Shown piece after piece: positions 1 to 64,000 of a stretch of DNA of 64,000 bases. A model generated the notes under the pieces. It was not told the DNA's origin. It made no database searches and saw nothing but the letters and a program-made list of their open reading frames with translations. The stretch comes from Rhizophagus irregularis. Lineage: Eukaryota > Glomeromycota > Glomeromycetes > Glomerales > Glomeraceae. The translations under genes and the position numbers were made by a program. The number at the start of each line of letters is the position of its first letter. The stretch's first letter is position 1. Location of the stretch: positions 3,412,501 through 3,476,500 of the forward strand of contig NC_089447.1 of assembly GCF_026210795.1 (NCBI RefSeq). The letters are read 5' to 3'.

Positions 1-2031
1 GATGAAGGAACTATCGATTATCGAAAGTAGACGTGGCAAATTATAAACAAGAGAGAATAAATTTTCGTATAAAGACGTAGGAGTATATATACTTCATTTT
101 GAATCCACACGTGTCTAGTTTCTACAAATTGATGGATCGATTTTATGCACTAATCACGATCGCATGATTTGGGCATTAATAGGGGGGAAGATGTACTATA
201 CAATAAAATCATTTTTCAAATATAAATCACGCAGCAAATTTTTGTTTAACCAAAAACACAATAAACAAAAATTATCATAATTTTTTGTACGTATTACAGT
301 ACTATTACAAGTGTTTGTTAATTTTTTTCTATCATTAATTGACAAAAACATATTTTTTTTTTTACCATTGTTTTTCATTTTTTAGGATTCAGGATGAATC
401 GGGGATAATTTGGTATGTTGATTATATTTTGTTATAACGATTGGACAATATAACAATATAGCAGGTTATCGTTTATTTTTACGTTTATTAATTTATTAAT
501 TTATAATACAAAAATATATATTTTTATAGATAATCAGAAATGGGAGTTCCAAAAACAAATAATTTAGAAATACTTTTCGTCATTTTAATATCAAACTATA
601 TATTCTTAATTTGTTCAGTTCAAGAATTACAGGGTAAATGAATAATACCGTTTTTACATTTATTGAATCAAGATTAAATCAAATGTTCGCTTATAAAATA
701 ATTTTATCATTATAGATATGCAATAATGAATTATTAGTCGTCGAATTGGAATGCTTTTAATAATAATACGCATTTTAATAATACGTAATATGCATACATT
801 AAAGATTAGCGTTGTACGTAAATATGCAATACATCATGGCATGTACTGTGATAAAATTCTTTTCAAGTTCCGTTGCTGCTCCCTCGCACCTATTCGCAAG
901 ACACAACCTTTCTTCCGATAATGGCTTTGCTGGCGTTATGAAATATACAAACAACTTTCCCACATTATCCTTTTCACTTCGATATCTTCCATTTGACTTT
1001 AACACGTTTTCTATTTTTCTTCGACAGTTAACGAAGTGACGACGGCGGAGAGAACGACCGGAAGAACAAAAGGAGGCAGGATTTCATTTTCACTTTTATT
1101 TTGTGTTTTTTAATAATATTTTTTTTTTTCGTAGAGAAGATTCTCTTAACTTAAAAATAGTGCGTAATCGAACCCATTTATAAAATAAAAATCCGCTGAG
1201 GCTTAGACTATCAAAGTAAAGCAAATAATTTCTAAATGACATGTTTTATTTATTTTCAAAATTTCTTGGTGTCTGCTAAGCAAAATCATATCACCTAAAC
1301 CTTTCATCTAAATGTCAGGTTTATCTCAAAGTTGCTTGGTATCATTTGCTGCAGCATCTAAGTTTTTACCACCTCGTATAAGCGTATAAGCGAGTTTTGA
1401 ATGATCGGGCATTGCTACATTATTAGATTATAATATAATATATTAATAATATTTTCAATTACTTTTTTGATATTAATTAGTTAACAAAATAAATAATTTT
1501 TTTTATCATTGAGTTTCGAAAGTTGAAAGGGTGAATCGGGATAATTTTCAGACTCAAAGCGAATGGTATAATACCTGAGGTAAAAAGCAAGTATTCTCTC
1601 ATGATGTATATGTTCAAATGTCTATGTATAAAATTTACTACAAATTACACTTCTATTAAATTATATTTTGGAAATTTCGGTAATTGGAATTTTCCGCCAA
1701 TATACAGTACATATTTAACAGGTAAAAATAGGATCTATTGATTAATTTAAATCTTAAAAAGAAAAAGTAGTATTTTGATTTATTTTTAAATTTTGTTAAT
1801 GGTGCAAGACAATGACAATTATTGATTTTCTAAATATGGATTTAAAGAAAAGAAATTAAAAAATGTAAAAAATAAATGAATTCATTAAAAGAAACGTGAC
1901 CTCCGATGCTTTATTGATCGTATTTTTTTCATAAAAATAAAAAAGAATTTCTTTTTTCGCAACATTTACATCATCAACTTTAATAAGACGTCAAGAATGA
2001 TACTTAGCAACTTCCTAAATGAAATAGTTAT
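1..2031. other. Gene-poor AT-rich stretch
   Basis: No gene is supported here. Short open frames on both strands around 799-1039 overlap each other and show no domain, splice pattern or codon signal worth trusting. Poly-T and poly-A runs are frequent. Confidence 0.5.
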
Positions 2032-2377
2032 ACATCCAGTCCAGTCGTCGCGGGTCAAGTACTCATTAAAAAAGGGGCGTTATTTATAAACAGTTTAGCA
2101 CAACGATGATTTTTGCAAAGTTGCCATACCAGCTGGATTCACCTGCCCAGTAGAGGGTGAATCAATAACTGAAGTTTCAGTTCCGGTGGATGCTTCTCTT
2201 AATGATCCGAAAAATGTTGTAATTGAATACTTTATAAGGATGCGTAGTAAATTCTTAATTATATAAAATTTTGATTTTATGAAATTTGTTTATATATTTC
2301 ATACAATCTCAAATCCAGATGGTAAAAACTTATCATGTGTTAAAGGAAGCGTCAAGTTTTCTTATCCTTGGTTATGA
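2032..2377 (+). pseudogene. Decayed ML-domain (NPC2-like lipid-transfer) gene
   Basis: Three coding-like blocks lie in order but in different frames. The first reads PVVAGQVL (2041-2070), ending in a TGA at about 2108. The second (about 2108-2280) reads VAIPAGFTCPVEGE and continues for some 55 codons to a stop. The third (about 2317-2377) reads NPDGKNLSCVKGSVKF and ends in TGA. The order 'P..AG', 'CP...G', 'NPDGK.L.C..G.V.F' is that of fungal ML/NPC2-like secreted lipid-binding proteins, which carry cysteines at these places. The frame break between blocks one and two cannot be an ordinary intron, so I call it a pseudogene. No signal peptide or 5' exon was found upstream. Family assignment is from motif memory only. 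Confidence 0.45.
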
Positions 2378-3464
2378 CCATTAGCATAGCTACGTCTATA
2401 CTCGACTAGCACCTTATAGTTACATTGATCAACTTTAAAATAATATTTTAAAAATCTAACCAATAGCTCTTTATTGACCGAGTTTTAGCCTTTTAAAAAC
2501 CAGTAAATTGAGACTATCAAGTTTTTACACTAGGTGAACTAATACAATAAAAATTTGAACGCTCTTTCCGTGCATTGATGCAAATCAACCACACTTAATG
2601 TATTCATTTGTATTTTTTAAAGAAATGTCACGAAGAATAGTTAAGAGTGTTTAAAAATCAGATTAGATAAATAAAAATCGCAATTCAAAATTTGCCAGTA
2701 GTAATGAATTTATAAGGGTATATTTATTCTAATATCGTTATAAATTAAATTATACATAAATGTATTGTGAATAAAGAATATGCAAGAAAATATTATGATT
2801 ATATTTGGACTATTTGTAAAAATTTAAATTCAGTAAATCATCAGATCAAAATTTATTTAAGATTTTCTAACTGTTGATGCGCACTGTAAAAAGTATATTT
2901 GTTTATTAAATTTTATATTTATTGATATATTGTATTATATAACATTCAATATTCAATAAATTATTAACTTTCAACCATTCTTGTGTAAACTCTAAATCAA
3001 AAAAAAGCGTATTCATTTATTATAATAATAAACTATAGTTCTCATTATTAGTTAATAAAATTTCTGAATTCTTTTTTTTTTTGAAAATGATAGCGAAAAA
3101 AGAAAATACATAACATCACCACACACAACAAATAAAGCCCGATGTGGGCTTATAAAAATACTTAAGCGTTCACAGGCGGTAAAGTGGCGTAGCAATGGTG
3201 TAATAATTATAATAGCCCAACACTGCTATACGGCACAGACAAGTTATTTCGCCATCATGTGCACATTCTATTTTTATTACCAACAGCAGATACGCCACAT
3301 TCTTTTTCTCTCAAAGAAAGTAATATAAATCTATTCTAATCGGTAAGTATTTAAACAGCACATTCATTAATACGTTATTTTTCTGATGTATATTCTCACA
3401 CATCACCTATATACAATACATGCATGCTAGTCCAATGCTCTTCTTGCTTCCTTTAATCATGCCC
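2378..3464. other. Intergenic, no gene; weak inverted repeat
   Basis: No coding region is supported. At about 3181-3300 a GTGGCGTA-type arm appears twice in opposite orientation around GC-richer sequence, which could be an old small inverted-repeat element. Confidence 0.4.
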
Positions 3465-3672
3465 TTATCTTTCTTTGATAGAAAGCCAATCATAAGGATT
3501 TTCAGTAAACAGTAAAATATCTTTAAAGTGGATATCTGATTGGAGAATATACAGTTCAAGATCAATTAAACTATTGCATAACATTTCTATATTTTCAGCA
3601 ACTGATGGTGCATGTGTAACGTAAAAAACTTGCTGTAGCCCATAATAATAAATATAGAACCGGAAATCAGTT
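3465..3672 (-). other. Open segment downstream of the PD-(D/E)XK-like gene, possible alternative last exon
   Basis: On the minus strand an open frame of about 68 codons runs from an AAAG acceptor-like site at 3673 to a TAA at 3467-3465. It encodes a mixed hydrophobic/acidic peptide ending DWLSIKER. It does not splice in frame to the last exon of the neighbouring gene, which already has its own stop at 3705. It may be a remnant, an alternative 3' exon or a separate decayed gene. Nothing else identifies it. Confidence 0.2.
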
Positions 3673-3704
3673 CTTTAGCGTATTTATAAAAAATATTCTA
3701 TACA

Positions 3705-6139
3705 TTAGGATCTTATTCTCTTTTTTTGAGAGAATGTTTTTGGAGAGTTGTTTGAAAAGGCCAAATTGTCTTCTTGATATATATAGTCACGTTTTCGCCT
3801 CAACTTTACATGTTTGACTTTGAGATCCGTGCAATAATCCGTTAACTTGTTCAATCGATGCTATAAGAAATTAAATCCGATAAGAATGGTGAAATACGTA
3901 TATTGGTAAGGAAGTGAACAACAACAAACCTCTAAAGAACGTAACATTGTGTGCACTGCTTCATATGCAGGCAACTCTTTTGCTGAGGCGGGCAAAGAAA
4001 CCTTATCAATCATTCCAAAACGATAAATTCCCGAAGTTCGGACATCCATTGCATAAAGATTCATTTGTAAGCCTGCGACAAAAAGTTAGCAGTCTTCTAT
4101 CAGAAATTTCTATGCTTCTTAAAATATATTTACCAATTACTTGACATCCGAATACAATGACCTTCATATAATCTATTGGTAAAAGACCAGGAAAGGTTTT
4201 TATTACTCTGTTTATCATATCTCGCATTCCAACCATTAATTTCAGCTTATCGGTCCAAATTTTTTTGGGGCATCCTGCTGGAAGTCCTCCTGAGACTTCG
4301 CAAATGAAACCTTCCAAAGCTGGTCCTGTCGGCAAAGCTATTATAATATCGGTTTTTTGTCCAACGCGTGCACGCTCATCATTAGGATCTTGCTCTTGCC
4401 TACGTCTTTCCTGACTTGCGACTAGCTGTTGCTCGGACCTGAAGTTCCAAAATATTATGTAAATTAATAAGATTAATAAATCTAGCCTGATATGCAAGAC
4501 AGGAACAAGAAAGACCCTTTAAAAATTACCAGTATTTTTGAAATTTTTCTTGATTCGGATCCAGGCTCATCCTGAAAGCAGGGGCAACAAAACAAATCAT
4601 AAGTTCCCCCTCGTTAATTGGTAGTTTGAGGTGTTCAAGATATGACTTTAATATCGTAAGATGAGCATTTAATACAGGTAATGTCTGTTGGGCTTTCAAA
4701 TCCTATTTTTTTAAAAAAAAACACGTGGAACAAGGAATTAATAGGACGAAAATGATAACTAAAAGCATGTGTCATTGTAATTACCTCCATATTATCAAAA
4801 AGATCGTATTCGGATTGGTCAAGATTAACCATATTCCATCCTATATCAAGTCGAAAATCATTAATCAGTTCATTCCATTTCGTAAAAAACATTTTCTTTG
4901 TCGGTTTATGCTGTCCTGTCAAGTCAAGGACCCCCCAGTATGGTGGACTTCAAGAAGAAAGCTGATATTAGTGAATTTATCACGAAACTTATCTTTCAGA
5001 ATCATTATATAAAGGAATACTTACTGGACCTCGGGATTTGTTTTCGGTAAGGATTTGCGCAGGGAACTAAAACATTTTACAATGTCAATTTCGTCAATCA
5101 TAAAAGCGTCCCAAGTTTTTTCCACTGGAATTCCAGATTTTGAATGAGGTGGTGCAGGTTCTTCTTCTTCCCCTCCAACATAAGATAAGTCCACATTGTC
5201 TACAAGTTTATCAAAATATTCGGAATCTTTAACGTAATCATCTCGTGGAGCGGATTTTCCATTTTCATGATCCACATTGTCATCTTCGTGAAGTTGAGAC
5301 GGAGTGATATCACGGGGGAAAAATTCTTTTATTTTTTTCTGTCCGTAATTATCCTAAGGTATTAAAAATTACATCAAACATGGTTATGATCATAGGTTAC
5401 CTTATTACCAGAAGACAATAATAATAAAGCTGGGATTAACTTGCCGCTTTATTTCGTGACATACTGCTTGACAATCCAGCATTGAATGTTCCGCCATTGA
5501 CCGTTCCAATTCCTAGAGAGCTATCCTTAAACGTTGGTTGATGCAAGTGTATTGAAGTTCCAGTAGTCTCTTTACTTTTTTGAGACAGCCAATCTCGTGA
5601 TATCCGGCGATCAGGCCGGAAACCCTTTAATAAGAGAACTTGAAAAATTTAGCAGTATCCTTGACTAATACCTTAAAATTTCTATCTAACTTTTTTTCAT
5701 CACACCAGATCGCCTTGAAGACTTGAACGTAAGACCATCTTGGAGATTGCCCACGCCCCGATGTGGCTAATACTAGGTCATCTTAGAGACTTGAACATCA
5801 GATAATCTTAGAGATCTTCTGTGCCCCAATACTAGCTTCGTAGCTCGTCTTAGAGACTTGAATGACAAAAATCTTGGAGATCTCTGCCACGCCACCAATT
5901 TCTTATCAATATTTTTAACCGCAAAAAATTCTTGAACTTGCCTGTTTATAACGAGCATACAATTCCTGTGCCTTTTTACGCCTATTTCCACTACCAGTTT
6001 CAATTATGTTTTCGAGAGAAGTGAGGTAATATCCGATCTGATCAGTAAATAATTTTGCGTCGCATTCCTCAAGAAACCCCGTAATGGTCCAATCGGAGGA
6101 CTTGCGATCGAAATACTCGTGTACCGACTTTTCCGGCAT
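3705..6139 (-). CDS. Hypothetical protein with PD-(D/E)XK-like core (9 exons, 551 aa model)
   Basis: Exons (minus): 6139-5942, 5624-5465, 5429-5401, 5353-5025, 4947-4785, 4702-4530, 4438-4134, 4072-3930, 3860-3705. All phases agree and the sum is 552 codons with stop. Start: ATG at 6139 just after a TTTCAG acceptor-like site, so an untranslated 5' exon is likely. The C-terminal half has a TDIIIALP strand, then GFICEVSGG, then PKKIWTDKLKLM, the D...ExS...K spacing of PD-(D/E)XK-fold nuclease-like proteins, followed by a helix and VIVFGCQVIGLQMNLYAMDV. The middle is acidic (EEEE) and the tail is basic and Ser/Lys-rich. I believe related unnamed proteins are abundant in Rhizophagus. Whether this one cuts DNA is unknown. 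The first intron appears to use a GC donor (CAG|GCAAGT). The 29-nt exon 3 is the least certain. Confidence 0.7.
5712..5897. repeat. Three degenerate ~60-bp repeats inside intron 1
   Basis: The blocks at about 5712-5774, 5775-5830 and 5831-5897 each contain GACTTGAA, an ATCTTRGAGAT motif and a GCCCC/GCCAC core. The first two end in AATACTAG. They lie wholly inside the first intron of the PD-(D/E)XK-like gene and are GC-richer than the surroundings. Confidence 0.5.
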
Positions 6140-6589
6140 GAACTGAAAGATACAAGTTAACGTATGGTTTTCTAGGCATTCTAGGCATTTTTGTCGAAAG
6201 AAGAACTTACTATATAAAAAATTACGCGTTTTAAGCAAGAAAAAGCGAGAATTTGGACTATATATATATCTAATACCTTGAACTTAAGCTATTGGATGAC
6301 CAAGCCACAAAATTATGTGCGTTGCTTTATATAGAGGTAGATCACACGGGTTAATCCTCAACTAAGCTGCATACCAGATACCGCGTTTTTTTTTAGAAGT
6401 TAGTTGTACAAACTATTACTAAACAAGTAAATGTATATAATATTTAACGCGTATTAGATATTTGTGAAGAAAATTTATATTACGTGAAGAAATATGTACG
6501 CGGCAAACAAATTTAATTTTTATTTCCAATTTTTTTATTTGCGTTTTATAACCTTGTCTTGTTTATTACGAAAATCAAAGAATATACAA
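6140..6589. other. Intergenic upstream of the PD-(D/E)XK-like gene
   Basis: No gene is supported. The stretch should contain the untranslated 5' exon and promoter of the leftward gene; a TATATATAT run lies at about 6260. Confidence 0.4.
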
Positions 6590-8370
6590 TGATGATGGTT
6601 CCCATTCGTTTGTGCTGGAATGGGTATTTTATCAAATATGAAAACTATCGCTTAAAAATTCAACGTTAAGGCTGGAATCTTAATAGTAGAACGTGTATAG
6701 GAGGCTGTAGATTATTTAGATGGAAAACTAAAACTGGGACGGTATACTTAACAAATCGTATTGATAATATTTTAGTCTTAATCAGTTTAGGAGCTTTGGT
6801 TTCTCAAATTAATTCAAGGTAAGTGCTGGTATTGGGTTATGTACAGTATTGCTCCGGTGATGGAAATAAATGTCAAGATTATGTGGTGGTATAGGAAAAT
6901 GAAAAATGGCAATGATATGTATGCATCATTGTAGCGTTAGAGTTGTTTCTGGATGTCGATTATCTTGGCTATCTTCAATCATACATTTCATATTATTCCT
7001 AAAATTTCTCGAATAAATTCAACTTTAACATGTCTAGAGCGGATCATAGGAGAGCTGAAGAAATAAAAGCAAAATTATTAACATCATTCAATGATGCTTC
7101 AGTAGTAGTAATTAACAATGCATTAGCATGTCAACGTTTAATCTGACTCCGACAATTGCTAGAGATGAAAAAAAATTGAAAGATGATCCTGGTCCTTGGA
7201 CACAACTTGATCATTTAGTAGTGTTGCCTGCCGTAAATAGTTGTAAGTCTAAAAATCAAGTAATTATAATGGTTGTAAATCAGAATTATCATCTTTTAGT
7301 TAACCACAATAGCATAGTATTCACAACCAAATTACAACTTATGTTTATAATATTACAACCCGCTTAGGTTGTAATTCGAAATATAATAATCAATACTTAC
7401 GGCACGCAACCTTATCATTTAGTAAATAATACTAAACCTCAAGGTTTTATATATTGTCAAATAGCAGATGTTAACAGCCGGTTGATTCATTCGGTCGATA
7501 TTACCAACTTACATTCACTGATGAGTTTGGTTGAAAAACGCATTGAGATAGATGGTAAATACGATTTAAATTTAGATCGTACTCCAGTATTGTCAATTGT
7601 TACCGAAAATAGTGTTGGTTGTGGACTACCTATTGCATTTGGTAGGTGAAATTTAACGCATATAATAATTTTATTATAATTTATTTATTAAATCGTAAAT
7701 GAATATACATTAGCTTTGTGTAGGTAATAAGGAAAACCATCAAACTATACGATTGGCTATTGAAGCTATTAAAAAAAAAATATTTCATGTGATAACGAAT
7801 TCAGTGGTACTATGAAAATCTTTTATCTGGACACAGAGAAGCCATATATTTTGATAGAGCCATAGACCATCTAAACTTGCTTAACAAAATGCTTCACATA
7901 AAAAATTTTATGCTGGTTTCATATTATGAAAATTTTAAATAAATAGTAAGTTGTATATTATATTATTATTTTTTTTTTTTATTAAAATTGATTACTTATC
8001 GGTTATTTTATTTTTTAGATATCCTATAGCATTAGTATTCAAAATTGTAGGGCGTTGTCGGACTGAAGAATCTGCAATTGAAATGACTAAGCAATATATT
8101 TATTACTATTAGTACTCTTCCAATGAAAAAAACTAAAAAGGACAAATTAGATGATTTATCTAAAAATTGGATGTGTGTAAAGTTTTATTGATGTAGGTCG
8201 TATTTCTGATACAGACTTTCATGACTACAAACAGGCAGTATATAGTGGTAAACAAACACCATTAACATTTATTGAACGAATGTATGCAATAAATTTCAAA
8301 GTCCAATCATGAAGATTTAAATAGATTTGAATCTGGCTTGATTACTTTATTTACAATTGAATAGGGAAGA
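6590..8370 (+). pseudogene. Degenerate transposase-like gene (MULE/DDE type suspected)
   Basis: Coding blocks follow one another in shifting frames: SRADHRRAEEIKAKLL (from an ATG at about 7030), TPTIARDEKKLKDDPGPW, then CGLPIAFG, NKENHQTIRLAIEAIKKKI, RPSKLA, YPIALVFKIVGRCRTEE and IDVGRISDTDFHDYKQAVYS. Numerous stops and frame changes separate them, so no intact protein can be made. The blocks near the end resemble a transposase family I associate with Glomeromycotina genomes, with DDE-like catalytic segments; the 6590-7020 part has a possible FLYWCH-type N-terminal finger. About 160 bp at 7216-7380, with opposed GTTGTAA and TTACAAC motifs, looks inserted. Exact superfamily is not certain. Confidence 0.5.
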
Positions 8371-8400
8371 AAATTTTTATTGAACTGATTTTATTTTTGA

Positions 8401-8875
8401 TTATTTATAGCAAACTATGTTGTGATTAACTTCGTAGGCTTTCTGCTCTCCTCCTATTCCATTTTGAGTAGCCATAAAACCTGAAGTTGTCTGAGTACAT
8501 GCGACTGTAGCCTGAATTGCTTCATGATTATCACCGTGAGAAAATTTTGGCCTGAAATAAGATCTCACCAGATCATTTGGGTCGGAAATTCTGGATCGGT
8601 CTATTTTACCGGGTTTGAAAGTTTCATTTCTTTTCTCGATCAAAAGCAGATTCGCTAATAGTGAGCTTTATTGAAAGATTTTCGTCCCAGATTTACGATC
8701 TTGATTTGCGCAACAACAGTAAAGCTATATGATTTCTTATTTCAAATGGTATACAACTTTCACTAGTATGCTCCCCAATCACAGCGGGTAATGTGATGAA
8801 GATATGTGCTTTAGAGGAAATATGTTGGGGAAATTTCTGATGGATCAACTCTAATTTATGTCTCACCAGTATACA
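8401..8875 (-). pseudogene. Hypothetical coding remnant, unknown family
   Basis: Two adjoining open segments are present on the minus strand: 8875-8698 (contains KAHIFITLPAVIGEHTSESC) and about 8666-8401 (contains FKPGKIDRSRISDPNDLVRS, ending EVNHNIVCYK then stop). They could be joined in phase only by a 31-nt intron, which is shorter than expected for a fungus, so a broken gene is likelier. No start codon is evident. The composition looks coding, but I do not recognise the family. It lies between the transposase remnant and the AIP1 promoter. Confidence 0.35.
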
Positions 8876-9023
8876 TTATTTTGCATATATTGTGACAATA
8901 AATCGAATTTTCATTACATTATGTTGGGTATATATGCGTTCACAAAAAATTTCTCTAATTAAATTTGGTCAAATGCAACCCTTGGCTATCAATATTCATA
9001 TGATTTTTGTTTAGTAAAAGAAT

Positions 9024-9033
9024 ATCACGTGAT
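9024..9033. promoter_or_regulatory. ATCACGTGAT palindrome upstream of AIP1
   Basis: A perfect 10-bp palindrome with an E-box core (CACGTG) lies 89 bp before the AIP1 start codon. The same 10-mer recurs at 12226-12235 and its core at 12863-12868. A bHLH-type site is plausible but is inferred from the core alone. Confidence 0.35.
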
Positions 9034-9121
9034 TTGAGTATTAAAAAAACTTGCTGATCGGCAATTGTAGCTATAAAGTGCTGGGAAATAAATTCCAACT
9101 CTTTACATTGCGTTTCGGAAA

Positions 9122-12003
9122 ATGTCTTATAGCCAAAGTAATAATTACTACACGAATGATTTTTTTGCTTTAAAAATAATTATTTTTATTGTTTATATAT
9201 CTATGTATGTACATATATATATATTTTTTAGAAAGTATTTTTGCATGTACTCCAGCTACTTCTCGTGGTCAGGCCGCTCAGCTTGGAGTTGACCCAAAAG
9301 GAGAAAATTTTCTTTATACGAACGGCAGAACCGTTTTCATCAGGAATTTAGCTGTAAGTTATAAATTATTGTAACATTTTATACAGTTCATGCATTCATT
9401 CGTTATTTTAATTTTTTTTTTTCTTTTTATTCTGTTCATGCAGAATCCAGTCATTGTAAAGGAATATACTGGTCATTCAGCAAATACCACAGTTGCACGT
9501 TATTCTCCTAGTGGTTATTACGTCGCATCTGGAGGTAAATTGGTGACTTTATTTAGAATCACTAGCTCCAATCAGTAGAATTGACGTAATTTATATTGAT
9601 TTAGATGTTCATGGAAATGTTCGAATTTGGGATGCGATTCAAGATGAACATATTTTGAAGAATGAGGTTAAAGTTATTGCTGATAGGATCAATGATATTA
9701 GTTGGGATTTCGAGAGTAAAAGAATAATTGCTGTCGGTAATGGCAAAGAAAGGTACATTAATTTTCTGTGTTTTAGATGCAATAAACGTTTGTAGATGAA
9801 TACTGATTGTATTAAATTCTTTATAGACATGGTCATGCCTTTTTGTTTGATACAGGATCATCAGCTGGAGAGATTGGTGGCCACTCCAAAGTTATTAATA
9901 GCGTTAGCATTCGGCAGAAACGACCTATGCGTGCTGCCACAGCGTCTGATGATTTTACAGTTGTATTCTTTCATGGACCACCCTTTAAACAAAAAACGAC
10001 AATAAAGGACCATTCAGGATTTGTCCAAGGGGTTAAGTTTTCACCTGATGGTAGCAACCTCGCAACTGTTGGTTCAGATAAAAAGGTAAGAGATGAGTAT
10101 CTTTTATATTTTTATGTCTTTAATTGTTTATTGATTACAATTTCAATGATTTTTTTTATAAAGTTATTTTTATATGAAGGAGAAGGAGGTGAAAAACTCG
10201 TTGATCTTTCCAAAGTTGTTGGAAAAGATTCTCATAACGGTGGTATTTTTGCTGTATCGTGGTCTCCTGATAGTAAACAATTGCTCACATCATCAGGAGA
10301 TAAAACAGTAAAACTTTGGGATGTTGAAGCGCAAAAAGTTGTTCAGTAAGTTATAAGTTAATTTATATCTAAATGTGACCTTTAAATTTTCTTTCTTAAA
10401 TTCTCTTTTAAATACTTAGAACGTATGAATTTCCCGATGTTATTGAAAATCAGCAAGTTGGGAATTTGTGGGTTGGAGAATTCCTTATTAGTCTCTCATT
10501 GTCTGGAGAACTTAATTATTTAGATCCAAAGTCTAATTCTATTTCGAAAGTGGTCAAAGTATGTAATTTTATATTAAAATTATTATACAACACGAATTTT
10601 TATTCACTTTAATAAATAATTAGGGTCACCAAAAAGCCATTACTGCTTTCGCTAGATATGACAAAGATAATACATTATTTACTGGAAGTTATGATGGAAA
10701 AATTTATATCCTTTAATAATAATGACGATGTTTTTTTTTTAAAAAAAAATTTATGATCATAATGTTACTTAACTTATATCAAACATGCCTGGAGCGGAGA
10801 TGAAGGCAGTGCTGCTTCAGTTGATGGTGAAGGTCATACAAATCAAATTTGTCAAATGATTACTTCGAATGATAAAATAATTTCTATTAGTATGGACGAT
10901 ACTCTTAGGAATATTAATGCCGAAACCAAGAAATTCAGGTAAATAAAGAAAGTTATTTGCAATTTTATATTATTTTCTAATATAATAAGTTGGCTATTTT
11001 AATCATTATAGCGAATCATTTGCGAAGACCAATGGATTACCGAGGGGATTTGCTATGAAGGATGATAAAATCTTTCTAGCAACTACTAAATGTATCGAAA
11101 TTATTAAGAACGATAAAGCTATATTCACTCTAGAGGTTTCAAATGCCCCTACTGTTATTGGAATTAATTCGGATGGTTCTTCAGTAGCTGTTGGTAGTGA
11201 AGTAAGATATATTTTATTTCACATTTATTGATTATTGTAATAGGGGTCGGAATTGATTCTGTAAATAATAGAATTGATTGTTCTCGAGATTTAATAATTT
11301 TTATAAATAGGCCATCCGACTCCAAAGCAATTTCTATTTCTGCCTAAATGCGGATCATTTCAGAAACTGGATTGGAGTCAGGCTGATATATATATAAAAA
11401 TATATATTATTGATCTGATTAATCGATTCCAATCTCTATATTACAAATCAATATTTATTAAATAATATTTTTTAATTTGTTATTATAGGATTCAAAAGTG
11501 ACACTTTATAAAGTAAATGGCGATAAACTTGAAGAGAAGAAAGTAATTACTGGCAGAAGTTCCATATCGGCTATTGCATATTCTCCTGATGGATCGTTAT
11601 TAGCTGTAGGTGATGCGCAAGGAAAAATTACGGTTTATGACACTAGTAATCACGAGGTATCCATAATAATAAATCTATGTTAAATAATTTGTATAATAGT
11701 AATAGTACTAATGTATGTAATATATTAAAAACAAAAAAATAGGTTAAAATTTCACAATGGGTATTTCATACGGCAAAGGTTAACAGTATTGCGTGGTCAC
11801 CGGATGGACTTCATGCGGCTAGTGGATCATTGGATACTAATATTTATATATGGAGCGTAGAAAAACCAATGAAAAACATTGCTATTAAAGGCGCACATCA
11901 AGTATCAGTAACTGGCGTAATATTCTTGGACAATGATACAATATCTTCAGTTGGACAAGATGCTTGTGTAAAAACTTGGACTATTAAACATCATCAAGTT
12001 TAA
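9122..12003 (+). CDS. AIP1: Actin-interacting protein 1 (AIP1/WDR1), WD40 repeats, 603 aa
   Basis: AIP1 works with cofilin to disassemble actin filaments in the cytoplasm. Exons: 9122-9137, 9232-9353, 9444-9534, 9605-9752, 9827-10085, 10164-10345, 10420-10558, 10624-10705, 10785-10938, 11012-11201, 11489-11656, 11743-12003. All phases agree. The protein starts MSYSQKSIFACTPATSRGQ, followed by GVDPKGENFLYTNGRTV, matching the AIP1 N-terminus (KSIFAP.PAT.RG...L..DPKG.NFLYTNG). WD40 blades follow to the end, e.g. GNVRIWDA, FSPDGSNLATVGSDKK, VSWSPDSKQLLTSSGDKTVKLWD, IAWSPDGLHAASGSLDTNIYIW. Length is normal for the family (about 600 aa, two seven-bladed propellers). The first coding exon is only 16 nt, so the start rests on phase and the family N-terminus. 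Intron 8 is not GT-AG (separate entry). The gene looks intact. Confidence 0.93.
10706..10784 (+). other. AT-AC (U12-type) intron in AIP1
   Basis: The only in-frame junction between ...DGKIY and AWSGDEG requires an intron starting ATATCCTTT and ending AC. ATATCCTTT is the U12 AT-AC donor consensus. TTACTTAACT at about 10765-10774 matches the U12 branch-site consensus (TTCCTTAACT) with one mismatch, about a dozen bases before the AC end. There is no GT donor near this border. Length is 79 nt, and the T|AT split restores the tyrosine codon. Confidence 0.85.
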
Positions 12004-13854
12004 ATATATATCTACTGTAAATTAACTACTTTATTCTTAAAATTCTTAAAATGAAATAAAGTCATTATTTATTTAAGAAATATATTTAATCGATTACTTT
12101 AATATTATCGTTTTAAGTACAACTATTAAGATAATTTTCTATTTTAATATTCTATACTCTAATTTGTGATTCGCTTCTAAAAAGATGTTTCCCGATTATA
12201 CTAAAGCACAAAGGTGTGATACGACATCACGTGATTTTAATGTTACATTTTCGGCAAGCAAAATATTGATAAGTCTCAGCCGTCACGCGGGGTTAAGATT
12301 AATACTTCCTCGCCTTTTAGCAGGTTTTTCGTCAATAAAAGGGGATCTAAACAAATAACTGATGACAAAAATTAATATCTAATCTTGCACTCTTTTAACC
12401 TTAAAATCGAATTTTTTTTCTTTAATATAAATAAAAACAAGGTAAATAAAGAGGAAAGCTTCATTTTATTTTATTTTTTTTTATATTAAATAGAGATTTT
12501 TTTTTTTATATTAACAGTTAATAAAATAAATAAAAAAAGAAATGAGAAAAAAATTTCGGGGAACGAGAAAAATCATTGAAGTTGACGAAGAATATAAGAT
12601 CAAAAGTATTGAACTAAGTTTCGTTTTTTTAACAATATTCTTCGTATTTTGTTTAAGGTTTTATTTGGTAGCTTTGATCTTTTAAATTAAAGTTAGAAAA
12701 AAAATATTTCTTATCATTTAATTCTTTTGTTAATGGATCTATCTTTCTTGAAGAGTTAGTTAACGGGATGTTTTATAGAGTGGCTTAGTATTCTTTAGTC
12801 TAAGCCATTCGATTGTGGCGATACCCGTAAATACATATAAGCCTTTTTTAAGTATAAGATATCACGTGGAGTATTAGCATGTTATTAGAAATGTGGTGAA
12901 ATTCAAAAATATTTTGATAATTAAAATAATTTTTTTTTTATTTAATAAAAACTATCCTATAAATCGTCACTTCATTTTAAGTTAGTTTTAACAATGTATA
13001 TCAGATGTTAAGAGAGGTTTGATCAGTCATTCCATATGTCCAGTATGTAAATGTCCAAATTTGGTTTACTGCGGTGGTATCTAAAACAAATTAAACCATA
13101 TCTGTGCCATTACACGATACGATAAAGTCAGTAAAACAGATATCGTACTTTTACAATCCATTGATAGATCACTTACTTTTTGGAATGATGCTATTTATGT
13201 TGAGGAATGTATTTTTTTCAACTTTTTTTTCATCAATTTTGTCTATTTTTACCATCCGTCGTGATAAATTTCGAAATATAATGTAATCAAATGTTACGGA
13301 TGAATTTCCATCATCAGACGAACCATTTTTTGATGTGGACTTAAAGATTTAGAGATTACGCTAGATTTTTATCAAAGATTTTTATATGTCGTAGAACAAA
13401 CTTTAAAGAATATTTCGTCAACAAAATTCACAAAAAAAATAATTCGCTCTGAATTATCAAACATTTTTGTAAACATTCCATTCAATTTTGCTAGGATTTA
13501 TACGAGAAAAGACAAAATTCTTTTTGTTTAGAAATGTTTTTGCTTGAGATATTAATTTTATCGTCCTGGCGAACAAATTGAAACAATTTAAAAGTTGGGT
13601 ATTGTTGCATTTATTTGTTCAAGATCTTTTTTATTACAACATTAAACAAAAGAAATTGATTACGAACAAATCAGTGTTATTCAAAATCTAATAGTCTTAA
13701 AAATTAGATATATCAAATTATTTATTTAGTTATGTTTATATGAAATCAATTTAACAAATTAATAAAGTGAACAAATTGATTTATGATTCATGTAATATGT
13801 AGTTGCTGACTTAGCCAAGTCTTTTAAAAAACTTGTTGTCACCTGATCACCACG
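12004..13854. other. Intergenic with possible small ORFs
   Basis: An AATAAA at about 12055 fits the AIP1 polyadenylation signal. A 47-codon frame at about 12541-12684 (basic start, hydrophobic end) and a scrap with CPVCKCPNLVYC at about 13030-13075 are present, but neither is convincing. TGGCTTAG/CTAAGCCA form a short hairpin at about 12781-12807. ATCACGTGAT occurs at 12226-12235. Confidence 0.4.
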
Positions 13855-13874
13855 TTGAGGTGCAGCAACATTGA

Positions 13875-14463
13875 TCAGGGGGGAAAGGGGAAAACGAAGG
13901 GTAAGGGAAGGGAAAGGGGAAAACGAAGGGAAGGGGAAAACGAAGGGAAAGGGGAAAACGAAGGGAAAGGGGAAAACGAAGGGAAAGGGGAAAACGAAGG
14001 GAAAGGTGAAAACGAAGGGAAAGGTGAAAACGAAGGGAAAGGGGAAAACGAAGGGAAAGGGGAAAACGAAGGGAAAGGGGAAAACGAAGGGAAAGGGAAA
14101 ACGAAGGGAAAGGGGAAAACGAAGGGAAAGGGAAAACGAAGGGAAAGGGGAAAACGAAGGGAAAGGGGAAAACGAAGGGAAAGGGGAAAACGAAGGGAAA
14201 GGGGAAAACGAAGGGAAAGGGGAAAACGAAGGGAAAGGGGAAAACGAAAGGGGAAGGGAAAACGAAGGGGAAAGGGAGAACGAAGGGAAAGGGAGAACGA
14301 AGGGAAGGGGAGAACGAAGGGAAAAGGGAGAACGAAGGGAAAGGGGAGAACGAAGGGAAAGGGGAGAACGAAGGGAAAGGGGAGAACGAAGGGAAAGGGG
14401 AGAACGAAAGAGAAAACGAAGGGGAAAAGGGAGAACGAAGGGGAAAGGGAAAACGAAGGGAAA
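13875..14463. repeat. Polypurine minisatellite, unit AAAACGAAGGGAAAGGGG
   Basis: About 590 bp consists of tandem, slightly variable 17-18-bp units of GGGAAAGGGGAAAACGAA type; later units read GGGAGAACGAA. The plus strand is almost purely A and G except the C of each ACGAA. Such sequence contains no stop codon in several frames, so the long open frames here on both strands (for example 13855-14640 plus, 13759-14532 minus) are artefacts of composition. The flank at 14464-14640 is A/C-rich with CACACA-type runs. Confidence 0.95.
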
Positions 14464-16146
14464 GCAAGAAAATACACAAACATACACACCACCCACGTAC
14501 AAACCCACACACAAACCTACGAACAACAACACATACCTAAAGGAAGACGTAAAGAAAGGGACCTAAGAATAAAGAGAAGACTTAGACAGAAAGAAGACAG
14601 ACCTAAAAAAAAAGAAAACCGACATATTTATATTACTTAAATTATCAGTTATATATTTACATCATCAAGACTATGTGTTACATGTCATGACTCATATTTG
14701 AAAAAATTAGATTTGTCTCATTTAAGTGTAATAGGCGGGTGAATGTTGGAAACTGTGGAATGTACGTGATACTTAATCCAGCAAGTGCAAAATCATCCCT
14801 TTTAAAAGAAATGAAATAAAAAGTCAGTGTACTATATTTCTTTAGGTTTAATATCATAGATAGAATTTATTATATAAAATTCACGTTTTATATATCTGTT
14901 TTATAAGATTTTAATTAAAATAATATTTTTATCATAGTTTTGTAAAAGTTCTTTTGAAATAAAACAGCAACAATAACTATAATAACAATAATTCTTCAAA
15001 TTCTTTAGAATTCGATCAAAATTTTATTGCTGATTTTTAAAGAATTTTGATATTAGAGTTTGATTTACTTGTTTAAAAGGGTTTTTGGCCTGGATTTAAA
15101 CCAAAATTCACATGGTAATACAAGCAAAATATAAAATATTATTTTTAATTTATTCATTTGTGGTGTTCTCAATCAAAGTAGCCAACCAGATGTGACATCC
15201 ATCTTTATTTGATTATTGCCAAGAAAAGCTGTGCAAAACTTTATGATGGTAAGCTATTAGAGCTATAAGATGCCCTACTTGAAGAATATTTTCTTTGCTT
15301 CCACTTTTGCCATCGGCTTTGATGAATATATGTGAAAGAGAGAATTGCCACAAAAATTATTATTAACCTTGTTTTTTATTCACTAAATAATTTGATTCAT
15401 CATAAAAATTACGTATATTTAAGTATAAAAACTTCCATTATAAGTTGCATCTGAGTTGTAGTTAAAAAAAAAAGAAAATGATAACTCGATAAAAATTTTC
15501 TATATAAGTAATATATAAAAAAAAGTATTAAAAATAGAGCAAAAAAAAGAATTGTTTATAATTCTTTGTACCCAAGAATAATATTTATTATTATTATAAA
15601 TGTATTTACTGTTCAGAAGGAAGAAAAGTTCCTACAAATATTTAAAATATTTTTTTTCTTCAATAATTAAAAGCAAGAAAAAATTTATGAGAATTTTTCT
15701 TAAAAACTTTATTCTTTTATTATAAAATTATAAAATTAATTTATTGACCTCATATTTTCCCCAGAATCCTGCTTCTACTCTGAAATACAACCATATTCTG
15801 TATTTCAAGATATAACTACTATAATATATCGAAAAAAATGAAAAAAATATATATATAAAAAAAAATTCAGTTATATTCGACTGATTAACATTGATCCCGA
15901 TCGATGGATCTCGTTTAATCGATTTATAAATTAAAAAATTCATCAATCTCATCAATAATTATGTAATCGATTACCTTTTATGGTGTATATGAGTAATATG
16001 AGAATATTTATTTAACATGTAATTTTTTTCAAAGCACCTATATTGTCATAACGTCACTTTAATCTTTTTTTTTCGCATAATTTTTTTTTGAGTACCATAT
16101 CTATGTCATCATAACAAACCATTGATCAAAGTCTATTTTATTAGTT
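14464..16146. other. Gene-poor AT-rich stretch
   Basis: No gene is supported. An A/C-rich flank of the minisatellite runs to about 14600. The minus-strand frame at 15728-15955 is low-complexity. A GC-richer patch at 15165-15350 shows no open frame long enough to interpret. Confidence 0.4.
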
Positions 16147-16428
16147 ATGATGTATTCACAAAGATTTTTACAAGTATATACCCTCAAACTTTTCAAAACA
16201 GTTTACAAAAATAAGGGCAAAACGCAAAGCAAGCTCAGAAGTCTCAAAAGTGAACGAAGAATGAGATACAATCAGATTTTAGAAAAGCCTGGCGTTTCAA
16301 ATCATCTCGAATATTTATGGTTCCTAAATACTGCTGTCACAGATAAACAAGCAACACATAAGAAATGGGTTGAAATTCTTAACAATATCTGGAAACATCA
16401 TCCTATTCAGCGTTGGTTATACTTATAA
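16147..16428 (+). CDS. Hypothetical 93-aa ORF, uncertain
   Basis: An open frame of 93 codons from ATG to TAA gives a basic protein with RSLKSERRMRYNQIL and a Trp-rich tail (WVEILNNIWKHHPIQRWLYL). No domain is recognised. It lies just before other coding scraps (16844-17076) and may be part of the same decayed gene. Several GTCCAAT motifs follow the stop. Confidence 0.25.
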   Translation: MMYSQRFLQVYTLKLFKTVYKNKGKTQSKLRSLKSERRMRYNQILEKPGVSNHLEYLWFLNTAVTDKQATHKKWVEILNNIWKHHPIQRWLYL

Positions 16429-16843
16429 GTCCAATTTATTAGACTAATAAAATTATTAGGTCCAATAGTCCAATTGATGAAGTCTTTATCTTTTTTTCTT
16501 AAATCTGTTGGACTTTGACCGGGGTAACCCAATAAAGATTAGGTTTAGAAGTTCTACTTGTGGAATTGAAATTAAATCAGTAAAACCAATCAGTAATCCA
16601 ATTGATCCAATAGCCATCACGAATTCAAAGACTAGTGTCAAAAATTATCAGGTGATGTATCTACATTAAACTGTTCCTGTTGCTTTGGACTCAGGATTAG
16701 ATCCTCTGCTTTTATCACAGGATTCCATTTTCTGTGCCATCCTTTGCTTTGGCATCACAGTAAATTGAGCCCCGAAAAACTATTTTCGTTTATATATTCT
16801 TTAAATGAAACAAAACTAACCAAACTTTCTACATTTAATTTAG

Positions 16844-17076
16844 TATGAAATCAAATCTCAAGCTGTCTCAAAATTCTGGACGCATATTGAAAAAGCAAAG
16901 CTGGGAAACAAATTATTTATACACTTCAATAGAGTTACAGAACTAGTTAGTATTTACTTTCTTCTCATTGCACCAGTTTCTCTGCTTAAAAATATAATTT
17001 ATCTTTAAATTCAGGTTGAAAATAGAAATAAATTTCTAGAGTCCGAATATGATGAACTTTCAAGCCATTCAGGTTG
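16844..17076 (+). pseudogene. Two-exon gene fragment, Rhizophagus-type unknown family
   Basis: After a TTTAG acceptor at 16843 an open segment reads AVSKFWTHIEKAKLGNKLF and HFNRVTEL. A GTTAGT donor follows, then a TTCAG acceptor and a second exon VENRNKFLESEYDELSSHSG ending in TGA. The phases agree. No upstream exons were found. The acceptor and first part of the second exon (ATTCAGGTTGAAAATAG) are repeated directly after it at about 17069, as a partial exon duplication. I do not recognise a named domain. Confidence 0.35.
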
Positions 17077-18276
17077 AAAATAGGGATAACTCAAACTTTG
17101 AGTCCAAATACAAGTCAAAACATTGATAGATAATAATCATGAATTGCATACATAGGTTTTGATAATGATGAAGAACCAAATGAAGAGTGAGTAATAGCTT
17201 CTTGCACTTTAATATTATAGATTTCCTATTCACATTTAATATTAATCTATTTAGAGAATATTTTCCACACATTATAGACCTTGATAATGTAACAGAATGA
17301 TATAGACCTGTACGGTTGAAGAGTGGACAAGTATTATTTCTGAATCACGATTACCATCAATTAAATTTACAAAAAAAATTCACATTATTATTATTTTGTT
17401 ATTTTTATTTAAAAAAAAAAAGATTTATAATTGTTATACATTTTTTAAATTGTTTATTTCTGAAATTACCACTTTGCACGGCATTATAATAATAATTTTA
17501 GAGAAAAATATGAAATATATTTAAATTAACATGAAGAACAAACATGCCATTTATTATAATAAATTTTAAAAAATAATCCTTTATACAATTCATAAACTAT
17601 AGCTATTTATCATCTACTTTCTCCTAAGAATTGTGCACAACTATATTAATAATTATACTCGTTGACTAACATTTTAAAAAATTCAACTATTTTTTGTAAC
17701 ACTATTATTTAGTTCATAATATTCACAAGATTATTCAATTTCATTAAATATATACCAATGTATAGTAAATATACAGCTTCAATTTCCTTCATTTGTAAAT
17801 CGTCTCTTTTAATAAGTTTGAACGGGGAAGTGCTTGTTAGCAAAACGTTTGTCAGTGAAAGTAGTTGTCAGTGAATTGAATGCATCTTCTTTATATAACT
17901 CAAATAATTCTTCATCGGTTCGGGTGGTACATAGTAATTACTCCAAATAAAAAAATTTAATTGGCCTAAATATGAACTGATTGGACATTTATATTTTATC
18001 CTTTGACTTTATAGGATAGATTTTAATAATAAGTACTTTGAACATCTAACCGGTATGACTATATAGTAGAATATGATTATAGCGAGAGTAACTCCACTTA
18101 GATTTAATTGATTGAGAATATATTAGTGTGTAGAACTTTTCAAAATGATCGGCAAAATTCATGTGATAAAATCGGAAAGCTATTACCATAAACATGGAAA
18201 TAATCTATAATTTATTCAACTATAAAGACATGTCTGCAAATGATACGAATAAAAAAATACATCATAATTGAATGTT
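17077..18276. other. Intergenic, holds the left copy of an 80-bp direct repeat
   Basis: No gene is supported. The left copy of the direct repeat is at 17831-17912. The rest is AT-rich with poly-A and poly-T runs. Confidence 0.4.
17831..17912 (+). repeat. Direct repeat, left copy (pair with 21841-21924)
   Basis: About 82 bp beginning TGCTTGTTAGCAAAACGTTT, with the core GTCAGTGAATTGAATGC and then ATCTTCTTTATATAA, is repeated in the same orientation at 21841-21924 with a handful of differences. The two copies enclose the kinase gene. Confidence 0.75.
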
Positions 18277-19750
18277 CTATAAATTATACTTGTTTATATC
18301 GCAGTCATAACTCGGTACGTTAACTTCATCGTTTTCTAATGTTCCTGATTTTTCCATTGTTTCGATTTCTTTAAAACCAAAATTTTCCGATACAACCAAA
18401 GGTTCAATATTATTGAGTTCTAAAATTACTTGGCGAATTTCTGGTCTTACATCTGGTTTATGTTGCCAACACTCTATTGAAATAAATAACGACAATTAAA
18501 ATTAGATTGCAATAAAAAATCATATAATTCCATACTTACTTTCATACAGCGCAACGAATTTATGGTTTGTGCCTGGAGAAGGTTTTTCTCTCATACCCTT
18601 AAGGATGTTCGACTTGATTTTAATAATTTCGAAAGGGTCATTGTTTTTTGTTTCAAAATCAAAAGGCATTTTACGACTTGTTAATTCCCAGAATAATACC
18701 CCTAGACTATATATATCGGCCTTTTCGGCTAAGGGATATGGATGTCTTTGAGTTTCGGACGAACATAGTCTTTGCTCAAAAAAATTGGGATCCATGTAAG
18801 GTATTACACCTTGTACTTGAGTATTACGGTTTGATCCTTTTAGATATGAACATCCAAAGTCCGCTATTTTTATTGTTCCTTTGTTTATTAAGATATTATT
18901 TGGATGCTAAAAAAGAATAGTGTTCATAACTAATTAATATAATGAATTATACTGTAAGGTAACACGAATATAGTATACTTACAAGGTCCCCATGTATGAT
19001 TCCCATGTCATCATGTAACCATGAAATTGCACTTGCGATATCCTTAGCAAATCTTAATTGACTCTCCCATTCAAAACTAATAGCGTCGTTTCTCAAATAC
19101 TTTCTCAGTGTTCCACCTTCTGCGTATTCAAGGACAAGCGAGTAATTTTTTTCATCTAATGAATATCAAACATGTCAAAAATAATTAAATTATGCATCAG
19201 AGAAAAAATAAAAATCATTATAGGTTTATTACATGATCGCTATTTACCTTGCAATTTTGTAAGCCCATGGAATTGAATTATATTCGGATGAGAATTAACC
19301 ATTTCCATTAAATAAATCTAGAAATAAAATTGTAATTATTTATACAAAAAGCCTTATCATATCATATTCAGTTAGCAACGTACCTCATTAACGATGGCCT
19401 CTTTGCTAGAGCTTCCGATGAATTTTTTAATTGCGAACTTTGATGCACTTTTCCAGCATACATTATAAACCAAGGCGGATGCCCCAGAAGCAATCTTATC
19501 AAGAATCTTGAAGCCGTGAGGATCATAATGATAAATTATTTGTGATATATTACCATCCAATAATATCTTTACCCTGTTTGCATCACGATGTTCGAGGCGC
19601 AGCTTCTATAATGAAGTGGTTAATTAATCGTATTTATTTTTGGCATTCGGGAAGATTTTCTGATGCTTTTAAACTATTGTTCGATAAATATAATGCCACT
19701 GATAACCAACTGCCAATTGGAAACTCAAGTGGCGTAACGTTCTCACTCAT
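18277..19750 (-). CDS. Protein kinase, TKL-like, 5' end unresolved
   Basis: Exons read with agreeing phases: 19616-19384, 19317-19248, 19155-18983, 18906-18540, 18473-18277. Kinase motifs in order: a weak glycine loop (ASGASALVY), the ATP lysine (FAIKKF), YSLVLEYAEGGTLRKYL, HGDLHPNNILI (Gly replaces the Arg of HRD), ADFG, DPNFFEQ in place of APE, DIYSLGVLFWELTSRKMPF, CWQHKPDVRPEIRQV. The catalytic Lys and both Asp are present, so activity is possible; this is a cytoplasmic Ser/Thr or Tyr-like kinase of unknown substrate. A likely first exon starts with ATG at 19750 (MSENVTPLEFPIG) but reads into TAA at about 19636. No GT donor before that stop links it in frame to the AAGCTGCGC exon at 19616. 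So either the 5' end is different or the gene is broken there. Confidence 0.75.
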
Positions 19751-20195
19751 TATAAAGTAGAAATAACGCAGCGGACGGTGGTTAATTAAAATAAACCCCC
19801 TTCAGCAACACACAAAATCCTTTGCTGCGCCGCAAAAAAAAAAACCATTTAAATATCGGGGTTTACGCTTTTTTCTCCTTTGGTTTTTTTGTGGCGCAGT
19901 TATCCAAGTCAACCAACTATATAGTTATTTTAACAACTAAACAAAGCAAAATATATGTTAAAATTGACAAGAAACGGAATGTAAAATATTGAATAATAGT
20001 AAATCGTCTTTCTCACTTTCTATATTATTGCTGTTTACTTCGTTCTCAAATGTCAACAATTATTCTTTGTTTCCACAGTAAACAGAGCTAAAACAATACT
20101 CTAACGGTATTTAAGTTTCATATGCAACCAAAAAGTTGTTAAAAGGGATCTTTTAATAATTGTAGAGAACAAATGACCAAGAAAATCCCAGTCTA
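19751..20195. other. Intergenic with hairpin
   Basis: Apart from the hairpin at 19825-19899 nothing is supported. The stretch is GC-richer near 19780-19900. Confidence 0.4.
19825..19899. repeat. Imperfect hairpin (CTGCGCCGC/GTGGCGCAG arms)
   Basis: The left arm at 19825-19846 (CTGCGCCGC, an A run, then CC) is the near-complement of the right arm at 19882-19899 (GGTTTTTTTGTGGCGCAG). The loop is about 35 bp. It may be a small foldback element upstream of the kinase gene. A related GGCGCAGCAGG sequence occurs at about 22551, inside the inverted-repeat element. Confidence 0.6.
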
Positions 20196-20426
20196 TTGAA
20201 CGAAGTGATATGTTTAAGCGGTGAAATCATTATTTTTTTGGGGGGTACTAGGGTATTGGGTGATGATCATTTTGGTGCGACAATTCAAACGTGCATGTTA
20301 AATAGAGATTATTGGTCGCATAGAATAGATGATATAACTATGCATAGAAGAGCAGTACATATACGTGTATTATTGCAATTGGGCCTTTTTTTTAGGGCAA
20401 AATTAAGATTATCAGTTATTGGCTAA
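20196..20426 (+). CDS. Hypothetical 76-aa ORF, uncertain
   Basis: This open frame of 76 codons contains EIIIFLGGTRVLGDDHFGAT and DYWSHRIDDITMHRRAVHIR. It is richer in G and C than its surroundings and does not look like AT-rich noise. No intron borders, homologue or domain are recognised; it may be part of a decayed gene. Confidence 0.25.
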   Translation: MNEVICLSGEIIIFLGGTRVLGDDHFGATIQTCMLNRDYWSHRIDDITMHRRAVHIRVLLQLGLFFRAKLRLSVIG

Positions 20427-20606
20427 TTTGCATAATTTGCACATCATGTGATCCAATTTATATGGCAACGCGTTATCTTAAAAAAAGAAAAAAAATGTTC
20501 ATAAGAGAGAGCTGTTATATATACTTTTATATAAAAATTTGGACGTATATTGTTAACTAAGATCAGGATTTAATATAAACATACTCGACTATTCTCTTAA
20601 TAGAAA

Positions 20607-20690
20607 ATGACGAGAGGTTCTTACAAGCGAAATAACGGACCCTGTGCCGTTTGTGGACTGCAAAATTCCAATGAAAGTTTCGAAAATTAA
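20607..20690 (+). pseudogene. Short gene 5' fragment with a CxxC motif
   Basis: An ATG-started segment of 27 codons reads MTRGSYKRNNGPCAVCGLQN, then stops at TAA. A TTTTAG acceptor-like site follows at about 20691-20696, but the sequence after it has stops in all frames within about 25 codons. It looks like the start of a zinc-binding protein that has decayed. Confidence 0.2.
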
Positions 20691-22276
20691 TTTTAGAAGC
20701 ACTTACAAAAAGTTCAAAACAGTTTATATTGTAATGAACTTGTATCAATCAAATTTTTTTACGAAGTTTCTTACTAGAATAATGGGGGCTTCGTTCCTCA
20801 AACATAATATTTATTATTATTATATATACATTATATTGTTAAAAAGAAAGACTAATTCCCACGTATTATTTTTAAAAATTTTTTTTAGAGCAAGAAAAAT
20901 TCATGAGAATTTTCTTGAGCTTTAATTATTATTTTTTTTTTTGATCAATGTTTTCAAATTGTTAAAATTTTTTTTTATTCAGTTGAAATATGCAACTTAC
21001 GGGAAACTTTATCTCCCAAGCACAATATTTAGTATCATATTTATAATTAAATATGATTAATATCATCGAATTTTTAAAGGTAAGAGAATAGCAAAAAATG
21101 TTCATGTTCTTTAAGAATTAAATTATCTACAATGAAAAGAACCCTTTTCCTTTATATTTTGATATCTGTGATAGATAATGGACATTTTTTTATTAAATAA
21201 AAGTAAAGAGCAAAATGTTTTTTTTTTTTGAGAAAAAAAAATTGTCTCTTAGAAAGAAAATATAAAAATATTTTCAAAAACTTTATATTTTTTATTAGAT
21301 TAATTTTTTTTCTGTATTTTTAGAAAATTGGAAAAAAACAATTGTATTTTTTATTTTTCGTAAGAAATTAGAAGAACCTATTTTTTCGCTTTTCTTCTAT
21401 TTAAAAAAATTAGAAATCCTATTTTTTTTTTCGTTATTTATTAAATGCATCTACTAAATATTTTCTTACATAAAAATTCAAAGTTTATTTAGCAAAACAC
21501 CATTCTCACTAATATATATTTCACTACCAGAATCATTTAACTGTCAAACATTCATCGACAGTCGTTTCACTGACATTATTATTTTATTATTATGATATTT
21601 AGCTACCTAAAAAAGTAAATAGACATGGTAAACATTAACCATTAATATTAATTTTATGTTTGTTACGAAAAGCTTTGCAAATATCCAATTAGAAGAAAAT
21701 GATTGTGAATATTTTTTTGTATGTAAAAGCTGGTTTCTATTTTTGTTTTAGTATTTGTTTTATAAGTTAATAAATTGAAAACCGACCTAAGTTAGACAAG
21801 CATATCTTCAATTTTTTTATTAACACATATTTTTTTTAAGTGTTTGTTAGCAAAATGTTTGTTAGTGAAAGTAATTGTCAGTGAATTGAATGCGTCTTCT
21901 TTATATAATTCAAAATAATTCTTTACTATTAATCAGTTCCAATACAATTTTTACAATAATGTGTAAATTTAGCATTTAAGTAGTAATATTTTTAAAAGAG
22001 AATTTTACGTTAATAAATACTCCAAGAAATATTTACATTATTTTTATAGAAATAGATTAAAAATTATAAATCTCATGATCTCATCAAAGGTATATCAATT
22101 CTTATTCTTTATTAGAACAAATAAAATGAATTAACAGTTTTACAGAAAGTGAAAAATGAACATTTTATAAACAAAGAAAATTTATTTATAAAGTTCCCAC
22201 TTCGGAAAAAATTGGAATGCTGATTTAATAGGACAAATTATTTTATATAATTATTATATCACATAAGTTTCATCAT
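20691..22276. other. Gene-poor AT-rich stretch
   Basis: No gene is supported. Long A and T runs dominate 21200-21440. It holds the right copy of the direct repeat (21841-21924). Confidence 0.45.
21841..21924 (+). repeat. Direct repeat, right copy
   Basis: This is the second copy of the 80-bp repeat described at 17831-17912, in the same orientation about 4 kb away. Confidence 0.75.
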
Positions 22277-22586
22277 GGCGGATTTATGAAATACCTCAAA
22301 ATTTGTCCGTCATGTCAAATTAAATAAATATTTGACAGTCTTTTAGTCACCAAATTTCTATTTAAGTCCCAAATTTATTAGTGAACAGTCAAAAATGAGC
22401 TCTAAAAAATTTTTTTGTACCCAAATCTTGCGTCTAACCAATTTTTCCGTTACCTAATCAATTTTTCCAGGTTAAAGGTGCGTCATTATTTGACATTTTT
22501 TTTTAGGAAAAAAGCTTAATGTTTCTGTAAGTCAATTTTAATTTCCGAGGCGCAGCAGGGTTTTTGCCAAATTTCATAAATCCGCC
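22277..22586. mobile_element. 310-bp element with 16-bp terminal inverted repeats
   Basis: The left end GGCGGATTTATGAAAT at 22277-22292 is exactly complemented by ATTTCATAAATCCGCC at 22571-22586. The interior is non-coding and AT-rich. I saw no clear target-site duplication in the flanks. Size and structure fit a MITE; the superfamily is not assigned. Confidence 0.7.
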
Positions 22587-23609
22587 GCAATGTAATAATA
22601 GAATTGAGGATTATTATTTTAATGATTTGAAATTTTCAAAGGTCATATCAGATACATGCAACTTCCGAGTAATACCCTAAACAAGAATACTCTGGATGCT
22701 ACGGTGACACAAAATTATATTAAAGCTATCTGATTTATGATAAACAGTTATTTCACATACATTTCTTATTTGTACAGAAATTGGGCTGAATGTTTTTACA
22801 ATAAATATTATTTTGTGTGATGTGGCTTTTGGAATACATGATAGTGCACTTTGCCACATCAGTTACAAAGACATAAGCCTTAAAAGTGTCTAATTATTAT
22901 TAGTAATTTATTAAATTTATTAGAAAGAGCTTTGCCAGCTTGTATTGAAATCATACGTTTAATCACATGTTTCTATCATATTATATACAATCAAAAGCCA
23001 TAATCAGGTGTCTTTTGGAAATTAAACATTAGAATTCATATGATTGACTCAAACCTTATTCACAGCCTCATCAAACTTTATATTAAAATAAGTAAAATTT
23101 TATTGATATCTAAAGCCTATATAAATAGTGTGGATTCCACAAAAAAATTTTTTTTTTTGCTTTTTTTTTATCCTATTATCCCCCCTTTTATTTTATTTAG
23201 TTAGAATAAATTAGTTAATTAACATGATAAGAAATGTACTATTCATTCAGTTTGCATATAAATAATATAAATAATTAATTTCATTGTGCTTATGGGTTTT
23301 ATTCATACTTGATGAATAATATTATAAATATAAATCAGTATTTTATACACATTTTTAAAAGTAATCATTATAACATTGAATATTTATCAACCATTTTGAT
23401 GTTTTAGTAAACTGGATTTTACTGTTGGCAATAACAATGAATATGGCACTGCAAATACAAGTTTTGCCACTACCTAGATCTGAAAGTGTAACAGAAATGC
23501 AAATATTCAATAAGAGAGCATTTTAAAAAAAATTTTTTTTTTCATTACTTGTCAAAGAAAAGAAAAGAGATTTTAATGTGTTTAATTTATTCATATCTCT
23601 TACTTTAAG
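22587..23609. other. Intergenic, weak coding traces
   Basis: No gene is supported. A minus-strand scrap at about 22740-22860 has several cysteines but no clear borders. 23380-23600 precedes the RRM-like segment and may hold its decayed upstream exon. Confidence 0.35.
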
Positions 23610-24080
23610 GACTTGCGCACTATTCAAGTAACAGATATCCCCTTCTATATTAAAAAAGATGACATTGTTGTGGCCTTTAAAAGATTTGGCAACATTGACT
23701 CATGTAGAATCCACGCTCATGCTGATTTGAAAGTTCAACAGGCCAGAATCATTTACGATTCTGCAGTCACTATCACACAATTCAATGATCAATGGGCTGT
23801 GTATTGCTATTCTACCTGCCTACGCATCACCCTCTGCCATCTCTCATTGGAACAGAAGAAATCGTGCAGAAAACATGTCGCTCTGCTCACTCAACTCCCA
23901 GCTAACACTAAAGACATTGATTTGACCCCACTTTTCTGGCAATTGAATGCCAAGGCAGTCAATGTTCCATTATCCTTTAACTCCTATAAGCCTAAATGGT
24001 GGGCCTATGTCACCTTTGGTTCTCAAGAATTACTTGACGCTGCGATAGAGAAAACCGTTGCCCTTCAGAATCGGCAATAG
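23610..24080 (+). pseudogene. RRM-like double domain, retroelement ORF1-type or host gene fragment
   Basis: After a CTTTAAG acceptor-like site an open frame of about 156 codons runs to TAG. Residues 3-75 form an RRM-like unit (IQVTDIPFYIKKDDIVVAFKRFGNIDSC as RNP2-loop region, ARIIYDSAVTITQFND as the third strand). Residues about 88-152 form a second one (HVALLTQLPANTKDI, then KWWAYVTFGSQELLDAAI). Many near-identical two-RRM units occur, as far as I recall, in LINE-like or other repeated genes of this fungal group. There is no in-frame ATG at the front (the track of open codons starts at a TTG), so this is an exon or truncated copy. A related broken copy lies at 28348-28490. Confidence 0.55.
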
Positions 24081-27000
24081 ATTTCATTAATAATTATATA
24101 TTATTGGATGATTAAGCTATATAATAGTTTGAAAAAAGAGGATATAAATGCTCACCATTCTTTTAAAATTTTTCACTCTTTATCCTTCTTATCAGAATGG
24201 GTATTAAAATTCTATTACTAAAAGAAATGTTACAAATCTAAAATTGCAAAGAAAAAATGCTTTTATGCTTGTTATATAATTTAATTATTAGAGAATAGTT
24301 AAAAAATAAATGGCTACTTTTCTATGTTTTAATAGTTTTTGAGAAGTTGTTAAAGAAGGGAAGGGCTATGAAAGGCTATAATCTATAGAGCAACAGAAAA
24401 GTAAATGGGATAAATGAATTAAGTACATGTCATCAATAAACTATCAGAAATGATAGACATCCTCATCAACATCATCGTCATCATCATCATCAACAACAAC
24501 GCCAACTATTTTTTCATCCAAGGATGTAAAAATTTCTAGAAGAAGTTCACAATATCTCAAATTTCTTGCAATATACACAATTATTATTAATATGGTGCAG
24601 AGTATTAAAAAAATGATAAATGTGCTTTATCTTTCTCAGAAAACTTATAATTGTAATTTAGTTGTGGAGACTCAACATACTTGGTTATAAGTATAATATT
24701 TAGGCTTTAATATTTTTACACTTTAATTAATTTCATTGAAGTTATTAGTACATCCTTATATACTATAATATGATATAGGAAAAGCAAATATCCAATAGAA
24801 GATTGGAAAAGATGCTTATACAAATATTTCTTGAATGGTTTATAGAACAATTATCAGAGGATTTAAAGAACTGAATTAAAACTCTAAAAGAGTTGGATGA
24901 ATTTATATTAAAAAAAACTTTATTATAGATATTAAAGGATATTAAATTAGACACATTTTTACTGTTTCAACTCACATCCATCTAATAATTTAACAAGACA
25001 ATGGCCCAAAACATAGTGGTTGTTACAATTATAGTTAGATAAATATTATACAAAAATTATTATTTATAATCTTATGGCTTAATGATTTTTAAACTATATC
25101 TTGATTATTATTTGGTACCGTCCAGCTTGTCAATTTCTTCTCTTTATAATAACAAAAGTCCAATGCCTATATTTTCAAGCTTTAAAAACTGCTCAAAAAT
25201 TTAAGATTTGACAAATTGAAGGTGGATATTATATGCAAGATTCTTAAAATACTCTTAGATAGAAAATTTCTAGCTATAGTGGAGTTTATAGCCTTGGTGG
25301 TCCAGTTCTTGAATAGTTTATTATCAGGCGCAGTAAAATTTGTAACAGCTGGATGGTTATATTAATTCATAATTTTAAAATATAATGAATATACATTCTT
25401 ATACTGGCCATTAATTAGATTTAAAAAGCTATAAGCTAAAAATTCTCATGATTTTTCAAACTGTTACAGTTTCATAAGTATACCCTAAAAAAAAATTAAT
25501 ATGAATATTAATAACTAAACAAAGTATTGCTAGTAAAAATTAATATTTAATATAATTAGAGAAACTAGCAACCTTTTATTCTCTGGTTTTTTAACAAAGC
25601 CTTAACGTGCAGTACAAATAGGTCGGATATATATGGAAAGTGGCATTTTTGTCTTCATCCATCACTTCCGTGCCCACTATTGTTTACTGCCATTTTTTTG
25701 TAAATGCTGCACAAATTAATAATAAGAATTTAAATCCTTATCACTATAATTAATAGTAATAATTAATCCAAAAATATAAGATATTGATGAATTTATAGAA
25801 AAAGTTTCACCACAAAATTATTCATTTAATTTCTTTGTTAGCAAAAAAAAAAATAAAGCAATAATCTACTAGTCTGGAGAAAAACTATATAAAGAAGATG
25901 TAAAAGTAATATTATTGATATATTTTTTTAAAGTTTTTTTCCCTACAATTCTATAATGTCAAACAATAAGGATATCTATTAAAAATGATCCTAATATACT
26001 CATGGCGCAGGATTATATTAAGTCACATTTATTACTTACAAAACAGAAGACTCAATTGCATATTTTAACACACAATGGAGTTATCATATCAATAAGGATA
26101 TTGATAGAGTGTTGCTGCAACTATCTAAGTTTCTAAAATATGTATAAATTGATATTTTACTTAGAAAGTATGAAAATAATTATTAGTCAAATGAGAAAAG
26201 AGCAACATAATTGTTATCAATTATATTTAGATAGAATTTATAATTTTCAGTATTGCAATATACTAATTCACAGGATTCTTGTTTTACTGAATAATTTTTT
26301 TGTACTTTATTATAATTAATTAACAGCAAGCATTTAGAAATCAAACTCAAATTACACCTCATATAATGGAAGAATTAGTCACAAAAGAGATAAGCCAAAA
26401 TTGATCAATATGAGTTAACAGTTACAGAAGAACACAGTGAATTGGTAGATAATGAAAAAATCTTTTTATTTTCTTGAAAAACAAAAAAAGAAAATAATAC
26501 TACCTAAATTCATGAATAATTTTAAATATAATGTTAAAATTAGTTATGACCATGAATTCATTGAAACTGGGATAAATGTTTACAAAGGAATTTTATCTTC
26601 AATTTCTTCAATTAATTAAGAAAAAAAAAATAGAATAGAATGAATCACTAATATTTTATTTTTATTTAAGTATGCAAAAAATTAATAGAAAAATCAATTA
26701 GCCAAAATACAAACATAATGATGAGGTGTTAATAAAAATACAATTAAAGTAGAGATAAGCTTATATAACATGAACCAATATAATCTTAAAACATTTGTGA
26801 ACTAAGTGATGAAAGAGGAGACCCAGGAGATAGAGAATTAATTGTTGATGGTGTTAATTTTTGCAAAAGATGACACTTACTAATCTTGGCACAAAAAGGA
26901 AGACATCACTTTTTTATAAGAAAAAAATCTATTTCTTTAGTGTTACAAGTTATTATAAGTAAAAGAAATAATAATTATAATAATATTTGTTTTAATATGA

Positions 27001-28347
27001 AACATCTACTATATAAAGAAGAAATCAATTACATGGAAAGAATCACAAGTCCTACCCTCTCTCTTTCTCAATAATTTTTTTTGTGAACTTTTTGTCCAAT
27101 TGTGTTGTTTTTTTCGTCCAATAGGGGTTGGATGATTTGGACATGCATCTGATTGGGTCAGACCATTTTCACATCCAATAGGGTTTGGATATGCATCTGA
27201 TTGGGGTCAGATTTGATTTTTTTTATAATTTCATCAAATTATTTATGTTAATAATTTTCAAAATTTATGCCACTTTTTTTTATTTCAACTGAATTCTTTG
27301 CTAAATATCCTTGAGTTATTTATATCAATGTTTAATTCAGAAATTATTCTAGAATTCAAATTATTTTACAGAAAAAAAAATCAAAAAAAGTTTGATGGGT
27401 TCAAATTAAAAAAAAAATATCAAAAAAGTCCATTGTTAATGCTGAAATTTTTATTACAAAAAAATCCTTTTACAGAAAAAAATTTTCAGTTAAGCATTTT
27501 ATTGAAAAAAAATATATAAAGTTATAGTATTTAAAGATAGATTTATTATCTTAATATATGTGATTAAATATTCTTGAAACTTTAAGAAAAAAAAAATCAC
27601 TTTTTATTCATTAATTTCAACTGAGCTGAATATAAAAATAGTAATTATTAGGAAGAAAATAATTTTTATAGAGATTAATAATTGTAAATTAAAATCACAT
27701 TACCTCCTTGGAAAAAATTATAGATTTTAAAATTTTTTAATAATCCTGAATTTTTAAGAGGAAAAGAAAATTTGAAACATGAAAAAAAAAGAAAAAAAAA
27801 TCGTATTTTTCATTCTTTTTTTTAAAAAAACAAAATTATCAATTTTTACCTTATCCTCATTTTTCCACTTAAAAAATTGAAAAAAAATGGAATTTCTATT
27901 TCTTACAAAAAATCATAGATTAAAAATATGGAAAATAAAAGAGGAAGATAGAGCAGAACAGGTTTATTAAAAAGGAGAGTAATGTTAATCAAATAATGTA
28001 ATTCAAAATAGTAAAGTTTAAATTGATTCATTTTGTTAAATTCATAATATAACTTTTAAATAATCCAGTGGTTATCAACATTTCTACAAGAATCTTTCAT
28101 GCTTATAAATCTTTCTAATTCCTAATAGATTATAACAAGGACACCATTTTAAAGAAGAAACTTTACCAATTGTATTTGAAAAAGCTATTCTTTTATTTTT
28201 ATATAGAATATAAAAGATGTATTGGTAAAAAGCCTATTCAATTAACAACTTTTTGGTGTATATGGCAGAAGTATATTTTAGAAGTCAAATTCTTTTCTCC
28301 ATAGTGTTTATAATTTTTATGTAATAATATGTGAATCACAAATAAGA
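24081..28347. other. Large gene-poor AT-rich region
   Basis: No gene is supported over about 4.2 kb. A CAT/CAA trinucleotide microsatellite lies at 24458-24503. An imperfect direct repeat with TCCAATAGGGKTTGGAT and GCATCTGATTGGG(G)TCAG lies at 27117-27211. The short open frames at 26886 and 27298 are Lys/Asn/Phe-rich and follow base composition. Confidence 0.5.
24458..24503. repeat. Trinucleotide microsatellite (ATC/CAA)
   Basis: Imperfect repeats of CATCATCAT with CAACAACAAC at the end, about 46 bp. There is no sign that it is part of a coding exon. Confidence 0.8.
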
Positions 28348-28490
28348 AGCTGTTTCTCCCGATATGGCAATATAGCCAAGTGTAATGTCTTTACTAGGAA
28401 AATGTACCAGCATGCAGTCATCATTTTTGACTTCTTTGATGCTATTTTCACCTTTGAAAATGAATGGAGTGGAGATTTAACACAAAAATT
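28348..28490 (+). pseudogene. RRM-like remnant related to 23610-24080
   Basis: One frame reads FSRYGNIAKCNVFTRKMYQH, then AVIIFDFFDAIFTFENEW. It aligns by eye with the first RRM unit at 23613 (FKRFGNIDSC...ARIIYDSAVTITQFNDQW): the same glycine, the same spacing to the hydrophobic strand, and the same final tryptophan. No other part of the gene is readable. Confidence 0.5.
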
Positions 28491-29496
28491 TTGACTGCCA
28501 CAGAAACAAAAGTAAATAATGAATTATCTCCACATTATGAAGTTAACTCTACTTGGATATAAAATGATCATCTCCTTTATTAATTTTTTTTTTTCCAAAA
28601 GAACTTTTTTCATTTTAAAAATGTCCAATAACAATAATAATGACTCTGACGAATACAAAATTATTGAAAGTTAAACCTTTCAAATGCTTCATTTGGAAGT
28701 TCCCTACATCAATCAATAGCTATAAAAAATGATTTACCAAAATGAATGACAAAGTTAATACTATATGTTTTATACGTTAATATTGTTTTTTCAAGTGTGC
28801 TGATATGACTGCTCAACTTACCTATATTAATAACAAAATCATAGTGGCATGTTTAGAATACAGACCTTTATAAGCAAAGTATAATGCAAATATCTATATA
28901 ATTATATTATTACACTGTTAAAGAAAAAATGAAAATAGTTTCATCAGCTAATAATAGCATTTTTACTCATCAAGATATAATAGGTTTGGTCACATTGTCT
29001 CAACACCTTTGCACATAAATATTCATATCAAATAGTAAAAATTGTTGGGAAATTTGCATTAGATGATCTTTTCTATATTTTGATGATGCGAATGAATTTA
29101 TTATATAATATTATGATATTTATATATATATTAGAGGAATTATGCAAGTGAATATCTACCTGAAAGATTACTTAATATAATAGTATATTAGTCAAACTCA
29201 ACTGATTGAATTAACACCAATAACACCGCCATAAGTCCATATGACTTTTAGTGAAAAATTTTGCCTAATTAAGGATGCCATAGAATGATCTAAATGACTC
29301 AGAAATGAAGTCTTGCAGCTCACAAATTTATTTTATCTAGGACAACTTTTGGAAAAATATGCAGAAAATAACACAGTCTGAAGTTATCATGTGCAACAAA
29401 TAGCCACTCATTACCGAATGGTAGCAGTTCAAATTTATTACATATTCTGCACAATTTGCAGAATTTATATAATCAGAATAAACTCAAAAGAATGGG
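28491..29496. other. Intergenic, no gene seen
   Basis: AT-rich sequence without supported features. Confidence 0.4.
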
Positions 29497-30003
29497 ATGG
29501 ATGGAATTAACACCACAATTGCACTAAGAAAAGTACAGTTAAAAGCAGGTTTATCTGAAAATTTATTAACCATGAATCATATACTGCACTTACAAAGCGG
29601 TGGTGAAACAAAACTTTGCTTACTGCTCACTTATGATCTTGGCCTACAACTTACAATAAATCATGTGACAAAAGACTCTTTCACAATTGAAGGACATGGA
29701 GACAAAATACATGATGAATGGATAAAATATTTTCAATTTAATGTTCTTAAAGACATGAAAGACCAACTCTTTAACTTCAAAACAATAATTGACTGATCAG
29801 ATTTAGCAAAAATTGGAAAGTAAAGATAAATTTTTATGTTTAGACAAAAACTCTCTTTCCTTTTTCAACTGCAGCTGATGGTAATGACGTAGATGCTGTA
29901 GCTGATGGTGTAGCTCACAATGGTACAACTGATGATAGTGATATACTTTCCAATGATTCATATAATACTGAAAAAGAAGGTCAGTATAAAGGCACCTGGA
30001 AAT
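29497..30003 (+). pseudogene. Hypothetical protein fragment, two coding blocks
   Basis: The first block, 29497-29796, is a 99-codon frame containing TIALRKVQLKAGLSENLL and HVTKDSFTIEGHGDKIHDEW, ending in TGA. The second, after a CTGCAG acceptor at 29874, reads an acidic Asp/Gly-rich exon (DGNDVDAVADGVAHNG...) ending EGQYKGTWK then TGA at about 30003. The two cannot be joined without passing the first stop, so they form either a broken gene or two fragments. No family is recognised. Confidence 0.3.
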
Positions 30004-31407
30004 GAAAGTCCTATGATTATATTGTTATTGCAAAGCCTTGTTACCTTCTGATTATTACCAAGTATATAAAAGAAGACAAATATATATGGCATTAATCAGA
30101 GGCAAATTGTGACAATAAATGAAATTAAACATGTCCTTGAAAAATATAATATAAAATATTTTAAAATAATAATAACTACAATATGTTTTAAGACAGATGG
30201 GTTAAGAAAATGAAAGTGATGAGGAATAATAATCATCCAGAATACTTAGGGATATGACTTCCAATTTCAGAATCTTTACGATCTCAATCTTTTCCATAAC
30301 GAGACAACTGCATCAAGCAAAGTTTTTAATTTATTCTTTTTGAGCATAGATCATCATAGTCAGTTATATTAATGTCTTTTTTACTTTTTGAACACAAATC
30401 ATTTTACAGTTTATTCTTTTTGATTGAACAAAGCTTATTACACTCTTTTAGGCTTCTTCCTTATTTTATTATTATTATATTTTAATTTTCCTCCATGTAT
30501 ATATATTGATATAGAACAGAAGAGGCTAACAAAGCCTATATAAAAAGGCCAGCTCAAATAAAACATAATAAAAAATTAAAAAAAATGCAATAACAGGAAA
30601 AATAATTGGGGTATGTAAATATAGGATTTAGTATAAAATTAGTAAGTTATAGGTGCCTTAGATGGTTAGTAGATAGAATAACCTAATAGATGTTAGTGTT
30701 ATGTCTATTGTATTTTTTTATTTATATATTGTATGTAATTTAAATTTTAAATTTCATTATAATAAAGGAAAATGGAAAAAAAACTGCGTGATAAGCATTC
30801 ATTAATACCTTATCACAATTGGACTTGCTAGGCAATAAATAACAATTACTGATGAGTATAAACTGCCAGTTGAAAATATTGCAGTATAAGACTGATGGAA
30901 TTATCATAAGAACAAATAAAAGTACTACTTTTTTATAATAAAAGTATTTATATATCAGTTATACTTCACAAAAATTATTAATCTAATTGCCTTTTAGAGC
31001 CTGTACATGTAAAAATTGTATATGATATGTATATGTTGCACATTTTTTGAAAACAAAAACATTAGAAAGTCAAACTTCAAATATAAGTTACAATAATTTA
31101 TAGGTGAAATTTTGGTCTAAAATAGTACCAGAATGTTTAATTTCATTTTAGATTGATTTATAAAGTTTGTCATTTTTATGAGTGAATTATTATAAGAGAT
31201 AACAATCTGAAACTTCAATTATTATTAAACATAAAAAGTATTGCTTGTATTAATAATAGGGTTAAGACAATTTAATATTTAAGTAATTGATTCAAACTAG
31301 AGAAATTATAATAAAATAATTTGATGTTCTGATATGTATCAACATTACAAATAATGAGCTTATATGACTATAATATATGTATATATAAAGGCATGCCAAA
31401 AAATTCT
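30004..31407. other. Intergenic, no gene seen
   Basis: AT-rich sequence; nothing can be supported. Confidence 0.45.
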
Positions 31408-31475
31408 AAGCATAACACAAAGCGTAATCTAATAAAGCACAAAAGCATAACACAAAGCGTAATCTAATAAAAGTA
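31408..31475 (+). repeat. Tandem duplication of ~33 bp in the 5' region of the Uma2-like gene
   Basis: A block beginning AAGCATAACACAAAGCGTAA and ending ATCTAATAAA occurs twice in direct succession, just before the start codon of the Uma2-like gene. It lies in its 5' untranslated region or promoter. Confidence 0.8.
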
Positions 31476-31487
31476 CAACTAAGCAGT

Positions 31488-32652
31488 ATGTCACAAAAGA
31501 GAAAAAGGTCAACAAAAAAGCCATCCAAAATAAAACAATCATCCAGTACTGTAGCAAGAACAAGAAAAAATAATATTGGTAATTAAAATAAGCAATTGGT
31601 GTTTTTGGAAGAACTCTTTTATAAAGAATTCTGTTATTCTGTTCATTTTACTAACCTTTCTTTTACTAACCTTTCTTTCATACTAGTCAATGATTTGAAT
31701 CTTGACGTTGACTATTGCATACTAGTCAATGATTTGAATCTTCAAGATTATTTGGACTTTGACTATTGCTATAGTGTTAACGAACTTGAACTTATTAATA
31801 ATTATCTTAAAATAAATCCCAATTTTGAGCTTGTAAACAGAAAACTAATTCCTGTTTCATATTCTCCAATTGCCATTGATGCTGTTGTACATGAGATCTC
31901 TAGACAGCTAGGTAATTGGAATATTAAAACTAAAAAGGATGGACTTGGAGTTGTAACCACTTCTAAAGGTGGCTTCGATTTTAATGTCACTAATTTACAG
32001 AAGATTCGAGCACCAGATGTTGCTTTTATACCTGAAGGTACTTTCCTTTCACTTGATGAAAAGCAACTTTGGTCCTTTGAAGGTCAACCCTTCAATCCCA
32101 TATTTATTGTTGAAGTTGCTAATCTTAAAAATAGTGAAGTAGAAAAAGAAATTGATAATAGAATTAAAAAGGATTATTTTGCGCATGGTACATCTGTTAA
32201 ATTAGGATGGTTGATTGACCCTATTAATCGTATTATCTGGGTTTATAAAAGGAATAAGCGTGATTCACCCTATCGTTATCAACGTAAATGGGAAGATTTA
32301 GATGCTGGTGATGTTTTACCCGACTTTACTTTACAATTAGAGAGTTTAGAATTAGAGGGGATTGATGATAATATTGGCAAGGTATATTTTCATAATATTT
32401 ATCATTACATATCTTTTTCATTTTGAAATTTATTATTTTATTGATATTTAATGTTTTTTTTTGTAGGATTCAGAAAGTGATTATGAAGAAAAAGAAGAAG
32501 AAGATGATGATGATGAAGATGATGATGATGAAGGCGAAAAAAGAAGGAAAAAAATTAAGAAAAATAAAGCAGCAGAATGTGCTTATTGTGACTTAAGGTT
32601 TAGTACACCCACCAAAATGGCAAAGCATATTAAAAAAAAGCATATAAAATAA
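31488..32652 (+). CDS. Uma2-family (PD-(D/E)XK) nuclease domain fused to acidic linker and C2H2 zinc finger, 323 aa
   Basis: Exons 31488-31578, 31687-32381, 32467-32652, phases agreeing. The N-terminus is very basic (MSQKRKRSTKKPSKIKQS), a likely nuclear signal. The second exon holds a Uma2/DUF820 domain: SPIAIDAVVHEISRQLGNW, then APDVAFIP (metal-binding Asp), FNPIFIVEVANLKN (Glu of ExA/S), the RIKKDYFAHG helix with Lys, and GWLIDPINRIIWVYKR. These are the usual bacterial Uma2 landmarks. The third exon encodes an Asp/Glu run and a finger CAYC-x12-H-x4-H at the C-terminus. The D, E and K positions look intact, so nuclease activity is possible but unproven. Such 'restriction endonuclease' domains are, I believe, known in Glomeromycotina; origin from bacteria is inferred. 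Confidence 0.85.
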
Positions 32653-34004
32653 ATCTATACCTTATTAAGCATCAACAAAAGAAACAAGTAAAGAGACTTG
32701 AAAATATTTCAATTGGAATTCATTTGTAATTAGAATAAACCAGTTAAATTATCTATAACTATAATGTTTAGTAGGAATTTATCTTATTATTATTTTGCAG
32801 AAGTAATGAAATAATTGCAAATAAATTATTATTACAGTATTATTATTATTATATTATTTTTAAATGATGCACTGTGATGTTAACTATATCATAAGGACAT
32901 TATCTCTCAATAACATTCTCATATTAATAATAACCGTCAATAATTCCATGTTTAAAAAATTATTATGTGTACCATAATTAATAATTATTGTAAACATAAT
33001 AACAAGCAAATTAATTTTTTCCATTATTGTTTTAATGTTACCTAAACTAGAACAAATACAATCATAAATAATTAGCCATACTTTATTAACAAATTCTTTT
33101 ACAGATATTTTAAGATTAAATAAGCTAATAACGGCAACAAAATCCGGTATATTAAATCATTTGGTTCTTTAATGCTGATCAAAATCTAATATATCAATTA
33201 AATTTATAAAGTATTGATTAAAGTAGATCCTTAAAAAAGTAATCATATTTCGAAAATAAATAAAAAAAAGCAGTTTCAGATAATATTTTGCATAATAAAT
33301 TGTATAAACGTGATAACGTGGATGATCATTAAACCAATGATTCTGGATCACATGACATATGACCAATCAAACCACGTAATTTTTATATATAGAAACGAAA
33401 AGAATCTCATTTTTACATTCTTGTCTAAATTATTTAACAACTTAAACAGATCCCACTTTAAATAAAATAAAGATATATATATATATATATATTTATTATT
33501 ATTTAGCCTTAATTAAATTATTCAATACAAATAAAATTATGATTAAGATAAATAAATGTTAAAATAAATCAAAAATATTATATTGAGTTTTGTTAACATA
33601 AAATAAGTTATGATTCTTTGCACCTCACTTAATTTAAGCATAGTTCTCCATAGTTCTCTCTAATAGATAACTATTATTTACACCATATCTAACGTCTAAC
33701 GCTAAAAAAATATATATATATATAAATTAAATAATTTATTAAAAAAAGAACAAACTACGAAAAAAAAAAATTAAAAACATAACAACTAAAGGCTCTTACC
33801 ACTTTTACTTGATCTCATATTAATTAATTTTCGTCCCTACTTTTAAAAATACATAAAAAAAAAAATTTTGTCATCGATTATGATAATATCAAAAAATTTT
33901 TTCTGAAATATAATTTTTTAGACGAATACATATTACACATCTTAAAATAATTCTTATTATTTTAGAATAGATCAAAGAACAACTTTCCTTGTGATAATTT
34001 TATA
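32653..34004. other. Intergenic, possible orphan promoter
   Basis: No gene is supported. A TTTTTATATATAG box with an upstream ATCACATGACATATG stretch at 33345-33410 looks like a promoter, but no coding exon follows on either strand. A (TA)n run lies at 33474-33491. Confidence 0.35.
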
Positions 34005-34178
34005 ATGGTTCCTATTCTTTCCTCAGTTTGTTGTTTTATTGTAAGCAACGAAAGGAAGTGTGGGTCTGCGGGCTTAAAATTGATCGACATGCACGAATTG
34101 TACGATCAATGTCAGCATACTAAATTCAAGATACATGTTATCATGCAATGGAGAAAAAAAAAAATCGTACAAAATTAA
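34005..34178 (+). CDS. Small ORF of 57 aa, uncertain
   Basis: ATG at 34005 opens 57 codons, including NERKCGSAGLKLIDMHELYD, with four cysteines, ending after a lysine run. It is GC-richer than its flanks. There is no recognised domain and no clear introns. It could be a gene fragment or an upstream exon unrelated to the kinase at 34447. Confidence 0.2.
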   Translation: MVPILSSVCCFIVSNERKCGSAGLKLIDMHELYDQCQHTKFKIHVIMQWRKKKIVQN

Positions 34179-34446
34179 TCAGCACATGTACATGCTTATT
34201 CTACTGCAACTTAATTAAAGAAATTTTTTAAGTTTTATTATTTACAATGAAATCTTAAAAATTTTTTACAATGATTTTATAGATGATCTACAATTACCAT
34301 TATTTCCATTTTTAATTACCGGTTTTCCCACGGAAATATATTCTCAAGTTCCGAATAATATTTACTAATATGGCTAATATGGGTTAGGTTAATTTCCGAA
34401 ATAAATAAGTATTGTCGTATGTTTTTCAAACTAAAACTTTTGTACA

Positions 34447-37400
34447 ATGACTAGTAACAAGAATTCTTTTGACCCGACACCAAAATTAAAGTCTAGCCCT
34501 ACTGAAATTTTGTTTATTCCTTTTAATATAAATAAGAGTTATTGTTATTGTGGAAATGAATATCTTAGAAGTAAGAACCAAAAATATTGCATATTTTGCT
34601 TGTTTGTATATACAAAATTTCTTACCGATAATGATACTAGTATTAATACATATTTGGATGTTTACGTTGATGAACATTTTATAATTTCATATTTCAAACA
34701 GATAGTTTCAAATCAATTATTACATAATAGGAATCGTAATTTATATGAAACTTGTAAATTATGTGGTCACAAACGAAAAAGTATTATTTGTCCAGGTTGT
34801 TATATAATTTCTTTCGAATTTAGTGAATCAACTTATAATAATCAACATATTCCAATTCTTTATTTACCATGGTGGGATGCTTATGATCAATGTATAGTTT
34901 GTGGTTTAAAATTAAATTTCTCATCCGATTGTCAAAAATGGTGCAAATATTGTATCATTATTTATATTGGATGTAGATATTGTTTAACAACCAATATTAT
35001 TTTCGGAATTGCAGAAAAATCTCAATGTAAGAAATGTAAAAGAATTTCAACCATCATTGTTCATTTGAATGATATGACAAATATTATTAAGTACTTTTTA
35101 GAAATTAACGCTCATAATTATGATCAGATTTATAATTATGTGAATAATATTGATGAAAATTCTAATTTATTAGAAATATATCATTTTATAAAGAAACTTA
35201 ATTATTTTCCTTTAAGAATTTTATATTCTCAAATCGCAAATTTAGAAAATCCTTTTGACTTAGCTATACCAATTATGTTTATTCCTTTTCATAATAACAT
35301 GTATAGTTGTTATTATTGTAAAAAAATTTATTCTGAAACATCATTATTTAATCAAAGATATTGCAAAGATTGCTTTTATTGGTGTATTAAGTGTTCAACT
35401 AGTAATAAGGATATTAAATGTGCAATTAATAACTTAGATATATGTATAAGCACAACTAATATTAATTGTGATAAACATGAACCAAGAAAATTGGATTTTT
35501 GTGTTCAAGAATGGTGTGAAAATTGTTCTGAGATTACATACTTCAAACAAATTGTCACAGATCAACAATTTGATTCTGGTGATTATTATGAAGAAAATTG
35601 TAGATTATGTGAAAAATTAATTTATATACGAAATGATAATTATGTATCATTTAACTTATGTTCAAATTGTTACCTAATTTCATTTGAATTAATACAATCA
35701 AATTTGATTAACAAACGTATTCCAATTCTTTATTTACCATGGTGGGATACTTATGATAAATGTATAATTTGTTATCAGCCTCTAGAACCAAAAACTGATT
35801 GTCAAAAATGGTGCTCAAATTGTTTTATAATTTATATTGGATGTAGATATTGTTTAACTACAAATATTATTTTTGGATTTATTCATCAATCTCAATGTAA
35901 AAAATGCAAAAGAAATATTTCTGTTAATATTACTGGAAATTATAATATAGATGAATTTATTTATTTTAAAAAAATTAATATTGATAATTATCATCAAATT
36001 AATTGTTACATCAATAATATTAAAGAAAATTCTAACCCATTAAATCCATTAAATATATATAGATATATTAAAGAAAATGTTCATTATAATAATCCAAATA
36101 ATGATTCTTCTTCTTTAATAAAACTAAGACCTGAATGGATTCCATTTTCAAAACTTACAAATTTAGAACAAATAGCTAGAGGAGGACATGGTATTATTCA
36201 TAAAGCTTCATATGATGGAAATATTGTTGCTGTAAAAGAAGTTTTAAATTCTCAAAATACTAGTAGAGATTTTTTAAATGAGGTAAATTTTTTTTAAATT
36301 TTAAAAACTTTTATTTTTTTAATTTAAAACTATTATCTAATTATTTTTTTTATTAATTTTTAGCTAAAATTACTTTATAAATGTTATGATAGGAAATTTG
36401 AATATATTATTAAATGTCATGGTGTTACAAGAAATCTTATGACAAAAGAATTTATGTTTATAATGAAGTATGCAAATGGAGGGGATTTACATAATTATTT
36501 ACAAAAACATTTTACAAAAATTACATGGAAGGATAAATTACATATTTTATGGAGAATTTCGGATGGTCTTCAAGCTATTCATAAACATGATCTCGTACAT
36601 CGAGATTTTCATAGTGGTAATATATTGGTTGAAATAATTGAACATGTAAATCAATATTTAATAGGAGATTTAGGATTATCACAACCTGCAAATAATACTT
36701 TATCAAGCAATGAAATATATGGAGTAATACCTTACATTGCTCCAGAAATATTTAAAGGGAAAACATTTTCAAAAGAATCTGATGTATATAGTATGGGTAT
36801 GATTATGTGGGAATTGACAACCGGTTGTAAACCTTTCGCAAATGTTGAACATGATGTTGATTTAGTTTGTGAAATTATCGATGGAACAAGACCTGAAATT
36901 ACAGAAGATACTCCTGAAGATTTTGCTAATTTAATGAAAAAATGTTGGAATTCTGATCCAAAAAAAAGACCTTTTGCTGAAAAAATTTGCAAAAGTTTAG
37001 AACTTTGGTCAGAAAAAGAAGAAGATGCTAATCAGTTTATTCAAGCTGAAAAAATACGAAAAGATCTAATAAAATATAATTCACTTGGTCCCAAAATGCC
37101 TCATTCAAAAGCAACTTTTACGAGTATATCATTAAGTCCTTTTATTTCCAAGTCTTCAAGTAAAACAATAATTAAAGAATTAAATAATGATAACGGTAAT
37201 TTTATTTTATATGATCACTAATTATTTATTAATTAACATTTAACTCATTTTTTTTTTTTAGAATACGTAACAAGAGAACTTGATTTTGACATAGATGGTA
37301 TTCAAAGGTACGATCAAAATATTACTATATTTAGGCAGAGATTTTATTATTCAAAATTTGAATACTCAGCACACTGTATATTTTATACCAGCCAATCATT

Positions 37401-37581
37401 GAGCAAAACAAGTTCGGAAATAAATCCTTCGGGAAAACGGGGTATTGAAAACGAAATTTACGTTAATAGTAAGTAAATTATTTATTTAAATATGGTGTAA
37501 TTGTAAGCAACATTCAGATGATCATGTTTTTATTATTTAATAGAAAAACACGTTAAAATTAGTAACGAAACTGAAGAATAA
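34447..37581 (+). CDS. Kinase with duplicated cysteine-rich N-terminal region, 961 aa
   Basis: Exons 34447-36282, 36364-37195, 37262-37307, 37335-37468, 37544-37581; all phases agree. Residues about 15-270 and 275-550 are two copies of one cysteine-rich unit. Shared landmarks: [IM]xFIPF, paired CxxC, YFKQIV, CxLC, CYxISFE, the block IPILYLPWWD, CQKWC, then YIGCRYCLTTNIIFG and CKKCKR. The CxxC pairs suggest several zinc-binding ribbons; partner unknown. The kinase follows at about 570-850: IARGGHGIIHKA, VAVKEV, EFMFIMKYANGGDLHNYL, HRDFHSGNIL, GDLGLSQP (DLG for DFG), PYIAPEIF, DVYSMGMIMWELTTGCKPF, MKKCWNSDPKKRP. Catalytic Lys and Asp residues are present. The C-terminal tail is Ser/Lys-rich and spread over three short exons, the last ending SNETEE. 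Confidence 0.85.
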
Positions 37582-38257
37582 ACTTTATGTATAAATCGGA
37601 ATACGATAACACCGAATCTCAAGAATACAAGAATAGTAACTTTTATTTTATTTATTTACTATTTTTTTTTTTATTAAATGTATTATAAATAATTATTTTA
37701 TAAATTTTGAACAAATACTTGTAATTTACTTTTCTCGTTCATTATTCAAAAAATAAAATGTCAACTTGTCAGTTGTCAATTAAAAGAAAAGTACCAAAGT
37801 AATTTTTTAATTGAGACCTTAAGTTATTTTTTTGACAAAAAGTTATTAATGTCGTCAATAAAGTATAGGAATGTCGCGAACTAAAATTATTTACGTGCTA
37901 CCAAATGCATTAGCAAAACTTCTCGGTAAATAAGTTTTCTGCTTTTATTCGCGATATTTAAATTGTAAATCAATTCCTATTATTTAAATTAACTAAGCAC
38001 TAATCATAAATCATTATTAAATCATGAATAAATTTTATCGATTTATTTATGATGCAACTTATTTAAATGACAACATATTGTGGAGCATTATATTATTTAA
38101 AAAGAATACATATAATCTAAAAAATTATTACCGTTATCGTTATTGGTAGCCTTCATTATTAATATAGAAATCGCTCCATAATTCTTATTTCTTTCATTAG
38201 TATTTAACATTCTTTTCCGACTATTATTATTTATATCATCATTTCCAGGAATAATCA
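37582..38257. other. Convergent 3' intergenic region
   Basis: This lies between the 3' ends of the rightward kinase gene and the leftward Kelch gene. No further gene is seen; it is AT-rich. Confidence 0.45.
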
Positions 38258-39961
38258 TTAATTTTTTTGTTCTCGTTTAATCTTAATCCATCTATATATA
38301 AAGAAGCATCCGAATAACAATATAGTACCAGCAAACAAAGATCCCACAATTGAAACAATCATAGTTAATGATGATTTTTCAGACTGTTGAGCTGAAAGTA
38401 AATTTACTGAATGTGATGGTGATGATGATTGTGTTGGTGATGACGATTGTTCTATTGATGATGACGGCAGACTTGATGGATCCGGATTATATGAAGGAAC
38501 AAAATTATAAGTCCATATGTATTCATTATTATTACTAATATCAAGTAATAAAATATCGCTTTCAATTGGAGGATCATAACCAAATCCTATTAAAATTTAA
38601 ATATATTTTTTTATATAAAAATCGAAATTAATTTCATATCAATTTAAAAATTATTATATTAAATTATATTTTTATTATTTATACTTACCAAATGATACAA
38701 CCATATATTTTTCAATCACATTTGCTTTATGATACATTCGACTTTTTGGAATTTGCCCAGAAATTTTTGGAATACGCCATTCAAAGTTGATTAAATTTAA
38801 CTCATAAAGTGAATCTTCAATTGTAAGGTTATTACGTGCGACAGTTGTGGTACCTCCGAAAATTATTATTCTTTGACCATCTAATCCTATTAGTAAATAA
38901 AAATTTCAATATGGAATGTTTATTTGTTGTTATATTATTGATTAAGTACATACCGAGAACGGCAGAAAAACCACTCCTACCGGATGGTACTATTCCTGAA
39001 GTTGTCTATATTAAAAAAAAAATTTAAATTATAAATTATTTTCATATTCAAATAATCTATGCAAACTTACTTTTATACTCCAATTATCATTAATTATATC
39101 ATATAAATAGACCTGTATAGTGTATAAATTAAATGAAATTATTGTAATTAGTTAATTAGTTACATAAAAATATATACAGTATATCAAAATTATAAAATTA
39201 TCTAGGAATAATTTACCTGTTTCAATGTTAATTCCTCACCATTATAACCACCTAAATAATAAATAAATATTAATATTAAATAATATTAGAAATATAGAAA
39301 TTACTCACTTACCCATATAAATAATGTTATTATTAGGTAATAAAATGGCACCATAATTTCCTCTTGCAGTTGGTGCACCAATTGTACTTCCTTGCCCCCA
39401 ACTAAGATTTATTGTATCCAAAATAAGCATATCATTTACATAATTTGTATTTTTTTCGTTAATAACTTTCATTCCACTCCATAAATACATCTTTCCATTA
39501 TTATCTATAATTCCAATCAGATCTCGCTTTCTAATATTATTAATACCAGTTATTGTTGGAGTACTCCACGCATTACTCTGTGTATCATATCTATAAACTA
39601 ATGTTTCGGCAGTTGATTCGATTATTCCTCCATATAAGAATAACGTATTATTATTTCTATTACTTTTAACAGTTGCAGAAAAAGCATGTGATGGGAGAGT
39701 ATAATAGTCTGATAAATCTTCCCATGTTAATTCTTTAGTATTAAATGGAGTAGAAAAATCAATATAAAAAAACTCTTTTCCGAGAAGGTATTCAATACTT
39801 GATGTCATATCATATCCGCCAAACATATACAATTTATTATCATCAAGAACTGCTGCTGTATGACCAAATCGTTGTCTTGGCTCGTAAAATTTCGTTTGAC
39901 AATTTATTAATTGAAATAAATATAATAAAATAATAATATTCGCTAGAGACTTTTGTAACAT
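38258..39961 (-). CDS. Kelch-repeat type I membrane protein, 434 aa
   Basis: Exons (minus): 39961-39313, 39251-39217, 39112-39071, 39005-38954, 38886-38689, 38586-38258; phases agree. An N-terminal hydrophobic signal peptide (residues about 5-22, ending INCQT) precedes Kelch blades: GHTAAVLDDNKLYMFGGYD, FSATVKSNRNNNTLFLYGG, GNYGAILLPNNNIIYMGGY, GRSGFSAVLGLDGQRIIIFGG, YHKANVIEKYMVVSFGFGY. A Ser/Pro/Gln-rich linker (PSSLPSSSIEQSSSPTQSS) follows, then one transmembrane segment (MIVSIVGSLFAGTILLFGCFF) and a short basic cytoplasmic tail (RWIKIKREQKN). It is likely anchored in the plasma membrane with the propeller outside; ligand unknown. Kelch proteins of this layout are common in this fungal group. 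Confidence 0.85.
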
Positions 39962-41544
39962 TATTGCGTCTTTTTTAATTTAGCTGATATTATTATTATT
40001 ATTATTTTTTAGGAGTTACTAAAGTTGCATGTTTTATATTGACCAGATTGTACTTTGTGGCACTATTCTGAATTAGTGCATTCTATAAATTCGTTTCACC
40101 GAAGCAATTGAACATTTTAATTGTTCGACGTTGGTTTGACTAACAAACAAATAACAATTTCGACGTTACACGAGATTTCATTATAATATTTCCTTAAAAG
40201 TTAAACCACGTTGTTATTATTTTACATAAGAATTGTTTGTTTACCCTAGATTTAAATAAACGCAGGATCATAACAAATAAAATTTCCTATAGCAAAATGT
40301 ATTGTCAGACAAATTATGCACATCGGAAATGTTTGGAAAATTGTCCAATCATTTTAAGTAACGTTATGAAAATCAATAAAATTAATCATTGTAACACCTG
40401 AGCCCATAGAGAATTATGTTTGCCACCTCAGGTATTAACAAAATGACTCTTTATTAATAATATAAATAAATACAATAATATGCTTGGTTTAATAACATTA
40501 AATAACAAAATAAATAATTCATAACAAAATTCGTCTAATTTCTCTCCTTTCCAAAAGGTGATCTTCACGCCCTTTTATGTTTGTTTTTGTGTAACTAAAT
40601 TCATAATTTCGATTCATGGATTTAAATTATTAAAGTATTTCCATTGTTTTAAAGTATTTCCATTATCTTAATTTTGTATCCATTTGATCATCATAAACTC
40701 CTGAATTATGATTTATAATATTAACGTAGTGATCAACAAATTAATCACTTGACACCTTAGATCACTTGATTTCATTCAATTTAGTATCTTTCGGATCCTC
40801 ATTTATCCTTAAATCTCGTGACTAATAGTTTAAGGTCATCACGGACCAATTACCTTAATCCATGTGATTATTAGTTTAACGACTTCTCGGTCCAATTTAA
40901 AATAAAAATAAAAATAAGTTAAAATTTTATACACTAAGACTAAATGTAATACTGCGCCTCACAATTAATAAATTTACTAGATATACTACGGCATTACATC
41001 ATGCAATATGACCAGTAACGTTACACGAACATAAAATGCATTTTCTATTTTTATTGGCTTTTGAAAAAGAAAAATTTTTGTTATTGATAGATCTTTATAA
41101 TATGAAAGCATATCTAATTTATAACAAAAATTAAATGGTTTACTTGAAAAGTTTATTTTTTGCTTCGAGTTTAAAAGAAAAGAGATAAATATGTAAAGTC
41201 ATAAAACGATACATTTCATAATTTTCATAATTTTGCCATGCAATTACATAATAAGTAATGTTACGTTTCTTGCTTTTTTCTTGTATTAGGAACATTTCCA
41301 TTATTTTGTAATTATGGATTATTGGATAATTTTTTTCGTTTCTACATTTTATATTATTATTGATAGGAATATATATTTCATTCTCAAATTAATTTTTTTT
41401 TTAATAAAATGATGCGAATTTATTTTACGCATTATGCAAAAAACTTTATCTTGGTATGTATTATTGAAGATGAAATATTTACTTATAATGTACTTTACAT
41501 ATATAAGAGGTAGGAATCGTGCTTTTCAAAATTTTTTATTATTA
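39962..41544. other. Intergenic; possible repeat element at 40388-40975
   Basis: No gene is supported. ACCTGAG and CTCAGGT arms lie close together at 40396-40436. An imperfect ~37-bp direct repeat (TAGTTTAA...CGGACCAATT and TAGTTTAACGACTTCTCGGT) lies at about 40820-40900. Together they hint at an old mobile element, but no ends could be fixed. Confidence 0.35.
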
Positions 41545-41817
41545 TCATTTAATAAAAAATATGGTAATTGCTAACGTCCAGTAGGTGTATGTAATCAGAT
41601 TTAATTTTCGGCTTACAGTATCATTACCTCGAACAATACTTTGAAATGTAACCTTAGACTTTTCAGATGTTATACTAGTAGGAAAGTTATGCGCGAAATA
41701 ATATAATTGAATATTTGTCCAAGATGAATTCCAAGAGCTACTAGAAGCCAAATCCGTAGGCCGTCCAACGAGATACCGTACCTTCAACATAAACCAAATA
41801 TTCCTATTAGATATCAT
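41545..41817 (-). CDS. Hypothetical 90-aa ORF, uncertain
   Basis: Open from ATG to TAA, containing VRYLVGRPTDLASSSSWNSS and TSEKSKVTFQSIVRGNDT. Composition is more gene-like than the surroundings, and the Ser/Thr-rich middle looks like a secreted or structural fragment. It may be one exon of a decayed gene. No domain is recognised. Confidence 0.3.
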   Translation of the reverse strand: MISNRNIWFMLKVRYLVGRPTDLASSSSWNSSWTNIQLYYFAHNFPTSITSEKSKVTFQSIVRGNDTVSRKLNLITYTYWTLAITIFFIK

Positions 41818-42936
41818 AATACGGAAGGATTCATGGCATATGTATTTGATAGTGTATGATACAAATAATAATGAATGATTATAAATCTTAGAAATTTTAT
41901 AATCAAATTTTTAGTCTAGCAATGGTAATTCTATATTTTAATTGAAGCTATTAAATGATCGAATGAATTGTGGAATGAAATTGGAATAAATTATGAATTA
42001 CATAATTTTATCTATAAAAATAGATGCATTAAACGATTTATAATTCTATTGGAGTAAAAATGTTGCTATTGTTACGATATTTCTTGGAAATATTAAAGCT
42101 TTAAATAGGAGAAAAAAAATGAAAAAAAGAATCTAAAATTTTCATTGAACCAATTAAACTTATAGGATAAATTATTTGTTTTTCTTTTTTAGTAACTGAA
42201 GTTCATTCTATATATTTATTAGCGGAAAAGTTAAGAAGATATTGAAACGTAAAGAACTTTTTAATTAGTTGAAGTATTGAGATTGAAATTACATCATTAG
42301 ATCAACCACTTTGTCATGATATCATGTTGAAGGCGCGAATATACACGTGGTATCAATGTTTACCAATGCTCGATTTATTTAAGACTAACAACTGATTTGG
42401 CGGAAGGACTGATGCTGTAAAATTAAATTATTATTCACGTGTGCTTAAATTTTATTTTACTTTTTTTTCGACAATAAACAACGATTTTTGATTCACTAGA
42501 ATTTCTAATCATTTATCTCCATTCATTTTATGATAAACTTTTTACTAGTATAAAAATATATTTAACAACAGTTCAGTAGTCACAAATGAGTATGTTATAT
42601 TTATGTTATAACAAAGAAATATTTTTTGAACTAAAGAAAGCTATTTACTAAATCAGTTAAAACAATTTCAATTCGTACAATAGAAATAATAATTAAAGTA
42701 ATAAATTAGAACGAATTCAAGATTATCTCGTCAATATTTTCCATTAATTAATAAAAATTTTATTACTAATAAAATGCAAAATATATAATATTCATCCGTA
42801 AAAAATAAATTGTATTGAAGAAACTTAAAAAATTTTTTTTATTACCATTTATTTAGTTTATAGTAACAATTTTCAGGTAAATAAATAATACTAAATACAT
42901 ATGAATCGTAAAGAATATACTAACATCTTTAATTAA
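41818..42936. other. Intergenic 3' of BTB-TLDc copy 1
   Basis: No gene is supported; AT-rich. Confidence 0.4.
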
Positions 42937-44456
42937 TCAATCTTTCATAATTTGAAATACTTCAAATTCTTCTACAAAAAAGTTACCAATTTCTCTAATC
43001 AATTCATAATATGCTGGGAATTGCATCATCCCATTATGATTATCTGTGCACAAAATAAGTTCATGACCACCAAATACTGGACCAAAATTAGGATTATTAC
43101 ATATGGCAAAATTTTCATCTTTTACTCGACTTAAAATATTTTCTTCAATCTTTTCTTTATTCTTAAAAGAAAATATAAAACTATCTTTAGTAGTACCATT
43201 AGTATTATCAGATTTCCATATGATCGGATTATATCCTCCAAGAATTTCATTACTATCTTTCACTTTAATAATTGATATAGTATGAGATTGATAATCACAA
43301 ATCTCATGGAATTTACTAGCTGAGAATCCATCCCTGGTTCCACGAAGAATTAACTTGAATTCATATAAATTTTTCATCTCGTCAGTATTTTCTAATCTAT
43401 CGATCCATCTTGAAATTAATTCAACATGTTGAAATGTAATGATTTGTGAATCAATACTTTTTGAACTAGTAATTTCCTTAGTTATTATTTTTGATTCTGG
43501 TTTATGATTTGGCTGATCTATAAAATGTTTAATTAAATTTTCACGTAGATCTTTTGGTATGATTTTTTTATACGGATAAACTTTGTTTAAAAATTCTTTA
43601 TGATTTAAATTAAAGAATTTAATAAAAGGAATAAATTGTTGTAAAGTATTCTTTAAAGTATTAAAATCGTCTTTTGAATAACTTGAAGGGTCTGAAGAAA
43701 GTCCAGGATTTTGAGCAATGCCCCATTTAAGTACTTGTTCCCAAATTTGAATAACATTCATTTGAAAGTTATCATGTTGAATAAGAGAAATTAAAGATTT
43801 TTCTGAAAGTGAAATAAAATCGACCGAATTAAAAATTTTTTCAGATTCGTTGGACATTAATTCCGTACAAAAATTTTGTAATTCCAAGAAAGAATCGTTT
43901 TCAAAGCTTGTTTTATATATTAAACTAAAATTTTGTTCCATCCAATTTTTTTTATTTTCAATCAAGAATGATTGTAAATGAGTGATTAATTCTTGAAGAC
44001 TAAGCTCATTTGCAGCAATCAAGATTTTAATAATATCCGAAGTATCATATTCCTCTAAAGAAAGTCTCCCTCCATAAATATATCTAGAATGAAAAATATT
44101 TGAATATTATCCGTAAGAATTAAATATATTCATATCTATTTTTTTTACAAAAAAAAAAAAAAATCGTTATAATTTATTATTTCAATTTCCTACCTCAAAA
44201 TCATTTGAAAAATTTCAGGCAAAATATTTGGTAATTTAATATGTACCAAGATTCCATCGTTATTATTTTTATTAACGTTAGTCGATAAAATTCTTCGTAA
44301 ATAAGAAGAGCGATAATTTAAAATAATCAAATGAGAACGAAAAATCTTTACATAAGGATCATTACCAACTTCAATGGTTACATCATAAAATTCATTATCT
44401 TCTAAAATTTCAAGTAAATTTTGAGATAATTTTGGTAAAAATTTATCATCATACAT
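42937..44456 (-). CDS. BTB-BACK-TLDc protein, copy 1, 469 aa
   Basis: Exons (minus): 44456-44194 and 44083-42937, joined AG|A at an arginine. An N-terminal BTB/POZ domain (residues about 15-125: FYDVTIEVGNDPYVKIFRSH, LPNILPEIFQMILRYIYGG) is followed by a BACK-like helical region (about 125-260, IENKKNWMEQNFSLIYKTSF) and a C-terminal TLDc domain (about 295-469: YEFKLILRGTRDGFSASKFH, GGYNPIIWK, DSFIFSFKN, FGPVFGGHELIL). BTB proteins usually bind CUL3 as substrate adaptors; TLDc domains are linked to oxidation resistance and V-ATPase binding. The function of this combination is inferred only. Start: MYDDKFLPKLS, conserved in all five copies; the frame is open further upstream but that part is promoter-like. 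The gene looks intact. Confidence 0.88.
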
Positions 44457-44596
44457 TATAACTGACTTTCGATTTTCAAAGAAATAAAAGAAATGTAAAA
44501 TTGTTCCGATTTGCCGAATGAATATTCTTATATATAAATTCGGAAAATTTTCGGCCCGAGAATCACGAAACATCTGACTAGATCATGTGATTTATT
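44457..44596 (-). promoter_or_regulatory. Conserved promoter block of BTB-TLDc copy 1
   Basis: Read on the minus strand: CACATGATC, then TCGGGCCGAA, a TATATATAAG box, CATTCGGCAAATCGG, and CAATTTTACATTTCTTT before the ATG. The same order is found upstream of all five copies. Confidence 0.6.
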
Positions 44597-45033
44597 TACG
44601 AAAAATCCACGTTAAAAGTTTCAAAATAGAAATAATTTGATATTGACAAAGCTGTAGTTAAAGTAATCAATTACAAAACAAATTCAAGATTATATGACAA
44701 TATATTTTATTACTTACTGTAATAAAATTTTATGGGGTTTGTTTTTCTACGCACTGCATAAATTGCAAGGGTGCATAAAATTTTAAATTTATTATAAAAA
44801 TTTACAATTTTACGCATTATGTGAAATTTTATTAAAATTTATCTGAGTGCACATATTTTTTTTTTTACGCATTCCTAATAATAATAATACAATTACCGAC
44901 AAAAATGAAACTTTAAATAATACGACTACAATATCTATAATTAAAACAATGATAAGTTAACGATTTTTCGTCATAAATGTCAATTAACAATCCTATATAA
45001 AAGTGAAAGAAAAAAACTCATTTTTTCTTGAAT
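44597..45033. other. Intergenic
   Basis: AT-rich. GGGTGCATAAAAT at about 44769 recurs at about 46048, suggesting a small dispersed repeat. No gene is seen. Confidence 0.4.
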
Positions 45034-45296
45034 CTGTTAATACTCTAAGCCAATGTCTAAACTTAAGCCAACTCCTAGACCCGAATCTAATGCATAACCT
45101 AAGTCAATGCAAAATCCTACATAATTAAAAAAAGAATTAGCATTTTATTCTTTAACCAATCATCCCTGATCCTAACCCTAACGCTAAGTTAATCATGAAG
45201 CCAACTCCTAACCCTAAACCAACTCCCTAACCCTTACCCTAACCCTAATCTAATTCTAAGCCAACGCCTAACCCTAACCAACGCTAACCAACTCGT
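45034..45296. repeat. Degenerate telomere-like repeats (CCTAACCCTAA)
   Basis: Runs such as CCTAACCCTAA, CCCTAACCCTTACCCTAA and GCCTAACCCTAA, mixed with variants (CTAAGCCAA, CTAACCAA), fill the stretch, most densely at 45170-45290. They match the (TTAGGG)n telomere motif on the other strand. They are degenerate and lie inside the BTB-TLDc cluster, so they are interstitial rather than a chromosome end. Confidence 0.75.
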
Positions 45297-45299
45297 AAT

Positions 45300-45500
45300 G
45301 ACTTACCAATTAGAATTTTTATTCGCCATTTTTTTTTTATTTTGACGGAGATTTGATGGATAAGTAGCATGATTATGTTTTTTATAATTACAATAACTAC
45401 ATTTGTTTTGATTCCGCTCATTAGAAATTTCATTAGAGTCATTTGAAGTTTCTAAAGGTCTTTTAAATCTGGTGTTTCCTGCAGTCTTCCCTTTGGATGT
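45300..45500 (-). pseudogene. Remnant with zinc-knuckle-like motif (transposon scrap)
   Basis: On the minus strand one frame reads RKTAGNTRFKRPLETSNDSN and then NKCSYCNYKKHNHATYPSNL. The CSYC...H....Y order is a CCHC zinc knuckle whose last cysteine is lost. Such a tail commonly ends transposase-type proteins in this group. No other part is present. Confidence 0.35.
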
Positions 45501-45560
45501 CTATCCCGGGATTTCTAACATTTTCCTGATCAAATTCTGATAGGTTATTCATATTCTTAG

Positions 45561-46314
45561 GCTGGTCTAATTCTTAAGCTAACTTCTAATGTTAAATTTG
45601 CATTTGTTTCCGCAGTATTACTGTCATTTGGAATATTCTCAAGAAATTCTTCAGTACACTATCAGAGAAATAGACTCAATATCACTCATTGACATTGTTA
45701 AAGCCGTAAATAATCCCTATAAAAAATTTTATCCGTTATTTCTCTAAAAACTCCGTAAAAATGAGCCTTTCACGGATCCATTCACGGAAAATGTAAATAA
45801 TTTGATAAATTCCGTGACATAAGGCTATTAATTCCGGAAACATGAGCCTTTTACGGAAAAAAGACGGAATATAAAAAACGGATCGACTTTTTTTACAGGA
45901 AATAAATGAAAATAATAAGGAGAATGAAAAAGAAAAATGGAGCTTATAAAAGCTTATTGAAAGTTTGGATAAATCATGTGATGATCACAAATATCCGACA
46001 AATAAACTTTATAAAATTATAATCCCCATGCACACAAAAAAATTATGCTAGGGTGCATAAAATGCATCACGCACAAAATCTAAATTCCTAAATTTTATTA
46101 CTAAAATACAAAATATATAATTTTTATCCGTAAACAATAAATTGTATTAAAGAAGAAACTTAAGAATTTTTTTTATTTCTATGTTTAAATGGTAATTAAT
46201 AAAAACAGTATTATAATCTTATTTAATTTGTAATAATGTAATATTTTTCAGATAAATAAATAATACTAAATACATATGAATCGTGAAGAATATACTAGTA
46301 GCATTTTTAATTAA
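45561..46314. other. Intergenic between copies 1 and 2
   Basis: Two copies of ATGAGCCTTTYACGGA-type sequence (about 45760 and 45850) lie among short repeats with ACGGA/TCCGT motifs. No gene is seen. Confidence 0.4.
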
Positions 46315-47832
46315 TCAATCTTTTATAATTTGAAATACTTCAAATTCTTCTACGGAAAAGCGACCAACTTCACTAATCGATTCATAACTCACTGGGCGTT
46401 TAATACTTAATATATTATCTTTGGGCAAACAAAATTCATAACCACCAAATACTGGACCAAAATCAGGGTCATTACATATGGCAAGATTTTTATCTTTTAC
46501 TCGACTTAAAATATTTTCTTCGACATTTTTTTTATTCTTAAAAGAAAATATAAAACTATCTTTAGTATTACCAAAACTAAGACCAGATTTCCACATGGTC
46601 GGATTATATCCTCCAAGAATTTCATTACTACTTGTTACTTTAATAATTGATATAGTGTGAGATTTATAATCACAAATTTCATGGAATTTACGAGGTGAGA
46701 ATCCATCACGAGATCCGCGAAGAATTAACTTGAATTCATATAAATTTTTCATCTTGTCAGTATTTTCTAATTTATCAATCCATTTTGAAATTAATTCAGC
46801 ATGATGAGATGTAATGATTCTTGAATCAATACTTTTTGAACTAATTTCCTTAGTTATTATCTTTGATTCTAGCTTACTATTATCTGATTGATCTATAAAA
46901 TGTTTAATTAAATTTTCACGTAAATCTTTTGGTATGATTTTTTTATATGGATAAACTTTGTTTAAAAATTCTTTATGATTTAAATTAAAGAATTTAATAA
47001 AAGGAATAAATTGTTGTAAAGTATTTTTTAAGATATTAAAATCGTCTTTTGAATAACTCGAAAGGTCTGAAGGAAGTCCAGGATTTTGAGCAATACCCCA
47101 TTTAAGTACATTCTCCCAGACTTCAATAACATTTATTTGAAAGTTATCATATTGAATAAGAGAAATTAAAGATTTTTCTGAAAGTGAAATAAAATCGATT
47201 GAATTAAAAATTTTTTCAGGTTCATTGGATATTAATTCCGTACAAAAATTTTGTAATTTCGAGAAAGAATCGTTCTCAAAGCTTGTTTTGTATATTAAAT
47301 TAAAATTTTGTTCCATCCAATTTTTTTTATTTTCAATCAAGAATGATTGTAAATGAGTGATTAATTCTTGAAGGCTAAGCTCATTGGCAGCAATCAAGAT
47401 TTTAATAATATCTGAAGTATCATATTCCTCTAAAGAAAGTCTTCCTCCATAAATATATCTAAAATGAAAAATATTTGAATATTATCCGTAAGAATTAAAT
47501 ATATTAATATTTATGTTTTTTTACAAAAGAAAAAAAAAATCGTTATAATTTATTATTTTAATTTCCTACCTCAAAATCATTTGAAAAATTTCAGGTAAAA
47601 TATTTGGTAATTTAATATGTACCAAGATTCCATCATTATTCTTTTTATTAACGTTAGTCGATAAAATTCTTCGTAAATAAGAAGAGCGATAATTTAAAAT
47701 AATCATATGAGAACGAAAAATCTTTACATAAGGATCATTACCAACTTCAATGGTTACATCATAAAATTCATTATCTTCTAAAATTTCAAGTAAATTTTGA
47801 GATAATTTTGGTAAAAATTTATCATCATACAT
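46315..47832 (-). CDS. BTB-BACK-TLDc protein, copy 2, 468 aa
   Basis: Exons (minus): 47832-47570 and 47458-46315, same intron position and phase as copy 1. Domains as in copy 1: BTB (1-125), BACK-like (125-260), TLDc (295-468). The TLDc tail differs from copy 1 mostly in loops (GGYNPTMWKSGLSFGNTKDS; YEFCLPKDNILSIKRPVSYE), while BTB and BACK are nearly identical. The gene looks intact and has the same promoter block at 47833-47980 (CACATGATCGA...TCGGGCCGAA). It was very likely produced by tandem duplication with its neighbours. Confidence 0.88.
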
Positions 47833-47980
47833 TATAACTGATTTTCGATTTTCAAAAGTAATAAAAGAAAAAAGAAATGTAAAATTGTCCCGATTTGCCG
47901 ATTAAATGAATATCCTTATATATAAGTACGGGAAATTTTCGGCCCGAGAATCACGAAATATCTGATCGATCATGTGATTT
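47833..47980 (-). promoter_or_regulatory. Conserved promoter block of BTB-TLDc copy 2
   Basis: CACATGATCGATC, TCGGGCCGAA, a TATATAAGGATATTCATT box and CGGCAAATCGGG occur in the same order as upstream of copy 1. Confidence 0.6.
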
Positions 47981-48209
47981 ATTTACACGTTAAAATGATA
48001 TAGACAAAGTTGCAGTTAAAGTAATTAATTATAGAACGAATTCAAGATTATCTTGATTATCTCGATAATATATTTTATTACTTAATAAAGTTTTTACTAC
48101 TAAGATACGAAATATATAATTTCATAGTACATAAACAATAAATTGTATTTAAAGAAACTAAAAAATTTTTATAATAATATTTTCAGTAAATAAATATATC
48201 TTTAATTAA

Positions 48210-49726
48210 TCAATCTTTCATAATTTGAAATACTTCAAATTCTTCTACGGAAAAGTCATCAATTTCTCTGATCGATTTATCATAATACACTTGGTCTTGC
48301 ACACTCCCACTACTATCGTTTTCATTCAAAATAAATTCATAACCACCAAATACTGGACCAAAATCAGGATCATTACGTATAGCATTACTTCCATTACTCT
48401 CTACTCGACTTAAAATATTCTCTTCGATATTTTCTTTATTCTTAAAAGAAAATATAAAACTATCTTTAGTAGCGCCAACAGAACTATCAGATTTCCATAT
48501 GATCGGATTATATCCTCCAAGAATTTCATTACTATCTTTCACTTTAATAATTGATATAGTATGAGATTGATAATCACAAATCTCATGGAATTTACTAGCT
48601 GAGAATCCATCCCGGGTTCCACGAAGAATTAACTTGAATTCATATTAATTTTTCATCTTGTCATTATTTTCTAACCTATCGATCCATTTTGAAATTAATT
48701 CAGCATGTTGAAATGTAATGATTCTCGAATCAATACTTTTTGAACCAATAATCTCCTTAGTTATTATTGTTGATTCTGGTTTATGATTTGGCTGATCTAT
48801 AAAATGTTTAATTAAATTTTCACGTAGATCTTTTGGTATGATTTTTTTATATGGATAAACTTTGTTTAAAAATTCTTTATGATTTAAATTAAAGAATTTA
48901 ATAAAAGGAACAAATCGTTGTAAAGTATTTTTTAAAGTAATAAAATCGTCTTTTGAATAACTTGAAGGATCTGAAGAAAGTCCAGGATTTTGAGCAATAC
49001 CCCATTTAAGTACATGTTCCCAAACTTGAATAACATTCATTTGAAAGTTATCATGTTGAATAAGAGAAATTAAAGATTTTTCTGAAAGTGAAATAAAATC
49101 GATTGAATTAAAAATTTTTTCAGGTTCGTTGGATATTAATTCTGTACAAAAATTTTGTAATTCCAAGAAAGAATCGTTTTCAAAGCTTGTTTTATATATT
49201 AAACTAAAATTTTGTTCCATCCAATTTTTTTTATTTTCAATCAAGAATGATTGTAAATGAGTGATTAATTCTTGAAGACTAAGTTCATTGGCGGCAATCA
49301 TAATTTTAATAATATCCGAAGTATCATATTCCTCTAAAGAAAGTTTTCCTCCATAAATATATCTAAAATAAAATATTTGAATATTTTCGTAAGAATTAAA
49401 TATATACATATGTTTTTTTACAAAAAAAAAAATCGTTATAATTTATTGTTTCAATTTCCTACCTTAAAATCATTTGAAAAATTTCAGGTAAAATATTTGG
49501 TAATTTAATATGTACCAAAATTCCATCATTATTCTTTTTATTAACGTTAGTCGATAAAATTCTTCGCAAAATAAGGAGAACGATAATTTAAAATAACCAT
49601 ATGAGAGCGAAAAACCTTTACATAAGGATCATTACCAACTTCGATAGTTATATCATAAAATTCATTATCTTCTAAAATTTCAAGTAAATTTTGAGATAAT
49701 TTTGGTAAAAATTTATTATCATACAT
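48210..49726 (-). pseudogene. BTB-BACK-TLDc copy 3, broken
   Basis: The same two-exon layout starts with ATG at 49726 (MYDNKFLPKLS). The BTB exon carries one extra T in the segment reading SPYF (about 49570), which shifts the frame and gives FAKNFID then stop in place of the usual RRILSTN. In exon 2 (start about 49368) the BACK region is open, but the codon after KMKN is TAA (about 48646-48648) where the other copies have TTA. The remaining TLDc part is open from about 48645 to the stop at 48210 (DSNEILGGYNPIIWKSD...). Two independent disabling changes make this a pseudogene. Its promoter block is still recognisable at 49727-49865. Confidence 0.85.
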
Positions 49727-49865
49727 TATAACTGATTTTTGATTTTCAAGGAAATGAAAGAAATGTAAATTGTCCCGATTTGCCGATTGAATGAACATCC
49801 TTATATGTAAGATCGGAAATCTTCGGCCCGAGAAATACAAAACACCTGGCTCGATCATGTGATTT

Positions 49866-50594
49866 ACGAAAAAATTATCATAACGTAAAAAAAATCCAAA
49901 AAGGCTAGCAAATTTTGATATGCTCTTGTGTAGTTTTTTCCCGTTTTGAGAATTTTCCATCCATTTTTAAATATGTTACCTTTCATATAATGGTATACGC
50001 AATTAGTTTCTTCTTTTTTTCTATCTTTCTTGAGAATTTCTCGTTCGCCACGCCTCTTTCCAGGCTTTTTGAACTTGATAAGTAAGCAGTCTACTATGAT
50101 GTTTCTCTCCCAAGTATTTTTTATTACTAAACCTTCTTGTTTCTATTTCTGCAATCGCATTGTTAATCTTTCTAATTATTGATTGCTCTTTGCCGATATA
50201 CTGTACATAATTCTTTTATCGTACTAAAATTTAAATTTTGATACTATAAATACGTTATTTTCTTTTTTATAATCATAGTCCTGTATATTATTTATTTTAA
50301 TTTCTTATAGTATTCTTTGCTAGTTGAATTCTCCGCTTCTATATTTTGAGTCGTGAATTTATTTCTGTGACGGCTATCATCATTCTCTTTTATTCATATT
50401 ATCACGTTTAAGTTACAAGGTTTACTTTATTCAGTTCATCATGGTTGTAGCCTTGATAAATCAATTCAATGTAGCTGAAACATTTATATAGTACATAACA
50501 CAAGCACGGACATACAAAAAAAAAAATTTGTTTTTATTAAACCAATAAAATATATAATATAGAAATACTATATTAGCTATATAGACTGTCTACA
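49866..50594. other. Divergent centre of the BTB-TLDc cluster, left part
   Basis: No gene is supported; contains AT-rich DNA up to the inverted-repeat element. Confidence 0.4.
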
Positions 50595-50929
50595 CTAGCC
50601 CTGTTCATTTCCGGTCGGTTGCATTTTTGGTCGGATTTTGTTGTACAAAAATTATCCAATAAAATTTTTTTATTTTCGATCGCAAATTGAACTGCTTTAG
50701 ATGAAATTTAGTTCGAACTCCTTCTATTGATATACATTTTTTTCTTAATTGTCATGTAAACAGAAATTATCTAATTTTGGTTGGTTATTTTTGGCGTTCG
50801 ACCAAAAAACCCCAAAAAAATTGGGCTAAAAGTTCAGAAAATGGTTGCGTTGTACAAACTGATCAGCCCAATCAAAATTAACTTAAATCTGACCGAAAAA
50901 TGCGACCGACCGGAAATGAACAGGGCTAG
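50595..50929. mobile_element. MITE, 335 bp, ~44-bp terminal inverted repeats
   Basis: The left end CTAGCCCTGTTCATTTCCGG continues TCGGTTGCATTTTTGGTCGG. The right end is its complement, ending GGAAATGAACAGGGCTAG, with a few mismatches over about 44 bp. The ends abut TA on both sides (cTA|GCCCTG ... CAGGGC|TAg), consistent with a TA target duplication as in Tc1/mariner-type MITEs. The inside has no transposase. It lies in the divergent centre between BTB-TLDc copies 3 and 4. Confidence 0.85.
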
Positions 50930-51394
50930 GACCGTTCGGAGCTCTAAGAATGAAGAAACGTTAACGTATCTTACAAAAATAAATAAATAAATATAAAAAA
51001 AAAAGAATTTGTTTCACAACACAACAATTGCGAAATTTACCGGGTCAAGCACTCTGACCCGATGGGTTGGATCAAACCTAAGACTCGTATCAAATAATGA
51101 AAGACTTGATTCGGGATTTAAACAAGAGTCGGGTCAAATAACCGGATCTGACCCGACCCTTTCGGAATACTACAAGAAACAGAATACATTAAAGGTATAA
51201 ACAGAAAATATGGAACAAAGTTAAAAAAAAAAGAATAAAGAAAGGAATACAAGAAAGATAGAAAAGTTGCAGAAACTAGTTACGTAACCATTATATGAAA
51301 GTTAACATTAAATAAATGGATAAAAATTTTTTCGAAACAAAATCAATCAAAGCGTATATCATATTAAATTTGCTAGTACCACAAAATTAGTAAA
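50930..51394. other. Intergenic with GGGTCA/TGACCC motifs
   Basis: Repeated GGGTCA and TGACCC motifs in both orientations at 51040-51165 may be another small inverted element. The short open frames here are not convincing. Confidence 0.4.
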
Positions 51395-51540
51395 CCACAT
51401 GATCGAGTCAGATGTTTCATGTTTCTCGGGTCAAATATTTTCCGGTCTAACATATAAGGAATTAAGGATGTTCATTCAATCGGAAAATCGGGTCAATTTT
51501 ACATTTCTTTCATTTCTTTGAAAATCAAAAGTCGGTTATA

Positions 51541-53025
51541 ATGTATGATGATAAATTTTTACCAAAATTATCCCAAAATTTACTTGAAATTTTAGAAGAT
51601 AATGAATTTTATGATGTAACTATTGAAGTTGGTAATGATCCTTATGTAAAGATTTTTCGTTCCCATATGGTCATTTTAAATTATCGCTCTCCTTATTTGC
51701 GAAGAATTTTATCGACTAACATTAATAAAAAGAATGATGATGGAATCTTGGTACATATTAAATTACCAAATATTATACCTGAAATTTTTCAAATGATCTT
51801 AAGGTAGGAAATATTGTAACAGTATTTTTTTTTTAAAAAAAATGTATATATATATATATGATTCTTACGAAAATATTCAAATATTTTCATTCTAGATATA
51901 TTTATGGAGGAAGACTTTCTTTAGAGGAATATGATACTTCAGATATTATTAAAATCTTGATTGCTGCAAATGAACTTAGTCTTCAAGAATTAGTCGCTCA
52001 TTTACAATTATTTTTAATTGAAAATAAAAAAAAATTGGATGGAACAAAATTTTAAATTAATATATAAAACAAGCTTCTTTCTTGAAATTACAATATTTTT
52101 GTAAGGAATTAATATCCAACGAACCTGAAAAAATTTTTAATTCAATCGATTTTATTTCACTTTCAGAAAATCTTTAATTTCTCTTATTCAACATGATAAC
52201 TTTCAAATGAATGTTATTCAAGTTTGGGAACATTTACTTAAATGGGGTATTGCTCAAAATCCTGGACTTCCTTCAGACCCTTCGAGTTATTCAAAGGATG
52301 ATTTTAATATTTTAAAGAATACTTTACAACAATTTATTCCTTTTATTAAATTCTTTAATTTAAATCATAAAGAATTTTTAAACAAGGTTTATCCATATAA
52401 AAAAATCATACCAAAAGATTTACGCGAAAATTTAATTAAACATTTTAAAGATCAATCAGATAATAAGCCAGAGTCAAAGATAATAACTAAGGAAATTAAT
52501 TCAAAAAGTATTGATTCAAAAATCATTACATTTCAACATGCTGAATTAATTTCAAAATGGATTAATAGGTTAGAAAATACTGACAAGATGAATAGTCCGT
52601 ATGAATTCAAGTTAATTCTTCGTGGATCTCGTGATGGATTTTCACCTCGTAAATTCCATAAGATTTGTGATTATCAACCTCACACTATATCAATCATTAA
52701 AGTGAAAGATAGTGATGAAATTTTTGGAGGATATAATCCGATCATATGGAAATCTGATCATGGTAGTTTTGGCACTACTAAAGACAGTTTTATATTTTCT
52801 TTTAAAAATAAAGAAAATGTTGAAGAAAATATTTTGAGTCGAGCAAAATACGAAGAATATGCCATATGTAATGACTCTAATTTCGGATCAGCATTTGGTT
52901 GCTATGAATTTGTTTTATGTGGAGGCGATAATATGGGAGCAGAAACAGTTTGTTATGGATCGGTTGGAGAATTTAGTAAATCTTCTGTGGAAGAATATGA
53001 AGTATTTCAAATTATGAATAATTGA
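51541..53025 (+). pseudogene. BTB-BACK-TLDc copy 4, broken by three indels
   Basis: Exon 1 (51541-51803) is intact and like its relatives. Exon 2 starts at 51896 with YIYGGRLSLEEYDTSD. By comparison with copy 5 it has one extra A in the A run before TTGGATGG (about 52025-52033), an 11-bp deletion after AAGCTT (about 52072), and one A missing in CAGAAAAATC (about 52165). The net shift leaves the downstream part, from MNVIQVWEHLLKWG at 52207 to TGA at 53025, open in another frame. That part holds the rest of BACK and a full TLDc domain. The promoter block is present at 51395-51540. It is either a pseudogene or at most a source of a truncated BTB protein. Confidence 0.85.
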
Positions 53026-54120
53026 CTAACGTTTTAATAATTAAAGTTGCCAGTATGTTCTTCACGATTCATATGTATTATTATTTATTATTTACCTGAA
53101 AAATATTATATCAGATATGGTAATACTGGCTAATAGTTATTATTTACTAAGCATAGTAATAAAAAAAAATTCTTAAGTTACTTCTGTTTAATATAATTTA
53201 TGGCTTGTCTACAGATGATTATTGTAATATAAAATTATGGAAAATAGTAGCTGTAAATTTTGACGAAATAATCTTGAATTCGTGCAAGGTTGTCAGTATC
53301 AACATATCATGACAAAGGTGGTTGAATCACAATACTTCTTTAAAAAATTAAAAAATCCTTGTTTCAATACTTTCTTATCTTTTCTGTTCATATATAGAAC
53401 GAACCTAAAGAGAAAAATAAATAATTCCTCCTATAAGTTTCAATTGGTTCAATAAAGATTTTTCTAGATTCTTTTCATTTTCATTTTTAATCCTGTTTAG
53501 AGAATTATTTTTCCAAGAAGGATTGTGACAACTTAGAATTGAAAATGCATGGATTATTTTTCTTTAAAATTTCTTTTTAAAAAAAGTATTTTTCAAATAA
53601 ATCATTCCACTAAAGATAATTAGTTGTGGTTTTCAAAATTATTGAAATTGACAAAATTTTTCTTACTGTGAATTTTTTTTTCAGGTTATTATGCATACAT
53701 TTTATGTTATGTATATTATTCGTATAATTTCCGTACAGAAATTGTATATAAAATGAACGGAAATTGTACGGAAAAAAAATTCACGATATGAAAAATCTAT
53801 CAATTTCAATAATTTTTCCACAATGAAACAATGGATAGAATATTTTTCGAAACACAAACCAATCACAAAAGCGTACTGTGTCGGTATCAAAAATTTGTTA
53901 ACCTTTTTGATTTTTTTTCTTACAGTTGATTTACCACAAAATTTATTTTTTAAATATGATCATAATAAAATAAATTATTCATTAGATAGTTATCATTTTT
54001 CAGAATCTTCGCATTATTTTCTTTATACGGCGAATTTTACATCATAATTTTTTTTGAAACCATGCTTTTGATAAGTATATAGATAATAGAAAAATTTTAA
54101 CGTGGATTTTTTTGTGAATA
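53026..54120. other. Intergenic between copies 4 and 5
   Basis: No gene is supported. CCGTACA/TGTACGG inverted motifs lie at 53728-53775. A TTTTTCGAAACA...AATCA stretch at about 53840 resembles 51328-51350 upstream of copy 4, so the duplicated segment extends well beyond the genes. Confidence 0.4.
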
Positions 54121-54259
54121 AATCACATGATCGAGTCAGGTGTTTTGTGTTTATCGGGCCGAAGATTTCCGATCTTACATATAAGGATATTTCATTCAAT
54201 CGACAAATTTGTCAATTTTACATTTTTTTCATTTCTTTGAAAATTCAAAGTTTGTCATA
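54121..54259 (+). promoter_or_regulatory. Conserved promoter block of BTB-TLDc copy 5
   Basis: AATCACATGATCGAGTCAGG, ATCGGGCCGAAGATTTCCGA, TTACATATAAGGAT and ATTCAATCGACAAAT occur in the same order as in the other copies (copy 4: 51395-51540; copy 3: 49727-49865). The TATA-like TACATATAAGG lies about 80 bp before the ATG. Confidence 0.6.
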
Positions 54260-55773
54260 ATGTATGATGATAAATTTTTACCAAAATTATCTCAAAATTT
54301 ACTTGAAATTTTAGAAGATAATGAATTTTACGATGTAACTATTGAAGTTGGTAATGATCCTTATGTAAAGATTTTTCGTTCCCATATGGTCATTTTAAAT
54401 TATCGCTCTCCTTATTTGCGAAGAATTTTATCGACTAACGTTAATAAAAAGAATGATGATGGAATCTTGGTACATATTAAATTACCAAATATTTTACCTG
54501 AAATTTTTCAAATGATTTTAAGGTAGGAAAATTGAAATAATAAATTTGACCTTTTTTTTTTTGTAAAAAAACATAAATATGAATATATTTAATTCTTACG
54601 GGTAATATTCAAATATTTCATTTTAGATATGTTTATGGAGGGAGACTTTCTTTAGAGGAATATGATACTTCAGATATTATTAAAATTTTGATTGCTGCCA
54701 ATGAACTTAGTCTTCAAGAATTAATCACTCATTTACAATCATTCTTGATTGAAAATAAAAAAAATTGGATGGAACAAAATTTTAATTTAATATATAAAAC
54801 AAGCTTTGAGAACGATTCTTTCTCGAAATTGCAAAATTTTTGTACGGAATTAATATCCAACGAACCTGAAAAAATTTTTAATTCAATCGATTTTATTTCA
54901 CTTTCAGAAAAATCTTTAATTTCTCTTATTCAACATGATAACTTTCAATTGAATGTTATTCAAATTTGGGAACATGTACTTAAATGGGGCATCGCTCGAA
55001 ATCCTGGACTTTCTTCAGACCCTTCAAGTTATTCAAAAGACGATTTTAATGCTTTAAAAAATACTTTACAACAATTTATTCCTTTTATTAAATTCTTTAA
55101 TTTAAATAATAAAGAATTTTTAAACAAAGTTTATCCGTATAGAAAAATCATACCAAAAGATTTACGCGAAAATTTAATTAAACATTTTATAGATCAATCA
55201 GATAATAATAAGCCAGAATCAAAGATAATAATTAAAGAAATCGGTTCAAAAAGTATTGATTCAAGAATCATTACATCTCATCATGCTGAATTAATTTCAA
55301 AATGGATTGATAAATTAGAAAATACTGACAAGATGAAAAATTTGTATGAATTTAAGCTAATTCTTCGTGGATCTCGTGATGGATTCACACCCAGTAAATT
55401 CCATGAGATTTGTGATTATCAATCTCGCACTATATCAATTATTAAAGCGAAAGGTAGTAATGAAATTCTTGGAGGATATAATCCGATCATATGGAAAGTT
55501 GATGGCAATTATGGCACTACTAAAGATAGTTTTATGTTTTTTTTCAAGAATAAAGAAAATGTTGAAGAAAATATTTTAAGTCGAGTAAAGGATGAAAAAT
55601 TTGCCATATGTGATAGCTCTAATTCTGGCCCAGTATTTGGTGGTTATGAACTTAATTTGTTTAATTATGATAGAAATGGGAGTGTGCAATACCCAGTGTA
55701 TTATGAATCGTATAGAGAAACTTGTTTTTTTATCGTAGAAGAATTTGAAGTATTTCAAATTATGAAAGATTGA
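54260..55773 (+). CDS. BTB-BACK-TLDc protein, copy 5, 469 aa
   Basis: Exons 54260-54522 and 54627-55773, the same intron position as copies 1 and 2. Domains are BTB, BACK-like and TLDc in the usual order. TLDc landmarks: FKLILRGSRDGFTPSKFH, GGYNPIIWKVDGNYG, DSFMFFFKN, SGPVFGGYELNLF. The gene is intact and rightward, facing away from copies 1-3. The ATG is conserved; the frame stays open upstream to 54209, but that part is promoter-like sequence shared with the other copies. Confidence 0.88.
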
Positions 55774-57019
55774 TTAACACTTTAATGTTAGTATTCTCAC
55801 GATATAGTATATATTTTTTTATTATTTATTTACTTAAGAAACGAATCTTGTATTAAGCTGATAATTTTTAAGTTTCTTCTTTTTTTTGCTCATACTGATT
55901 CAAAATCTATAAAATCTATGGACATGATGTTGACTATTTCGTATTCTTGATGTCATATAACAAACATTACACTTCGAAGCGGTGTTACGATCCCGTTCAT
56001 CCGTCATTTGGATCTACGCCCGTGATAAATTACGTTGCCATCGCAGTCTTATGTTAATTATGTTATATATTTTTACACGAATGCTATAAATTTATGTAAA
56101 TCATATATTATATACGGCCTTTCCCAAATAAAATTTAATATTATTTGAATTAGAAATATCAAATATCATTTTAAGTAATAATATCTTTATCAAGTATAAA
56201 TGAATAACAAAATAGTTGCATTATTATACAAGTTTATCAATATTTACTGCTAAAGGATATTTCCTCGTTATGACGGTATATATTTAACAAACTTAGGAGG
56301 GATATAACCAAGTATGAAGACAAAGTATATACTAAATCTTTCTTAGATTATGTTAAGTCACTCACTTTATGTCAGTATACACTACTAGTACTACTAAATG
56401 TATTTTTCGTCTATTTATTTGAAAAATAGATTTATTTTTCTGAAGCGTTAACATGAATAAGTATTTTATTTATGGTACCACACTGAAGTTACCACTTGAA
56501 AAAGAGAAAAAAATGAAACTTTAGTAAAAAATAATTAAAAAAATAATCTCTCCTACCAAATTAATACATGTTCAAATATTCTCTCAACTACAAAAGAAAA
56601 AAAAGAACTGTGAGTAAAGTTTGTAAAAAATTTCACATCTAAGACAAATGTGATATTTCTTTAATAGAGAAGCTTGCTCTTTTTCTTTAGATTTTGTGTA
56701 TTTTGTGTTTTTCTTTTATTGTATCCAAATGACTTTTTTTATTTTATAATATCAGATATAACAAAATATTAATCACAGATGAAATAGAACTATAGAAGTA
56801 AAGTTGAAAAATTAAAAGTCAAAGAATGAAGAGTCAAATAAATGAAGATGAATGACAAATAAGATTAATATTGACAAGATTAAATGCAATATTATGATAT
56901 TTTAAATACAAATTATTAATTATATCTATATTTTGAATAAAATTACAAATATTACATAAATTTATAAAATATTACATGTAAGTTACAGTGAATAAAATTA
57001 TTTGTATAATTATATATTA
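55774..57019. other. Intergenic, no gene seen
   Basis: AT-rich; nothing supported. Confidence 0.45.
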
Positions 57020-57350
57020 ATTTGTGAAAAGTTCATGAAATATTACACTTTCAGAAAAGTTGCTAAATATTGTACCATAAATCTATGAAATTCTGTGATG
57101 TAAAATTATGAAATGTTATACTTTCAGAAAGTTTTAAAATATTATAACATAAACTTACAAAATTCTGTGATGTAAAATTACAAAATATTATAGTACCTTC
57201 AGCATAAAATTATGAAATATTACACTTTCAGAAAGTTTTGAAATATTGGACCCATAAACCTATAAAAATTCTATAACATAAAATTATGAAATATTTACTT
57301 TTGAAAAAGTTTTAAAATATTGCACTGTAAATCTAAAAAATTTTACGATG
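57020..57350. repeat. Degenerate tandem repeats (~75-105 bp units)
   Basis: AAATATTACACTTTCAGAAA and then AGTTTTGAAATATT recur near 57048, 57121, 57226 and 57298, each followed by a CATAAACYTA...AAAATTCTGTGATG segment. At least four imperfect units are present. Confidence 0.65.
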
Positions 57351-57866
57351 TAAAATTTATACACATGGCAATATTACACTATAATTTTACAAAGTATTAT
57401 GTGTAAACTTGTAAAATATTATGTTGAAAATACAAAATATTACAGCTGTGTAATTTTTCAAAGGTCATGTAAATTTGCAGAGTATTTCACAGGTGTAAAT
57501 TTTCATAATATTACACCTTATTAAATTTGCTAATAAAGTAACTATTTACTGTAATTTGTAAATTGTAATATAATAATTATGAATTTTTTTTAATTTGATT
57601 ACATCAAGCAATAAATTAATATATATTTATCTTAATAAGTACATTTGTGCTTTTATGTCAAAATAGAATAAAGTTAGAAAACTTTTGTTTGGTTTATTAA
57701 GAAAAAAAAATGCATTGTATAATCCAGCAGATATTCTTGATGTAGTTTCTTATCAAAATATTTAAATAATATTAAAAATAAAAATCAATAAATATAAATT
57801 AAGTACAATCAGCTATTGGAATAAGCATAAAAAATTTTACATTATTATTGGAAATAGTTTTAGGGT

Positions 57867-58000
57867 ATTGCTAAACATCACCGGTTACTGATGGTGAAAT
57901 TATGATGTAATGCTTGCCAGTATTTTAATTCTGGTCGAAAATACATCATAATGCTGGATTGCTGGTATGGTGACCATCACCGCCAGTGAGCTTTAGCAAT
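57867..58000. repeat. 134-bp foldback element
   Basis: The ends ATTGCTAAA and TTTAGCAAT are exact complements. Inside, CATCACCGGT and CACCGCCAGTGAG, and AATTATGATGTAATGCTTGCC against its near-complement in the right half, make most of the segment self-complementary. It is a small non-autonomous or foldback element. Confidence 0.6.
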
Positions 58001-58067
58001 TTACATGGTTTTATATTATTATTTTAATAATTTATATCTCATAATTGAAAAAGTTATAAAAAAAAGA

Positions 58068-58252
58068 TTTATTTAAATTATAAACTAAGAAACTTGTAAA
58101 ATATTTTACTACTCTAACCTTAGTGTTTAAATAATTCTAAGTATAATAAAAAAAAGTGAATATAAATACATAAACTAAAAAAAAATGAATTATTTAAATT
58201 ACAAACTAAGAAACTTGTAAAATATTTTACTATGCTAGCCTTAGTGTTTAAA
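58068..58252. repeat. Imperfect direct repeat of a ~65-bp segment
   Basis: AAACTAAGAAACTTGTAAAA, then TATTTTACTA and CTTAGTGTTTAAATAA, occur at about 58080-58135 and again at about 58202-58255, about 121 bp apart. They lie just downstream of the last exon of the micro-exon kinase. Confidence 0.75.
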
Positions 58253-58346
58253 TAAATTTAAAAAGAACAAAATAAATTTGAATGTTATAATATCAAATAT
58301 TACTTAAAAAAAACTATAAATTTTTTTAAAAGCAAACAATGATTGG

Positions 58347-61300
58347 TTAATTTTCATCTGCTTTAATATCTAAATTAAATAATTAAATATTAAATAAAAT
58401 TAATTTCACATAAATAATATGCAAGATTAATTCTTTATATATCATAATACATACCTAATGATCCCAGACCCTTAATTATATAATCATTCAAATCTTCACT
58501 TACTAGCATTTCATTTGCTTTTACACTAGCTTGTGAATCTTCACTTTCAGGAATTTCATTCAACTTTTTACTGTTACTTTCATCTGTTTTAATAAATTAA
58601 TTAATTAATTAATTTCATATAAATAATTTGCAAGATTAATTTTTTTTAATTATAGTATATACCTAATGACCTCAAATCTCTAATTACACAATCATTCAAA
58701 TCTGAATGACTTGCATGATATGCTTGTGAATTTTCACTTTCAAGAACTTCATTCAATTTTTTACTAGTAAAATCAAGTAAACGACTTTTAAAACAAGCTT
58801 TAGGATGAGATTTAGTAGCAAAATTGTTTTGCCCAATTGATGCATTTATAAATTCCATAATGTTGCTTTTTAATTCTTCATTAATGTTATCATTACCAGG
58901 ATGGAAAATCCAATTTTCAATAACTTTTTTCACTTCTGAAGTAGATGGCCTTTTTAATGGATCTTCATTCCAACATTTTTTCATTAAATTTACATAACAC
59001 TGTGGAGTATTTTCAATAATTTCAGGACGTTCACCTTTACAAATACTTAAACTAAGTTGAAGATCATGTGCTCTATTATTAAATGGTGGTACTCCAGATG
59101 TAAACTCCCACATAATCATAGAAAAACTATATATATCACTGGCTGGAGTATAAGATTTGCCTCTTAAAACTTCAGGAGCCATAAATGATATAACACCATA
59201 AATATCATATTTTCCCAAAAACGATTTTACAGGTTGACATAATCCTAAATCACTAATATAAATCATTTCCTTATTCAGATTATTATGATTTAAAATATTC
59301 CCATCATGAAAATCACAATGAATAAGATTTTTTTCATGTATCTTACTAAGTCCAGAAATAATTTCATACAACAAATATAATTTTTGATTCCAATTATTTG
59401 TGACTATATTTGCTAAATTTTCTCTTAAATTACCTTTATTTGCATAATCCATTACTACCATATATCTCAATGTATCTGGATCTTTTGTGAATCCATAAAA
59501 TTCTATAATATCACTTGAAGTTAAAACACTTGTATGATATTCCCACTATAAAAAATAATAATAATTTATTAATATAAATAAATTTTAATTTAAATTAAAA
59601 ATAAATAATAATATACTATCATACTTCTTTCAAAAATTCATTTAAATTTTCATTTAAATTCTTGTGACATTTAAGGATTACTTCTACTTCTCTATTCTTT
59701 AACCAAGTAGCTTTATATATAGTACCAAATCCTCCCTCATTAAGATATTCAACATTTTTAAAATTGTTATAAGGAATCCATCTTAATTTTTTTTCAAAAA
59801 TAAAATCATCTATAATTGTATCACCACTTTTCCCAAATCTATAAATTTAAATAATTAAATTATATTATAGATTGTATTATAATTTATACAAAATAAATTA
59901 TTGCTTACTCTAAAATTTAAATAGGAATTTAATAAATAAGTCTTAATTTTTAGATAAATACACATAATAATCTATGATTTACAACTTACTGACTAAAGTA
60001 ACAGATATTTTTTAAATAAAAGAATTCAGTTAACAAAAAATATTATATAAAATATATAACAATAGAAATACTTACAAGCTAGATCATAAATAATTTTTAA
60101 ATAAAGAAATTAGTTTAAATTATATGTAAAATTTTATAACAATAAGTAATAATAGAATTAAATAAATGACTTATAACTTACAATCTATTACATAAATAAA
60201 GAAATTAGTTAGTTTAAATTATATTTAAATATTATAACAATAAGTAATAATAGAATTAAATAAATAACTTATAACTTACCAACTAAAATAAATTACAAAA
60301 TAATTTTTTAAATAAAGAAATTAGTTAGTTTAAATTATATGTAAATATTATAACAATAAGTAATAATAGAATTAAATAAATAACTTACAAGCTATATTAT
60401 TTAATAATTTTTTAAATAAAGAAATTAGTTAGTTTAAATTATATTTAAATATTATAAACAATAAGTAATAATAGAATTAAATAAATAACTTATAACTTAC
60501 GATCTATTAAATAAATAAAGAAATTAGTTAGTTTAAATTATATGTAAATATTATAAAAATAAGTAATAATAGAATTAAATAAATAACTTATAACTTACGA
60601 TCTATTAAATAAATAAAGAAATTAGTCAGTTTAAATTATATGTAAATATTATAACAATAAGTAATAATAAATTAAATAAATAACTTATAACTTACGATCT
60701 ATTAAATAAATAAAGAAATTAGTTAGTTTAAATTATATTTAAATATTATAACAATAAGTAATAATAAATTAAATAAATAACTTATAACTTACGATCTATT
60801 AAATAAATAAATTAGTTAGTTTAAATTATATGTAAATATTATAGAATAGAATTAAATAAATAACTTACATCCTATATTATTTAATAATTTTTTAAATAAA
60901 GGAATTAGTTAGTTTAAATTATATGTAAATATTATACAATAAGTAATAATAAACTAAATAAATAACTTATAACTTACGATCTATTAAATAAATAAAGAAA
61001 TTAGTTAGTTTAAATTATATATAAATATTATAACAATAAGTAATAATAGAATTAAATAAATAACTTATAACTTACCAACTAAAATAAATTACAAAAAAAT
61101 TTTTTAAATAAAGGAATTAGTTAGTTTAAATTACATGTAAATATTATAACAATAAGTAATAATAGCATTAAATAAATAACCTACAAGCTATATTATTTAA
61201 TAATTTTTTAAATAAAGAAATAATTAGTTTAAATTATATGTCAATAAGTAATATTAAAATTAAACAAATAACTTACACCCTATATTATTTAATAATTTTT

Positions 61301-63753
61301 TAAATAAAGAAATTAGTTAGTTTAAATTATATATAAGTATTATAACAATAAGTAATAATAGAATTAAATAAATAACTTACTTCCTGTATTATTTAATAAT
61401 TTTTTAAATAAAGAAATTAGTTATTTTAAATTATATGTAAATATTATAACAATAAGTAATAATAGAATTAAATGAATAACTTATAACTTACCAACTAAAA
61501 TAAATTACAAAATAATTTTTTAAATAAAGAAATTAGTTACTAGTTTAAATTATATATAATATTATAACAATAAGTAACAATAGAATTAAATAAATAACTT
61601 ATAACTTACGATCTATTAAATAAATAAAGAAGTTAGTTAGTTTAAATTATATGTAAATATTATAACAATAAGTAACAATAGAATTAAATAAATAACTTAC
61701 TACCCTCTATATTATTTAATAATTTTTTAAATAAAGAAATTAGTTAGTTTAAATTATATATAAATATTATAACAATAAGTAATAATAGGATTAAATAAAT
61801 AACTTATAACTCACGATCTATTAAATAAATAAAGAAATTAGTTAGTTTAAATTATATGTAAACATTATAACAATAAGTAATAATAGAATTAAATAAATAA
61901 CCTACAAGCTATATTATTTAATAATTTTTTAAATAAAAAAATTAGTTAGTTTAAATTATATGTCAATAAGTAATAATAAAATTTAATAAATAACTTACAT
62001 CCTATATTATTTAATAATTTTTTAAACAAAGAAATTAGTTAGTTTAAATTATATGCAAATATTATAACAATAAGTAATAATAAAATTAAATAAATAACTT
62101 ATAACTTACGATCTATTAAATAAATAAAGAAATAAGTTATTTTAAATTATATGTAAATATTCTAACAATAAGTAATAATAGAATTAAATCAATAACTTAT
62201 AACTTACCAACTAAAATAAATTACAAAATAATTTTTTAAATAAAGAAATTAGTTAGTTTAAATTATATGTAAATATTATAACAATAGAATTAAATAAATA
62301 ACTTATAACTTACGATCTATTAAATAAATAAAGAAATTAGTTAGTTTTAATTATATGTTAATATTATAACATTAAGTAATAATAGAATTAAATAAATAAC
62401 TTACTCCCTATATTATTTAATAATTTTTTAAATAAAGAAATTAGTAAGTTTAAATTATTTGTAAACATTATAACAATAAGTAATAATAGAATTAAATAAA
62501 TAATTTATAACTTACGATCTATTAAATAAATAAAGAAATTAGTTAGTTTAAATTATATGTAAATATTATAACAATAAGTAATAATAAAATTAAATAAATA
62601 ACTTACCCCCTATATTATTTAATTATTTTTTAAATAAAGAAATTAAGTGTAAATATTATAAACAATAAGTAATAATAAAATTAAATAAATAACCTATAAC
62701 TTACGATCTATTAAATAAATAAAGAAATTAGTTAGTTTAAATTATATGTAAATATTATAACAATAAGTAATAATGGAATTAAATAAATAACTTACTCCCT
62801 ATATTATTTAATAATTTTTTAAATAAAGAAATTAGTTAGTTTAAATTATATGTAAATATTATAACAATAAGTAACAATAAAATTAAATAAATAACTTACT
62901 CCCTATATTATTTAATAATTTTTTAAATAAAGAAATTAGTTAGTTTAAATTATATGTAAATATTAGAACAATAAAGTAATAATAGAATTAAATAAATAAC
63001 TTACTCCCTATATTATTTAATGATTTTTTAAATAAAGAAATTAGTTAAATTATATAAATAACATAAATATAGATATCATATAACTTACACCCTGTAGTAT
63101 TATTAATTAGTTAGATATAAAGATAATATAAAAGTATTTACTGTAAATTATATATTACTTACAATCTAGTTATTTAAATTAAAAATATAATTAGTTGAAT
63201 TATGTAAAATATTAAACAAATAAATATAATATTTATATTGTAACTTACCATCTGTAATACAATTAATTATTAAATAGTTATTTAAACAAAGAATTTAGTT
63301 ATTTGAATGTTGTGTAGAATAAATAAAGTAAAGGACTAAAGATTTAAATAACTGACAACTTACCAACTTCAGATTATTAATTATTGAATAAATTATTTAG
63401 TTATATGGAATACAATAAAAATAATAAGTATTTGAATTGTTTATAAATAAAAATTTAATATTTCAGTTTGTTTGATATACTTTTAGATTCTCCAGTGCCA
63501 CTTTCTTCAAATTCTTCAATATTAATGGAAACTAGTTTTGTTATATTGCAAATTTGGTTTAATTATATTTAATTATTTACAATTAAGTTTTTTTAATAAA
63601 TAAAAATCTTAATATTTCAATTTTGTTTTGTATATTATATTTACCTTCAGGTTCTTTGGTATATACAAAAACATTGCAAGTTTATTTTAATAATTTTGAA
63701 TAATTCTAATTTATATTATTATTCATGTTATATGCTTTACCTTTACCATCCAT
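58347..63753 (-). CDS. Kinase gene with micro-exon array (43-exon model, 476 aa)
   Basis: Model (minus): exon 1 63753-63741 (MDGK), exon 2 63653-63645, exon 3 63531-63481 (SINIEEFEESGTGESK), then 35 micro-exons at 63366-59990, a single base A at 59909, and large exons 59838-59625, 59545-58663, 58583-58455 and 58369-58347. Kinase motifs: NEGGFGTIYKA, ILKCHK, YMVVMDYANKGNLRENL, HCDFHDGNIL (Cys for Arg in HRD), SDLGLCQP (DLG), MAPEVL, DIYSFSMIMWEFTSGVPPF, MKKCWNEDPLKRP. Catalytic Lys and Asp are present. The kinase exons have no in-frame ATG before the middle of the domain, so an upstream start is needed. The 129-nt exon 42 repeats the end of exon 41 (SKKLNE...DLNDxxI...SLG). The large exons are firm; the micro-exons rest on splice consensus and frame. 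Confidence 0.7.
59990..63366 (-). repeat. Tandem intron/micro-exon array, ~35 units of 74-118 bp
   Basis: Each unit on the minus strand reads acceptor TAG (or CAG/AAG), three exon bases, donor GTAAGT (two GTAGGT, one GTGAGT), an AT-rich interior with AAACTAACTAA as a branch-site candidate, then the next acceptor. The exon bases from left-most transcribed: TTG, ATG, ATT, GGT, GGA, GGA, GGA, ATC, GGG, ATC, GGA, ATC, TTG, ATC, GAT, CTT, ATC, AGGGTA, ATC, TTG, GAA, GGT, CTT, TTG, ATC, GAT, ATC, ATC, ATC, ATC, CTT, TTG, ATT, CTT, TCA. Positions run 63366-63364, 63251-63249, 63165-63163, 63091-63089, 63007-63005 and so on to 59992-59990. Units differ by indels inside the introns but not at the exon borders. 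Confidence 0.9.
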
Positions 63754-64000
63754 TGCTTATATCAAAATTCTCCCTAATTGAAAAAGATAAAATAAATATC
63801 TTTTTTTTTTATTATTAACCGTCTTTATTAGTATGAATAAACAATATTTATGCAAAATGCATTGTGCAGAAGCGTTGATCACAAGTACAAGCATTGCACA
63901 AATTTTGCACAAATTTTGCACAACTGGAATGTATATCAATTATTACAAAATCGCAGTAACTGGTTGCGCATCGGTTAACTATAGTACTTTTCCTTCGCTC
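63754..64000. promoter_or_regulatory. Upstream region of the micro-exon kinase
   Basis: Sequence before the ATG at 63753 on the minus strand. GCACAAATTTT and TTGCACAA motifs recur at 63893-63925. No TATA box is certain, and the 60-codon frame here is unconvincing. Confidence 0.3.

Follow-up and report, generated by a model that had tools for sequence, protein, structure and literature searches.

On the minus strand of a 64-kb stretch of the Rhizophagus irregularis genome (hereafter the window), a tandem repeat stands ahead of a kinase gene, and each repeat unit holds about three bases between a splice acceptor and a splice donor. We asked whether these bases are codons that are joined one after another to the kinase. 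When the repeat was reparsed along the minus strand from 63366 to 59990, 35 units of the form AG-exon-GTRRG were found, 34 with a 3-nt and one with a 6-nt exon, and the introns between them measured 71-115 nt. This is the count that a sequence-only reading of the window had given, including the six-base exception, and its in-frame peptides WWRRNRDRNLDR and SYQGNLGRSFDRYHHHP were recovered as well. That reading had also assigned a GTAAGT donor to every unit, which holds for 32 of the 35; the other donors are GTAGGT (two units) and GTGAGT (one). The features of the predicted gene, in the order of transcription, are as follows:

63747..63753, minus strand: exon 1, ATG GAT G with the predicted start codon, ending in phase 1 (sequence and paralogue alignment)
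63645..63670, minus strand: relic of exon 2, an exon present in several paralogues (read by eye)
63481..63531, minus strand: exon 3, acidic, VSINIEEFEESGTGESK, ending in phase 1 (gene model)
59990..63366, minus strand: putative array of 35 micro-exons (34 of 3 nt, one of 6 nt), encoding IDDWWRRNRDRNLDRSYQGNLGRSFDRYHHHPFDSF
63089..63366, minus strand: 5' constant micro-exons TTG-ATG-ATT-GGT, part of the array
61701..61706, minus strand: the single 6-nt exon, AGGGTA (sequence reading)
59909..59909, minus strand: putative 1-nt exon, A, in TTTTAG-A-GTAAGC, after the final triplet and ahead of kinase exon A
59625..59838, minus strand: kinase exon A, FGKSGDTIIDDFI...GGFGTIYKA... (gene model)
58663..59545, minus strand: kinase exon B, predicted catalytic core with HCDFHDGN and SDLG (gene model)
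58455..58583, minus strand: exon C, acidic tail (gene model)
58347..58369, minus strand: exon D, stop codon included (gene model)

Joined to its flanking exons, the array gives an open predicted kinase of 471 amino acids, with an acidic deduced N-terminus, MDVSINIEEFEES, and a kinase domain (Pfam PF07714, PK_Tyr_Ser-Thr kinase, E 2.5e-42, residues 29-278 of 285). The deduced kinase contains VILK, HCDFHDGN and SDLG, which we take to be kinase motifs. Exon 2 is frame-neutral and is probably skipped in the window copy, because its acceptor region is deleted. In many paralogues the 5' constant micro-exons read CTC/CTT-TTG/TTA-ATG-ATT-GGT; the first of these, CTC/CTT, was looked for in the window copy and not found. 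Both flanks of the window array demand phase 1, and the earlier proposal of a phase 1 frame that stays open through 35 units into the kinase was reproduced, except that the kinase frame needs the additional 1-nt exon, without which it is lost after about nine codons. If spliced in this way, the window gene would spread its 471 residues over 42 exons, of which 34 are single codons and one is an obligatory exon of one nucleotide; to our knowledge, few other genes are so finely divided.

The expression AG-NNN-GTRRG[TA] matched the minus strand of the 64-kb window 36 times, 34 of these inside the array, and the plus strand not once. Within the array, AG-exon-GTRRG[TA] had no match for exon lengths of 1, 2, 5, 7, 8 or 9 and one each for lengths of 4 and 6, the lone 4-nt match being an alternative reading of the 6-nt exon; the 1-nt exon goes uncounted here because its donor is GTAAGC. 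Genome-wide, a pattern of three GTAAGT donors enclosing two successive 3-nt exons was matched 2,302 times, compared with 24 times for the reversed pattern, while control exon lengths of 4, 5 and 2 yielded 1, 1 and 1 matches (reversed: 2, 8 and 8). The 3-nt exon pattern of the window array is not due to chance.

The genome-wide set of arrays, the window array among them, had been overlooked by the sequence-only reading. Across 34 parsed arrays, 1,109 of 1,148 exons are 3 nt long, a count in which units with weak donors were entered with a 3-nt exon and which comes from a parser that favours 3 nt where the reading is ambiguous; the others comprise 29 1-nt exons, six of 6 nt and four that break the frame. 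In the 30 kinase arrays, 67 weak-donor units were added afterwards with a length of 3 nt required, 33 of them in L023 and L024. Arrays L021-L027 and L030-L032 are no test of the 3-nt rule, because they were chosen with patterns demanding 3-nt exons. Two of the 21 arrays of the first set hold units that would break the frame if included: L009 (two of 4 nt) and L011 (two of 2 nt, one of 0 nt).

A satellite or minisatellite without function, homogenised by recombination and splice-like by chance, might also produce regular units. In the window array, Tandem Repeats Finder does report a repeat of 97-104 bp with 79-87% matches, locally aligned intron bodies are ~97.7% identical, and repeated exon runs exceed those of 100 shuffles in 6 of 34 arrays (for example, ten exons in L034; the window array does not belong to these six). 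Against this, all 20 arrays fetched by DNA similarity lie upstream of the same kinase exon, in sense. Among arrays selected by exon pattern, 6 of 7 are upstream of that exon on the same strand, and loci picked only by kinase protein similarity have an array upstream on the same strand in 3 of 3 cases. The distance from the last unit to the kinase exon is 150-250 bases in 29 of 30 arrays, the window's included, and 899 in L022. A 1-nt exon closes 29 of the 30 parsed kinase arrays; its junction string has 87 matches in the genome and none when reversed, and 76 of the 87 fall on the same strand within 1.5 kb upstream of one of the kinase matches listed. Moreover, unrelated genes with different intron sequences follow the same 3-nt rule, and codon order within the arrays is non-random (see below). 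We therefore regard a functionless satellite as very improbable. Instead, it appears that a large kinase gene family has a segment written, as far as the genome sequence tells, one codon per exon with introns of ~95 bases between.

If the triplets are translated, neighbouring triplets joined in phase 1 should not create stop codons. In the 30 kinase arrays, only 1 of 876 adjacent junctions does so, compared with 28.3 after shuffling (sd 4.0, minimum 14, 5,000 shuffles), L009 and L011 having been cut in these tests at the first frame-breaking exon and their later units dropped. The result was the same for distinct junctions per array (1 of 708 versus 25.6; minimum 15, 1,000 shuffles) and for strong donors only with neighbours at most 150 nt apart (1 of 743 versus 24.0; minimum 11, 3,000 shuffles). 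The one genuine in-frame stop is in L019; one-frame parses of L009 and L011 meet stops through their 4- and 2-nt units, and that of L015 through an uncounted weak-donor unit. Phase 2 was rejected for the kinase arrays, with 99 stops in 593 triplets, and so was phase 0, with two (phase 1 has one), as the flanking exons fit phase 1 only. Judged by stop avoidance, the array triplets behave as codons, and the proposal that exon length and codon order are under selection is supported by this avoidance together with the 3-nt specificity.

These counts also bear on whether the whole array is instead lost as one intron of ~3.5 kb, or by recursive splicing, with the triplets as stepping stones that are never translated. 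Exons of 3 nt are hard to splice, a recursive splice site combines acceptor and donor, and the kinase stays in frame if every array exon is dropped and the 1-nt exon retained. However, avoiding stops at adjacent phase-1 junctions would be pointless in untranslated triplets, and recursive sites require no 3-nt spacer, yet the 3-nt spacing is near absolute. We consider such wholesale removal unlikely, and the window array is very probably a chain of single-codon exons joined in phase 1 to the kinase.

How completely the chain is included is a further matter, since the triplets might be spliced in varied combinations to yield many isoforms per kinase gene, which is compatible with the single-codon chain. 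The exons are frame-neutral, weak donors (GTAAA, GTTAG, GTATG, GC) are scattered through the arrays, and excerpts of the literature on the nank genes of Tuber offer a precedent for somatic diversity. The earlier suggestion that any subset of units could be skipped stands as regards frame; in the window copy, 579 of 595 skips of a contiguous run and 33 of 34 single skips are free of stops. Against this, stop avoidance in the 30 kinase arrays is strong at lag 1, weakens at lag 2 (16 of 846) and can no longer be seen at lags 3-8 (20 to 33 stops each). Between strong-donor neighbours more than 150 nt apart, 5 of 61 pairs would create a stop, and all five stops disappear once the intervening weak-donor units count as exons. 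As stops are avoided at adjacent junctions and not visibly at lags 3-8, selection seems to favour a form in which the triplets are included consecutively; the five vanishing stops likewise suggest full inclusion. The many linker peptides that had been envisaged are thus permitted by frame and unsupported by stop avoidance, which is confined mainly to adjacent junctions; combinatorial splicing is possible, but we would not bet on it.

Variation across units was also compared with the flanking bases. In unit class i (n = 219), diversity at the three exon positions is 0.65, 0.38 and 0.66, against 0-0.33 in 22 flanking bases on either side; the excess is clear in class i and, for class ii, at the third base, whereas class iii units show no clear excess over their flanks. 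In a test anchored on intron blocks, 323 spacers were scored: 302 show AG-3-GTRRG, 17 have AG-3 followed by a weak or GC donor, two have another exon length and two are broken, with 60 further spacers excluded for length. Eight of the 17 are copies of one TTG/TTA-GCAAGT unit in L009, and, the expression being loose, the 17 also take in the 6-nt exon of the window and a 4-nt exon of L009. Because intron bodies are themselves so nearly identical, an unchanging AG and GT say little on their own, and we do not rely on this test. Nor is the composition of the encoded segments (D 12.0, R 10.6, W 8.8 and N 8.4%) used as evidence, as it is largely set by exon and base composition. In the kinase arrays, the encoded segment varies in its middle and is mostly constant at its start (often A-L/F-D/N-D-W) and at its end (often F-E-F-G-K-S-G), which is followed by the final 1-nt exon.

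Arrays also occur upstream of an AIG1-type GTPase gene, a Sel1-repeat gene, an unnamed gene and another type of kinase; Pfam returned AIG1 and Sel1 for the first two. The array of the AIG1-domain ORF (69 triplets) is interrupted by stops in phases 0 and 1 but open in phase 2, which is what its downstream exons require, and it reads from a Met through PPPPPLPGRLP into a coiled coil. Its shuffle test was not significant (0 stops versus 0.74 expected), so the case rests on the peptide that it encodes and on its fit to the phase of the flanks; that a Met and poly-proline are encoded in the only phase compatible with the flanks again argues against loss of an untranslated array as one intron. The Sel1-gene array has 0 stops compared with 4.04 shuffled (8 of 5,000 shuffles equally low). 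In L030 the difference was not significant (0 versus 1.52), and L032, the 18-triplet array of the other kinase type, has 0, 1 and 0 stops in phases 0, 1 and 2.

By sequence statistics, each ~100-bp unit carries one codon between acceptor and donor, the codons following one another in phase 1 from exon 3 onwards, and the final 1-nt exon sets the kinase frame. The ~95-nt introns, whose CTAAC motif is presumably the branch site, may be recognised by intron definition and taken out successively, so that each exon is ligated to its neighbour no later than the use of the next donor; this would avoid the crowding of a 3-nt exon under exon definition. Array size would change through recombination between ~100-bp units; the DNA repeat would be long enough for homologous recombination, with the protein shifting by one residue per unit. 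With less confidence, the 9-56-residue segment ahead of the TKL-type kinase domain may be a diversified recognition or docking segment carried by the expanded kinase family, and the same architecture would encode other N-terminal segments in the AIG1-type GTPase, Sel1-repeat and unnamed genes.

Schistosome micro-exon genes (MEGs) share with this array many tiny frame-neutral exons; in MEGs the exons are larger, and most of the products are small secreted proteins from symmetric micro-exons, whereas here single codons are joined to a kinase. Iotti et al. in 2012 are said to be the original source for the mini-exons of the nank genes, which encode NACHT-ANK NLRs, in Tuber melanosporum. Excerpts of later papers describe dozens of alternatively spliced 3-bp mini-exons in these genes (PMC4986451, PMC9815663, PMC10197012, PMC3689799), so codon-sized exon arrays are of a kind already known, and the earlier statement that none was known in a fungus was wrong. 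As far as those excerpts go, both fungi have tens of codon-sized exons per gene (in the window array, 34 of 35 exons are 3 nt) in an expanded family with a proposed recognition role. They differ in that the Tuber genes are NLRs, while Pfam identifies protein kinase, AIG1 and Sel1 domains here; a C-terminal recognition domain is diversified in Tuber, whereas here the array lies upstream of, and N-terminal to, the conserved domain; alternative splicing is reported in Tuber and splicing is inferred from sequence here; and the kinases have a 1-nt exon, in a distant lineage. Among the matches listed in a search of open-licence literature, there was no report of such arrays in Rhizophagus and no precedent for these gene families, the N-terminal position, the scale or the 1-nt exon. 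By its PF07714 domain the window gene belongs to the expanded tyrosine-kinase-like family of R. irregularis, in excerpted accounts of which codon-sized exons are unmentioned (PMC6123716, PMC8647823, PMC10234402). Comparably short exons are reported, again in excerpts, to be spliced in Arabidopsis (1 nt; PMC4674806) and in Drosophila homothorax (3 bp; PMC7392893), but singly and not in arrays, and the functional micro-exon of Xlr2 in the filamentous fungus Trichoderma virens is, unlike the array here, one switch exon in a transcription factor (PMC11121469).

More speculatively, and with the odds in our view against the full proposal, one codon per exon may be a general diversification device across unrelated families (by rough extrapolation, ~200 arrays and some 6,000 codon-sized exons), in which a recombining unit of ~100 bp with a one-residue payload would shape the N-terminal recognition segments of an expanded kinase repertoire and differential inclusion would add somatic diversity. 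Such a design would let recombination act on ~100 bp of DNA while the protein changes by a single residue, offering a route to quick change in length and sequence without frameshift. Standard gene predictors and read aligners would then be likely to overlook the N-terminus of many kinases in this model plant symbiont, and the arrays would provide many natural test cases for how the spliceosome handles exons of 3 nt and 1 nt.

The sequence-only reading had described an array of 35 units on the minus strand, and this is borne out: 35 predicted exons, each preceded by AG and followed by GTRRG, lie within 63366-59990, 34 of 3 nt (triplets) and one of 6 nt, separated by introns of 71-115 nt. Across the 64-kb window, AG-NNN-GTRRG[TA] matched 34 times inside the array, twice elsewhere on the minus strand and never on the plus strand. 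The frame reported to run through the units into the kinase is indeed open, with the qualification that it needs an extra 1-nt exon that had been overlooked. The resulting gene model comprises:

63747-63753, minus strand, exon 1 (ATGGATG)
63481-63531, minus strand, exon 3
63366-59990, minus strand, array of 35 exons
59909, minus strand, 1-nt exon, a single A, flanked by TTTTAG and GTAAGC
59838-58347, minus strand, four kinase exons

Joined in this order, these exons form one open frame of 471 residues with a stop codon at its end, and the predicted product is a kinase by Pfam (PF07714, E 2.5e-42). Without the 1-nt exon, the frame meets a stop some nine codons inside the kinase exon; without the entire array, and with the 1-nt exon, it is still open. 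A 121-bp tandem repeat (58058-58276) lies directly downstream of the gene. Elsewhere in the window are a G-rich 18-bp tandem repeat (GAAGGGAAAGGGGAAAAC; ~32 copies, 13881-14464) with several frames open, a degenerate interstitial telomere-like CCCTAA/CCAACC repeat (45198-45289), four similar ORFs (42940-55770), BTB/BACK-like by eye, with the common motif SLEEYDTSDIIKI(L/M)IAANELSLQELITHLQSFL, and a second kinase-like gene, also by eye (34435-37218, plus strand), in which AG-NNN-GTRRG[TA] revealed no array of codon-sized exons.

The genome (146,748,485 bases, 32 contigs) was searched with a three-donor pattern, GTAAGT-N(65-95)-AG-exon-GTAAGT-N(65-95)-AG-exon-GTAAGT, in which exon length was varied. 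Exons of 3 nt gave 2,302 matches, compared with 24 when the pattern was read backwards, while exons of 4, 5 and 2 nt gave 1, 1 and 1 (backwards 2, 8 and 8). As the stretches fetched for study hold a mean of ~11.5 such matches (390 in 34), extrapolation suggests roughly 200 arrays genome-wide. In 21 arrays chosen regardless of exon length (L001-L020 and the window array), a parser that favours 3 nt when the reading is ambiguous returned 646 exons: 619 of 3 nt, 21 terminal exons of 1 nt, two of 6 nt and four that break the frame (two each in L009 and L011, the latter also having one 0-nt unit). Later counts leave out two of the 619 that fall outside the arrays, upstream of L008 and L018. In one array, L009, a TTG/TTA unit using a GC donor (GCAAGT) is present eight times.

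Searched against the genome, a 501-base segment of the window array yielded no fewer than 363 matches, and about 40 distinct arrays were grouped by eye among the matches listed. All 20 taken for study are followed on the same strand by the same kinase exon, the main kinase pieces showing about 60-88% identity to the window kinase. Seven further loci were picked by the three-donor 3-nt pattern; six have the same architecture at kinases, most of them further removed from the window kinase (about 51-82% identity), and the seventh, L026, belongs to a different gene. Three loci picked from kinase protein matches, the presence of an array not being known beforehand, all carry one. The gap between the last unit and the kinase match is 150-250 bases in 29 of these 30 kinase arrays (29 loci plus the window) and 899 in L022. 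A terminal 1-nt exon is likewise found in 29 (27 A, one T, one C), the exception again being L022, where the parsed stretch ended too early and candidates occur at 4082 and 4304. ATT-GGT exons fall within the first six exons in 26 of the 30, the L034 array starting close to the boundary of the region retrieved. The junction string AAATTTTAGAGTAAGT, which includes the 1-nt exon, occurs 87 times in the genome and never reversed; among the matches listed, 76 of the 87 have a same-strand kinase match 289-681 bases further downstream, and the exact string is present at 76 of 136 kinase places. One of the 11 occurrences without a kinase match is L027, whose kinase is absent among the matches listed.

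Four arrays precede genes other than the main kinase, all located by patterns demanding 3-nt exons in neighbouring units: one by the three-donor pattern and again by a CAG-acceptor pattern (22 genome matches, 0 reversed), and three by the latter. Two of them are:

C1:1723681-1731445 (L028, L026 and L029), array before an AIG1 gene, 69 triplets, 64 with strong donors
C10:2415600-2423600, minus strand (L031), array before a Sel1-repeat ORF (E 4.4e-48)

The ORF behind the first has 931 aa, an AIG1 domain (E 1.7e-17) and a coiled coil. Its array has three stops in phase 0, six in phase 1 and none in phase 2. Phase 2 is the one consistent with both the ORF and a 26-nt exon, and it encodes M-DERLWEELEESLKGLLPPTIPPPPPLPGRLP...SPPPLPGRLP... 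leading into that coiled coil; the shuffle test (0 stops vs 0.74) is weak taken alone. The poly-proline stretch resembles formin FH1-type ligands. In the Sel1 array, the phase required by the flank has 0 stops vs 4.04 (8 of 5,000 shuffles equally low); one apparent 15-nt exon lies close to its end. The third array precedes a 586-aa ORF with no Pfam match (0 stops vs 1.52 shuffled, not significant), and the fourth (L032) another type of kinase.

The end of exon 3 sets phase 1 in the window gene; for the kinase exon, both that phase and the 1-nt exon are required. A phase-1 stop arises only where an exon ending in T precedes one beginning AA, AG or GA. In the 30 kinase arrays (906 triplets, L009 and L011 truncated at the first frame-breaking exon), adjacent triplets form a stop at 1 of 876 junctions, the one in L019, vs 28.3 in 5,000 within-array shuffles (sd 4.0, minimum 14). 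Stops number 16 of 846 at lag 2 and 20 to 33 at each of lags 3-8. To correct for duplicated blocks, distinct junctions were also scored a single time in each array, with 1 of 708 forming a stop vs 25.6 shuffled (minimum 15 of 1,000). Included in these counts are 67 units with weak donors, entered as exons of 3 nt, of which L023 and L024 hold 33. When they are left out, 1 of 743 pairs of strong neighbours separated by up to 150 nt makes a stop vs 24.0 (minimum 11 of 3,000 shuffles). Among 61 pairs of strong neighbours separated by more than that, 5 would make a stop (L015 one, L023 and L024 two each), and none of the five remains once the intervening weak-donor units are counted. Of the sequence evidence that adjacent triplets, weak-donor ones included, would meet in the mRNA, this dependence on order is the strongest.

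The 640 triplets of the 21 arrays were classed by the final bases before the exon, a sorting that itself restricts variation immediately upstream; 232 fell outside the defined classes. Exon-base diversity was 0.65, 0.38 and 0.66 in class i (n = 219, the largest defined) vs 0 to 0.33 over 22 bases on each side; 0.16, 0.05 and 0.57 in class ii (n = 114; flanks up to 0.51); and 0.15, 0.17 and 0.34 in class iii (n = 75; flanks up to 0.65), outer-flank values being inflated by indels because the comparison was ungapped. Excess variation is therefore clear for class i and the third base of class ii, and not for class iii. Six of 34 arrays contain repeated exon runs whose length none of 100 shuffles reached (10 exons in L034, 9 in the AIG1-gene array, 7 in L009 and L031, 5 in L011 and L013), and the window array has no run exceeding 100 shuffles. 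These long runs suggest that arrays grew as blocks of units were duplicated. L004 and L014 carry unrelated transposon-like insertions, by eye, within an array intron. Taken together, these findings reveal predicted codon-sized exons with conserved phase and consecutive order, mostly constant ends and a variable middle.

Codon-sized micro-exon arrays with alternative splicing are described for the nank family of Tuber melanosporum (PMC4986451, PMC9815663, PMC10197012, PMC3689799), which is one other fungal family with such arrays, the kind being known already; a literature search of partial coverage found no report of them in Rhizophagus. For the published Rhizophagus irregularis annotation (PMC10234402), genes were modelled with STAR, BRAKER and PASA, and reads were mapped with minimap2. 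Exons of 1 and 3 nt would probably escape tools of this type.

Splicing would proceed by intron definition, introns being removed one after another, and arrays may grow through recombination between the ~100-bp units. Kinase, BTB, Sel1 and Kelch families are expanded in Rhizophagus irregularis, according to PMC8647823, which fits the kinase and Sel1 genes seen here by Pfam and the BTB-like and kelch-like ORFs seen by eye in the window. The same paper mentions a proposal that high-copy families of this fungus serve perception of, and interaction with, the environment; the least certain step of the proposed working is that the 9-56-residue segment may have a recognition or docking role.
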